Source: Zanthoxylum bungeanum
Taxonomy: Eukaryota > Streptophyta > Magnoliopsida > Sapindales > Rutaceae
Assembly: GCA_019454045.1 (NCBI GenBank)
Contig: SKCR01049650.1
Coordinates: 1-64,000, forward strand
Reading direction: 5' to 3'
Length of the DNA: 64,000 nucleotides
In this document: positions 1 through 64,000 of the stretch, in pieces
Numbering within the stretch: the stretch's first letter is position 1
How the letters are laid out: each line of letters starts with the position of its first letter
Notes under the pieces: generated by a model
What the model was told of the DNA's origin: nothing
The model's input: the letters and a program-made list of their open reading frames with translations, nothing else
Database searches by the model: none
Program-made: the position numbers and the translations under genes

Positions 1-128
1 TTCTTCGCATCTCAAACCGTTCAATGTGAGTTATGTTTCCGCCTTACTCCTTTGTCGTGTTCATACGAATTTTATTCTTGTTTTGGATGATTCTTGGGAC
101 CTATATTAGATCTCTACAATATATATTT
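1..128. other. Unassigned flank
   Basis: I recognise nothing here. The sequence stops matching the copia 3' end seen at 7160-7335 at about position 129, so the boundary is probably a truncation or rearrangement junction of the element that follows. Confidence 0.4.
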
Positions 129-306
129 TGATATTCATCTGATTTGTTCGGATCATACATCGTGGCGATGTGATGATCGAATAAATCTCATCGGATGATA
201 ATCATGCAAATCCGCTGACGAAAGCATTTTCTCAGCAGTTTGAGCAAATAGTACATAGTTCAGGTGTAAGACACTCGAGTGACTGGCTATAGGCCAAGTG
301 GGAGAT
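129..306 (+). pseudogene. Copia RNase H 3' end plus polypurine tract (fragment)
   Basis: This stretch closely matches 7160-7335, the end of the RNase H region of the next element. It ends in a purine-rich tract (AAGTGGGAGAT) directly before the LTR start at 307. It is therefore the 3' tail of another C1 copia copy lying upstream, joined to the same LTR. The reading frame is broken and no product is expected. With the LTR and internal region that follow, it forms a tandem internal-LTR-internal-LTR array. Confidence 0.7.
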
Positions 307-2327
307 TGTTGGACAATTATGACCCATAGCGTCACTATTTGTACAGATCATGGTGTTGTTGTACAAATTAACTATGTGACAAAGGAGATTGCTCTCTTAT
401 CAGTTGTGATTAGATCACCAAGATGTATAAATGATAGGAGGTTCTTATGATTTTTTCCTGGATTGAGAATGATATGAGACAGTATCAATCCACGAAGGAT
501 AAATCATTAAATATCCATAGTCAGAGTATTATCGAGATTGGACATCGATAAATACATAAAAGACTAGTATTACACTTGTGCGCTTTGTGAGGGCACAAAC
601 GGCATAGTTCTCATATATTTGGGTATAGGATACTCATGCAAGTGTAATAAGAGGTTATGAACAGCTTCGCTCTGGATATACCCCATCGGAATTCCATTGG
701 TAGTATGACAATGTGTCTATGGAAGTCCGAAATCACGGTAGGTGTATTTGGTCTTAACCTGAGACTTGCACCGCTAATACTTGCCACAATCATTATGCTT
801 TGGTCTGGTCGTCCAGGGCTTTAACCAGTTTATGTGTACGCCTCTTCTGGGTATATCGAGAATCGTAGTGTGTTACGTGTGATGTCAAGACGGAAGTGTC
901 AATCCAGTCATATAGAGATAATGATCGCGTAGGGATAGAGAACTGGTTCTCTAAAAAGGTTTCAACCGTCGGGATAATATGACTTGGTCATGATTATCCG
1001 ATAATAAAAAGACTAGTTGCTCGGAATTCGATATATGCTTCGTACGGGGCAGACACTGTACCAGCCACAGGCTTTGCATGTGATCATCCGATACTGGATC
1101 GAAATACGCAATACTACGTATACTACGCCTGATATAGATCCTTATATTCCAGTAAGGATATTTCTGGAGAATTGGGTAGGCATGTCGCTTTGCTAGAATC
1201 CAACCTTGTCTTGTAAATCGGTACAAACATAGTACTAGGTATTTACGTGTTCGGATAGTCCGACGACCAAATTTACTACCAACATATCCGGGGATCTCAT
1301 GGGTCGCTTCCCGAATATTCACCGATGACGTATGACTCGCACTTTTAATTAATCTGGGATTTATTAGATGAGAGAGAAAATTAATCTTGGATTAATTGCG
1401 GAGATATTTTATTTGGGATAAAATATCATTAAAAGAGAGATAACGATTAATTTGGAATTAATCGATAAATTAATATTCGATATATTAAATGAAATTGGAT
1501 TTCGACGCGGAATTAAAATTAGATTTTAATTCGGGCGAACGAGTTAATTTAGAATTAATTCGTTAGGACATGAATATTGATTTCACTAGGCATAATCATT
1601 TAATTACGTCGCAACGGAAAATTCGTTAATTTGGAATTAGCGAACCCGATCCCGGGATTAGTTGCGAGCGTATTCGCATTTCGAATTCGAGTGTGGCACG
1701 CAAGTCAAATCAAACGTCAAATCGCTAGTCTCATCTAGCGTCACATCAGTCGTCAATCAAGGGATGGATGTCTTTCACTTTGAGTGATTGACACCAGTCA
1801 CTATTCATTGATTGATGGGATTTGATGTTGGTGGTTGTAAGCTTTAATTAGCTTGACTTTTTTGGAAAAAGCAAATGGTATATGTTTATTTGTTTTTTGA
1901 AAACAAATAACGAATACACATTTTTTGGAAAACCAACACATCTTTCCTCTCTCTCACGCCCATGGTGGGCATTTCTTCACTGGTTTTCTGCCCAGAAACT
2001 GTGAGCAAAGGAAGCTTAAGTGTGATGATTTTACGGCAAAAATCATCAAGAGCTAGCACTCTGAGAGACATGCGAAGGTGATAGGGAAGTCAACCCATGA
2101 GCTTGGAATCATATCGCGAATCTTGGAGCTTTCATGGAGGAAGATGAAGACCGAAAATGGTAGAGGTCAGCAGCTCACAGCCGAATGCACTAGGGGGCAG
2201 AAACCGAATTTTTGTTGCCTCGCTCATCGCTCAACCGATCGATATAAGTATTCCACAACAACCTCTTATGTATTTACATGTATTTTATGCTTTATATTCG
2301 ATCCTCGGGGCCGTAGAAACTCCAACA
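307..2327 (+). repeat. C1 LTR, 2.0 kb, forward
   Basis: The LTR has TG...CA ends inside a 7-bp inverted terminal repeat (TGTTGGA/TCCAACA). A polypurine tract precedes it and a tRNA-Met primer site follows it, so it acts as both 3' LTR of the upstream tail and 5' LTR of the downstream copy. Its first 100 bases are the reverse complement, with substitutions, of the ends of the minus-strand LTRs at 18113 and 61779, so both orientations belong to one family. Two-kilobase LTRs fit the Angela/BARE copia lineage. Confidence 0.88.
1346..1644 (+). other. Chain of short hairpins inside the C1 LTR
   Basis: Successive inverted repeats can be read directly: 1403-1427 (10-bp stem GATATTTTAT, loop TTGGG), 1444-1464 (9-bp stem CGATTAATT, loop TGG), 1491-1503 (5-bp stem, loop TGG), 1510-1532 (10-bp stem GAATTAAAAT, loop TAG), 1540-1562 (10 bp with one G-T pair, loop TAG) and 1622-1644 (10 bp with one G-T pair, loop TGG). 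A further one lies at 1886-1910 (11-bp stem, loop TTG). The same chain recurs in every C1 LTR, for example 8371-8670, 25476-25766, 30505-30778, 35208-35480, 39290-39575, 47448-47735 and 51468-51830. Function is unknown. Confidence 0.75.
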
Positions 2328-2328
2328 A

Positions 2329-2340
2329 TGGTATCAGAGC
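2329..2340 (+). other. Primer binding site, initiator Met tRNA
   Basis: TGGTATCAGAGC lies one base after the LTR end. This is the usual primer site of plant Ty1-copia elements, complementary to the 3' end of initiator methionine tRNA. Confidence 0.9.
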
Positions 2341-3959
2341 AAGGTTGAAAAGCATGAAATTTGATTAGGGCTTAAAAAATTGGGTAAATTGATTTTGAGC
2401 ATGAATTTATGAAATTGGATGAATGAATATGCCTAAATGTGTTTTAATTGATGATTGATTAGATCAATTTGATCAAATGTTGTTTGGAACAAATTTTCCC
2501 AAAATCTTAGCTTGGCCGAGAATGATGCCCTATTTTGATGTCTTGGTTTTTTTGATTTTTGATCATTGGATGTGTTGGAAATCAATTGGGAATATTGATT
2601 TAATATTTAATTGGATTCAATTGGATTGGATTAAAATTGGACATGAAAATCACCACGTTGCCGAGACATATAAATGCATGTAAATTGGGTTTGATTTTTG
2701 ATGAAATGTGTTGGACATGTTTTGTTTTTGATAAGCAAGATTAATTGTACTAATTGATGTTTAGAAATGTTAATTTGGTAATTAATTGTGTAATACACTT
2801 TAGGTAATTAAATTGTAAAATTGAATTTTGTAATTTAATTATTTTGGGCCTATTTTGTGAAATTGGGCTTTAAATGTTGTTAATGGGCTTATTGGGCTTG
2901 GTTGTACCAAGTTAGGTTTATGATAAATTGGTTGGATCTAATTGGGACCAAAACCGCTTCCATAAAGCCCAAATGCGACTAATGGACCTTTAAAGTTTAA
3001 TTGAGCCTAATGGGCCTAAATTGATTTCTTGGCTTATGGGGTAACTCCTTGATTGGGCTTCGGTTATTGGGTTTGACCCAAGTTGACCAAAAGTCCACGC
3101 CTTAAGAAATTAATTAAAAGTTTTTCCTTCCATTGAGTGATTTTTACTCAAGATCCGAGACTGGCATTGGCTTGTTGGCCAAAGTCAAGGCCTTTGTCCG
3201 TCGAGGATGTGTTTGAATCACGAGAGCTTTGTTCCATATCAGTGTCTTGTGCAAGTTGTGGTTTGTTGGCCAAAGTCAAGACCACTTCTTGTCCATCGAC
3301 ATTGATTACGAAGCTTTCCATGGTCAATGGGTCACGCTTAACTGGGATCACTAAGTTTGTTGTGCCAAATCCAAGGCTTAGTTGATTTATAGGAAAAAGG
3401 TTAGGTAATATATTAGATATATTGGCATATATAAGATATATGTTTCGGATTTAGACGTCCCCCTACTGGATCTAGGAATTTGATTGGATCCAATTGATCT
3501 TAGAGATCTACCAAGTTAATTATCATACAATTTGTTGGCCAAAGTCAAGATTGTGTGACATTTAACGGATCCTAGCCCACTAGGAAACACGGTTTCCCGA
3601 GTACTCGACAGAGGGTTAGAGGCTCACCGAAAAATAGTGGGAGGCAAGAATTAAATTTGCAGTATTCGTTTAATTACTTGCCATACGCCCTCAAACAAAT
3701 ATTATTCTTCAAATAAATTAAATGTTAGTTGGACTAATATTTAAAACGTTGTTTTAATAAAAGAGTTGGACTGTATTCAATCTATTAAATTATAGTTGAT
3801 TGCATAGTTGGACTATAGAAATCATTATAATAAATAGTACCTAAATCGTTGATTAAATAGTTGGACTATTAGAATCAACATAAAATTGAAAGATTGGCAT
3901 TTAAAACATAATCCTAGGGAAAATGTATTTAAATGGTTAATTTTTCAAATTGGGAATAA
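2341..3959 (+). other. C1 5' leader (non-coding)
   Basis: This AT-rich leader runs between the primer site and gag. It contains many GGGCTT/GGGCCTA words and three spaced copies of a 15-base motif (see 3175-3549). Matching leaders on the minus strand lie at 32348-34540, 44583-46761 and 48785-50941. I see no convincing reading frame. Confidence 0.7.
3175..3549 (+). repeat. Three copies of leader motif TTGGCCAAAGTCAAG
   Basis: Exact copies lie at 3175-3189, 3266-3280 and 3535-3549. The reverse complement (CTTGACTTTGGCCAA) recurs in the leaders of the minus-strand C1 copies, so the motif is kept across diverged members of the family. Confidence 0.85.
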
Positions 3960-4548
3960 AATTTCAGGATGGTCCTGGAAACTAATAAGTTACTTTATTT
4001 GATAAAATAACGTATTAGGCCTAATCGCGGAGTTGAGCAATTAGTAGAGCATGATCTTTGGAAGATTCATGTGATGATAACTTTAGTGCTTAATTCATTA
4101 AGCTTGTCGCAGTAGACTCCTTAATTTCCTTGTCAGAACTAAGGGTTAGATCCTTAAAGTATGATAATGAAATTGAAGGATCTTCATAAATCTATACTTA
4201 GATTTTAGAAGTACTAAATTGTAATACAAAACTCTTGGAGAGTTAATGGCTAATCTCAAGGAGACAAAGCCAAAACTTTGCAATAGGCAAGTAGCACAAG
4301 ACGCACCTTACTTCGATATTCTAGAAGGCCAAGGCTTGGCCAAAGGCTTCTGGAATGTGAAAAAGGGCAAAGGCAAAATCATTATAATCTTCTGGGAAGA
4401 TAAAAGACATATCCCAAAATATCTGCCTAAATTGTGGCAAACGGGATCGTGGAAGCGTGACTGCCGTTTGGACAAGGCAGACATTAAGGAATTAAAGACG
4501 GTGCAAGACTCCAACTTCAAATATGTTTGTGAACATTATGTTCACTAA
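3960..4548 (+). pseudogene. C1 gag remnant with zinc-knuckle relic
   Basis: The region is collinear with the minus-strand gag genes at 38560-37700 and 44582-43713. The stretch near 4040-4110 matches the N-terminal half. A frame at 4246-4548 keeps a degenerate zinc knuckle, with GSWKRDC matching the GHWKRDC-type end of a CX2CX4HX4C knuckle while the first cysteines are lost. Gag forms the capsid and binds element RNA. Stops and deletions make it non-functional. Confidence 0.65.
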
Positions 4549-5760
4549 TAGTATTAAAATTAGATTTTAAATACTTAGTGTGGAACATAAAATATATGTA
4601 TTGATGTTCAGAATCTGTTTTGAACAGGATACTGATTTCAATAGAGATTTATCTGCAAATTGGAATCGGGACGAAAGTCGCTTTTTTAACCATAGATACC
4701 TAATTTAAGAACTACCCTCGGGTGTGTACTTAAATTAGGAAACTGTTATAATGTAACTAGTTTGACTAGAAACATTATCTCTATATCAGTGTTTAACCCA
4801 CTGCGGGTGAACCTTTATATTCTAGAACACTAAAGTGTTTTATTATATAAAGATGATATTGAGATAAACACATTAGATGTGAATAACAGCATTTATATTT
4901 TGAATTTAAATAATTCTCAAATATATAACATGAGAAATAAACAGCTCAAATTGATTTGATCAGAAGAAACTAATTTGTGGCATTGTTGTCTGGGACACAA
5001 TTAAACCAGACTCGTATATCCACACTTTTGAAGAGTGAGTACTCGTACTAATTTGATTATATTCAAATAAAGTCTACGAATCCAGTTTATTGTCCAATGT
5101 GCCTATAACACATTTACTTGGTAAAAGTGTAAATGCCACCAATATGTTAGCCCTAGTTCATAGTGAAGCAAGTGGGCCCATGTCTAGCTAGGCTAGAGGT
5201 GGATATGAATATTTTGTGACCTTTATAGATGTGCCATCGCGTAGTGGTTATGTGTTTCTTTTGAAACACAAATCGGAAACTTTTAGAGTTTCGACACGAA
5301 ATAGACAAACAGATCAACTAAAGTATTAAACCATCACGGTTAGACCATGATGAAAATACTTAAGTAGTAAGTTTCTAATATACTTGAAAGAGTATAGCAT
5401 TCTTTCAATGAGGACTCCTCCCAGAACACGTCAATTTGACGTTGTGTCTGAACAGGATAAACCAAATTTTGTTGGACATGATAAGGTTAATCATGAGTCG
5501 CTCTGAGCTACCATTTACTTCAATGGATATGCATTAAATAGTGCATAACTTATTTAGAATAAGGTTCCATAAAAATCTGTTTGACAGATATCATATTAGA
5601 TATGGACAGGAAAATAAACCGGGTTTCTCATTCCTGATTATTTGGGTATGCTGGGCATATGTTTGGATGATACCAAACCAAAACCCAAATTGGATAAGTG
5701 TCTAATTGTAGGTTATCCTAGGGATACCAAAGTATAGTACTTATACAACTCACGAGAGAA
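4549..5760 (+). pseudogene. C1 protease/integrase remnant
   Basis: Around 4975-5000 the translation reads LWHCCLGHN, the HHCC-type zinc-binding start of a copia integrase. The stretch from about 5150 to 5450 matches the DDE core of the minus-strand copies (a PCLA-like stretch, then a VTFID-like stretch, then a KEYSI stretch). From 5500 to 5760 it matches the integrase C-terminal region (YALNSA, IWTGK-like words). Many in-frame stops and small deletions are present. The upstream part (4560-4900) corresponds to the protease segment but keeps no clear active site. Confidence 0.6.
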
Positions 5761-6790
5761 CAATGTAATTGTTGCTCACCATGCGGTTTTCCTAAGAGGA
5801 ATACCGATATGCAGTGGTGACTGGGAGGATTGTAAAACTCGATGAAAATCGGAGTAATACTATTCAAGGCACCCATTCCTTAATGGAACATAAATAGTTC
5901 ATCAAGGATGAAAATATAACATTAATCTTCAAATACACAAGAACCACGTATGTCAGAGAGAGTCATAAAATAACCTGGGGTATGGGTTTCTGATCTCACC
6001 TCATAAAGATGTCTATCTTATTGAGGAAGATGAACTGACTATGTATAAGGAAGTGATACAAGATATCGACTCCCTATTATGGAAAAGTGCCATGAATCCA
6101 AAATGGATTCCATGTAAATCAACAAGTTTGGATACTAGTTGGAGTATCGCAAGGCATTGTGCCTATTGGTACTATATAAGTCTTCAAGGAAGACATACAT
6201 GGATGGCAACATACCAACATATAAAGCTAGGCTTTTAACGGAAAGGTATCGTTATCAACATTGTGTCGATTACGATTCAACCTTTTAACTGGTGCCACGG
6301 TAAATCCATTTGGATAATGCTTGCTAAATGCTGCATGTTTCATTTATGAAATATGTCAGCTTAACGGGAAAATCGCTTTCCTGAAAAGGAAACCTTTTGG
6401 AGGATGTTTACAACATCCTGTCGGTTTTGTCGTACCATAACAAGCAAACGAGGTTTGCAGGTTATTCGATCCATGTTTGGATTGAAGCAAGCATTAGGTT
6501 CTTGGAATTATCATTTTGATGTAATCAAAATGGTTTATGATTTAATTCAAAAATAAAAAGATTTTTGTGTATATAGGAGGGTTAGTGGGAGCGCACTCAC
6601 AGTGGCTATCCTATAAATAATAATAATAAATCATTTCTTGGAAATGATATTCCCATAATACAATCGGTGAAAGCTTGGCTTTCATGAGAACTCTCCGAGA
6701 ACTCGTACATTGAAAAATGTACGTAACCTGGTGTCTCATACGCTTTGAGCATATGGATTGACAAACAGGACAATCCTAGTTATGGTCACT
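5761..6790 (+). pseudogene. C1 reverse transcriptase remnant
   Basis: This stretch is collinear with RT at 42430-41511. A 65-codon frame at 6041-6238 starts with an EEMIQGID-like stretch equivalent to the N-terminal part of the RT region, and 6440-6560 corresponds to the CKLNRSIYGLKQA stretch. The frame is broken repeatedly and no intact YVDD was found. Confidence 0.6.
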
Positions 6791-7335
6791 GTATTGATGT
6801 TAAGAACATCCGTTAGTATCTTAGAGAACTAAGGATGCTGTCTTAATCAATGGAGAATGAGAAATTGAAGTGATTGGGATCACTGCTACAAGTTTTCTAA
6901 CCGATTAAACGACTAAAAGTCGCAAACGGTACTATACACTTTGAATAACAGTACAATGAGATGGAAATCTTCCAAGCAAGATACTGTTACCGAATAAACA
7001 ACAAATGCGGGTTATTGCTGCAGCTGAGGCAGCAATAGAAGCCTTATGGGTCGATAACAAATCTAATTAGATTAGATATAGTTCTTTTAGCAGCTGAGCT
7101 AGGCTTCAGCACATGCTAAAGAATTAACGGTCTCATCAATGATCCAGATACATACTTCGATATTCATCTGATTCGTTTGGATCATACATCGTGGCGATGT
7201 GATGATCGAATAAATCGCATCAGATGATAATCATGCAAATCCGCTGATGAAAGCATTTTCTCAGTAGTTTGAGCCAACCGTACAAAGTTCAGGTGTAAGA
7301 CACTCGAGTGACTGGCTATAGGCCAAGTGGAATAT
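6791..7335 (+). pseudogene. C1 RNase H remnant and polypurine tract
   Basis: This matches the RNase H of the young copy (40640-41332) in order, including the AAEAA-like stretch near 7015 and the terminal part near 7160-7290. It ends at a degraded polypurine tract (AAGTGGAATAT) just before the LTR at 7336. It is non-coding now. Confidence 0.6.
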
Positions 7336-9211
7336 TGTTGGACAATTATGACCCATAGCGTCACTATTTGTACAGATCATGGTGTTGTTGTACAAATTAA
7401 CTATGTGACAAAGGAGATTGCTCTCTTATCATTTGTGATTAGATCAACAAGATGTATAAATGATAGGAGGTCCTTATGATTTGTTCCTGGATCTTCCACG
7501 AAGGATAAATCATTAAATATCCCTAGTCAGAGTATTATCGATATTGGACATCGATAAATACATAAAAGACTAGTATTACAGTTGTGCGCGTTGTGAGGGC
7601 ACAAACAGCATAGTTCTCATATATTTGGGTATAAGATACTCATGCAAGTGTAATATGAGGTTGTGTTTTACCGATGGTACGGAAAACAGCTTCGCTTAGG
7701 ATAGACCCCCTCGGAATTCCATTGGTAGTATGACTATGTGTCTATGGAAGTCCGAAATCAGGGTAGGTGTATTTGGTCTTAACTTGAGACTTACACCGCT
7801 AATACTTGCGACAATCAATATGCTTTGGTCTTGGTCATCCAGGGCTTTAACCGGTTTCTGTGTACGCCTCTTCTGGGTATATCGAGATTCGAAGTGTGTT
7901 GGGTGTGATGTTAAGACGGAATTGTCACTCCAATCATATGGAGATGATGATCGCTTAGGGATACAGAACTGGTTCTCTAAAAAGGTTGCAACCGTCAGGA
8001 TAATATGACTTGGTCATGATTATCCGATAATAAAGAGACTAGTTGCTCATAATCTGATATATGCTTCGTACGGGGCAGACACTGTACCAGCCCCAGGCCT
8101 TGGATGTGATCATCCGATACTGGATCGAAATACGCAATACTACATATACTACTCCTGATATAGATCCTTATATTACGGTAAGGATATTTCTGTAGAATTG
8201 GGTAGGCATGGCGTTTTGCTAGAAGCCAACCTTTTCTTGTAAATCAGTACAAACATAGTACTAGGTACTTACGTGTTCGGATAGTCCGACGACCGAATTT
8301 ACTACCAACATATCCGGGGATCTCATGGGTCGCTTCCCGAATATTCACCGATGACGTATGACTCGCACTTTTAATTAATCTGGGATTAATTAGATGAGAG
8401 AGAAAATTAATCTGGGATTAATTGCGGAGATATTTTATTTGGGATAAAATATCATTTAAAGAGAGATAACGATTAATTTGGAATTAATCGATAAATTAAT
8501 ATTCGATATATTAAACGAAATTGGATTTCGACGCGGAATTAAAATTAGATTTTAATTCGGGCGAACGAGTTAATTTAGAATTAATTCGTTACAACATTAA
8601 TAGTGATTTCACTAGGCATAATCATTTAATTACGTCGCAACGGAAAATTCGTTAATTTGGAATTAGCGAAGCCGAGCCCGAGATTATTTGTGAGAGCTTT
8701 CACTTTGAGTGATTGACATCAGTCACTATTCATTGATTGATGGGATTTGATGTTGATGGTTGTAAGCTTTAATTAGCTTGACTTTTTTGGAAAAAGCAAA
8801 TGGTATAAGTTTATTTGTTTTTTGAAAACAAATATCGAATACACATTTTTTGGAAAACCAACACATCTCTCCTCTCTCTCACACCCATGGTGGGCATTTC
8901 TTCACTGGTTTTCTGCCCAGAAACCGTGAGCAAGGGAAGCTTAAGTGTGATGATTTTGTGATGCTTAAGAGCTACCACCCATGAGCTTAGAATCATCTCG
9001 CGATGCTTGGAGCTTTCATGGAGGAAGATGAAGACCAAAAATGGTAGAGGACAGCAGCTCACTGCCGAATACACCAGGGGGCAGAAACTAAATTTTTGTT
9101 GCCTCGCGTGTCGCTCAACCGATCGATGTGAGTATTCTGTAACTCCCTCGTATGTATTCACATGTATTTTATGCTTTATATTCGATCCTTGGGGCCGTAG
9201 AAACTCCAACA
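7336..9211 (+). repeat. C1 3' LTR, forward
   Basis: This is the partner of 307-2327 with the same TGTTGGACA start and TCCAACA end. It is somewhat shorter because of small deletions, for example after about 7480 and near 8690. It contains the hairpin chain at 8371-8670. Substitutions and indels between the two LTRs show that the insertion is old. Confidence 0.85.
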
Positions 9212-9642
9212 ATGTTTGAAGTAAATACGGTCATCGGATTATCGAAATACGTGCGTATCCGGTACCACGTTCTTATCGATTTAGAAGACATGGTTGGCTT
9301 CTAACAAAGCACCGTGCCTACCCAATTCTCCATAAATATTCTTTTAAGAATACAAGATCTTTATCAAGCGTAGTATACATAGTATTGCGTATTACGATCC
9401 AATATCAGATATCACATGCTAGGCCTAGGGCTGTAGTTGTGTCTGCCCCGTATGAAGTTTATATCGGATCACTAACAACTAGTCTCTTTATGATCGGAAA
9501 TTCATGACCTAGTCATACTTCCCCGATGGTTATAGCACTATCGAGTACTAGTTATGTATCTCTACGTGATCATCATCTCCATATTACTGAAGTAATACTT
9601 CCATCTTGACATCACCTCCAAGACACTACGATTATCAGTAAA
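9212..9642 (-). repeat. Reverse C1 LTR, left fragment
   Basis: From about 9212 the sequence matches 51887-52300, the interior of a reverse C1 LTR, and breaks at 9642 where LOG element 1 begins. It resumes at 17553. The first roughly 0.94 kb of the LTR is missing here, consistent with the forward element having inserted into it. Confidence 0.75.
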
Positions 9643-11548
9643 TAACCGGCGTAAACACACACGTATAACGCAAGCGCACGTATCGTTCAAGTAGTATAAA
9701 AATATCGATCCCACGAGGACTTAATTCCTACTGTTGTTATTAATTATTGAATCTATTTATTTACAAATATCTAATTAGATGGAAAAGAGAATGATTGTTT
9801 GATTGGTTGAAAGTGGTTTTGCAAAATTAAATAAATAAAAAGACAAAAGAAAATACTAAGGAAAAATAACAAAAGACACAAAGATCTAGGGTCGTGAATC
9901 ATTCTAATATCATTTAAAAGATGAAGTGGTTATTTTATGTTTGTGTAATAAATCAGTTTACTAACCTGGAACACTAAATTACGCAAAAGCCTCTGTCGAT
10001 GGTCAGACGCAAATACCCAGTTTAACCCAATTGAACCATATGTCTATGTCAACCAAATTATCTGGATTCATTAAGTTTAAGTTCCAATTATGGCTACCCC
10101 CGCCTGACAGGTATATTCCTATCCTGTAAGGAAATCTATTAAAGGGTTATCTATCCTCAAGGAAGATCGTGGGCTATTAAGTCTGAGGCTGAAACCTAAA
10201 ATCCCTATGTCTAGTTCATTTTAGATTTACCACATCAATCTTATTGGTGATCAGACAACAAGAAGCATTAAGCTTAAGACTTAATAAGTAAACTTTAAAT
10301 TACCCAAACTATAAAATAACCCCTTATAAACCGGTGATATTAGAATTCATCACAACCCCAGATAACTAACACATAACTAGGGCTAGTAACAACTTAAAAG
10401 TAAAAGACATAAAGTAAAAATACTGAAAAGTAAAATAAAATAAAATGCTAAGGCAAAAGGAATTACTTTTACTACTACTAATTTAGATATCTCCCATAAA
10501 ATAATATAGAAACTTGTGATATTATTTTACCAACCGACCAATCTGGCGGTATCCTGATTAAGTCAAATTAAGTCCAACCAGCCATATAGGCTGTAATATT
10601 TGTCCATAATCCAGCCATAAAGGCGGTAACAAAATAAATTTACCAACCGACCAATCTGGCGGTATCCTTGATTAGTCAGGTTTAAACCAGATTAAATTGA
10701 ATTGCCAACCGACCAATAAAAACTAAAAATTAAAGAAAGAAAAGTATTGTGCGTAAAAGTAAATTGCGGAAAGTAAAAACTGAAAAGTAAAGAAAAGAAA
10801 GTGCGAAACTGAAAATTAATTACTGAAAACTAAAAATAAACAAACTAGATACAATCTTCTTATTTATTCATTAAGAATTTCAAAGAAGAAAGTATGAATT
10901 TTACAAATGAAATGGCTTGGTATTTATAGGCAAAATTTTGCCACCATCAAATCATCCATCAAATTCTCCACCAAATCCATTATTAATTTCTCCACTAATT
11001 ACTCCACCAAATCCATAATTGCTCCACTAATTGCTTATCTTGTTTGGTGTTGATTTGATAATTTTTATTAATTATTAATTAATTAATATTTTGCTTTGAA
11101 AATGATTGATAATGACTTTTAATAATTACACTCCACACACTTCTGGATGGTTCATCAATTTCGGTCATGAAATCATCAGAATGCGAAAATACTTTCTCTT
11201 TCACAGTTGTAGATCTTTGAGTCTTCTTTAATCTGGCACTTGAATCAGCTCAATCCGATATTGGAGTAAAAAGTTATGCCCAAAATACGACAGATGCGCA
11301 AAACTGGAATTTCCAAAACTGCACTTCGTCAAAACGTCCTTTCAAGTTTCCAATCTCCAAAATTAATATATCAAGTCCAATAATTGCCCTTATTTGACCA
11401 TATTTCATCCTAAATGATTTCATTGAGTCCCAATATTATTTTATCTGCAAAATAAACTAAAACACATCAAAACGTTCATCAAACCCGAGAAACTAAACAA
11501 AATATTAAGTAAAAGGGGCGGTAAATATGATATATTTTCCGCTCATCA
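9643..11548 (-). repeat. LOG element 1, 3' LTR
   Basis: Read on the minus strand it starts TGATGAGCGG (11548) and ends at 9643, where the expected ...CCGGTCA has become ...CCGGTTA. It is almost identical to 15501-17552 but lacks about 145 bp after the third CCAACCGACCAAT unit (near 10717). A TATA-like sequence matching the 5' LTR lies at 10921-10929. Confidence 0.9.
10529..10717 (-). repeat. Short degenerate repeats in LOG-element LTR
   Basis: Units related to CCAACCGACCAATCTGGCGG and CCAGCCATATAGGCGGTA recur four or five times here. They also occur at 16389-16585, 20930-21130 and 29060-29260, in all LOG-element LTRs. They lie in the transcribed part of the LTR, downstream of the TATA box. 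Role unknown. Confidence 0.75.
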
Positions 11549-11585
11549 CACCCCCAAACCTAACATTTTGCTAGTCCTCGAGCAA
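11549..11585 (-). other. Polypurine tract module
   Basis: On the minus strand this reads GCTCGAGGACTAGC, then AAAATGTTAGGTTTGGGGGT directly before the LTR. This GAGGAC...GTTTGGGGG arrangement is typical of plant Tat/Athila gypsy elements and primes plus-strand DNA synthesis. Confidence 0.85.
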
Positions 11586-12118
11586 AACATAAAAATAAAA
11601 TAACATGAAAATAAAATTAACTAAGCCACTTTCGTAGGGATCACGGTTGCATTTAGCGTATGCAACAAGCCTTTAAACCCCTAGGTGTCCCTAGTGGACG
11701 AGTTGTAGTCTCGTGGGCTTACAGCAATGATACCCACAAATATTTTACAAAAGTAAAAAGTTAGTTAAAACTAATGCACACAAAAGCAAAAAGACAAGCG
11801 AAAAGAGAATAAAGATGTTAGTGACTAATCAGGTGAAACTTCTACTCCAAGTTACTAGTTGTTTTGTTTCTTTCTAAATTACTAAATAAGTAAACTCTCC
11901 GATTATTTTTACCATTCTCCATATACACAGCCAACAAATATTAAACAACTCATTTTTTGCCCACAACAGTCATAAGTGTAGTTGATAAGAGAGTAATATT
12001 TTTGTCCTAAAGTTCTATCAGATTTCACATCTTTTGGTAGCAATGGAATAATTTTTCTCATTTTTCTGATTTTTTCTTTGATTTTTTTTTCACTATTTTT
12101 TATTTATATACAATATCT
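11586..12118 (-). other. 3' non-coding region of LOG element 1
   Basis: No reading frame or structural RNA was seen. The stretch is closely matched by 22067-22587 in LOG element 2 and so belongs to the element body. Confidence 0.6.
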
Positions 12119-12346
12119 TCCATCTATTTAGCGAGTTTGGGTCGGTAACTCCCAAACCAGTTGGCTTTAGGGCACCAGGTGTTAAGACCCCTACGGACTT
12201 AATTACTCAGACTTCAGATATATATATATTTTTGCAGCATCTTCGATCCATGTAACGAGCTTTGGGCCAGTGACTCCCAAACCAGTTGGCTTTAGGGCAC
12301 TAGGTGTTAAAACACCCTTACAGACTTAATAACTCGGATCTCAGAC
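12119..12346 (-). repeat. Tandem duplication of about 115 bp
   Basis: Two units, about 12119-12222 and 12237-12346, share CTCCCAAACCAGTTGGCTTT followed by AGGGCAC and a GTGTTAA word. The same pair is present at 22588-22820 in LOG element 2, so the duplication predates the split of the two lineages. Confidence 0.8.

Positions 12347-12347
<1 letters not shown>

Positions 12348-12379
<32 letters not shown>
12348..12379 (-). repeat. Run of 32 T (poly-A on the element strand)
   Basis: On the element strand this is a 32-A run about 520 bases downstream of the LOG stop. LOG element 2 has a mixed A/T tract at the same place (22820-22836). It could be a relic of a captured mRNA tail or simple microsatellite growth. 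Confidence 0.7.
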
Positions 12380-12382
<3 letters not shown>

Positions 12383-12800
12383 CCACTGCTTTTTGAGATG
12401 CTTCCTCCAATTAAACTAGAGCACTGAATATTACAAACTTTTCAATTTTAACTCATGTCCGTATGTTACTATATATGTTGATAATACATGTCAACTGAGC
12501 ATATGAAGATCCATTTTAGTCCGTTTTAAGGAGAATTCACAAATTAAATAATTCAAAATGAAATAAACAAAAATTAACTTGTTTCGAAATAGGTTTGAGA
12601 TACGTCTCAGGAGTGGAAACTCCTTACTCAGCTATCTCTTACCAATTTCACCTTTTTAGTCAAATTAAAAACACAAAAAAAAAACACAAAATATTTTTGT
12701 AATTTTTGAAAATTTTTCAAATTTTTTTGTATTTTTCGAAAAATTTTAGACTAAAAATAAAAATAAAACACACAAACTAAAAACAAGGTATTGATCAACT

Positions 12801-12842
12801 AATTCCCTCCCCAAACCTAAATGAGACATTGTCCTCAATGTC
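12801..12842 (-). other. Second, internal polypurine-like module
   Basis: On the minus strand it reads ATTGAGGACAATGTCTCATT followed by TAGGTTTGGGGAGGG. This is the same GAGGACNA...TAGGTTTGGGG layout as the true tract at 11549, but it lies 60 bases after the LOG stop and 1.25 kb from the LTR. It probably marks an older element end or a duplicated module. Confidence 0.65.
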
Positions 12843-12901
12843 TTAAAAAGTAGAAGAAGAGTTTAGAAGGTCGTACCTGGTTAGCTGAAATCTACAGGAA
12901 A

Positions 12902-13555
12902 TTAAAGGTTTAGATCCAGATTAATCCTTCGTCTCTTACCACGATCGTCCTCGGACCAATTTATCTTTGAAATGATAGGGTCAACTTTTGGTTCATAGGC
13001 TATGAGTTGGTCAATTAGATCTGGAGCAGTTCTGGCAGTGAAGATGAGTTCTTTTAAAGGTTTTGACACGAACCCATTTCTCCGAGCATCATCAAGAAAC
13101 ACACAAAGAAAATCATAAAATCCATCAACATTAAACAGTCCAAGTGGTTTCTGGTGTATGTTCAGGTTCGCCCAAGATAGTACAATAAAAATTTCCTCCA
13201 ATGTGCCCAAGCCACCTGGCAAATCAATAAAAGCATCAGCACGGTTAATCATTTCTACCAGTCGTTCAGACATACCTGGCACGATCAGTTCCTCTCCGTT
13301 TGATGAACCAATAAGATTTGCCTCTGCCAAAGGTTTTGGGATGATTCCCAAAACATGACTGCCTCCTTCCTGTACAGCCTTTGAAATGATCCCCATAAGT
13401 CCAAGATTTCCTCCGCCATATATTAAGTGCATATTCCTTGCAGCTAAGACTCGACCCAATTCCTGTGCTGCTTCTATGTATTGTGGCTTAATACCAACAC
13501 TACTACCGCAAAACACGGAGATGTTTTCAACTCGTCTTCTTGAAGTGGCTTCCAT
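12902..13555 (-). CDS. LOG-family cytokinin riboside 5'-monophosphate phosphoribohydrolase (transduced, intact)
   Basis: This is a 217-codon ORF from ATG at 13555 to TAA at 12902. LOG enzymes release active cytokinin bases from cytokinin ribotides in one step, usually in cytosol and nucleus. Visible motifs are the nucleotide-binding start FCGSSVG (residues 15-21), YGGGNLGLMG (46-55), conserved Arg in MSERLVEM (R98) and the family signature PGGLGTLEE (113-121). This pairing of Arg with the final signature Glu is taken as the active site in the family. Length matches plant LOGs. The gene has no introns, although plant LOG genes normally have several, so it looks derived from spliced mRNA. Residue 111 is Asp where the family usually has Ala. 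The C-terminus carries KRRR then LDLNL, an EAR-like motif. A basic, Ser/Arg-rich N-terminus (ATSRRR) precedes the fold. It lies in the env position of LOG element 1. Expression cannot be judged from sequence. Confidence 0.93.
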   Translation of the reverse strand: MEATSRRRVENISVFCGSSVGIKPQYIEAAQELGRVLAARNMHLIYGGGNLGLMGIISKAVQEGGSHVLGIIPKPLAEANLIGSSNGEELIVPGMSERLVEMINRADAFIDLPGGLGTLEEIFIVLSWANLNIHQKPLGLFNVDGFYDFLCVFLDDARRNGFVSKPLKELIFTARTAPDLIDQLIAYEPKVDPIISKINWSEDDRGKRRRINLDLNL

Positions 13556-13615
13556 ATTTTTTTTTTATTTCTTTTTCAACTCTGGATGCCTTCAAAATTG
13601 CAATGACGGGCTGAA

Positions 13616-13650
13616 TTTATAGTACCTGAAAAAGGGTGAGTAATAATAGC
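13616..13650 (-). promoter_or_regulatory. Candidate 3' splice site just upstream of LOG
   Basis: On the minus strand CTCACCCTTTTTCAG is followed by GTACT, placing an acceptor at 13626/13625, 70 bases before the LOG ATG. The match in LOG element 2 is ACTCACCCTTTTCAG near 24060. A pyrimidine-rich tract ending in CAG fits a plant acceptor. If used, it would bring LOG close to the cap of a spliced message. Not proven. Confidence 0.4.
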
Positions 13651-13799
13651 ACTAATATCTTCCAAATGATGATTGTTAGCTAAACAACAAAAGAGATCGT
13701 GAAAGGTCACAAAGTCTGGATCATGTCTACGAAAATCAAGATAATTACAATAGAAAAGCGAATCAAAGCAATAATTAAGGCAACGTAATTGTGTACGCA

Positions 13800-13960
13800 A
13801 TACGCCACTCGCTTAGTATAAATTCATTAGGATGTGTCTCAAGATTTCATTCCTTATTCAGCCATCACTAATGAATTGTTTCTCATCTTTGATTGCCAAA
13901 CACAATTCATTCTGTCTTAAAATGCTTCGTTTGTGCCTTTCCCTACAAAAATAACACACA
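13800..13960 (-). pseudogene. Degenerate counterpart of the Cys-rich ORF of LOG element 2
   Basis: On the minus strand, after TTATTTTTGTAG (a second acceptor-like site near 13943), the sequence aligns by eye with the 24560-24252 ORF. GTGTGTTATTTTTG corresponds to GTTTGTTATAAATG, and TTGAGACACATCC to TTGAGACGGATCC. A stop codon interrupts the frame soon after the EKQFISDG stretch. No function is known. Confidence 0.45.
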
Positions 13961-14010
13961 AAATTAAAAAGTTCACACAAAATATGAAAACAAATTACAA
14001 CAAATTGCAT

Positions 14011-14035
14011 GGGTTGCCTCCCTGCTAGCGCTAAA
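14011..14035 (-). other. GGGAGGCAACCC motif after the lost pol region
   Basis: On the minus strand TTTAGCGCTAGCAGGGAGGC is followed by AACCC. From general knowledge, a GGGAGGCAACCC block often follows the pol ORF in plant Tat/Athila-type elements. It lies between gag and LOG here, which places LOG in the 3' (env-like) position of an ancestor whose pol was deleted. Confidence 0.55.
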
Positions 14036-14183
14036 TTTTTCGTCTTCAGCCAGACGTGACTGAAATTCATCTGTTAAGGAGGTTTCAATGTCGTTTTGGA
14101 TGTCCGATTAAAGACAATCCCGTGAGCGTTGCTTTTGAAGGGTCTCTTCCAACGGTAAAGTGGCAAAAAGAGTTTTGTCTCAT

Positions 14184-15368
14184 TCAATACTCGTGCCACC
14201 TTTTGCTCATTGTTACTCCAATGGTTCCTGCAAAGAAAGAAAGAAAATCAGGAGGTCTCGTATGATGCTTGACTTGGAATGGAAATTCCATTCTATCAAG
14301 CTTCTGGTTGATATCTTTAATTTGTACTCCCCAAAACAGCGATGTTTCTCCTGAATGCTCTGGATCTTTATTTAGGTCAGACATTTGCTCCTCCATTTGC
14401 TCTGTTTCTTGCTCCACCTTCTCTTCACAGATGTATTGTAAAATTCTTGCATTCATCTCTTCATCTGTCCTCTGTGAAATACATGCTTCAAAATTGTCAA
14501 CCCGAGGATGCAAAGATGTTTCTGACATTAGGTTTTCATCCTCTGGTACGACTAGAATGGATGGTTCAGATAGATCTTCTTCAAACATCAAGGTAAAGCA
14601 TGCTCTAAGATCTTCATTTTGAGGATTGAAAGTTTGATCCTCCGTTGTTGGTGCAGTTGGTACAAATAGATCAGCTTCATCCTCGTCAGAATCTGAATAA
14701 TAAAAGTCAAATTGAGACTTTGCCGGTTCGGGCTCCTGAACTGATACCTCTGGTTGTTGATACTGCTCAGCCTCCTCCTCTATTGAAGTGTCATTGTGAA
14801 ATGATTGGTACTCGAAGGCTTCATCTATGTCATCTGAAACTGGTTCTTGAGGTATGTAGTTCTGGTTTTCTGTGAATTGTCTCATTTGATTTGTCATCCT
14901 CTGAATGAATTCTGATTGTCTCTGAATACTTTCAAATTGTTTCTGGCTTGTTTCAAGCATTGTATCTAACCTTTCTTTTTGTTTCTTGAACATATCTTCG
15001 AGCATGTTTAGCAACTGATTTTCTTCTGATGTTTCTGGTTGTTGATGAAGATCATAGGTAGATGGTGGATAAGATAGAAAATGTGGTTCTGTGAAATGTG
15101 ATGGCTCGTCATAACAAGAAGGATCTTGATAGCTCTGCCACCCTGGATGGTATTTGTATTTGCAATAATCTCTAGGGTGGTTACCATTACAAATTTCACA
15201 TCTCCCCATTGCGTTTTGTTTAGCAAATGTGGTATTGCTTGGTTCTGGCATCCAGTGATAATTGTTGGGCTGGACAACAGGCCTCAGAAAACCGGACTGT
15301 TGCTCCCAAATTTGGGGTGTATTTTCTAGTAAAGCTCGTGATCTCTCAATCTCCCAATAAAGTTCCAT
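14184..15368 (-). CDS. Gag-like protein with zinc knuckle, lacking the capsid domain (394 aa)
   Basis: The frame is open for 394 codons, starting about 110 bases after the primer site. A knuckle CEIC-NGNH-PRDYC (C57, C60, H64, C69) resembles the nucleic-acid-binding motif of Athila/Tat gag proteins. Residues about 115-170 are Gln/Lys/Glu-rich and probably coiled coil. Residues about 178-265 are strongly acidic (for example SDSDEDEADLF). The N-terminal Retrotrans_gag capsid domain that is present in LOG element 2 (27955-27311) is absent, so this looks like a gag C-terminal half that became the first ORF by deletion. It may bind element RNA and rely on another element for capsid. The C-terminal 150 residues are not recognised. 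Confidence 0.65.
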   Translation of the reverse strand: MELYWEIERSRALLENTPQIWEQQSGFLRPVVQPNNYHWMPEPSNTTFAKQNAMGRCEICNGNHPRDYCKYKYHPGWQSYQDPSCYDEPSHFTEPHFLSYPPSTYDLHQQPETSEENQLLNMLEDMFKKQKERLDTMLETSQKQFESIQRQSEFIQRMTNQMRQFTENQNYIPQEPVSDDIDEAFEYQSFHNDTSIEEEAEQYQQPEVSVQEPEPAKSQFDFYYSDSDEDEADLFVPTAPTTEDQTFNPQNEDLRACFTLMFEEDLSEPSILVVPEDENLMSETSLHPRVDNFEACISQRTDEEMNARILQYICEEKVEQETEQMEEQMSDLNKDPEHSGETSLFWGVQIKDINQKLDRMEFPFQVKHHTRPPDFLSFFAGTIGVTMSKRWHEY

Positions 15369-15476
15369 TTCTCAATCACCTAAAAAAAAAAGAAAAATAA
15401 AAATTACAAATAAAATAAAGAAAATAGATACAAGTAAATTAGATAGCTTCAAAATTAATAACTCAAGAAAAATAAG

Positions 15477-15494
15477 TCCCCGGCAACGGCGCCA
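15477..15494 (-). other. Primer binding site, tRNA-Asp
   Basis: On the minus strand it reads TGGCGCCGTTGCCGGGGA, complementary to the 3' end of plant tRNA-Asp (CCCCGGCAACGGCGCCA). It lies six bases inside the 5' LTR end and is a common primer site of Athila/Tat gypsy elements. Confidence 0.9.
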
Positions 15495-15500
15495 AAAACT

Positions 15501-17552
15501 TGACCGGCGTAAACACACACGTATAACGCAAGCGCACGTATCGTTCAAGTAGTATAAAATATCGATCCCACGGGGACTTAATTCCTACTGTTGTTATTAA
15601 TTATTGAATCTATTTATTTACAAATATCTAATTAGATGGAAAAGAGAATGATTGTTTGATTGGTTGAAAGTGGTTTTGCAAAATTAAATAAATAAAAAAG
15701 ACAAAAGAAAATACTAAGGAAAAATAACAAAAGACACAAAGATCTAGGGTCGTGAATCATTCTAATATCATTTAAAAGATGAAGTGGTTATTATATGTTT
15801 GTGTAATAAATCAGTTTACTAACCTGGAACACTAAATTACGCAAAAGCCTCTGTCGATGGTCAGACGCAAATACCCAGTTTAACCCAATTGAACCATATG
15901 TCTATGTCAACCAAATTATCTGGATTCATTAAGTTTAAGTTCCAATTATGGCTACCCCCGCCCGACAGGTATATTCTATCCTGTAAGGAAATCTATTAAA
16001 GGGTTATCTATCCTCAAGGAAGATCGTGGCTATTAAGTCTGAAGGCTGAAACCTAAAATCCCTATGTCTAGTTCATTTTAGATTTACCACATCAATCTTA
16101 TTGGTGATCAGACAACAAGAAGCATTAAGCTTAAGACTTAATAAGTAAACCTTTAAATTACCCAAACTATAAAATAACCCCTTATAAACCGGTGATATTA
16201 GAATTCATCACAACCCCAGATAACTAACACATAACTAGGGCTAGTAACAACTTAAAAGTAAAAGACATAAAGTAAAAACTACTGAAAAGTAAAATAAAAT
16301 AAAAATCTAAGGCAAAAGGAATTACTTTTACTACTACTAATTTAGATATCTCCCATAAAATAATATATAAACTTGTGATATTATTTTACCAACCGACCAA
16401 TCTGGCGGTATCCTGATTAAGTCAAATTAAGTCCAACCAGCCATATAGGCGGTAATATTTGTCCATAATCCAGCCATAAAGGCGGTACCAAAATAAATTT
16501 ACCAACCGACCAATCTGGCGGTATCCTTGATTAGTCAGGTTTAAACCAGATTAAATTGAATTGCCAACCGACCAATATAGCGGTATCATTTATTAATCAG
16601 TATTTTAAATAGTGAATATATTATTTTTAAGGGAGATTAATCTAAATAGTAACAGTAAAAGAATTACCTTTCACCCTAGCTGGGGAAATTACCTCCTCAT
16701 TACAAAATGAAAAAAAATAAAACTAAAAATTAAAGAAAGAAAAGTACTGTGCGTAAAAGTAAATTGCGGAAAGTAAAAACTGAAAAGTAAAGAAAAGAAA
16801 GTGCGAAACTGAAAATTAATTACTGAAAACTAAAAATAAACAAACTAGATACAATCTTCTTATTTATTCATTAAGAATTTCAAAGAAGAAAGTATGAATT
16901 TTACAAATGAAATGGCTTGGTATTTATAGGCAAAATTTTGCCACCATCAAATCATCCATCAAATTCTCCACCAAATCCATTATTAATTTCTCCACTAATT
17001 ACTCCACCAAATCCATAATTGCTCCACTAATTGCTTATCTTGTTTGGTGTTGATTTGATAATTTTTATTAATTATTAATTAATTAATATTTTGCTTTGAA
17101 AATGATTGATAATGACTTTTAATAATTACACTCCACACACTTCTGGATGGTTCATCAATTTCGGTCATGAAATCATCAGAATTAGAAAATATTTTCTCTT
17201 TCAAAAGTTGTAGATCTTTGAGTCTTCTTTAATCTGGCACTTGAATCAGCTCAATCCGATATTGGAGTAAAAAGTTATGCCCAAAATACGACAGATGCGC
17301 AAAACTGGAATTTCCAAAACTGCACTTCGTCAAAACGTCCTTTCAAGTTTCCAATCTCCAAAATTAATATATCAAGTCCAATATTTGCCCTTATTTGACC
17401 TATATTTCATCATAAATGATTTCATTGAGTCCCAATATTATTTTATCTGCAAAATAAAACTAAAACACATCAAAACGTTCATCAAACCTGAGAAACTAAA
17501 CAAAATATTAAGTAAAAGGGGCGGTAAATATTGATATATTTTCCGCTCATCA
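15501..17552 (-). repeat. LOG element 1, 5' LTR
   Basis: This 2052-bp LTR reads TGATGAGCGG...CGCCGGTCA on the minus strand. It carries the promoter for element transcription. The U3 part (about 16930-17552) has no CACGTG word and is unlike the U3 of LOG element 2, while the transcribed part is clearly related to it. Confidence 0.9.
16921..16929 (-). promoter_or_regulatory. TATA box of LOG element 1 5' LTR
   Basis: CTATAAATA on the minus strand lies about 625 bases inside the LTR, a good match to the plant TATA consensus. It predicts transcription starting around 16890 and running through gag and LOG. Confidence 0.6.
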
Positions 17553-18113
17553 GTAAACCCAGAAGAGGCGTACACAGAACCTGTTAAAGCCCCGGACGAG
17601 CAAAACCAAAGTATACTGATTGTCGCAAGTATACACGATGCAAGTCTCAAGTTAAGACCATATAAACCTACCCTGATTCAGACTCCCATAGACACATAGT
17701 CATACTACCAATGGGATTCCGAGGGTCTATCCAGAGCGAAGCTGTTCCCGTACCATCGGCAAACAGAACCTCTATCACACTTGCATGAGTATCCAATACC
17801 CAAATATATGAGAACTATGCCATTAAGCTTCCATAACGCGCACAAGTGTAATACTAGCCTATTCCGCATTATCGATGTCCAGTCTCGATAATACTACGAC
17901 TATGGATATTTAATGATTAAAACTTATGCGGATTAATACTGTCTCATAGCTTATTAATCTGGAACTAATCATATGGACTTTTATCATTTATATATCCAGG
18001 TAATCTAATTACAAATTATAAAAGAGCAATTTCATTTGTCACATAGTTAATTTTGTACAAGAACACCATGTTCTTTACAAAATAGTGATGTTATGGGTCA
18101 TAATTATCCAACA
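17553..18113 (-). repeat. Reverse C1 LTR, right fragment
   Basis: This continues 9212-9642 after LOG element 1, starting with the duplicated GTAAA. It ends at CCAACA (18113) and is followed by a polypurine tract (ATCTCCCACTTGG on the plus strand), so on the minus strand this is the 3' LTR of the host element. Confidence 0.85.
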
Positions 18114-18700
18114 ATCTCCCACTTGGCCTATAGCCAATCACTTAAGTGTCCAACATCTGAACTATGTATGTGTCACTCAAACTTCTGCTGAGAAATAACT
18201 TTCGTCAGCGGATTTACATGGTTATCATTTGATGCCATTTATTCGATCATCACATCGCCACGATGTATGATCTCACGAATCAGATGAATTAGTCGAAGTA
18301 CATATTTGGATAATTGATGAGACCACGGTTCCTTAGCCTGTGTTGTATCCCAACTCAGCTACTAACAGAACTACTCCTAATCTAATCAGGAATTTATATA
18401 TCCAAAATGATTCTTTTGCTGCCTCAGCAGCATCAATATTCTGCTTTTATTGTTTAATCGGCAACAGTATCTTGCTTGGAAGATTTTCAGCTCATTGTTC
18501 TGCTATTCAAACTAAATATGTACCCTTAATGTGACTTACAGTCATCTTTATAGGTTTGGAAACTTACAGCGGTGAACCCAGTTACCTCAAGTTTTCATTC
18601 TCCATAGATTAAGAATGCATCCTTAGTTCGTCTAAGATACTTAAAGATGTTCTTTATATCAATCCAGTGACCATCACCTGGATCGGCCTGATTGTGACTT
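18114..18700 (-). pseudogene. Host C1 RNase H remnant
   Basis: This is collinear with 40640-41332 on the minus strand, including the region of the TEAEY motif near 18420-18450 and the terminal part near 18190-18290. Stops and small deletions break the frame. RNase H would degrade the RNA strand during reverse transcription. Confidence 0.65.
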
Positions 18701-19700
18701 CAGATGCACAAAGCATATGAGACACCAGGTCACGTACATGTCTAACATAGTACGGGCTCTTGGAGAGTGTCAGCAGCTTTCTAGATCTATCCCATTAGAT
18801 CTTTATTCCTAGAATAAAGCCTGCTTCTCCCAGGTTTTTCATGGAGAATTTTATGAAAGCCAAGATTTCATAGATTATAGTATGGGAATGTTATTGCCGA
18901 GAAGCAATACATCATCTCCCACTAACCCTCTTATATACACAAGAATCATCTTCGTTTTGAATTAAATCATATACCATTATGATTACATAAAAACTGTGGT
19001 TCCAAGAATTCAATGCTTGCTTCAATCCATAAATGGATCGATTTAACTTGCACGCCTTGTTTGCATGTTTTGGCACGATAAAACCTTCACGATGTTGAAT
19101 ACAAACTTCCTCCAAAAGGTTTCCGTTAAGGAAAACTGTTTTGGCGTCTAGTTGCCATATTTCATAATCGAAATATGCAACATTAGCAAGCAGTATCCGA
19201 ATGGATTTAATCATGGCAACAGGTAAAAGGTTTCATCGTAATCGACACTATGTTGAAGATGACACCCTTTCTCTACAAGCCTAACTTTGTACATTTGTAT
19301 GTTGCCATATTTCATGTTTGTCTTCACCATGAAGACCCATTTAGTACCAATAGGCATAATGCCTTCTGGTATATCAACCAATATCCAAACTTGGTTGGTA
19401 TACATGGAATCCATTTCAAACTTACATGGTACTTTTCCATAAAAGGAATCGATACCTTGTATCATTTCCTCATACGTAGTCGTTCCATCTTCCTCAATAA
19501 GATTAATATCTATATGAGGTGATATCAGAAACCCATACCTACCAGGTTGTTTTCTGACTCTCTCCGACATACGTGGTTCTTGTGTATTCGAAGATTGTGG
19601 TACAGTTTCATCCCTGATGAACTGTTCATGTTCCGTAAGGGATCGGTGCCTATAATAGTATCACTCTAATTTTCATCGAGTTTTACTTTCTTCCCACTTA
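18701..19700 (-). pseudogene. Host C1 reverse transcriptase remnant
   Basis: Two frames, 18912-19214 and 19211-19570, retain copia RT stretches. These include MDSMYTNQVW, IGTKWVF, YKVRLVEKG, VDYDETF, YEIWQLDAKTVFLNG and CKLNRSIYGLKQA. The usual PIAMIKSIR junction is split by a frameshift near 19212, and the YVDD region is lost near 18910. The copy is non-functional and clearly older than the copy at 38621-48784. Confidence 0.8.
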
Positions 19701-20021
19701 CCACTCCATTTAGGAATTCCTTATCGAGAAAAACCGCATGGAGAGCAACAAATACATTGTTCTCTTGTGAGTTGTATAAGTACTATACTTTGGTTTCCCT
19801 AGGACAACCTACAAATAGGTACTTATCCGATTTGGGTTCTAGTTTGGTATCATCCAAACGTTTAGAGTATGCCCAGCATTCCCAAATCTTCAGGAATGAG
19901 AAATCCGGTTTTTATCCTGTCTATATCTAATATGAAGTCTGTCTAATAGATTTTCATGGAACCTTTTTTCAAAATATGTATTGCACTATTTAATGCGTCT
20001 CCTTAAAAGGAAATTGGTAAC
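19701..20021 (-). pseudogene. Host C1 integrase C-terminal fragment (continues at 36797)
   Basis: The segment matches 42430-42740 and 63360-63660 (for example the NPIG/GFSFLK-like region near 19880). It stops at 20021, where LOG element 2 is inserted. The copy of the target site here is GTAAC (20017-20021). Confidence 0.7.
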
Positions 20022-21410
20022 TGGCCGGTGCTTAAACACGCGTATAACGCAAGCGCACGTATCGTTCAAGTAGTATAAAAAGTATCGATCCCACGATGAC
20101 TTATTACCTAAGCTATAAATTTTATGATGTCAAATGATTACTAGTATCTAACAGGTTGTTTGAATTATTTGAAATGGTGACGATTCTAAATTTAAAAACA
20201 AGTAAATTAAATTATTCGAGAGTAGGTTTTAAGAAAATTCAACATTAAAAACTATCTAGGGTTGTGATTTCTTCCAATATCATTTTAAAGATGAAGTGGT
20301 TATTTTATAGTTGGGTAATATATTGATTTATTAACCTGGAACACTAAATTATGTGAAAGCCTCTATCAATGGTCAGACATAAATACCCAGTTTAACCCAA
20401 TTGAACCATATGTTTATGTCAACCAAATTATCTGGATTCATTAAGTTTAAGTTCCAATTATGGCTACCCCCGCCCGACAGGTATATGTCTATCCTGTAAG
20501 GAAATCTTTTAAAGGGTTATCTATCCTCAAGGAAGATCGTGGGCTATTGAGTCTAAGGTCTTAAACCTAAAATCCCTATGTCTAGTTCATTTTAAGTTTA
20601 CCTAATAAATTTTATTAGTGGCCAGTTAATAAAAAGCATTAAGATTAAGACTCAATAAATAAATCTTTATATTACCCAAACTATAATCTAACCCCTTATA
20701 AACTGGTGATATTGGAATTCATCACAACCATAGATAACTAATTTAGTTACAACACATAACTAGGGCTAGTAAAAACTTAAAAGTAAAAGCCACAAAGTAA
20801 AAATGCGGTAAAGTAAATACTAAAAAGTAAATTACAATAAAATAAAATGCTAAGGTAAAAGGAATTACTTTTACTATTTACTATTTTAGATATCTCCCAT
20901 AAAATAATATATAAACTGATGATAACATTACCAACCAGCCATATAGGCGGTAACCTGATTAATTCAAATTAAGTCCGAACAGCCATAAAGGCGGTATGAT
21001 TTGTCCATGAACCTGCCATATAGGCGGTAAGAAAATTTAATTGCCAACCAGCCATATAGGCGGTATCCTTGATTAGTTAGGTTTAAACCAGTTTAAAATG
21101 AATTACCAACCGACCAATATGGCGGTATCGTTTTTAAGTCAAATTTTAAATAGTGAATATATTATTTTTAAAGGAGATTAATCTAAATAGCAATAATAAA
21201 AGAATTACTTTTCACCCTAGCAGAGGGAAGTTACCTCCTCATGGTTGAATAGTAAACACTATAAAAATAAAGAAAGTAAATTACTATTATTACAGAACGT
21301 AATTAAAATTAAATTACAAAACTTAAATTAAAAGAAACTAGAGAGAAGACTCCTTATTTACATCAAAGAAATGAGAGAGAATGGTAAAATTGAAATTAAA
21401 ATCTCGAGTT

Positions 21411-21420
21411 CAATTTATAG
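21411..21420 (-). promoter_or_regulatory. TATA box of LOG element 2 3' LTR
   Basis: CTATAAATTG on the minus strand. The same sequence lies at 29542-29551 in the 5' LTR. The G-box cluster lies 130-350 bases upstream of it. Confidence 0.55.
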
Positions 21421-21437
21421 ACTTCGGTAGGCCACGG

Positions 21438-21845
21438 GGCGTCGCGACGCCAAAGGCTTTGGCATCGTGACGCTCGAACAGTTCACTTGGTCTACGCGTT
21501 TTGAATTTGACTGTTGACGCGGATTTCGTCGGCCCAATAAGAATTCGACACGTGGCACGCGGTAAGATTCGGTTCAATGAGAGGATGACACGTGGCAGAA
21601 AATGATTCTATGATGATTCGGTCCAATGAGAAGATGACATGTGTCACGCGGAGTGTCGGCACCATAGGCTTTGTGACACGTGTCCCGGCGCATATTAGCG
21701 GATCCTCTGTGATGGTGACACGTGGCACAGCGCACGTTAGCAAAGTCAACATTTCAGATTCTGACACGTGGACTCGGCGTACGTTAGTAAGGGACTGGCA
21801 CATGTTAGGCGTCGCGACGACAAGGGTTTGGGCGTCGCGACGCTC
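21438..21845 (-). repeat. GC-rich palindromic boxes flanking the G-box cluster
   Basis: The self-complementary word GGCGTCGCGACGCC lies at 21438-21451. Close relatives lie at 21808-21820 and 21831-21844, each next to a CAAAGG/CAAGGG plus TTTGG spacer. They bracket the G-box cluster and stand out from AT-rich surroundings. Confidence 0.7.
21549..21770 (-). promoter_or_regulatory. Cluster of five G-boxes (ABRE-like) in the LTR U3
   Basis: Perfect CACGTG cores lie at 21549, 21589, 21677, 21719 and 21765, with a mutated one (CATGTG) at 21638. Three sit in ACACGTGGC, the abscisic-acid response (ABRE) type of G-box bound by bZIP factors. Position just upstream of the TATA box fits a promoter enhancer. 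The matching cluster in the 5' LTR is at 29679-29853. LOG element 1 lacks it. Confidence 0.75.
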
Positions 21846-22029
21846 ACAAATTACCAAAATGCCCTTTTCCAATTTTCACTGTTTTCTCTAAGTCACCTCC
21901 AGAATGTCCTGAAACTTTATTTATCTACAAAATAACACAAAACACATCAAAATATTCACAAAACTCAAGATACTATACAAAATATTAGGCTAAATGAGTG
22001 GGAAATAGTGATAGATTTACCACTCATCA

Positions 22030-22066
22030 CACCCCCAAACCTAACATTTTGCTAGTCCTCGAGCAA
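22030..22066 (-). other. Polypurine tract module of LOG element 2
   Basis: It has the same GCTCGAGGACTAGC ... GGTTTGGGGGTG arrangement as at 11549-11585 and directly adjoins the 3' LTR. Confidence 0.85.
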
Positions 22067-23348
22067 AACAAAAAATAAAATAACATAATAAAATTTAACT
22101 AAGCCACTTTCGTAGGGATCACAGTTGCATTTAGCGTATGCAACAAGCCTTTAAACCCCTAAGTGTCCCTAGTGGACAATTTGTAGTCTCGTGAGGGTTT
22201 ACAGCAATGATACCCACAAACATTTTACAAAAGTAAAAATGTAGTGAAACTAATGCACACAAAAGCAAAAAGACAAACGAAAAGAGAATAAAGAAGTTAG
22301 TGACTAATCAGATGAAACTTCTACTTCAAGTTACTAATTGTTTTGTTTCTTTCTAAATTAACGAATAAGTAAATTCTCCGATTATTTTTACCATTCTCTA
22401 TATACACAGCCAACAAAATATTAAACAACTCATTTTTTCCCACAACAGTCACAAAGTGCAGTTGATAAGAGAGTTATATTTTTGTCTTAAAGTTTTATCA
22501 GATTTCACACATTGTTGTAGCAATGGAATAATTTTTCTGATTTTTCTGATTTTTTCTTTGATTTTTTAATTTTTTTTTATATACAATACCTTCCGTTTAT
22601 GTAGCGAGCTTTGGGTCGGTGGCTCCCAAACCAGTTGGCTTTAGGGCACCATGTGTTAAGACACCCCTACGAACTTAATTACTCAGACTTCAGATATATA
22701 TATTTTTGCAGCATCTTCGATCCATGTAACAAGCTTTGGGCCAGTGACTCCCAAACCAGTTGGCTTTAGGGCACTAGGTGTTAAAACACCCTTACAGACT
22801 TAATAACTCGGATCTCAGATTATTTTTATTTTTTACTCCATCACTTTTTGAGATGCTTCCTCCAATTAAACTAGAGCACTGAATATTACAAACTTTTCAA
22901 TTTTAGCTCATGTCCGTATGTTACCATGCATGTTGATAATATCTGCCAACTGAGCATATGAAGATCCATTTTAGTCCGTTTTATGGAGAATTCAGAACTT
23001 AAATAATTCAAAAGGAAATAAATAAAAATTAACTTGTTCCGAAATAGGTTTTAGATACGTCTCAGGAGTGGAAACTCCTTACTCATCTATCTTTTACCAA
23101 TTTCACCTTTTTAGTCAAAATAAAAACAAAAAAGCAAAATATTTTTGTAATTTTTGAAAATTTTTAAATTTTTTTGTATTTGTCGAAAAATTTTGGACTA
23201 AAAATAAAAATAACACACAAACTAAAAACAAGGTACTGATCAACTAATTCCCTCGCCCAAACCTAAATGAGACATTGTCCCCAATGTCTTAAACAGTAGA
23301 AGAATAGTTTAGAAGATAATACCTGATTAGCTGAAATTCTACAGGAAA
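22067..23348 (-). other. 3' non-coding region of LOG element 2
   Basis: This is homologous to 11586-12901. It contains the tandem duplication at 22588-22820 and a decayed internal polypurine-like module at 23246-23290 (GGTTTGGG interrupted to GGTTTGGGCG). No reading frame was found. Confidence 0.7.
22588..22820 (-). repeat. Tandem duplication matching 12119-12346
   Basis: Two units of about 105-110 bp share CTCCCAAACCAGTTGGCTTT and an AGGGCAC stretch. Their presence in both LOG elements shows shared ancestry of the 3' region. Confidence 0.8.
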
Positions 23349-24002
23349 TTAAAGGTTAAGATCCATATTAATCCGACGCCTCTTAACACAATTGTCCTCG
23401 GACCAATTTATCTTTGATAGGATAGGCTCAACTTGTGGTTCATATGGTAAGAGTTGGTCAATTAGATCCGGAGCAGTTCTGCCAGTAAAGAGGAGTTCTT
23501 TTAAAGGTTTTGACACGAACCCATTTCTCTGGGCATCATCAAGAAACACACAAAGAAAATCATAAAATCCATCAACGTTGTGCAACCCAATTGGTTTCTG
23601 GTGTATGTTCAGGTTCGCCCAAGATAGAACAATAAATATTTCCTCCAATGTACCCAAGCCTCTTGGCAAAGCAATAAAAGCATCAGCACGGTTAATCGTT
23701 TCTACCAGTTGTTCAGACATACATGGCACGGTCAGTTCCTCTCCGTTTGATGGTTCAATAAGATTTGCTTCTGCCAAGGGTTTTGGGATGATTCCCAAAA
23801 CATGACTTCCTCATTCCTGTACGGCCTTTGAAACGATCCCCATTAGTCCAAGATTGCCTCCGCTATATACTAACTGCATATTTCTTACAGCTAAGACTCG
23901 ACCCAATTCTTGTGCAGCTTTTACGTATTGTGGTTTAGTACCAACACTACTACCACAAAACACACAGATGTTTTCAACTCGTCTTCTTGAAGTGGCTTCC
24001 AT
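23349..24002 (-). pseudogene. LOG-family gene copy 2 with a stop at codon 64
   Basis: The region is 654 bases from ATG to TAA, exactly collinear with the intact copy at 12902-13555 with no indels. The only frame-breaking change is a TGA in place of a Gly codon at codon 64 (23811-23813), so this is one nonsense mutation and not a frameshift. By eye I count 31 amino-acid replacements plus the stop and about 24 synonymous codon differences between the copies. Key losses are the first Gly of YGGG (now YSGG, residue 47), Arg98 to Gln and PGG to PRG (residue 114). It should not make an active enzyme. Ala111 matches the family norm where copy 1 has Asp. The tail is KRRRINMDLNL. Confidence 0.92.
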
Positions 24003-24251
24003 GTTTTACTCTGGATGTCTTCAAAAGTGTAATGATGAGTTTAATTTATAATACCTGAAAAGGGTGAGTAAAAATAGCACAAGTATCTTCCAAATGACGA
24101 TTAGTAGCAAAATAGTAAAATAAATCGTGATAGTCAAAAAGGTCTGGATCATGTCGGTGAAAACAAAAGAAAACAACAAAATAAATCATAATTATCAGGA
24201 AAAGACAAAGAGATAAAATATTTACAAGAAAAGTAGCGGCTTGATTGACGT
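24003..24251 (-). other. Spacer between the Cys-rich ORF and LOG copy 2
   Basis: Homologous to 13556-13800. It includes the acceptor-like CACCCTTTTCAG near 24055-24066. A short frame (RHDPD...HLED...THPF) is partly shared with copy 1 but loses phase at the acceptor-like site, so I do not call it coding. Confidence 0.45.
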
Positions 24252-24530
24252 CTATGCGTCAGGGACAAGCTTCCCATCCAATCTTCTTATAAATTGGCAA
24301 ACATGGTCTTTTTGAGTCAGATTCTCGAGACTTAACAATTGTCTTTCCTTTTGGAATTGTGCATATAACATGCGAATTTCATGATACACACATCCACTGG
24401 GATCCGTCTCAAGAGTTTTAGATATGTCATCCAAAGACTCCTTACTCAAGCCATCCCTAATGAAATTAATCTTATCTTCGCGGTTATTGGACACCATTCC
24501 TAAAGAATGACAACGAGTATTACAAAACAT
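24252..24530 (-). CDS. Unknown Cys-rich 92-aa ORF between gag and LOG
   Basis: This frame is open from the stop that ends gag (near 24561) to TAG at 24252, with ATG at 24530. Just before and after the ATG the frame reads CVCYKCARMFCNTRC, an unusual Cys cluster. A charged, probably helical stretch follows (KINFIRDGLSKESLDDISK, then YAQFQKERQLLSLE). LOG element 1 has a decayed equivalent at 13800-13960. I do not recognise a family. It could be an accessory or env-position protein, a remnant of captured sequence, or a chance ORF. It lies in the same orientation as gag and LOG. Confidence 0.45.
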   Translation of the reverse strand: MFCNTRCHSLGMVSNNREDKINFIRDGLSKESLDDISKTLETDPSGCVYHEIRMLYAQFQKERQLLSLENLTQKDHVCQFIRRLDGKLVPDA

Positions 24531-24560
24531 ACGAGCACATTTATAACAAACACACTTTCT

Positions 24561-24832
24561 TTAGGCTCTTATCTTTTTAGCATATGTGCTCTTTCCTAAA
24601 CCAGGCAGATGTGAAATAAAAGAGTCAGAAGACTCTTTATAGAGAATCTTCTGTTGCCCTGTTTCTTTTGGAACTTCCTCAGCTGTTGTTTTGGCTCCAA
24701 CATCTTTGTTGATTTCAGTACCGATTTTTAACATGATGGCATGACACTGCTCCTTCCCTATGTTCCTTGGATTTGGTTATGTGTTGCTAGGAAGATTTCC
24801 TGGCGGTCTGTAACTCTGAGCATTGGCCAGTT
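24561..24832 (-). pseudogene. Gag C-terminal part of LOG element 2
   Basis: Continuing gag from 26814, the minus-strand frame reads NAQSYRPPGNLPSNT then a stop, and on to GLGKSTYAKKIRA and TAA. The RPPGNLPSNT word is typical of the end of plant Athila/Tat gag. It is separated from the rest by the solo LTR. Confidence 0.7.
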
Positions 24833-26813
24833 TGTTGGTTTCTATAATATGTCCCAAGGAAAGATTAAGCATATATGAAATACAACAAAGAATATATATA
24901 AACATGAAGTATGGCGGAATCATACTTACAATATCTTGTGATGAAGAAAATCAAGCCAAGATGGAAGCTCCAAGGTGGATGATTTTCGGCCAGGTGAGAA
25001 GATGTGGAAAGCTCCAAGCTTTGAGTATTCCAAGCTCTATGATGGTTTCCCTATCACCTCTTTTGATCCCTTGAAGGTGCTAGCCTTGCTTGTGAGGAGA
25101 TGTTCCAAACAATCACACTTTCTTCAAGCTTTTGGCAACCAAAATGAAGAAGATGAAGACCAAAAACTGCATGCAGTTTTTCGGCCAAGTGAGAGAGAGA
25201 AGAGAGATTTTTCTTTTTGTTCTCATTGATTTTTGATACCAAAAATCAATTTATATTTATGCCATAATATTTATTAAATAATAATAAATCTATGACACAA
25301 GCCATGCAAAGGCTTAGAGTGTCAAACACTCAAATTCCATGCATAACATTAGAGTGTATTATACACTATCACCATGCAATGCATTATCAATAAAATAATA
25401 CATTCAATGACATGTGTCAAGTGGGCCCCACACATTTCCAAATGAAAGTGGGCCCACGTCCACTCACGCGTTCGAGTTCGATATTTCTGAAATACCGAAC
25501 TTGCGTCGCGACGTTAATTAAATCGAATTTAAATAAATAATCGCGCCTAGCGAAATTATTATTTACGTCGCTAACGAATTAATTCTAAATTAACTCGTAT
25601 GCCCGAATTAAAATCTAATTTTAATTTCGCGTCGAAATCGAATTTCAATTATTATATCGAATATAATAATCTTACTGATTAATTCCAAATTAATCGTTCT
25701 CTCTCTCTAAATAAGGCACTTTATCCGAGATAAAGTTTCTCCGCAATTAATCCAAGATTAATTAAGTTCGAATCAAATATCATAGGTGAATCTTCAGGAA
25801 GCGACCCAAGAGATCTCCGGATATGTTGGCAGTAAATACGGTCGTCGGATAATCCGAACACGCACGTACCTCGTACTACGTTCTTACCGATTCACAAGAC
25901 AAGGTTGGCTTCTAGCAAAGCGCCATGCCTACCCAATTCTCCAGAAATATTCTTATAGGAATATAAGATCTATATCAAGCGTAGTATACCGTAGTATTGC
26001 GTACATCGATCCAGTATCGGATGATCACATGCTAGGCCTAGGGTTGGAGATGTGTCTGCCCCGTACGAAACATATATCGGACATCAAGCAACTAGTCTCT
26101 TTAAATCGGACAATCCTGACCTAGTCATATTGTCCCGACGGTTGCAACCTTTTATAGAGTACTAGTTCTGTGTCCTGCGTGATCATCACCTCCATATGTC
26201 TGAAGCGATACTTCCATCTTGACATCACATCCAGTACACTACGATTCTCGATAAACCCAGAAGAGGTGTACACAGAACCGGTTAAGGTCCCCAACCACCA
26301 AAACCAAAGTTTACCGATTGTCGCAAGTACTAGCGATGTAAGTCTCAGGTTAAGACCATATACACCTACCCTGATGTGGCCTCCCATAGACACCTAGACA
26401 TACTACCAATGGGATTCCGCGGGGTCTATCCAGAGCGAAGCTGTTTTCCGTACCATCGGTAAAACACAACCTCCTATCGCACTTGCATAAGTATCCAATA
26501 CTTAAATATATGAGAACTATGCCGTTGTGCCCTCACAACGTGCACAAGCGCAATACTAGCCTATTCCGCATTATCGATGTCCAGTCTCGATAATACTACT
26601 GCTAGGGATATTTAATGATTAAACCTTTATGGATTGATACTGTCTCATATCATCTCAATCCAGTACTAATCATATGGACTTTCGCCATTTATATATCAAA
26701 GTAAATAATATTTACAAAATGGCAAAAGGCAATTTCATTATTACATAGTTAATTTTGTACAATAATACAATATCATTTACAAACAGTGACGCTATGGGAC
26801 ACAATGTCTAACA
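24833..26813 (-). mobile_element. Solo C1 LTR inserted in gag (TSD CAGTT)
   Basis: This is a single 1981-bp LTR running TGTTGGTTTC...GTCTAACA in plus-strand coordinates, with perfect flanking CAGTT (24828-24832 and 26814-26818). No internal region is present, which fits recombination between two LTRs of a former full element. It belongs to the same subtype as 29852-36526. The hairpin chain is at 25476-25766. Confidence 0.92.
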
Positions 26814-26818
26814 CAGTT

Positions 26819-27955
26819 GTCCGATTTGATTCTCCAGTGCTTTGATGGAAGCAGATTGGCTCTGAAACATAGCATCGTACCATTTTAACTGAGTTAGCAC
26901 TTCTGCTATTCCTGGTTCATTTACCTGCTCATGTCATTTGTTCTGTTGCTGGAATCAGGTGGTGGATAGTTTTGTTGCCCTGAATTGTTGCTCCATGAAA
27001 AATTAGGATGATTCCTCCACCCTGGGTTGTAGGTGTTGGAATATAGATTGTTCCCCTGTTTGTTGAAATTGTTGACAAAATTCATCGTCTCTTCAAGTTG
27101 GTTCGACTCTGGTGCTCCTCCATATGGTGAACTTATGGATCCAGTTGTAAGAGTCTCCATAAATTTGCATATCCGATCCAGCTTGGCGTTGACTACTGTA
27201 TTGTCTCCACTTTTATAAATTCCTGTAATTCTTTGTATCATGCTCATTTCTGTTGGCCACAAACAATTGTTGTTGGCCATTTAATCGATTAGTTCCCAGG
27301 CTTGATCTTCTCATTTTGCCATTAAAGCTCCTCCAGTAGCAGCATCGATTGTGGTTCTCATTATTACAGAAAGTCCATTATAGAAAGTTTGGACTTGAAG
27401 CCATTTTGGAATCTCATGGTGAGGACATTTCCGGAGCAAATCTTTGTACCTTTCCCAAGCTTCGTAGAGAGTTTCTGAGTCTTGTTGTACAAAGGATGTG
27501 ATGTCATTCCTCAGTTTTCTAGTTCTGGCCGGTGTAAAGTACTTTGCAAGAAATTTGGTGGCTAAAGTGTTCCAAGTTGTGATGGAACCTGCTGGTAGTG
27601 AATGTAGCAAAGCTTTAGCTCTGTCCTTCAAGGAGTATGGGAAAACATGCATTCTCATTGCTTTTTCAGCTTCTCGGTTGTAATTGAAAGTGCCGCAAAC
27701 TTCCAAGAAGTTGGTGATGTGGGCATTAGGATCTTCAGTTCCATTCCCCCCAAACTGAACTGACTGCTGAATCATCTGAATGCATGTTTTTATGTCACCC
27801 ACATTTGCTGGTAAAGGAGGAAGTACAATACAAGAAATGAGTCTAACAACCACCAAAATGGTTCTGTCTCGAATGGGAATTGGTGGTGCAACGTTCAAAG
27901 CTTCAGGTTCCATGTTGACTAAAGCTTCTTGGCCTTCTCGTCGTTCCATTCTCAA
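26819..27955 (-). pseudogene. Gag of LOG element 2 (Retrotrans_gag capsid domain)
   Basis: The frame at 27311-27955 carries the capsid domain, with FGGNGTEDPNAHITNFLEVC, then FPYSLKDRAKALLHSLPAGS, TWNTLATKFLAKYF and a CPHHEIPKWLQVQTFYNGL stretch. These are hallmarks of Athila/Tat gag. The frame at 26921-27280 continues with PESNQLEE and NPGWRNHPNFSW. Between them and after 26921 the frame shifts. The run to 26819 reads EPGIAEVLTQLK and KALENQIGQL and continues at 24832. The protein would form virus-like particles in the cytoplasm. It is broken by frameshifts and by the solo LTR. Confidence 0.85.
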
Positions 27956-28129
27956 CTGTCTGATGGTTTTTCAATTTCCGGGTCAAGCGGTCAAAGTTCA
28001 AAGCTTATAGTTCGTCTCATTAAGTTTCTGAGAACTTGAAACATAAGAAAACAAAAACAATAAGTAAAAATAAAATTAGATACAAGTAAAGGTATCTAAC
28101 CTTAAAACTAATAGTGAAAGATAAATAAA

Positions 28130-28147
28130 TCCCCGGCAACGGCGCCA
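28130..28147 (-). other. Primer binding site, tRNA-Asp, LOG element 2
   Basis: It is identical to the site at 15477-15494 and lies six bases from the 5' LTR end at 28154. Confidence 0.9.
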
Positions 28148-28153
28148 AAAACT

Positions 28154-29851
28154 TGACCGGTGCTTACACACATATATAACGCAAGCGCACATATCGTTCA
28201 AGCAGTATAAAAATTATCGATCCAACGAGGACTTAATACATAAGCTATTAATTTTATGAGGTCAAATGATTACTAGTATCTAACAGGTTGTTTGATTGAT
28301 TTGAAATGGTGACGATTCTAAATTTAAAAACAAGTAAATTAAATTATTCGAGAGTAGGTTTTAAGAAAATTCAATATTAAAAACTATCTAGGGTTGTGAT
28401 TTCTTCCAATATCATTTTAAAGATGAAGTGGTTATTTTATAGCTGTGTAATATATTGATTTATTAACCTGGAACACTAAATTATGTGAAAGCCTATGTCG
28501 ATGGTCAGACACAAATACCCAGTTTAACCCAATTGAACCATATGTTTATGTCAACCAAATTATCTGGATTCATTAAGTTTAAGTTCCAATTATGGCTACG
28601 CCCGCCCGACAGGTATATGTCTATCCTGTAAGGAAATCTTTAAAGGGTTATCTATCCTCAAGGAAGATCGTGGGCTATTGAGTCTAAGGTCTTAAACCTA
28701 AAATCCCTATGTCTAGTTCATTTTAAGTTTACCTAATCAATTTTATTAGTGGCCAGTTAATAAAAAGCATTAAGATTAAGACTCAATAAATAAATCTTTA
28801 TATTACCCAAACTATAATCTAACCCCTTATAAACCGGTGATATTGGAATTCATCACAACCATAGATAACTAATTTAGTTACAACACATAACTAGGGCTAG
28901 TAAAAACTTAAAAGTAAAAGCCATAAAGTAAAAATGCGGTAAAGTAAATACTGAAAAGTAAATTACAATAAAATAAAATGCTAAGGTAAAATGAATTACT
29001 TTTACTATTTACTATTTTAGATATCTCCCATAAAATAATATATAAACTTATGATAACATTACCAAACAGCCATATAGGTGGTAACCTGATTAATTCAAAT
29101 TAAGTCCGACCAGCCATAAAGGCGGTATGATTTGTCCATGAACCTGCCATATAGGCGGTAAGAAAATTTAATTTCCAACCAGCCATATAGGCGGTATCCT
29201 TGATTAGTCAGGTTTAAACTAGTTTAAAATGAATTACCAACCGACCAATATGCCGGTATCCTTTTTAATTCAAATTTTAAATAGATATTATATTATTTTT
29301 AAAGGAGATTAATCTAAATAGCAACAGTAAAAGAATTACCTTTCACCCTAGCAGAGGGAAGTTACCTCCTCATGGTTGAATAGTAAACACTATAAAAATA
29401 AAGAAAGTAAATTACTATTATTACAGAACGTAATTAAAATTAAATTACAAAACTTAAATTAAAAGAAACTGGAGAGAAGACTCCTCATTTACATCAAAGA
29501 AATGAGAGAGAATGGTAAAATTGAAACTAAAATCTCGAGCTCAATTTATAGACTTCGGTAGGCCACGGGCGTTGCGACGCCAAAGGCTTTGGCATCGTGA
29601 CGCTCGAACAGTTCACTTGGTCTACGCGTTTTGAATTTGACTGTTGACGCGGATTTCGTCGGCCCAATAAGAATTCGACACGTGGCACGCGGTAAGATTC
29701 GGTTCAAAGAGAGGATGACACGTGGCAGAATATGATTCACTAATGATTCGGTCCAATGAGAAGATGACACGTGTCACGCGGAGTGTCGGCACCATATGCT
29801 TGTGACACGTGTCCCGACGCATGTTAGCGGATCCTCTGTGATGGTGACACG
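28154..29851 (-). repeat. LOG element 2, 5' LTR, main part
   Basis: This is closely similar to 20022-21724. It carries the TATA box (29542-29551) and the G-box cluster with CACGTG at 29679, 29719, 29768, 29806 and 29848. It is interrupted at 29851 by a copia insertion, and the distal U3 resumes at 36532. Confidence 0.88.
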
Positions 29852-31635
29852 TGTTGGTTTCTATTATATGTCCCAAGGAAAGATTAAGCATTTAAATACA
29901 ACAATGAATATATATTAAAAGATGAAGTATGGCGGAATCATACTTACAATGCTTTAGTGATGAAGAAAATCAAACCAAAAGTGGAAGCTCCAGGTTGATG
30001 ATTTTCGGCCAAGGAAGACAAGAGGTGGAAAGCTTCAAGCTTTAAGTATTCCAAGCCCTTGGAAGGTTTCCCTATCACCTCTTTAGATTCCTTGCTTGTG
30101 CTAGCAAAAATGGAGAATGAGAAAACAATTTTCTGCCTTGTTGGTGCAGCTCACGGCGTGAGCAAGAGAGGAAGAGAGGAGAGTGTTTCACTTTTGATTT
30201 TCTTTCCTTTGCATGCCAAAAAACGTGAATTACCAAGGAAAAAGAAAAGTGAATTGATATCTAATACCAAAAGAATTTTTTAATGCAAAAAATCCTTCCA
30301 AAACCGTGCATGGCTTTCCCTCCAAAATGAATCCATCATTTGCTATCATTACCATACTTTGAGATTAGAGACAATGCATCATCCCTAAAGGTGACTAGAT
30401 ACATTCACTATCTATTCGTATTAAGTAATGAGATATCGCGATGTGATTTGCGGATATCACTCGATTCAAAATACGAATGTGTCCGCAAGCACTTTCGGGC
30501 TCGGTTTCGTTAATTCCAAATTAACGAATTTCCGTCGCGACGTGAATTAAATAATTACGCCTTGCGAAATTACTATTCAGTTCGCTAATGAATTAATTCT
30601 AAATTAATTCGTTTGCCCGAATTAAAATCCGATTTTAATTCCGCGTCGAAATCTAATTTCGTTTAATATATCGAATATATTATTTTATCGATTAATTCCA
30701 ATTTAATCGTTCTCTCTCTAAATAAGGCACTTTATCCAAGATAAAGTTTCTCCGCAATTAATCCAAGATTAATTAAGTCCGAATCAAATATCATAGGTGA
30801 ATCTTCAGGAAGCGACCCAAGAGATCTCCGGATATGTTGGCAGTAAATACGGTCGTCGGATAATCCGAACACGTACGTACCTCGTACTACGTTTTTACCG
30901 ATTCACAAGACAAGATTGGCTTCTAGCAAAGCGCCATGCCTACTCAATTCACCAGAAATATTCTTATAGGAATATAAGATCTATATCAAGCGTAGTATAC
31001 CGTAGTATTGCGTACATCGATCCAGTATCGGACGATCACATGTTAGGCCTGGGGCTGGAAATGTGTCTGCCCCGTACGAAACATATATCGGACATCAAGC
31101 AACTAGTCTCTTTAAATCGGACAATCCTGACCTGGTCATATTGTCCCGACTGTTGCAACCTTTTATAGAGTACTAGTTCTGTGTCCTGCGTGATCATCAC
31201 CTCCATATGTCTGAAGTGATACTTCCATCTCGACATCACATCCAGTACACTACGATTCTCGATAAACCCAGAAGAGGTGTACACAGAACCGGTTAAGGTC
31301 CCCAACCACCAAAACCAAAGTTTACCGATTGTCGCAAGTACTAGCGATGTAAGTCTCAGGTTAATACCATATACACCTACCCTGATGCGGCCTCCCATAG
31401 ACACGCAGACATACTACCAATGGGATTCCGCGGGGTCTATCCAGAGCGAAGCTGTTTTCCGTACCATCGGTAAAACACAACCTCCTATCGCACTTGCATA
31501 AGTATCCAATACTTAAATATATGAGAACTATGCCGTTGTGCCCTCACAACGTGCACAAGCGCAATACTAGTTAATTTTGTACAATAATACAATATCATTT
31601 ACAAACAGTGACGCTATGGGACATAATGTCTAACA
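29852..31635 (-). repeat. C1 LTR of deleted element, left (3') copy
   Basis: TGTTGGTTTC...GTCTAACA in plus-strand coordinates. It is very like 34556-36526 but lacks roughly 0.2 kb after GCAATACTAG (31570), with a TAG(T) microhomology at the break. A polypurine tract (ATCTCCCACTTGG) follows at 31636. Confidence 0.88.
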
Positions 31636-31864
31636 ATCTCCCACTTGGCCTATAGCCAGTCACTCAAGCATCTAATACCCGAACTATGTATGTGTCGTTC
31701 AAAAACTTGCTGAAGAACAGCCTTCGTCAGCGGATCTGCAATGTTGTCATCTGATGTAACCTTCTCGACCTTTACATCGCCACGATGTATAATCTCCCGA
31801 ATCAGATGGTAATGTCGAAGAACATGCTTGGACCGTTGATGAGACCTTGGTTCCTTAGCCTGTG
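31636..31864 (-). pseudogene. RNase H C-terminal fragment
   Basis: This matches 40626-40855 up to CCTGTGCTATA and then joins gag. Only the last part of the RNase H region survives, including the DNIADPLTKA-equivalent stretch. Confidence 0.75.
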
Positions 31865-32347
31865 CTATATCATATCAATCGTCAGCTCTGCCTCCAAGAC
31901 AATGCCCATCTTGGCTAACTCATCTATGTCAGCGATCATTTGTGTCCCGTAGGCCTCAACTGATGCGCCGTCTGTCATCCGGGAGCGGAAGAGTTTCCTT
32001 ACTAGCTCGTACCTCTCCATCCGCTTGTTGGTGCGGTGGAGATCACGCAATCTTGCCATCATGTTATAGGGATCCAAGTCCCTGTTCTAGCGTCTGAAAT
32101 GCTGGGTCATTGCAGCTAGCATAACTGACTGAGCTTGGTCACAATCGTCACTATGAGTCTTCCATAACTCTAGCTCCAGTGGCTCACTGGGTTTAGGCGG
32201 GAGAGGTCTCTGAATAGTATACAGCACCCTCTCAGCCCCAAGCACTATCTTGAGGTTCATTTCCCAGTCGGCAAAGTTTGTCCATTTGAAGACATTATCG
32301 CCCATGATTATGTCGCGGACATTACCCTTGCCAGTCGTCATTGACAA
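31865..32347 (-). pseudogene. C1 gag N-terminal half
   Basis: Minus-strand frames at 32087-32347 (MSMTTGKGNVRDIIMGDN..., NFADWEMNLKIVLGAE) and 31865-32077 (YNMMARLRDLHRTNKRMERY, SRMTDGASVEAYGTQM) carry the start and middle of copia gag (UBN2-type). A stop separates the two frames, and the protein is cut by the deletion before its zinc knuckle. Confidence 0.8.
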
Positions 32348-34540
32348 CTATAGTCCAACAATAAAGTCAACGATGTTATGGGTACAGTCAAACTGTTACA
32401 AGCAAAATAACAATATATTAGTCCAACTAATTATTAAAATATTGACGAAATAATTTTGAAAGACGCGTAAGGCTAAGTATCTGAACGAAATTGCAAATTC
32501 AATAATAGCCTCCCACTATTTTCTTCAAGTCTCTAACCCTCTTGTGGAGAACTCGGGAAATCGCATTTCCTAGTGGGCTAGGATCCCGTTAAATAACACA
32601 CAACCTTGACTTTGGCCAATAAAAGCTGTATGCTATTTAACTTAGGTAGATCTCTATGATCAATTGGATCTCATCCAATTCCTAGATCCGGTTAGGTGGA
32701 CATCCAAGTCCGAAACATATGTATAATGTCAATGTATCCATTACATTTTCCTAACCCTATCCTCCGAATCATCTAGGCCTTGGCTTTGGCCAAAAACAAA
32801 CCTAATGATTCCAGTTAAACGTGACCCATTGACGAGGAAAGTTTCGTAATCAATGTCATTGACAAAAAGTGATCTTGACTTTGGCCAATAAAAATCACGA
32901 TTTGGACAAGACACCGATATGCAACAAAACTCTCATGATTCAAGTACATCCTTGATTGAAAAAGGTCTTGACTTTGGCCAAACAAACCAATGCCAACTTC
33001 GGATCTTGAACAAGAATCATTCAATGGAAGGATATTTGCTTAATATAAATTGAGGGATTTTCGCGTAATTGGCAACCAATTTATTTATCTTTGTTAGGTC
33101 TCATCATCATACACCCTTAAGCATGCTTCTAAAACATCATAAAGCGCGTAAAGTAAATTAATAGTGATATGCGGATGGATATATAAACAACTGTTCCTAG
33201 AACAAATCACTCCCTTTCCTCTCCCTGCTAGCACTATTTACTTCTACCCATTTACATAATACAATAAGAGAAACCTCATTTACATTGAGGGGAATTAGGT
33301 GAGAAGAGAATACAAAGAGAGATGAGATAAGGCTGGACACGGAGGTCCAATTTATAAATTCCAAATTTACAATAATTTCTAAATTAACCATTTCCCTTCT
33401 AATATTCGATCCATCCGATCGATATACACTATTCATTCATCAATACATATATTTCAAACAAGACATGCTTTTTACAACCAATCTAATCCAATTAATTAGT
33501 CTATGTTTAAGTGATCATCCAATGTTCAAACAACGGTTTGATTTTGCGCGAGTCCAACTCGATTGAGAATAAGTACATAAGGTACGAATTCGCGAATTAT
33601 ATCGAACTACTTATTAAATCTAATTAATTCGTATTCAATACTAATTCAATTATTTAATTCCAAATTAAATGTTTACACTTTTAATGTGCTTTAAAGACTT
33701 AGATTCTAAATCTAATCCTATTGGGTCTCAAAGCCCAACTAACATCCAATGTTTAATTTAATTCAAGTCAAATGGGCTTTCAATTGATTTATTAAGGCTT
33801 GGGCTTTGGTCAATGTGGGTCAAACCCAATTACCAAGCCCAAATAAGGAATCACCCTTAAATGCCATAAAACCAATTTTAAGCCCATAAGGCCCAATTAA
33901 ATTTTTAAAGCCCATTATATTATATTTGGACTTAATGGAGTGATTTAGGCCCAAATTGGATCCAATCCTTTTGGCCCAAATCTACTTGGTCCACCCAAGC
34001 CCATTATGCCCAAATACAATATTAAAAGCCCAATTCACCAATTAAGCCCATTAATTAAATTTAATATTCCAAACATTAAAGTCCAATTAATTAAAGTGTA
34101 AAACCAAGATTAATATATTAAACCAAATATTTCAAAAATACCCATTTAATTTATTAATCATCTATTTTTCAAAATAAATGTCCAACATTAATTTTAACAA
34201 AAATCAACTCCTTTACATGTCCATTAACATTCGGCCAAGGTGAGTTTTTTGTGTCGATTTGTTTTTCAATCCGATTGAATTACTAATCTACGTCCCGTAT
34301 ACGTTCTAAGTCATCCAATGATCTTAAACACAAAAAAATTCCAATCCACTCCAAGTAGCAACACATTCGGCCAAGGCATGAATTTGGGGAAAAAATCATC
34401 CAATGCATTTTTCATAAAATTGATTCCATATAATGTCATTTTACATACATATAAGCATACTCATTCATCAAATTTCACAAGAACATGCTTCAATCAATTT
34501 TACCCAAATTTTAACCTAAAGTATTTCATGCTTAACCATG
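32348..34540 (-). other. C1 leader of the deleted element
   Basis: This non-coding leader of about 2.2 kb runs between gag and the primer site. It holds leader motif CTTGACTTTGGCCAA at 32605-32619, 32874-32888 and 32967-32981, with a one-base variant at 32780-32794. From 33720 to 34060 it contains about a dozen GCCCA (TGGGC) words. No ORF is supported. Confidence 0.75.
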
Positions 34541-34554
34541 GCTCCATGATACCA
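34541..34554 (-). other. Primer binding site (variant Met tRNA)
   Basis: On the minus strand TGGTATCATGGAGC, an imperfect form of TGGTATCAGAGC, lies one base from the LTR at 34556. Confidence 0.75.
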
Positions 34555-34555
34555 T

Positions 34556-36526
34556 TGTTGGTTTCTATTATATGTCCCAAGGAAAGATTAAGCATTTAAA
34601 TACAACAATGAATATATATTAAAAGATGAAGTATGGCGGAATCATACTTACAATGCTTTAGTGATGAAGAAAATCAAACCAAAAGTGGAAGCTCCAAGGT
34701 TGATGATTTCGGCCAAGGAAGACAAGAGGTGGTGAGCTTCAAGCTTTAAGTATTCCAAGCCCTTGGAAGGTTTCCCTATCACCTCCTCAGATTCTTGCTG
34801 CTGTTGCTGAGCTTGAGAATGAGAAAACAATTTTCTGCCTTGTTGGTGCAGCTCACGGCGTGAGCAAGAGAGGAAGAGAGGAGAGTGTTTCACTTTTGAT
34901 TTTTTCTTTCTTTGCATGCCAAAAACGTGAATTACTAAGGAAAAAGAAAAGTGATTTGATATCTAATACCAAAAGAATTTTTTAATGCAAAAAATCCTTC
35001 AAAAACCGTGCATGGCTTTCCCTCCAAAATGAATCCATCATTTGCTATCATTACCATACTTTGAGATTAGAGACAATGCATCATCCCTTAAAGGTGACTA
35101 GATACATTCACTATCTATTCGTATTAAGTAATGAGATATCGCGATGTGATTTGCGGATATCACTCGATTCAAAATACGAATGTGTCCGCAAGCACTTTCG
35201 GGCTCGGTTTCGTTAATTCCAAATTAACGAATTTCCGTCGCGACGTGAATTAAATAATTACGCCTTGCGAAATTACTATTCAGTTCGCTAATGAATTAAT
35301 TGTAAATTAATTCGTTTGCCCGAATTAAAATCCGATTTTAATTCCGCGTCGAAATCTAATTTCGTTTAATATATCAAATATATTATTTTATCGATTAATT
35401 CCAAATTAATCGTTCTCTCTCTAATAAGGCACTTTATCCAAGATAAAGTTTCTCCGCAATTAATCCAAAATTAATTAAGTCCGAATCAAATATCATAGGT
35501 GAATCTTCAGGAAGCGAACCCAAGAGATCTCCGGATATGTTGGCAGTAAATACGGTCGTCGGATAATCCGAACACGTACGTACCTCGTACTACGTTTTTA
35601 CCGATTCACAAGACAAGGTTGGCTTCTAGCAAAGCGCCATGCCTACTCAATTCTCCAGAAATATTCTTATAGGAATATAAGATCTATATCAAGCGTAGTA
35701 TACCGTAGTATTGCGTACATCGATCCAGTATCGGACGATCACATGTTAGGCCTGGGGCTGGAAATGTGTCTGCCCCGTACGAAACATATATCGGACATCA
35801 AGCAACTAGTCTCTTTAAATCGGACAATCCTGACCTGGTCATATTGTCCCGACGGTTGCAACCTTTTATAGAGTACTAGTTCTGTGTCCTGCGTGATCAT
35901 CACCTCCATATGTCTGAAGTGATACTTCCATCTCGACATCACATCCAGTACACTACGATTCTCGATAAACCCAGAAGAGGTGTACATAGAACCGGTTAAG
36001 GTCCCCAACCACCAAAACCAAAGTTTACCGATTGTCGCAAGTACTAGCGATGTAAGTCTCAGGTTAAGACCATATACACCTACCCTGATGCGGCCTCCCA
36101 TAGACACGCAGACATACTACCAATGGGATTCCGCGGGGTCTATCCAGAGCGAAGCTGTTTTCCGTACCCTCGGTAAAACACAACCTCCTATCGCACTTGC
36201 ATAAGTATCCAATACTTAAATATATGAGAACTATGCCGTTGTGCCCTCACAACGTGCACAAGCGCAATACTAGTCTATTCCACATTATCGATGTCCGATC
36301 TCGATAATACTCCGACTAGGGATATTTAATGATTAAACCTTTATGGATTGATACTGTCTCATATCATCTCAATCCGGTATTAATCATATGGACTTTCGCC
36401 ATTTATATATCAAAGTAAATAATATTACAAAACGACAAAAGGCAATTTCATTATCACATAGTTAATTTTGTACAATAATACAATATCATTTACAAACAGT
36501 GACGCTATGAGACATAATGTCTAACA
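34556..36526 (-). repeat. C1 LTR of deleted element, right (5') copy
   Basis: 1971 bp, TGTTGGTTTC to GTCTAACA in plus-strand coordinates. Hairpin chain at 35208-35480. It is full length relative to the left copy. Confidence 0.88.
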
Positions 36527-36531
36527 ACACG

Positions 36532-36796
36532 TGGCACGGCACACGTTAGCAAAATCAACTTTTCAGATTCTAACACGGGACTCGGCGCACGTTAGGCGTC
36601 GCGACACTCACAAATTACCAAAATGCCCTTTTTTCCAATTTTCACTGTTTTGGTCTAAATCACCTCCAGAATGTCCTGAAACTTTATTTATCTACAAAAT
36701 AACACAAAACACATCAAAATATTCACAAAACTCAAGAAACTATATAAAATATTAGGTTAAATGAGTGGGAAATAGTGATAGATTTACCACTCATCA
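36532..36796 (-). repeat. LOG element 2, 5' LTR, distal U3
   Basis: This resumes the LTR after the nested copia and matches 21725-22029 apart from a small deletion near 36580. It ends at TCATCA, followed by the target duplicate GTAGC. Confidence 0.85.
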
Positions 36797-37480
36797 GTAG
36801 CTCAGAGTGACTCATATGTTTAAGTATTATCCATCATGGTCCAACCGTAATGTTTCAATACTTTTATCGGTCTGTTTTATTACTTCGTGTCGAAATTCTT
36901 TCAATTTCTCAAAAGTTTCCAACTTGTGTTTCATAAGGTACACATAACCATAACGCGATGCCACATCCGTAAAGGTTACGAAGTATTCATATCAACCTCT
37001 AGCCTAGCTAGACATGGGCCCACTTACGTCATTATGAACTAGGGCTAACTGATCGGTGGCACGTGCACCTTTACCATTTAAAAGTTGTTTTAGGCACTTT
37101 GCCTAATAAAAAAGATTTGTAGACGTCATATGATTTAGGATCAAATATGTCCATGTATCCATTCTTCAAAAGAGTGGATATATGAGTCTTGTTAATGCAT
37201 CCCAGACAACAATGCCATAAATAAGTCTCATATGATTTACTCAGTTTGAGCCTTTTTGTTTCATGTTATATGTTTGAGATTCATTTATATTCGAAATATA
37301 AATACTGTTATTCACATCTAATGTGTATATCTCAATATCATCTTTATAGATAAAACACCTGGTGTTCTGGAATATAAAGGTATACCCCCCAATGGGTTAA
37401 ACTAGATACAAAGATAATGTTCTTAGTCAAACTAGGAACATTATAACAATCTCCTATTTTAATTACATGCCCCAATGACA
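36797..37480 (-). pseudogene. Host C1 integrase core remnant (continues from 20021)
   Basis: This matches 42760-43400 on the minus strand, including the region after the DDE core, the CxxC zinc part near 37090-37110 and the WHCCLG-equivalent near 37200. There are numerous stops. It proves that 18114-20021 and 36797-38620 are one element split by LOG element 2. Confidence 0.7.
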
Positions 37481-38560
37481 GTTCCAAAACTTAGGTTTGT
37501 ATGGCCAAAACACCGACTCTCCTCCCGTTTCCGACTTATAGGTCGATCTCATCTGAAGCCAGTATCCTGCTAATCAGCAGATCCTGCACATCAGTACATA
37601 TATATGTTCCACATCCAGTAACAAAATCCAATTTTAAAACTGGTAGTGCACATATTTATAATAAACATACCTGAAGCCGAAGCCTTGCCCCACATTCACT
37701 TCTTTCATGTCTGCCTTGTCCATATGGCAGTCACGCTTCCAGTGACCCCGTTTGCCATAGCTTAGACAGACATATTGGGATATGTCATTTGTCTTCCCAA
37801 AAGACTATGATGATTTAGCCTTGCCCTTTTCTTCACACCCCTAGAAGCCTTCGGCTAAGCCTTCGCCTTCTGGGATGTCGAAGTAAAATGCGCCTTGCGC
37901 TTCTTGCCCTTTTAGAAGCTCTGGATCTTCCTCAAGGAGTATAGCCATTAACTCTCCAAGAGTTTTCTCTTGGTTCATCATGTTGAAATTCATGACGAAC
38001 CCGCCCTAGCATTCGGCCAGGGACTGTAAGATCAAATCTATAGAAGTCTAGGCCTCATAGGTAATGCCCAGCTAACCTAGTTGTTCGATGTCAGTAATCA
38101 TCTGCGACACCTAGTGCTCGACAGATGTGCCCTCTGACATGCGTGAGTGAAAGAGCTTCTTTTACAATTCATACTTCTAAGATCTAAGGTTAGATCTATG
38201 AGGATCCTTTAATTTCAACATCATGGTATACGGATCTAATCCTTAGTTTTGACGACGAAATTAAAAAGTCATTGCAGCAAGCATAACTAATTGAGCACTA
38301 AAGTTATGAGTCTTCCAAAGCCCATGCTCCACTTATTTGCTCAACTCTGGGCTCAGGCCCGAGAGGTTTCTCTATCAAATAGAGTCACTTCTCAGCTCCT
38401 AGGACTATTCTGAGATTTTGTTCCCAATCTGGAAAATTAAAGTCGTTAAAGACCTTTTCACCCAGGATTATGTCATTTGACGCTAATCTTTCAGGTCATC
38501 TTGATTTCTATTGTCCAACTATCCAATCAACTATTTCGGGTACAATTTAATCTAATGATT
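37481..38560 (-). pseudogene. Host C1 protease and gag remnants
   Basis: 37481-37680 matches the protease segment. Around 37690-37770 the knuckle segment (GHWKRD-equivalent) can be traced, and 38000-38500 matches gag of the young copy in order. No open frame remains. Confidence 0.6.
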
Positions 38561-38620
38561 ACTATAGTCTAACTATATAATTAACTACAATTGATCGGTT
38601 ACATTCAAATTATTGATTAC
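38561..38620 (-). other. Start of host C1 leader
   Basis: This short leader piece ends in ATTAC (38616-38620), the target duplicated by the young copia insertion. The leader continues at 48785. Confidence 0.7.
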
Positions 38621-40625
38621 TGTTGGAAATTCTAATCCATGTCCCAAGATCAAAAGAGCAAGCAAATATATATAAATGAATGAACAATATTGAAGTATGG
38701 CGGAATCATACTCACAAAGATTGGAATGCGGATGTGTTGATGAAATAAAACTTCTCCTTTGTGCAGTGAGGGTTTCGGCCAAGGTGAGTGGGGAAGCTCT
38801 AAGCTTTTTTTGACCCTTCCAAGCTCAAGAATTAGTTTCCCATAACACCTTTGTATGATCCCTTGAAGGTGCTAGCCTTGTATGTGATTTATAGTTCCAA
38901 ACAAAAACACTTTCTTCAAGTTTTTGCAACAAAAACCGAAAATGGAGAGCTGTGAAACCTTCACAGTTTCAGTCACTTGAGAGGAGAGGGAAGATGAAGT
39001 TGTTTGTAATGATTTACCAAAAACCTTTTTATATTTATTTCAAAAATAAAATATAATAAATCAAATACCAAAATTGGTATATGATAAGGTCAAAGGTCTA
39101 TCACTTTAACTTGGAGTGTAATTCACTCTAACTTGGAGTGTAATTCACTCAAACTTGGAGTGTAATTCACTCTTCCACCAAAACCCATCATCATAAATTA
39201 AAACAATGACAATTGATGTGATGGTTGATGTGACATGTGGACCCCACTCGATTCTAAATGCGAGTGGGCCCGCAAACACTCCCGGGCTCGGGTTCGATAA
39301 TTCCGAATTAGTGAACTTCCATCGCGACGTTAATTAAATCAAATTTAATTATATAATTGTGCCTAGCAAAATTACTATTCACGTCGCTAACGAATTAATT
39401 CCAAATTAAATCGTTTGCCCGAATTAAAATCTAATTTTAATTCTTCGTCGAAATCGAATTTCGTTTAATATATCGAATATATTATTTTAATGATTAATTC
39501 CAAATTAATCTTTCTCTCTCTTCAAATAGTACTTTATCCAAGATAAAGTCTCTCCGCAATTAATCCCAGATTAATTAAGTTCGAATCATACGTCATCGGT
39601 GAATCTTCGGGAAGCGACCCAAGAGATCTCTGGATATGTTGGTAGTAAATACGGTCGTCGGACTATCCGAACACGTACGTACCAAGTACTACGTTTTTAC
39701 CGATTTACAAGACAAGGTTAGCCTCTAGCAAAACGCCATGCCTACCCAATTCTCCAGAAATATTCTTACTGGAATATAAGATCTATAACAGGCGTAGTAT
39801 ACCGCAGTATAGTGTATACATATATATCCAGTATCGGATGATCACATGTAAGGCCTGGGGCTGGAGATGTGTCTGCCCCGTACGAAACATATATCGGACA
39901 TCAAGCAACTAGTCTCTTTGAATCGGATAATCATGACCTTGTCATATTATCCCGATGGTTGCAACCATTATAGAGTATTAGTTCTGTATCATGCGCGATC
40001 ATCATCTCCATATGTCTGAAGTGATACTTCCCTCTTGACATCACACCCAATACACTACAATTCTCGATAAACCTAGAAGAGGTGTACAAAAAACCTGTTA
40101 AAGCCCTGGACGACCAAAACTAAAGTCTACCGATTGTCGCAAGTATTAGCGATGCAAGTCTCAGGTTAAGACCATATGCACATACCCTGAAGCGGACTCC
40201 CATAGACACGCAGACATACTACCAATGGGATTCCGCGGGGTCTATCCAGAGCGAAGCTGTTTTCCGTACCATCGGAAAAACACAACCTCCTACCGCACTT
40301 GCATAAGTATCTATACTTAAATATATGAGAACTATGCCGTTGTGCCCTCACAACACGCACAAGTGCAGTACTAGTCTATTCCGCATTATCGATGTCCAAT
40401 CTCGATAATACTACGACTAGGGATATTTAATGAAAACCTTTATGGATTGATACTGTCTCATATCATCTCAATCCGGAACTAATCATAGGGACTTTTACCA
40501 TTTACATATCAAAGTAAAAAATTACAAAACGGTAAAAGGAAATTTCATTACTACATAGTTAATTTTGTACAATAATACAATATCATTTACAAAATAGTGA
40601 CGCTATAGGTCATAACTGTCTAACA
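38621..40625 (-). repeat. Young C1 element, left (3') LTR
   Basis: 2005 bp, TGTTGGAAATTC to GTCTAACA in plus-strand coordinates, followed by the polypurine tract (ATCTCCCACTTGG). Hairpin chain at 39290-39575. Confidence 0.92.
39108..39172 (-). repeat. Triplicated 22-bp unit in the C1 LTR
   Basis: Three units start at 39108, 39130 and 39152, each AACTTG then GAGTGTAATTCACTC, the latter an inverted repeat. The partner LTR has the same at 47264-47328. Other C1 LTRs in the window lack it, so it marks this subtype. Confidence 0.85.
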
Positions 40626-40639
40626 ATCTCCCACTTGGC

Positions 40640-41332
40640 CTATAGCCAGTCACTCAAGCATCTAATACCTGAACTATGTACATGTCGCTCAAACTTTTCC
40701 CGAGGAATAGCTTTCGTCAACGGATCTGCAATGTTATCCTCTGATGCGATCTTTTCGATCTTCACATCGCCACGATGTATGATCTCTCGAATCAGATGGA
40801 ATCGTCGAAGAACATGTTTGGATCGTTGATGAGACCTTGGTTCCTTAGCCTGTGCTATAGCCCTGCTATTGTCACAATATAATGGAACGGGCTCAGCTGC
40901 TAACGGAACTACTCCTAATCCAATTAGGAATTTTCGGATCCAAACCGCCTGTTTTACTGCTTCAGCTGCTGCGATGTACTCCGCTTCAGTTGTTGAATCG
41001 GCAACAGTATCTTGCTTGGAAGATTTCCAGCTCACTGCTCCGTTATTCAAACAAAATATGTACCCGGATTGCGACTTAAAGTCGTCTCTGTCGGTTTGGA
41101 AACTTGCATCGGTATACCCAGATACCTCAAGTTCTCCATCTCCATAGATTAAGAAAGCATCCTTAGTTCTTTTAAGATACTTAAGGATACTCTTAACCGC
41201 CATCCAGTGATCTTTACCTGGATCGGCCTGATATCGACTGCACATGCTTAAAGCATGGGACACATCAGGTCGTGTACATATCATGGCATACATGATCGAT
41301 CCGAATGCCGAGGCGAACGGAGTACGACTCAT
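40640..41332 (-). pseudogene. Copia RT C-terminus and RNase H (single open frame, detached)
   Basis: This 230-codon open frame covers the end of the RT region and RNase H. It includes SIMYAMICTRPDVSHAL, HWMAVKSILKYLKRTKD, GYTDASFQTD, AVSWKSSKQDTVADSTTEAE, LYCDNSRAIAQAKEP and HLIREIIHRGDV. Acidic residues of the RNase H active site (TDAS, TEAE, CDN) are present. RNase H removes the RNA template in the particle. It is intact as a frame but cut off from RT by a frame break near 41330, so no full polyprotein can be made. It ends close to the polypurine tract. Confidence 0.88.
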
Positions 41333-42430
41333 GTGTCTCTCTCATCTTGTGTTTTAGGACACATGTCCCTAGATAGATAGACGCCATGTGATATTGGCAA
41401 TAGTCCCCTCTTGGACTGATCCATGTTGAATCTCTTCAACACCTGATCAATATATGTACTCTGGGAGAGTCCAAGTAGCTTTCTAGATCTATCCCGGTAG
41501 ATCTTTATTCCTAGAATAAAAGCTTTCTTCCCAGATCTTTCATGGAGAATTTCAATGAAAGCCAAGCTTTCACCGACGTTAACATGGGAATGTCATTGCC
41601 GATAAGCAATACATCGTCAACATAAAGGACAATAAAAGTCAGTGCACTCCCACTAACCTTCTTGTATACACAAGGATCATCTTCGTTTTGAATGAATTCA
41701 TATTCTTTTATGATCTCATCAAAACGTTGGTTCCACGACCGCGATACTTGCTTCAGTCCATAAATGGACCGATTTAACTTACAAACCTTGTTTGCAAGTC
41801 TAGGTGCGATAAAACCGTCAGGCTGTTGCATATAAACATCCTCCGTTAAGGAAAGCGGTTTTAACGTCCATCTGCCATATTTCGTAATCATAATATGCAG
41901 CTATCGCAAGCATGATCCGAATGGATTTAATCATGGCAATGGGTGAGAAGGTTTCGTCATAATCAACTCCAAGTCGTTGACGATACCCCTTCGCTACAAG
42001 CCTAGCTTTGTATGTTTGTATGTTTCCATCCATGTCGGTCTTCTTCTTGAAGACCCATTTGCATCCAATAGGCTTTACGCCTTCTGGTGCATCAACCAGT
42101 GTCAAAACTTGGTTGGTATACATGGAATCCATTTCGGCCTTCATGGCTTCTTGCCATAAAGCGGATTCGATACCTTGTATCGCTTCCTCATACGTAGCCG
42201 GTTCAGTATCCTCAATAAGATTAATATCTACATGACGTGAGATCAGGAATCCATACCTCTCAGGTATTACCCTGACTCTTTCCGACCTACGCGGTCCTTG
42301 TGTACTTGAAGATTGTGGTTCAGTCTCATCCCGGATGGACTGTTCATGTTCCGTTGATAATTCACTGCCAAGAACAGTATCACTACGACTTTCATCGAGT
42401 TCTACTTCCTCCCACTAAACACTGTATTTA
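41329..42430 (-). pseudogene. Copia reverse transcriptase, three frames
   Basis: Frames at 41818-42144, 41511-41891 and 41329-41565 together cover RT. Landmarks are MDSMYTNQVLTLVDAPEGV, IGCKWVFKKKTD, YKARLVAKGY, VDYDETFSP, WQMDVKTAFLNG, CKLNRSIYGLKQ, the catalytic LYVDDVLLIGND, then SQSTYIDQVLKRFNM. Frame breaks lie near 41850 and 41545. RT copies element RNA into DNA. Upstream, 42150-42430 holds the acidic linker between integrase and RT (YEEAIQGIES-type words). Confidence 0.88.
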
Positions 42431-43350
42431 GGAATTCCTTCTCAAGGAAAACCGCATGTAGAGCAACAAATACTTTTTCTCTTGTGGGTGATAGAAGTAA
42501 TATCCTTTGGTTTCCCTAGGATATCCAACGAATAGGCATTTATCAATGGGTTCAAGTTTGTACCTTCAAACGTTTAACGTATACCAGCAACCCCAAATCT
42601 TCAGGAATGAGAAACCCGGTTTCTTTCCTGTCCATATTTCATATGGAGTCTGTTCAACAGACTTTGACGGAACCTTATTCAAAATAAGAACTGCACTGTT
42701 TAATGCATATCCCCATAAGGAAATTGGCAGCTCAGTGCGACTCATCATCGACCTTACCATGTCCAACAAGGTACGGTTCTCCGTTCGGACACACCATTTA
42801 ATTGTGGTGTTCCAGGAGGAGTCCACTGTGAAATAATACCATATTCTTTCAGGTAATCTTGAAACTCATTACTTAAGTATTCGCCACCACGGTCCGACCG
42901 TAATGTCTTAATACTCTTGCCTGTTTGTTTTTCAACTTCGTGTCGAAACTCTTTGAATTTCTCAAAAGTTTCCGACTTGTGCGTCATTAGATACACATAA
43001 CTGTAACGTGATGCATCATCGGTAAAGGTTATGAAGTATCGATATCCATCTCTAGCCTGGCTAGACATGGGCCCACAAACGTCACTATGAACGAGGGCTA
43101 ACAGTTCAGTGGCGCATTCACCTTTACCGCTAAAAGGTGATTTAGGCATTTTGCCTAATAAGCAAGATTCGCAGACGTCATATGAATTTGTATCAAATCC
43201 GTCCAAGTACCCACTATTCGAAAGTGCGGATATGCGAGTCTTGTTAATGTGTCCCAGACGACAATGCCACATATAAGTTTCATCCTTTGGATCACTCTTT
43301 TTAAGCCTTTTGTTTGTTACTTTATATGTAGGAGATTCATTTATATTCAA
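42431..43350 (-). pseudogene. Copia integrase, frame-broken
   Basis: The frame 42754-43350 has the zinc-binding module (MWHCRLGH ... CESCLLGK), then the DDE core with HSDVCGP, FTDDASRYSYVYL, LRSDRGGEY and the LNGVSERR stretch carrying the last acidic residue. The frame then shifts near 42780 into 42566-42826, with LWGYALNSAVLILNKVPSKS and YEIWTGKKPG of the copia integrase C-terminal part. Integrase inserts the cDNA and makes the 5-bp duplicates seen throughout this window. Confidence 0.88.
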
Positions 43351-43690
43351 AATATAAAGACCATTATTTGCAACTGCAGTGCATATTTCTGCATCATTTT
43401 TATATAAATAACACCCAGTTTTCTAAATACAAAAGTGTACCCATATTGGGTTAACAAAGTTACAGATATAATATTCCTAGTCAAACTAGGTACATAATAA
43501 CAGTCATTTAGTTTAAGTACATGCCCCGATGGCAGTTCTAATACAAAAGTGCCCACGGCCAAAACAGAAACAGGAGTTCCGTTTCCAACTCGAAGATCAA
43601 TCTCCCCTGAAGCCAGTGTCCTGCTGTTTTGCAGATCCTGCACATCAGTACATATATGAGAACCACAACCAGAATCAAAAATCCCATTTT
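43347..43690 (-). pseudogene. Copia aspartic protease segment
   Basis: On the minus strand FDSGCGSHIC (about 43683-43654) carries the Asp-Ser-Gly active-site triad of a retroviral-type protease. It continues as VQDLQNSRTLASGEIDLRVG, LPSGHVLKLNDCYYVPSL and NIISVTLLTQYG at 43347-43643. Protease would cut the Gag-Pol polyprotein. It joins integrase with an overlap near 43350. Confidence 0.8.
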
Positions 43691-43712
43691 TTAAAACTAG
43701 AAGTAGCCATGT

Positions 43713-44582
43713 TTATTTCAATAACAAACATACCAGAGGTCGGTACCTTGCCCGCCTTGAATCTCCCTTCTGAGTGCCTTGTTCATGCGGCAAGTCACGC
43801 TTCCAGTGACCTCTTTTGCCGCATTTAAGGCATATGTCTTGTGACTTGTCCTTCGGCTTCCCAGAAGCCATGCGACTTCTTGGCCTTGCCTTGTTCTTAT
43901 GCTTCCTCTTTCTCACCCCTCCAGTTGCCTTGGGCCCAGCCCTCGGCGTCTGAGAGGTCGATGCAAAGTACGCCTCGCGCTTGTTGCCTTAAGAAGCTCT
44001 TTCTCTGACTCCTTAAGAATGGACAATAGCTCTCCAAGAGTATCGTCTGTATCCATCAACTGTAGTTGATGATAATCTGCTTCCAAGTATCGGGAATTGA
44101 CTGTAAGAGCATGTCTATAGTCAGCTCAGCCTCCAAGACTATTCCTATCTTGGCCAGCTCATCAATGTCGGCTATCATTTGAGTCCCGTGGGCCTCAACT
44201 GAAGCGCCATCAGTCATACGGGAGCGAAAGAGTTTCTTCACCAACTCATACCTCTCCATCCGCTTATTAGTGCGGTGAAGATCCTTTAGTCTAGCCATCA
44301 TATTATAAGGATCCAAGTCCCTATTCTGGCGACGAAAGTGTTGAGTCATGGAAGCAAGCATGATCGACTGAGTTGTATCACAATCATCGCTATGAGTTCT
44401 CCATAACTCCAGCTCAAGTGGCTCAGTGGGCTTCGGCCCGAGAGGTCTCTGTTATGGTGTATAGCAGCCTCTCTGCCCCAAGGACTATCCTCAGGTTCAT
44501 TTCCCAGTCAGCGAAGTTCGTGCCCTTAAATACATTATCACCCATGATTATGTCTCGGACATTCCTTTGTTTGCCATCTTAA
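43713..44582 (-). pseudogene. Copia gag with zinc knuckle
   Basis: The capsid region is at 44056-44361 (DLDPYNMMARLKDLHRTNKR, SRMTDGASVEAHGTQM, IDMLLQSIPDTWKQII). A basic region and the knuckle CLKCGKRGHWKRD are at 43713-43916. An inserted base (extra A near 43791 on the plus strand) shifts the frame and replaces the last Cys of CX2CX4HX4C with Leu. Another frame break lies just after the ATG near 44582. Gag packages element RNA. Confidence 0.85.
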
Positions 44583-46761
44583 CTACGATAGTCCAACTAT
44601 CTAGTTAACGATATATGGGTACAGTCAAACTGTTACAAGAAAAATAACATTATATTAGTCCAACTAATGTTAAAATATTGACGAAATAAATTTTGTAAGC
44701 GCGTAAAGCTAAGTATCTGAATGAAATTGCAAATTCAATACTAGCCTCCCACTATTTTCTACAAGTCTCTAACCCTCTGTCGAGTACTCGGGAAATCCAA
44801 TTTCCTAGTGGGCTAGGATCCCGTTAAATAACACACAACCTTGACTTTGGCCAACAAATTGTATGATATTTAATTAGGTAGATCTCGAAGATCAATTGGA
44901 TCCCATCCAATTCCTAGATCCGGTAGGTGGACATCCAAGTCCGAAACATATATATCCAATACATATGTCAATGTATCCAATATATTTTCCTAACCATTTC
45001 CTCTGAATCAACTAAGTCTTGGCTTTGGCACAACAAACTTAATGATTCCAGTTAAGCGGGACCCATTGACATGGAAAGTTTCGTAATCAATGTCGATGGA
45101 CAATAAGTGATCTTGACTTGGCCAACAAATCACAACTTGGAACAAGACATCGATATGGAACAAAACTCTCATGATTCAAACACATCCTCAATTGACAAAG
45201 GTCTTGACTTTGGCCAAAAAACCAATGCCAATTTCGGATCTTGAGAAAGAATCACTCAACGGAAGGAAAATCGCTTAATATTGTTGAGGGATTTTCGCAT
45301 AATTGGCAACCCATTCATTTATCTTTGTTAGGTCTCATCATCATACACCTAAGCATGCTTCTAAAACATCATAAAGCGCGTACAATAAAATAATAGTGAT
45401 ATGCGGATGGATATATAATAATTTGTTCCTAGAACAAATCACACCATTCCTATCCCCGGCTAGCACTATTATACTTCTACCCAATTACATAATTCAATAA
45501 GAGAAACCTCATTTACATTGAGGGGAATTAGGTGAGAAGAGAATACAAAGAGATAATAAGAGAAAGGCTGGACACGCAGGTCCAATTTATAAATTCTGAA
45601 TTTACAATAATTTCTAAAATTACCCTTCCCTTCTAATATCCATCCGATATACACTATTCATTTTCACATCCACATTCATTCATTCAAGGCATGTTATACA
45701 CCAATCTAATCCAATTAATTAGTCTTTAATTAGGTGACAATCCAATGTTCAAACAATGGTTTGATTTTGCGCGAGTCCAACTCGTTTTGAGAATAAGTAC
45801 TTGTAGTACGAATTCATGAATTATATCGAACTACTCGTCAAATCCAATTTAAGTCGTATTCAATACTAATCCTTTTATTTAATTCCAAATTAAATATTTA
45901 CACTTTTATTGTGCTTTTATGACTTAGATTCCAAATCTAATCCTATCGGGTCTCAAAGCCCAACTAACATCCAATGTGTGTTTAATTAAAGTCCGATGGA
46001 CTTTCAATTGATTTCATTAGGCTTGGGCCTTGGTCAATGTGGGTCAAACCCAATTACCAAGCCCAATAAGGAATCACCCTCATTTGCCATAAAAATCAAT
46101 ATCAAGCCCATAAGGCCCAATTAAACATAAAAGCCCATTTATTACATTTGGACTTAATGGAGTGATTTAGGCCCAACTTTGGATCCAATCCAATTTGCCC
46201 AAACCTACTTGGCCCAACCAAGCCCATTATGCCCAAATATAATAGTTTTAGGCCCAATTCAAAATTAAGCCCAATTAATCAAATTTTAAAATTCCAAATT
46301 TTATAACTAATTATTAAGTGTAATATCATGATTAATCCTTTAAATCAATATTTCCAAAATATCAAATTAATCCATTAATCATATTTTTATCTTAAATACA
46401 TGTCCAACATTATTTAGTCAAAAAATCAAGTCCCAAATTTTCCATTAAGCATTCGGCCATGGTGATAAAATGGTTCCGATTTTGTTTTTCAATCCGATCA
46501 AATTACAAATCGTCATTCCATATTGTTTCAAGTCATCCAATGATCTTAAAATCAAAAAAATCATCAAGTCCATTGCTTACATGTGATTCGGCCAAGCCCA
46601 CTTTGGGTTGAAAAATTTAATCCAATTTATTTTCCATGAAATTGATGATGTATAACATTAAGTAACATACATCTAAGCATATTTAATCAAACAATTTCAT
46701 CAAATCATGCTTCATCCAATTTTCCCCAAATTTTACCCTAATATATATTCATGCTCTTTAG
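44583..46761 (-). other. Young C1 element leader
   Basis: This 2.2-kb non-coding leader has motif CTTGACTTTGGCCAA at 44840-44854 and 45203-45217 and a one-base-deleted copy at 45112-45125, about 260-630 bases upstream of gag. GGCCCA/AAGCCCA words are dense from 45950 to 46270. Confidence 0.78.
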
Positions 46762-46774
46762 GCTCATGATACCA
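46762..46774 (-). other. Primer binding site (variant Met tRNA)
   Basis: TGGTATCATGAGC on the minus strand, one inserted base relative to TGGTATCAGAGC, one base from the LTR at 46776. Confidence 0.8.
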
Positions 46775-46775
46775 T

Positions 46776-48784
46776 TGTTGGAAATTCTAATCCATGTCCC
46801 AAGATCAAAAGAGCAAACAAATATATATAAATGAATGAACAATATTGAAGTATGGCGGAATCATACTCACAAAGATTGGAATGCGGATGTGTTGATGAAA
46901 TAAAACTTCTCATTTGTGCAGTGAGGGTTTCGGCCAAGGTGAGTGGGGAAACTCTAAGCTTTCTTTGATCCTTCCAAGCTCAAGAATTAGTTTCCCATAA
47001 TACCTTTGTATGATCCCTTGAAGGTGATAGCCTTGTATGTGATTTATAGTTCCAAACAAAAACACTTTCTTCAAGTTTTTGCAACAAAAAACCGAAAATG
47101 GAGAGCTGTGAAACCTTCACAGTTTCGGTCACTTTGAGAGGAGAGGGAAGATGAAGTTGTTTGTAATGATTTACCAAAAACTTTTTATATTTATTTCAAA
47201 AATAAAATATAATAAATCAAATACCAAAATTGGTATATGATTAGGTCAAAGGTCTATCACTTTAACTTGGAGTGTAATTCACTCTAACTTGGAGTGTAAT
47301 TCACTCAAACTTGGAGTGTAATTCACTCTTCCACCAAAACCCATCATCATAAATTAAAACAATGACAATTGATGTGATGGTTGATGTGACATGTGGACCC
47401 CACTCGATTCTAAATGCGAGTGGGCCCGCAAACACTCCCGGGCTCGGGTTCGATAATTCCGAATTAGCGAACTTCCATCGCGACGTTAATTAAATCAAAT
47501 TTAATATATAATTGTGCCTAGCAAAATTACTATTCACGTCGCTAACGAATTAATTCCAAATTAAATCGTTTGCCCGAATTAAAATCTAATTTTAATTCTT
47601 CGTCGAAATCGAATTTCGTTTAATATATCGAATATATTATTTTAATGATTAATTCCAAATTAATCTTTCTCTCTCTTCAAATAGTACTTTATCCAAGATA
47701 AAGTCTCTCCGCAATTAATCCCAGATTAATTAAGTTCGAATCATACGTCATCGGTGAATCTTCGGGAAGCGACCCAAGAGATCTCTGGATATGTTGGCAG
47801 TAAATACGGTCGTCGGACTATCCGAACACGTACGTACCAAGTACTACTTTTTTACCGATTTACAAGACAAGGTTAGCCTCTAGCAAAACGCCATGCCTAC
47901 CCAATTCTCCAGAAATATTCTTACTGGAATATAAGATCTATAACAGGCGTAGTATACCGCAGTATAGTGTATATATATATATCCAGTATCGGATGATCAC
48001 ATGTAAGGCCTGGGGCTGGAGATGTGTCTGCCCCGTACGAAACATATATCGGACATCAAGCAACTAGTCTCTTTGAATCGGATAATCATGACCTTGTCAT
48101 ATTATCCCGATGGTTGCAACCATTATAGAGTACTAGTTCTGTATCCTGCGCGATCATCATCTCCATATGTCTGAAGTGATACTTCCCTCTTGACATCACA
48201 CCCAATACACTACAATTCTCGAAAAACCTAGAAGAGGTGTACACAGAACCTGTTAAAGCCCCGGACGACCAAAACTAAAGTCTACCGATTGTCGCAAGTA
48301 TTAGCGATGCAAGTCTCAGGTTAAGACCATATGCACCTACCCTGAAGCGGACTCCCATAGACACGCAGACATACTACCAATGGGATTCCGCGGGGTCTAT
48401 CCAGAGCGAAGCTGTTTTCCGTACCATCGGTAAAACACAACCTCCTACCGCACTTGCATAAGTATCCTATACTTAAATATATGAGAACTATGCCGTTGTG
48501 CCCTCACAACACGCACAAGTGCAGTACTAGTCTATTCCGCATTATCGATGTCCAATCTCGATAATACTACGACTAGGGATATTTAATGATTAAACCTTTA
48601 TGGATTGATACTGTCTCATATCATCTCAATCCGGAACTAATCATAGGGACTTTTACCATTTACATATCAAAGTAAATAAATTACAAAACGGTAAAAGGCA
48701 ATTTCATTACTACATAGTTAATTTTGTACAATAATACAATATCATTTACAAAATAGTGATGCTATAGGTCATAACTGTCTAACA
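46776..48784 (-). repeat. Young C1 element, right (5') LTR
   Basis: 2009 bp, nearly identical to 38621-40625. It contains the triplicated 22-bp unit (47264-47328) and hairpin chain (47448-47735). It ends at AACA (48781-48784) before target copy ATTAC. Confidence 0.92.
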
Positions 48785-50941
48785 ATTACTATAGTCCAAC
48801 TATATAATCAAATACAAATGAAGTAGTTTGAATACAGTCCAACTGTTTATTTAAAACAACAATTGAATATTAGTCCAACTAACATATATAAATTTAATGA
48901 CGAAAATAAAGAGCGTGTATTTGCCAGTATTAAACGAATATTGCAAATTTAATACTAACCTCCCACTATTTTTCGGCGAGCCTCTAACCCTCTGTGGAGT
49001 ACTCGGGAAACCTAGTTTCCTAGTGGGCTAGGATCCCGTTAAATAACACATAACCTTGACTTTGGCCAACAAGCTGTATGAAACTTAACTAGGTAGATCT
49101 ATAAGATCAATTGGATCCTATCCAATTCCTAGATCTAGTAGGTCGACCTCCAAGTCAGAAATATATATCAAATATATGTAAATATATCCAATATATTTCC
49201 AAACCTTTTTTCCTCAAAATCAACTAAGTCTTGGCTTTGGCTCAACAAGCTTAATGATTATAGTTAAGCGTGACCCATTGACAGTGGGAAAGCTTCGTAA
49301 TCAAAGTCGATGAACAAGAAGTGACCTTGACTTTGGCCAACAAATCACAACCGCCCAAGACATACGATATAGAAAAAAGCTTACGCAGTTCAAACACATC
49401 TGCAATGGATAAAGGTCATGACTTTGGCCAACAAACCAATGCCAATCTTGGATCTTGAGAGAGAACCACTCAATGGAAGGAAAAACGCTTAATATTGTAT
49501 TGAGGGTTTTTTTCACGTAAATTGGCAACCAATTTATTATCTTTGATTAGATCTCATCATACACCCTTAAACATGCATTCTAAAAGCATAATAAGGCACG
49601 ATAAAATTTAATAATGATATGCGAATGGATATATAACAAATTGTTCTTAGAACAAATCTCTCCCTTTCCTCTCTCCCGCTAGCACAAACTTCTACCCAAT
49701 TACATAACACTAAAAGAAACCCAATTTACATTGAGGGGAATTGGTGAGAAGAGAAATACAAAGAGAATAGAGATAATAGGCTGGACACGCAGGTCCAATT
49801 TAATAAATAAGTACCATACTTACAACAATTTCCAAAATTGTCATCACCCTTCTAATATCCATCCGATATACATTATTCATACAAATACATCCAAGTATTC
49901 ACACAAAGCATGTTATTCAATCAATCTAATCCAATTAATTAATCTTTGAATTAATGACCATCCAATGTTCAAACAACGATTTGATTTCCACGAGTCCGAC
50001 TCGTTTAAGAATAAATACTCAAATTACGTATTCTTGAATTATATGGAACTATAATTTCAAATCCAATTTAAATTGTATCCAATATTAATTCATATTTAAT
50101 TCCAAATTAAATAATTACATTTTCAATGGTGCCTTTAAGGACTTGGATTCCAAATCCAATCCAATTAGGTCTCAAAGTCCCTATTAGTATCCAATAATAT
50201 TCAATTAAAGTCCAATGGGCTTTCAATTGATTCTTTAGGCATGGGCTTTGGCCATTATGGATCAAACCCAAAATGCCAAGGCCCAAGTTAGGAATCACCC
50301 TATGCCATAAAATCAATTTAGGCCCAATTAAATTATTAAAGGCCCAATGTCATATTTTGGACTTTCTGGAAATGGTTTTAGGCCCAAATATGATCCAAGA
50401 CCAAAACTTGGCCCAACCAAGCTCATTAGCCCAAATACAACAAATTAAATTAATATATTATTCCAAATTACATATTAATCCAATTCAAGTGTAATTAACA
50501 CAATTAGTTAATTAATCTAGTATTTGCAGAACAGTAATTAATCTAATTAATCATGCTTAACATCTAATTCATGTCCAACACAAATTAATCAAAATCAATC
50601 TTTCCAACATGCTTCATATCTCACGGCAATAGCAATAAAAATCATTCAATTTGATTTCAATTCAATTAAATAAACATTCAATATTTAATCATGCTATTTA
50701 ACACATCCAATTGTCAAATTTCAAAATTCCACCATGAGTTCATCTAGGGTTATTTTCGGCCATGATGAGAAATTGAGGATTTTTTATCTAATCAATTTTT
50801 CTCAATTTCAAAGATGCACAAATCCAATTCAACATCATATAAACACAACCAACTCATCAATTTAGGCAAAATCAAGCTCCAAGCATAAAATCTCAAATTA
50901 AAGTTTACAACCCTAGAATGCAAATCATGCTTAGAAACCTG
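48785..50941 (-). other. Host C1 leader (continues from 38620)
   Basis: The leader resumes with ATTAC. Motif CTTGACTTTGGCCAA lies at 49055-49069 and 49326-49340, with a variant at 49417-49431. GGCCCAA-type words lie at 50210-50430. No ORF is supported. Confidence 0.72.
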
Positions 50942-50953
50942 GCTCTGATACCA
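50942..50953 (-). other. Primer binding site, initiator Met tRNA (host C1)
   Basis: TGGTATCAGAGC on the minus strand, perfect, one base from the LTR at 50955. Confidence 0.9.
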
Positions 50954-50954
50954 T

Positions 50955-52278
50955 TGTTATTGTTCCTAGAACATGCCAAGGATCTCTAAGAGTGATTCGT
51001 GTGTGAATTTTACCAAAGGAAGTTGCGAAATACTTACATTGGTTTGGATGAATTTGAAAACTTGTTTGAAGATGAAAGCTCCAAGCCAACTTTTTTGTTC
51101 CAAACTCATTGTTGAGTTTCCATATCACCTTTCTTTGACTCCTTAAAGTGCTAGCTTACAAGAATTTGCAACAAAACTCCACGGCCTCAAGGAGAAAGAA
51201 GAGAAAAATAGTTGATGTGGATAGTAACCTATTTCTTACTTCCAAAGTTGACTTGGTTTAAATATTAAGGTTGAGTGTTGAATTTGGTTTGAGTGTATTA
51301 TAAGTAAAGCCAGGCTTTCTTCCAATAAATCAATTCCATGAAATAAGCCTATCCACTTCCATCACATGTCTAACATGTTGATGTAAGTGAAGTGGGTCCC
51401 ACCACTTCTAAATTAGAAATTTATGTCGGCTAACTCAACACGCAACTTCGCTCGAGCCCGGTTCGTTTAATTCGAAATAAACGAATTTTCCGTTGCGACA
51501 CAATTAAATCCAATTTAATTAAATAATAATGCCTAGCAAAATTATTATAAAAGTCGCTTGAGAATTAATTCTAAATTAATTCTTTTGCCCGAATTAAAAT
51601 CCAATTTTAATTTCGGTTTGAAATCTAATTTCAATTAATATATCCAATATATTATTTTAGCCCAATTAAATAAATTAAATAGTAAAATCCAATTTAACTA
51701 TTAAATTTACTTTGCCGATTAATTCCAAATTAATCGCGTTCTCTCTTCTAGTCGAATTAATCTCAGATTAATTCTTACCGTAATTAATCCTATATTAATT
51801 TTCTCTCTCTTAATTTATCCCAGATTAATTCTGTTCGAGTCAAATGTCATCGGTGAATCTTTGGGAGGTGACCCAAGAGATCCCTGGATATGTTGGCAGT
51901 AAATACGGTCATCGGACTATCCGAATACGTGCGTACCCGGTACCACGTTCTTATCGGTTTACAAGACATGGTTGGCTTCTAGCAAAGCATCGTGTCTACC
52001 CAATTCTCCAGAAATATTCTTTTAAGGAATACAAGATCTTTATCAAGCGTAGTATACATAGTATTGCGTATTACGATCCAGTATCGGATATCACATGCTA
52101 GGCCTGGGGCTTGAGTTGTGTCTGCCCCGTACGAAGCATATATCTGATCACTAGCAACTAGTCTCTTTATGGTCGGAAAGTCATGACCTAGTCATACTTC
52201 CCCGATGGCTATAGCACTATCGAGTACTACTTTTATATCCCTGCGTGATCATCATCTCCATATGACTGAAGTGATACT
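50955..52278 (-). repeat. Host C1 LTR, left part
   Basis: It starts TGTTATTGTTCC in plus-strand coordinates. It contains an extended hairpin chain (51468-51830) with several extra ATTAATC...GATTAAT units. It is interrupted at 52278 by element C2 and continues at 61173. The primer site on its left and the polypurine tract on its right (61780) show that it links two internal regions in tandem. Confidence 0.85.
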
Positions 52279-54418
52279 TGTTGGGGTCAAATCATGGAGG
52301 CACAGCGGAATGAGCGATGTTCGGGCGAAATCGTAGTTTAAAATTTTTAAACTTACGAATAAATAATTCAATATCAAATATTAATAATTCATTCATATTT
52401 CACCTAAACTTATTTATTCGATATCATATAACGACATAAAAAATATGGAAACAACGCGAAACTTTCGCGAAAATGTTTTTCCGCAAAATAGCATAAAACG
52501 CGTTTCCGGCCGAACCGACCGACCAATGCTCATGGGGACTGCCCAGGTCAGCCCCAAAAATATTTGGACAGTTCGTGGGCTGCCTGAACAGTGCCTAGAT
52601 CACTGTTTCGGCAGCCGTTACTCGGTAACGCCGTTTATACATTAATCAGCAAATAAATTAATTATACATGCTAAACACCTTCAAACAAGTTTTCAACACA
52701 TTAATTCACATAATTAAACATTAGAGAAAATTCTAAGCAACACAAGTTGAAGTATAGAATCATAGAAAAAATTTCGTAGTTGAAGAAAATTGGAAATAAC
52801 TTACAAAACTCCAAGTTTCCAAGCTTTTCTCCATTTGTTCTTCACTTTTTCCTCTCAATTTTTAACTTAGTGAATTTTGAAAACCTTGTGTTGTATTGAA
52901 GAAATGAAATACAAAATACTTATATATTTCCTTTGTTATTGCCGTGACTAATAAAGAAAATAATAATAAGTATTTTGCAATTTGTTTCATTTTAATTGGA
53001 ACATGTTTACAAAATAAAAGGATAACATTTATCCAATATAAAGTAAACAAACAAGTGTCACCAATTATAACTTGCCATTTCCAAAAATAAATCATGTAAA
53101 AGATATTTGCTAATTTAATTAATTTAATTACTTAACATTTAAATAATTAAATAATTAAAACTAATTATCATAATATATGTATTATATTTACATTAAATAT
53201 AAAAATACATATATATAAATGATATATGTCAAATATCACAGTTTGATATTTTATTAATGTGTATTTAATAATATCAAGTATTAAATACAAATACACATTA
53301 ATTCGGAAATGATCGTTAAGTCCTAATTGCTTGTATTTTTTTGTTTAACCGTTAAAAGAGTTATAAATCATCAGTATTATTCATAACAGTTGCCCCAGTG
53401 CTCTACGAGTATATTTCATTAGTGAGACTCTCTAGATTCAGGCATATCCGTCACGAAATCCATTTCGTGTCCATAATTCACCCACCCGTAAATTATGACG
53501 ATCACGGATAAACTCGATGAATCATACAGGTCGAGGTCACAACATACGTATAATCTCTCCGTCACAGGTATCCGGATTATCCCAGAGATATAGTTATAAA
53601 CGTCAAATCTCTATAGGAATAATCTCATCGACGTATCTATTAGAAATCTCTAAATAACATTCGGAACTCACTTCCGAAGTATACTATGGCCATAGATTTA
53701 ACAAATTGCTAATCACATTTTGACAACATATGCTATGTACACAGAACTGCCGGATCATATCTTGATACTCACAAGATATCATGAGCATGAGTCCACACCC
53801 AACAAACAGGTGGAGGTCTGATTTAAATAGAACGGTGATGTGACTACCATCTTAATATGTATGATAACCAATATATCCACAGTGGTATCTCAAGTCAACG
53901 AATCACTATGCTACTCAACCCGAGAAGATTCCTGTTGACGTTGGTGTACCATCTATTAGGAAATCTTCGGTGAGTCGTTCAGTGTTTATCAAATAAACAC
54001 CTACACGTCTATATGAGTCTCCCAAGACTCATGCTTCTTTGGGATAAACCATCGGACCAAGTCCGATATACGACATGTACTGGTCTCAACGGATTTTACT
54101 AACCGACCTGTGTTAGTAAATCTTGATCAGGAACTTAATTTAAGGACATACAACTTATAGTGACATTTCCCAATGTCAATTACAAACTATGTTGTAACTG
54201 CGCACTATGTTGTAAATCTTGGGGTCTTTGTCTAATATATATATATATCACTAAACGAGATTTAGTTTCAATCTAATCGAAATTAGATCGTATACGTATA
54301 TAAAAGATAAAAGGTGCTACCATTTAAATTAGTAATATTATGGAAAAAGGTATTGCTCGTATTAATGAATCAGACATAAATACGATCTGGATTGGCGCTT
54401 AGAGCACCAACCCTAACA
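52279..54418 (-). repeat. C2 left (3') LTR
   Basis: 2140 bp. Relative to 58381-61172 it lacks about 0.65 kb after GGTAACGCCG (near 52633). The rest aligns with scattered substitutions. Confidence 0.85.
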
Positions 54419-57400
54419 ATTTCTCCCACTTGCTCATAGTGCCTATCCATGGTATCATATACACATCCCAATGTGTATTACATACTCATGGCCCTCAAGA
54501 ACTCACATATCGCTCAAGAGGTAGGTAACAACATGTAAGCCCGCTCTGACAGATTGAGTTTGTCCAACAAACACAATCATTTTCCTTAGCAAGCATCATT
54601 CATAATTTTTTTAGAAACAAAGTTCAACATCGATATGACTCAGATTCCATATCAACATTGTGCTTCAGCTACTAAGTTGTCATAGTATTTACGGATCAAA
54701 TCCAAAATACTATGTAGACAACCGTAAACACAATAATAATAACAAACTTCTAATCTATGAGGTCACTTTGCAACTTCATAAGTCAATACTTCATAAGTTG
54801 CAACTAACTCCACTCTCACAGTGGAATCATCTGTGACACTCTTACTGCATCTTTTCTGACTCTTTATGACATAGATATTCTAACGTTATAATTAGACTTA
54901 AAACTAATATGACCCTAATGGTTGCAGATTTATTCTCCATTAAAAAGAAACTCGTTCTTAATATCTCAAAGATAATAAAGAATATGTTTCAAGACATATC
55001 TTATGGTCTAGAGGATATCAAAATAACTCAGAACAATTATGATTAAATTGATATCTCTAATTGTATTTAATATAGTATTCATTATGCCATCATCCTATGA
55101 AGCATAAAATTGACTAGAAATTATAATCAATTTCTCTTTCGACAAAGGAATCATCATTTACTAAAGATGAATATTATATACATTAGAGACACTAATTGTC
55201 AAACAGTTAGTCTCACTGTGTCCTTTATTAGATCATATCTTATGTACGATTAATAGGAGTATCTCACAAGTCTCTTATTTGTATATCTTATACAAAAATT
55301 TATATCGAATATAATAGAGACACCACTCCCACTATTTTCACGGAGAAAAAGACTCAGGTAAACCTTTTACCTCATTAACATCTCATTATTACCATAATAA
55401 TGATAATGTCATTATGATGTAAACACTAGAAAGAATTTTACGCTACCACTAACTCTTCTATCTCATATGTATTCTCCATGCTTTGATAAAATCAGACAAT
55501 CTGACTGATTCAAAATTAGAAAACACAAATTTTCAGAAAGCTCATCCGAGTGTACAATAGGGTCTATAAGCTAATATAGTAAATTGTAATCTTAGCATAA
55601 TACAAACTCCAGTGCCATTCCAAAACGAACTCTTCAAACTAAGAAATCACAATGGATCTCTTATCTGAAGAAACCATTTAGAAACGCCACTTTGTATTCT
55701 TTAGCTAAAATGTACAATTTAATATCATCATTAACCAACATATATTAAATTATTCAATCAGTGCGACTAAAGACAAGTTTTCTCAGAATCTATAATAGAC
55801 CACTGAGTATAACTTTTCTCACTATCATACTATTAAGGTCAAACCTTTAATAAGCTCACTGTGATTTTGCTGCGCAAACCATTTGCACATTTTATGAACG
55901 TTTCATAACTAAAGCTCAATCAAGTTCCAAACTTGATCGTGGTAAGCTATGAACAATCTTAGATCTATGGTTTAATGTTAATTTCCTGAATCGATATCAA
56001 ATATCGTTCCCACTATAAGTTATAGGATAACTTTCTTTGATAAGAAAACAACATAACCATTAAGTATCAAATACTTTGCGATTGATTCTGACATCCTATA
56101 GCACTTATATGGAAGTAATTAAAGGGTATTTTCATCTTATTAATTATGTAGTTCCATTTATAGTTTATCACCGTATTTGACTTCAATAAGTCAAGTCTTT
56201 TCTACAATAGTCAACATCCAATGTTACACACTAAATACTAAACAATTTTATTACTCGAGATCATAGAAAATATATTTTATTAAATAGAATACAATAGTCC
56301 ATTAAATAAAATAAATGATAAACTTCTACTCGTACTTCCGAGGCGCAAGTACAGTTCCATTATATAACTATTATATAAAAGAAATATTCAAATCTCAAAC
56401 ATTTCAAGATTCGAATTTTCTACTTATACACATCATATACGTAACTAAAGAAACTATGGAACCTAAATTAAAAGGATGAATAAGTGTTACTAGAGCATAC
56501 CCCCAAGAGTATTGAAACTAATTCGGTAACACTCAATATCCGCCGATCAAATCATATAAGATTTGCTTTCTTCCATTAATCAATTCCATCAATATGGAAT
56601 CGTGGACGAATAATATTGATGTAAGAATTATATTCTTCGAATAACCTTAAAACTAATTGCCATTAATTCATATGTTTGATCGTATCAAACATCTTTGAAC
56701 AATTCAAAACCTCACGGTGAATTTTAAAGATACAATTTTCAAAACTTCATATCGAATATCTTTGAACCAGTCAAAATATTATATCCGTGTTTCATCAGAA
56801 ACACGTAACTAAGTCATGCCAGTTCATTGACTAAGTTATGAAGTAAAGAAGACTACCTTAAGTAATTTACAATTCATAAAATTACATACATCCAATGTAT
56901 CAATTTAATAAATTTTTCTGGTGCAATGATAGTCATTGGTTAAATGAGATTTTGTCACCTTCCTGAATTCAATATTCATTAAATGGATAAGGATATATGG
57001 TGTGATCTCATATCAGACCATCATTTACCATATGGAAAAAGAATCCAATACTTAAGTGATAAAATGTTATAAAATAATATTCTTAGTTATTTATTTAACC
57101 GAATATTTTTCTTAAAGTTTATCTATTCGTTAATGACAATACTAGTTGTTTGAAAATATGTAACAACTGTTTACAAAGAACAAATAACTATCATATAGTC
57201 GCAAGTTCTGATATTAAATATCGAAACAACCATTCAACAATATTTTAAAAAACTAGACGGGAGATCTAATATCCTATATCTACAATTGTCGCATTGTGAA
57301 TATCAATATTTTCTATACACAACTATACGCATCTTCTTTATTTAGCTTTATTATTTACTTTCAAATTATTTACAACATTTGCAAATAATCGAAAAACAAA

Positions 57401-58365
57401 TAGTGTCTGACACGTGACCTCTGAATGTCACTAAAGCCAAGAAACGTCATTATTAGATAAACAACTACCTAATGGGGTTTTCTCAATGCCAGTGAAGAAT
57501 CTCGAGACATGAACCAATTCATGTCAATCTTTACTGCATAAGAAACTATTCTGTCTAGAAGGATTATATCATTATCTATTCTAATCTAGAACTTATTCTA
57601 GGAATCTGCAACCATAATTGAAGTCAGAAAACATATATAATATGCATGCAGTGGATAAAAGTTTAATTCTATCAAACTAATAGAATAAGGAACAACATGT
57701 GCGACAATTTACATAATATTACACACCGCATAAGTTAAGGTTTTTTAACCTAGCAGTGCCTCCCATTAATTTACGTAATACCGTAATGAATTACATAATG
57801 GGAAGTGGACCAAATGACTATATTTCGACTCACAGCTTTGGCACGTTCTCGTCTACGTATATTCAATAGGTAGACAACTCATTGTCAATCACACTCACTG
57901 TGACTCCTGGGTTCGGTCCTGATCGCTTCTCATTATGACAGCTTTGGCACGTTCACAAGGAGGCGTATCAATGTTAAACTTGTCAATGACAAACTCAAGC
58001 TACCGATGTAGTCCTGACAGCTGTGGCATGTTCAAGATTTCAACTTTCACTTGAATTTGTCTCTTATTATATAAGTTCTACCGGTGTAAATGAACTACCT
58101 TCAATCATAACTACACAGCTTTGGCACGTTACATCCATAGCATCATGAAAACATTTACATCCGTATTGACAAGGTAGACGAAGAAACAAGTATTCCTAAT
58201 ACTAGTCACTTTCTTAAAACCTTATTGAAATCAGGGATTTTCCAACAAAATATGTTATTACTTTATTTAATCAAATTAAATAAACATATGTATGTATTAA
58301 GTAATGATTAAACTAAACATTGAATTTCAAAGGGCTAATCATATCGGGTGTCCAAGATCAGACTC
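54419..58365 (-). other. C2 internal region, non-coding
   Basis: AT-rich sequence. A CTCCCACTATTTTC word at 55325 resembles the gag-proximal leader of C1 (44747), so most of the interior may be leader. 54419-55300 may hold decayed coding sequence that I cannot identify. The repeated motif at 57833-58130 is the only clear internal structure. Confidence 0.5.
57833..58130 (-). repeat. Four copies of C2 leader motif CAGCTTTGGCACGTT
   Basis: Copies lie at 57833-57848, 57939-57954, 58018-58033 (two changes) and 58116-58130, about 80-105 bases apart, 240-540 bases downstream of the primer site on the element strand. The arrangement parallels the C1 leader motif and shares the core CTTTGGC. Confidence 0.85.
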
Positions 58366-58377
58366 GCTCTGATACCA
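58366..58377 (-). other. Primer binding site, initiator Met tRNA (C2)
   Basis: TGGTATCAGAGC on the minus strand, three bases from the LTR start at 58381. Confidence 0.88.
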
Positions 58378-58380
58378 TTT

Positions 58381-61172
58381 TGATGGGGTCAAATCAGGGA
58401 GGCGCAGCGGAAGGAGCGTTGTTCGGGTGAAATCGTAGTTTAAAATTTTTAAAGTTACGAATAAATTATTCAATATCAAATATTAATAATCCATTCATAT
58501 TTCACCAAAACTTATTTCTTCGATATCATATAACGATATAAATAATATAGAAACACCGCGAAACTTTTACGAAAATATTTTTCCGCAAAATAGTATAAAA
58601 CGTGTTTCCGGCCGAACGGACCAATCAATGCTCATGGGGACTGCCCATGTCAGCCCTAAAAATATTTGGACAGTTCTTGGGCTGCCCGAACAGTGCCCAG
58701 ATCACTGTTTGGGCAGCCGTTACTCGGTAACGCCGTTTTTCGCCGTTTTCGCATATTTTCACTCCGAAACAATTTCTGATAAATATTTTTCTTGGGAAAT
58801 TAAAATAAACTAATTTATTCTAATTACTCAATAAATAAAAACTGAATTTTTATCTGAAAATTCAGATTTATCATGAATTGTTATAAGACCCCCAAAGTTT
58901 TGCAATTTAATCATTTTGGTTCTTAAATATTCAAATACATATTTAATTGATTCCAAATCAATCCCAAAATAATTTTTACAATTTGCAACTTAAATCCAGA
59001 AACTTTCCAGAATTTCCGAAAATGGCCATAATTTTCCAGAATTTACGAAAACAGCCCAGAACTTTTATTAATTGTAATTTGGCCCAATTTGTTCAAAACA
59101 CATCAAGATCAATTCCAATTAATCCCAAATTTGACATACATCAAATATACATCAAATTATAACATATATATGAAAATGCCCAAAATTTGAGTGGGTTAAG
59201 AACCCTAATTTCATAAATTACTCAAATTGGGCAATTTAATTGATAAATTCAATACTTTAATCTTCAAATTTCCACACCAATTAAATATCACAATCATGAA
59301 ATTAATCAAGAATAATTCTAGGCTAATTATGAATGGCTAATTAACTCTAGAATGACAACTTTAATTTTCTAATTAATTTATTAAGCTTAATTACATTAAT
59401 AAGCAATTAAATTAATTATATATGTTAAACACCTTCAAACAAGTTTTCAACACATTAATTCAGATAATTAAACATTAGAGAAAATTCTAAGCTACACAAG
59501 TTGAAGCATAGAATCATAGAAAAAAATTTTAGTCGAAGAAAATTGGAAATAACTTACAAAACTCCAAGTTTCCAAGCTTTTCTCCATTTGTTCTTCACTT
59601 TTTCCTCTCAATTTTTAACTTAGTGAATTTTGAAAACCTTGTGTTGTATTGAAGAAATGAAATCCAAAATACTTATATATTTCCTTTGTTATTGCCGTGA
59701 CTAATAAAGAAGATAATAATAAGTATTTTGCAATTTGTTTCATTTTAATTGGAACGTGTTTACATAATAAAAGGATAACATTTATCCTATATAAAGTAAA
59801 CAAACAAGTGTCACTAATTATAACTTGCCATTTCCAAAAATAAATCATGTAAAAGATATTTGCTAATTTAATTAATTTAATTACTTAACATTTAAATAAT
59901 TAAATAATTAAAAAAATATATTATAATATATGTATTATATTTACATTAAATATACAAATACATATATATAAATGATTTATGTCAAATATCACAATTTGAT
60001 ATTTTATTAATTTGTATTTAATAATATCAAGTATTAAATACAAATACACAATAATTCGAAAATGACCCTTAAGTCCCAATTGCATGTATTTTTTTTGTTT
60101 AACCGTTAAACGAGTTATAAATAATCAGTATTATTCATAACAGTTGCTCTAGTGCTCTACGAGTATATTTCATTAGTGAGACTGTCTAGATTCAGACATA
60201 TCCGTCACGAAATCCAATTTCGTGTCCATAATTCACCCATCCGTAAATTATGACGACCACAGATAAACTCGCTGAATCAACAGGTCGAGGTCACTGCATA
60301 CGTATAATCCATCCGTCACAGGTATCCGGATTATCCTAGAGATATAGATATAAACGTCAAATCTCTATAGGAATAATCTCGTCGACATATCTATTAGCAA
60401 TCTCTAAATAACATTCGGAACTCACTTCCGAAGTATACTATGGCCATAGATTTAACAAATTGCTAATCACATTTTGACTACCTATGCTCTGTACACATAA
60501 CTGACAGATCCTATCTTGATACTCACAAGATAGCATGAGCATGAGTCCACACCCAACAAACAGGCGGAGGTCTGATCTAAATAGATCGGTGACGTGACTT
60601 CTATCTAAGTGTGGAGGATAACCCATATATCTACAATGGTATCTCAAGTCAAAGAATCAATATGCTACTCAACCTGAGAAGATTCCTAATGACGTTTGTG
60701 TACCATCTATTAGGAAATCTTCGGTGAGTCATTCAGTGTTTATCAAATAAATACCTACACGTCTATATGAGTCTCCAAAGACTCATGGTTCATTGGGATA
60801 AACCATCAGACCAAGTCCGATATACGACATGTACTGGTCTCAGCAGAGTTTACTAACCGACATGTGTTAGTAAATCTTGATCAGGAACTTAATTTAAGGA
60901 CATACAACTTATAGTGACACTTCCCAATCTCAATTACAAACTATGTTGTAACTGCGCACTACGTTGTAAAACTTGGGGTCTTTGTATAATATATATACAT
61001 ATCACTAAATGAGATTTAGTTTCAATCTAATCGAAATTAGATCGAATACGTATATAAAAGACAAGAGGTGCTACCATTTAAATTAGTAATATTATGGAAA
61101 AAGTTATTGCTCGTATTTATGAATAAGACATAAATACGATCCGAATTGGCGCTCAGAGCACCAACCCTAACA
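58381..61172 (-). repeat. C2 right (5') LTR
   Basis: 2792 bp, starting TGATGGGGTC (the partner has TGTTGGGGTC) and ending CCCTAACA. It includes about 0.65 kb (58740-59400) missing from the partner. Confidence 0.85.
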
Positions 61173-61779
61173 ATACTTCCATTTTGACATCACACCCAAT
61201 ACACTACGATTCTCAGTAAACCCAGAAGAGGCGTACACAGAACCTGTTAAAGCCCCAGACGACCAAACCCAAAGTATACTGATTGTCGTAAGTATTCGCG
61301 ATGCAAGTCTCAGATTAAGACCATATACACCTACCCTGATTCGGATTCCATAGACACATAGTCATACTACCAATAGGATTCCGAGAGGTCTATCCAAAGG
61401 AAAGCAATTCCCGTACCATCGGAAAACAGAACCTCCTATCACACTTGCATGAGTATCTAATACCCAAATATATGAGAACTATGTCGTTAAGCTTCTATAA
61501 CGTGCACAAGTGTAATACTAGCCTATTCCGCATTATCGATGTCCAGTCTCGATAATACTACGACTAGGGATATTTAATGATTAAACCTTACGTGGATTAA
61601 TACTGTCTCATATCTTATTAATCTCGTACTAATCATATGGACTTTTATCATTTATATATCTAGATAATCCAATTACAAATGAAAAAAAAAAGCAATTTCC
61701 TTTGTCACATAGTTAATTTTGTACAAGAACACCATATTCTTTACGAAATAGTGATTCTATGGGTTATAATTATCCAACA
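61173..61779 (-). repeat. Host C1 LTR, right part
   Basis: This continues 50955-52278 after C2, beginning with the duplicated ATACT. It ends at CCAACA (61779), followed by the polypurine tract. It closely matches 17553-18113. Confidence 0.85.
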
Positions 61780-62400
61780 ATCTCCCACTTGGCCTATATC
61801 CAATCACTCAAGTGTCCAACACCTGAACTATGTACGGGTCGCTCAAACTTGTGCTGAGAAATAGCTTTCGTCAGCGGATTTGCAAGGTTATCATCTGATG
61901 CGATTTATTCGATCATCATATCGCCACGATGTATAATCTCACGAATCAGATGAATTAGTTGAAGTACATACTTGGATCATTGATGAGACCGCGGTTCCTT
62001 AGCTTGTGCTGTAGCCCAGCTCAGTTGCTAACAGAACTACTCCTAATCCAATTAGGAATTTGTAGATCCAAAATTCTTCTTTTACTTCCTAAACTGCCGC
62101 AATATTCCACTTTTATTGTTTAATCGACAACAGTATCTTGCTTCAAAGATTTCCAGCTCACTGTTCCATTATTCAAACTAAATATATACCCTTATTGTGA
62201 CTTATAGTCGTCTTTATCGGTTTGGAAACTTGCAGCGGTGAACCCAGTACCTCAATTTTTCCTTCTCCAAAGATTAAGAATGCATCCTTAGTTCTTTTAA
62301 GATACTTAAGGATGTTCTTTACATCAATTCAGTGACCATCACCTAGATCGGCCTGAATGTGACTTAAGATTCTCAAAATATATGAGACACTAGGTCGCGT
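61780..62400 (-). pseudogene. Second host C1 copy: RNase H remnant
   Basis: The minus-strand match to 40640-41332 and to 18114-18700 includes the ADPLTK-equivalent region near 61870. Stops break it. It begins a second tandem internal region that runs off the window. Confidence 0.62.
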
Positions 62401-63330
62401 ACATGTCTAACATAGTACAGGCTCTTGGAGAGTGTCAGCGGCTTTCTAGATCTATCCCATAAGATCTTTATACCTAGAATAAAGCCTGTTTCTCCCAGGT
62501 TTTTCATGGAGAATTTTATGAAAGCCAAGCTTTCACCGATTATAGTATTGGAATGTTATTGCCGAGAAGCAATACATCATCAATATAAGGACAATTAATG
62601 TCAGTGCACTCCCACTAACCCTCTTATATACACAAGAAACATTTTCATTTTGAATTAAATCATATACCATTATGATTACATCAAAACTGTGGTTCCAAGA
62701 ATTCAATGCTTGCTTCAATCCATAAATGGATCGATTTAACTTGCATGTCTTGTTTGCATGTTTTGGCACGATAAAAGCTTCAGGATGTTGCATACAAACT
62801 TCCTCCAAAAGGTTTTCGTTAAGGAAAATGGTTTTGGCGTCTAGTTACCATATTTCATAATCGAAATATGCAACATTAGCAAGCATTATCCGAATGGATT
62901 TAATCATGGCAACAGGTAAAAGGTTTCATCGTAATCGACACTATATTGAAGACGATACCCTTTCGCTACAAGCCTAACTTTGTACATTTGTATATTGCCA
63001 TATTTCATTTTTGTTTTCACCATGAAGACTCATTTAGTACCAATAGGCACAATGCCTTCTCATACATCAACCAGTATCCAAACTTGGTTGGTATACATGG
63101 AATCAATTTCAGACTTCATGGCACTTTGCCACAAAAGGATTCGATAAATTGTATCACTTCCTCATACGTAGTCGGTCCATCTTCCTCAATAAGATTAATA
63201 TCTATATGAGGTGAGAGTCAGGTTGTTTTCTGACTCTCTCCGATATATGCGGTTATTATGTATTCGAAGATTGTGGTACAGTTTCATCCCTGATGAACTG
63301 TTCATGTTCCATAAGGGATCGGTGACTGGA
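62401..63330 (-). pseudogene. Second host C1 copy: reverse transcriptase remnant
   Basis: The frame 62533-62808 keeps EEVCMQHPEAFIVPKHANK, CKLNRSIYGLKQALNSW and ALTLIVLI, followed by a decayed LMMYC in place of YVDD. Upstream to 63330 the MDSMYTNQVW-type and EEMIQGI-type stretches can be traced with frameshifts. It is more like the host copy at 18912-19570 than the young copy. Confidence 0.75.
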
Positions 63331-64000
63331 ATAGTATCACTCTAATTTTCATCGAGTTTTACTTTCTTCCCACTTACCACTCATTTAGGAATTCCTTTTC
63401 GAGGAAAACCGCATGGAGAGCAACAAATATATTGTTCTCTTGTGAGTTGTATAAGTACTATACTTTGGTTTCCCTAGGACAACCTACAAATTGGCACTTA
63501 TCCGATTTGGGTTCTAGTTTGGTATCATCCAAACGTTTAGAGAAATCCGATTTTTATCCTGCTCATATCTAATATGAAGTCTGTCAAACTGATTTTCATA
63601 GAACCTTATTCAAATAAGTATTGCAATGTTTAATGCGTATCTTTAGAAGGAAATTGGTAGCTCGGAGTGACTTATCATTAACCTTACCATGTCAAACTAA
63701 GTTCGATTTCTCCGTTCGGTCACACCGTCAAATTGAGGTGTTCCGGGAGGAGTCCACTGTGGAAGAATACCATACTCTTTCCAGAAATCTTGAAACTCAT
63801 ATGTTTAAGTATTATCCACCATGGTCCAACCATAATGTTTTAATTCTTTTATCGGTCTATTTTCTTACTTCGTGTCGAAATTCTTTCAATTTCTCAAAAG
63901 TTTTCGACTTGTGTTTCATAAGATACACATAACCATAATGCGATGCCATATCCATAAAGGTTACGAAGTATTCATATCCACATGTAGCCTAGATAGACAT
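63331..64000 (-). pseudogene. Second host C1 copy: integrase remnant, cut by window end
   Basis: This matches 42440-43080 on the minus strand (LNSA/ILNKVP-equivalent near 63620, core region near 63780-63980). It is frame-broken and continues beyond 64000. Confidence 0.68.

What the first reader, a model, noticed from the sequence alone, without database searches (positions are those of the whole stretch)
9643..17552. Retrotransposon that has captured and kept an intact cytokinin-activating LOG gene
A TSD-bounded (GTAAA) gypsy-type element with young LTRs has gag but no pol. In sense orientation between gag and the 3' LTR it carries a 217-codon intronless LOG gene with all signature residues. 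A mobile element delivering a hormone-activating enzyme is unusual and could change cytokinin levels wherever it is expressed. What is seen: boundaries, TSD, primer site, polypurine tract, ORF. What is known: LOG family motifs and reaction. Inference: capture via spliced mRNA and retained function.
Basis: partly seen in the sequence, partly recalled or inferred. Interest (0 to 1): 0.92.

Follow-up and report, generated by a model that had tools for sequence, protein, structure and literature searches.

The report
Retrotransposon family carrying cytokinin-activating LOG gene
A family of jumping genes found at tens of thousands of places in a large plant genome carries, and appears to be kept by natural selection with, its own version of the enzyme that plants use to switch on the growth hormone cytokinin.

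Summary
Window 9643-17552 (minus strand) is an LTR retrotransposon with GTAAA target-site duplications, LTR divergence 0.9%, PBS, PPT and an intact intronless 217-codon LOG gene; no RT, RNase H or integrase was found. The "gag" matches no gag model. "Captured in this copy" is too narrow. A LOG 28-mer occurs at 25,725 places in the 3.96-Gb genome and a neighbouring 28-mer at 32,964 (decoys 0). In a LOG-blind sample 28 of 30 loci carry LOG, 4 of 30 intact. Changes shared between copies are constrained, singletons near-neutral (p=4e-7). Window against the same 18 copies: LOG dN/dS 0.15, ORF1 0.70. LOG rides in two RT-less architectures, one with an extra ORF matching carlavirus nucleic-acid-binding proteins. 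The host's intron-bearing LOG is only about 41% identical, so it is not a recent donor; the closest named relatives are proteins of other eudicot orders, most ending in a basic stretch plus LxLxL. Precedent: a YgdH (LOG) domain is reported in Citrus and Populus retrotransposons. Scale, measured constraint, tail and NABP neighbour appear new within the searches made. Enzyme activity, expression and benefit are inference.

The parts
9638..9642 (.). target-site duplication GTAAA, left copy
9643..11548 (-). 3' LTR (1906 bp; its last base pair reads TA where the 5' LTR has CA)
   Evidence: LTR alignment
11549..11561 (-). polypurine tract next to the 3' LTR
   Evidence: sequence
12902..13555 (-). 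LOG gene, 217 codons, intact
13616..13660 (-). conserved island 105-61 bases upstream of the LOG start (polypyrimidine-CAG|G and TATAAAT); candidate 3' splice site or TATA box
   Evidence: motif within 3 edits in 62 of 69 copies; role inferred
14184..15368 (-). ORF1, 394 aa, gag-C-terminus-like in its middle part, no Pfam gag match
15476..15494 (-). primer binding site (tRNA-Asp type, from recall)
   Evidence: sequence
15501..17552 (-). 5' LTR (2052 bp)
17553..17557 (.). target-site duplication GTAAA, right copy
23349..24002 (-). decayed LOG of a second element of the same family (85% aa identity, one stop)
24252..24776 (-). remnant frames of the NABP-like ORF of the second element (likeness to the ORF of L073 seen by eye; no Pfam match for these pieces)
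27311..27955 (-). gag (PF03732) between the LTRs of the second element

Best explanation
The feature is one young copy of a very large non-autonomous LTR retrotransposon family whose accessory gene is a LOG-type phosphoribohydrolase, long resident in the family and kept by purifying selection on the protein. Shown: the anatomy; the copy number; constraint on LOG that is stronger than on ORF1 of the same copies; no RT, RNase H or integrase core in the five internal regions that could be interpreted; LOG in two architectures. Inferred: the element is moved in trans by an autonomous Ty3/gypsy relative (Athila/Tat-like by PBS and gag, from recall). LOG is translated from a spliced or internally started RNA served by the conserved CAG|G / TATAAAT island. 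The enzyme turns cytokinin riboside monophosphates into active bases in the cell where the element is expressed, and this favours the copy that made it, most plausibly by keeping that cell lineage dividing and in the path to the germ line. After insertion, single copies decay neutrally.
For: 25,725 LOG-word places and 32,964 neighbour-word places, decoys 0. LOG-blind sample: 28 of 30 with LOG, 4 of 30 intact; singletons 94 synonymous / 204 non-synonymous against shared 102 / 83, p 3.9e-7; pooled dN/dS 0.31, interval 0.25-0.39. Window against the same 18 copies: LOG 0.146, ORF1 0.703. Two architectures share LOG, 19 and 10 of 30 protein-picked loci, one neither. Family motifs intact.
Against: No expression or activity data. 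The window copy has D at 111 beside the PGG motif. The bacterial cytokinin-LOG equivalog model is matched below its cut-off (108 of 300 bits). Most sampled copies are broken (26 of 30 without an intact LOG frame). A diffusible enzyme should help all copies alike, so why each copy is selected to keep its own needs the cell-lineage idea, which is untested. Other plants' retro-like LOGs were not shown here to lie between LTRs. The autonomous partner was not found.
Confidence: 0.68

Rival explanations
1. Recent, passive transduction: an element picked up a host LOG mRNA and its copies have not had time to decay; LOG has no role.
For: LOG is intronless while the host LOG has introns; gene transduction by plant retrotransposons is known (PMC7264820, part 1 read).
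Against: Host LOG is about 41% identical in its longest exon and falls elsewhere in the tree. LOG synonymous divergence among copies is 0.10-0.22 with far lower non-synonymous divergence. LOG copies of 66-72% DNA identity exist in the same genome.
Confidence: 0.05
2. The retro-LOG is kept for another use than cytokinin: its basic plus LxLxL tail makes it a nuclear, corepressor-recruiting protein, or it clears N6-modified adenine nucleotides that would disturb reverse transcription.
For: 82 of 102 relatives of 200 aa or more end basic plus LxLxL-like, 97 are basic near the end; the host canonical LOG lacks this. An m6A demethylase was found in orchid Gypsy elements (PMC9289625, abstract and section 12). 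NLS/EAR reading is recalled.
Against: Catalytic-family motifs are conserved; nothing tested on localisation or substrate; 20 of the 102 lack the tail pattern.
Confidence: 0.15
3. Some copies have been taken over by the host as expressed LOG genes, and host-level selection explains the constraint.
For: Intact copies exist; related Populus proteins carry the name LOGL10.
Against: Constraint is seen on changes shared among dispersed copies and in both architectures, which selection on a few fixed loci would not give unless they keep re-seeding the family.
Confidence: 0.08

Closest known systems
YgdH (LOG-type) domain in LTR retrotransposon consensuses of Citrus sinensis, C. clementina and, with a looser filter, Populus trichocarpa (PMC9289625; it cites Steinbauerova et al. 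2011, which is not held)
   Same: LOG-family domain inside plant Gypsy-type LTR elements
   Different: No copy number, selection, ORF state or partner ORF is given for it in the section read; there the elements were found through their RT, here the elements read lack RT
Plant LTR retrotransposons with sense extra ORFs before the 3' LTR (env-like; PMC7264820, part 1 of 3 read)
   Same: Extra ORF in sense between the gag region and the 3' LTR
   Different: The extra protein belongs to an enzyme family with a known reaction; pol is gone
Orchid Gypsy elements with an AlkB-type m6A demethylase (PMC9289625, abstract and section 12)
   Same: Cellular enzyme resident in a Gypsy lineage
   Different: Other enzyme; there activity was shown in vitro, here not
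Plant LOG genes (solved structures 2a33, 1ydh; host loci L031, L032)
   Same: Fold family, PGGxGTxxE motif
   Different: Intronless, repeated, with a basic plus LxLxL tail
Carlavirus cysteine-rich nucleic-acid-binding protein (only the ORF upstream of LOG in the sister architecture)
   Same: Passes the Pfam cut-offs of PF01623 and PF05515; basic stretch followed by a Cys cluster
   Different: Cys spacing C-X2-C-X4-C-X3-C, not the C-X2-C-X12-C-X4-C quoted for a carlavirus (PMC8839810, passages); absent from the window element

Membership tests
LTR retrotransposon | paired LTRs, TSD, PBS, PPT | tested here: met
Ty3/gypsy superfamily, Athila lineage | RT/RNase H/integrase phylogeny and domain order | tested here: inconclusive
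   no RT, RNase H or integrase core in the elements read; L073 shows gag, protease and a piece read by eye as an integrase C-terminus (no Pfam match for that piece), in gypsy-compatible order; PBS and gag likeness to Athila are recalled
Non-autonomous LTR element | lacks RT and integrase | tested here: met
   window: 11 sense frames of 50 aa or more, none matches; L073, L074, L076 and the second window element have no room for or no sign of RT; L075 could not be interpreted
LOG phosphoribohydrolase family | PF03641/TIGR00730 and PGGxGTxxE | tested here: met
LOG phosphoribohydrolase family | NCBI equivalog model NF058542 at its cut-off | tested here: not met
   108.3 of 300 bits; model made for NCBI's annotation of bacterial and archaeal genomes, no plant LOG was tried as a control
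LOG phosphoribohydrolase family | release of cytokinin base from riboside monophosphate | not testable with these tools
   needs an enzyme assay
Carlavirus NABP/CRP (ORF of the sister architecture) | PF01623 / PF05515 above cut-off | tested here: met
   30.9 of 20.9 and 25.3 of 23 bits; 41 of 45 relatives match each at E <= 0.01
Carlavirus NABP/CRP (ORF of the sister architecture) | C-X2-C-X12-C-X4-C finger | tested here: not met
   C-X2-C-X4-C-X3-C in most of the eight relatives printed; so called NABP-like, not filed as a carlavirus CRP

The most novel reading that the evidence does not exclude
A retrotransposon lineage that steers host cell fate for its own inheritance. It carries a kit of a plant-virus-type nucleic-acid-binding (silencing-suppressor-like) protein and a cytokinin-activating enzyme with a nuclear-type tail. 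Selection on the element, working through the proliferation of the cell lineage in which a copy is active, has kept the hormone gene while reverse transcriptase and integrase were thrown away, and carried it to tens of thousands of loci.
Probability: 0.25. Interest if true: 0.93.

Novelty: new variant of a known kind. Interest (0 to 1): 0.76.

Why it matters
Extra genes in plant retrotransposons mostly have unknown roles. Here the extra gene belongs to a family with an assayable reaction and a visible developmental output (cytokinin), its protein is under measurable constraint, and it sits in elements that lack the enzymes of transposition. That makes the question of what accessory genes do for a retrotransposon directly testable. 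If active, thousands of dispersed LOG frames would also be a standing source of new hormone genes, and they are a hazard for the annotation of LOG genes in plants.

Tried and rejected
Recent capture from the host LOG: rejected. A full gag in the window element: not supported; ORF1 is gag-C-terminus-like only in part. That open frames of 900 aa or more mark autonomous LOG elements: of the listed places with frames of 889, 907 and 916 aa one was read (L076), and it is gag-protease joined to the presumed integrase tail. NABP fold: mean pLDDT 64.6, too weak; the BFVD search gave 0 of 42 matches at E <= 0.001; the seven best are suppressor, nucleic-acid-binding or small proteins of viruses that I recall as betaflexivirids, suggestive only. 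Genome counts of ORF1, NABP and LTR words: not answered.

Literature: searches, open PMC papers only. (YgdH + retrotransposon) lists one paper, PMC9289625. Searches (carlavirus + retrotransposon + nucleic acid binding protein; viral nucleic acid binding + LTR retrotransposon + plant genome) hold 0 papers. Seen: PMC9289625 passages and section 12; PMC7264820 part 1 of 3 and passages; PMC11963269, PMC3136472, PMC8839810, PMC6317226 passages; PMC13317346 a term search with no occurrence of cytokinin or LONELY. Steinbauerova 2011 not held.

Weak points of the counts: L043-L072 are the first 30 exact matches in contig order, not a random draw. 4 of the 28 LOG hits (60 or more of 654 positions uncovered) were left out of the dN/dS and singleton tests. 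Protein-picked copies were chosen by likeness, which lowers dN. ORF1 is covered only in part in most loci. One search used 15 hand-picked integrase-tail places of the 150 listed and 60 typed LOG places of those listed; 12 of 15 lie 953-1222 bp upstream of a LOG on the same strand.
Full report
WHAT IS THERE. The element lies on the minus strand at 9643-17552, flanked by GTAAA on both sides. Its LTRs differ by 17 substitutions in 1903 aligned bases, K2P 0.0090, plus 12 gaps, one of 141 bp; at assumed rates of 1.3e-8 and 7e-9 per site and year that is 0.35 and 0.64 My. A PBS starts six bases beyond the inner end of the 5' LTR, and a purine tract abuts the 3' LTR. Two long ORFs lie between the LTRs in sense, ORF1 (394 aa) and LOG (217 aa). 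Of the 11 sense frames of 50 aa or more in the internal region, none matches RT, RNase H or integrase in Pfam.

THE LOG PROTEIN. It matches PF03641 (E 9e-35), TIGR00730 (162.7 bits, cut-off 96.35) and, by sequence, the solved Arabidopsis proteins 2a33 and 1ydh. R98, G115, G117, T118, E120 and E121 are invariant in a 16-row alignment. The cytokinin-LOG equivalog model NF058542 is matched at 108 bits, below its cut-off of 300. The window copy differs from most copies at residues 13 and 111, so its own activity is uncertain although its frame is intact.

HOW MANY. The window is the start of contig C46052 of a 3.956-Gb assembly in 51,709 contigs. A 28-mer over the LOG PGGLGT region, up to 3 mismatches, occurs at 12,967 + 12,758 = 25,725 places, decoy 0. 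A 28-mer between LOG and the 3' LTR, up to 2 mismatches, occurs at 16,542 + 16,422 = 32,964 places, decoy 0. Of the first 30 places of the second search, taken without regard to LOG, 28 carry LOG and 4 have it intact (95% interval 4-31%). Extrapolated, that is some thousands of intact LOG frames, with wide error. Of the 150 best protein matches, all at 94% identity or more, 145 have no stop; these were picked by likeness.

SELECTION. In 24 near-full copies of the LOG-blind sample, changes seen once are 94 synonymous and 204 non-synonymous (ratio 2.17; neutral expectation 2.49 at an assumed ts/tv weight of 4); changes shared by two or more copies are 102 and 83 (ratio 0.81), Fisher p 3.9e-7. 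This is what one expects of lineages that move under protein constraint and leave copies that decay freely. Changes were counted against the majority codon and relatedness was ignored, so the p value is approximate. Pooled dN/dS is 0.31 (0.25-0.39) in that sample, 0.18 in its 4 intact copies, and 0.086 (0.05-0.14) in 29 copies chosen by protein likeness, a choice that lowers dN. Like for like, the window against the same 18 copies gives LOG pS 0.118 and dN/dS 0.146, ORF1 pS 0.106 and dN/dS 0.703; 17 of the 18 were picked by LOG likeness. LOG's segregating sites in the 29 fall 22, 14 and 70 on codon positions 1, 2 and 3.

TWO ARCHITECTURES, ONE LOG. Among 30 protein-picked loci, 19 (the window's among them) have ORF1 upstream of LOG, 10 have a presumed integrase C-terminus and a 130-aa ORF, and one neither. 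L073 and L076 show the second type in more detail: gag capsid (PF03732 in L073; matched by likeness in L076), a protease-like stretch (weak Pfam matches below cut-off), and a tail that I read as the integrase C-terminus joined to the protease frame with RT, RNase H and integrase core missing; then the 130-aa ORF, then LOG, which is broken in L076. LOGs of the two types are not set apart by divergence: pS 0.089 and 0.097 within, 0.100 between. So LOG was kept, or exchanged, by elements that have no enzymes of transposition. Of six element regions looked at, five could be interpreted and show no RT; L075 is a tangle of insertions.

THE PARTNER ORF. The 130-aa ORF passes the Pfam cut-offs for Carla_C4 (30.9 of 20.9 bits) and Viral_NABP (25.3 of 23). 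It has 332 relatives at E <= 0.001; of the 120 listed, 117 carry PF01623, and named ones come from Populus, Xanthoceras, Acer, Parasponia, Rhamnella and Orobanche. Of 45 relatives scanned, 41 match each model at E <= 0.01. Over 13 copies its dN/dS is 0.36, and 2 of the 13 hold a stop. Its Cys spacing differs from the carlavirus finger quoted in PMC8839810 (passages), which describes such proteins as silencing suppressors and, in one virus, as linked to up-regulation of a transcription factor, leaf malformation and cell proliferation. The predicted fold is too weak to use. The window element lacks this ORF; 15 of the 30 LOG-blind loci show at least its tail.

WHERE THE LOG CAME FROM. The host has intron-containing LOG genes (exons in L031 and L032). 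They are 41% identical to the retro-LOG in the longest exon and 35-50% in the shorter pieces. In a tree of 37 proteins they fall with the two Arabidopsis LOGs, apart from the group that holds the window LOG together with proteins of Populus, Paulownia, Reevesia and Xanthoceras (supports 91/77 and 80/98, midpoint root, only four canonical rows, so moderate). Whether those other proteins sit in retrotransposons was not tested here; for P. trichocarpa and two Citrus species a YgdH domain in LTR elements is reported (PMC9289625, section 12). Of 102 relatives of 200 aa or more among the 120 listed, 82 end in a basic stretch plus an LxLxL-like end and 97 are basic near the end; the host canonical LOG ends otherwise. 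Reading this tail as nuclear signal plus EAR motif is from recall.

HOW IT MAY BE EXPRESSED. In 29 protein-picked copies the stretch 105 to 61 bases upstream of the LOG start diverges by 0.037-0.064, against 0.18-0.19 just upstream and 0.06-0.20 downstream of it; in the LOG-blind set the figures are 0.07-0.15, 0.23 and 0.18-0.49. It includes CCCTTTTTCAG|GTACTATAAAT, found within 3 edits over 21 bases in 62 of 69 copies. This suits a 3' splice site, as for env-like ORFs, or a TATA box; neither is shown.

VERDICT. The kind (extra ORFs, even LOG-type, in plant Gypsy elements) is known. The scale, the measured constraint, the retention in RT-less elements, the shared tail and the NABP neighbour were not met in the searches named in Tried and rejected.

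The like-for-like LOG figure (0.146) replaced a comparison of LOG and ORF1 over different copies; the RT-absence claim was tested on all 11 sense frames; the integrase and protease labels are now marked as weak.

Noticed in passing
L073:3669-4061 (+), L076:3302-3693 (+); remnant frames in window 24776..24252 (-): An ORF matching carlavirus nucleic-acid-binding proteins (PF01623, PF05515) lies just upstream of LOG in the sister architecture; hundreds of relatives in eudicot genomes, in part annotated 'Viral nucleic acid binding'.
   Followed up: partly
window 20019-36796 (-): A second, older LOG element with gag, a decayed LOG, LTR parts 96% alike (20019-21724 and 28150-29853) and later insertions inside it, one of them apparently splitting its 5' LTR at 29853.
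   Followed up: partly
window 40640-41332 and 42754-43350 (-): Fragments of another retrotransposon: gag-pre-integrase and integrase core (PF13976, PF00665) at 42754-43350; the frame at 40640-41332 has no Pfam match but reads like a copia-type RNase H end.
   Followed up: no
window 27411-27517 (+): Plant snoRNA snoR71 (RF00097, 47.4 bits) lies antisense within the gag frame of the second element; either a chance match or a snoRNA carried by the element.
   Followed up: no
L046, L047, L052, L058: Four of the LOG-blind loci carry far more diverged LOG copies (66-72% DNA identity), pointing to several old LOG lineages in the same genome.
   Followed up: no
window 12136-12316: A 56-base direct repeat (89%) with spacing 125 between LOG and the 3' LTR, also present in other copies of the family.
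   Followed up: no
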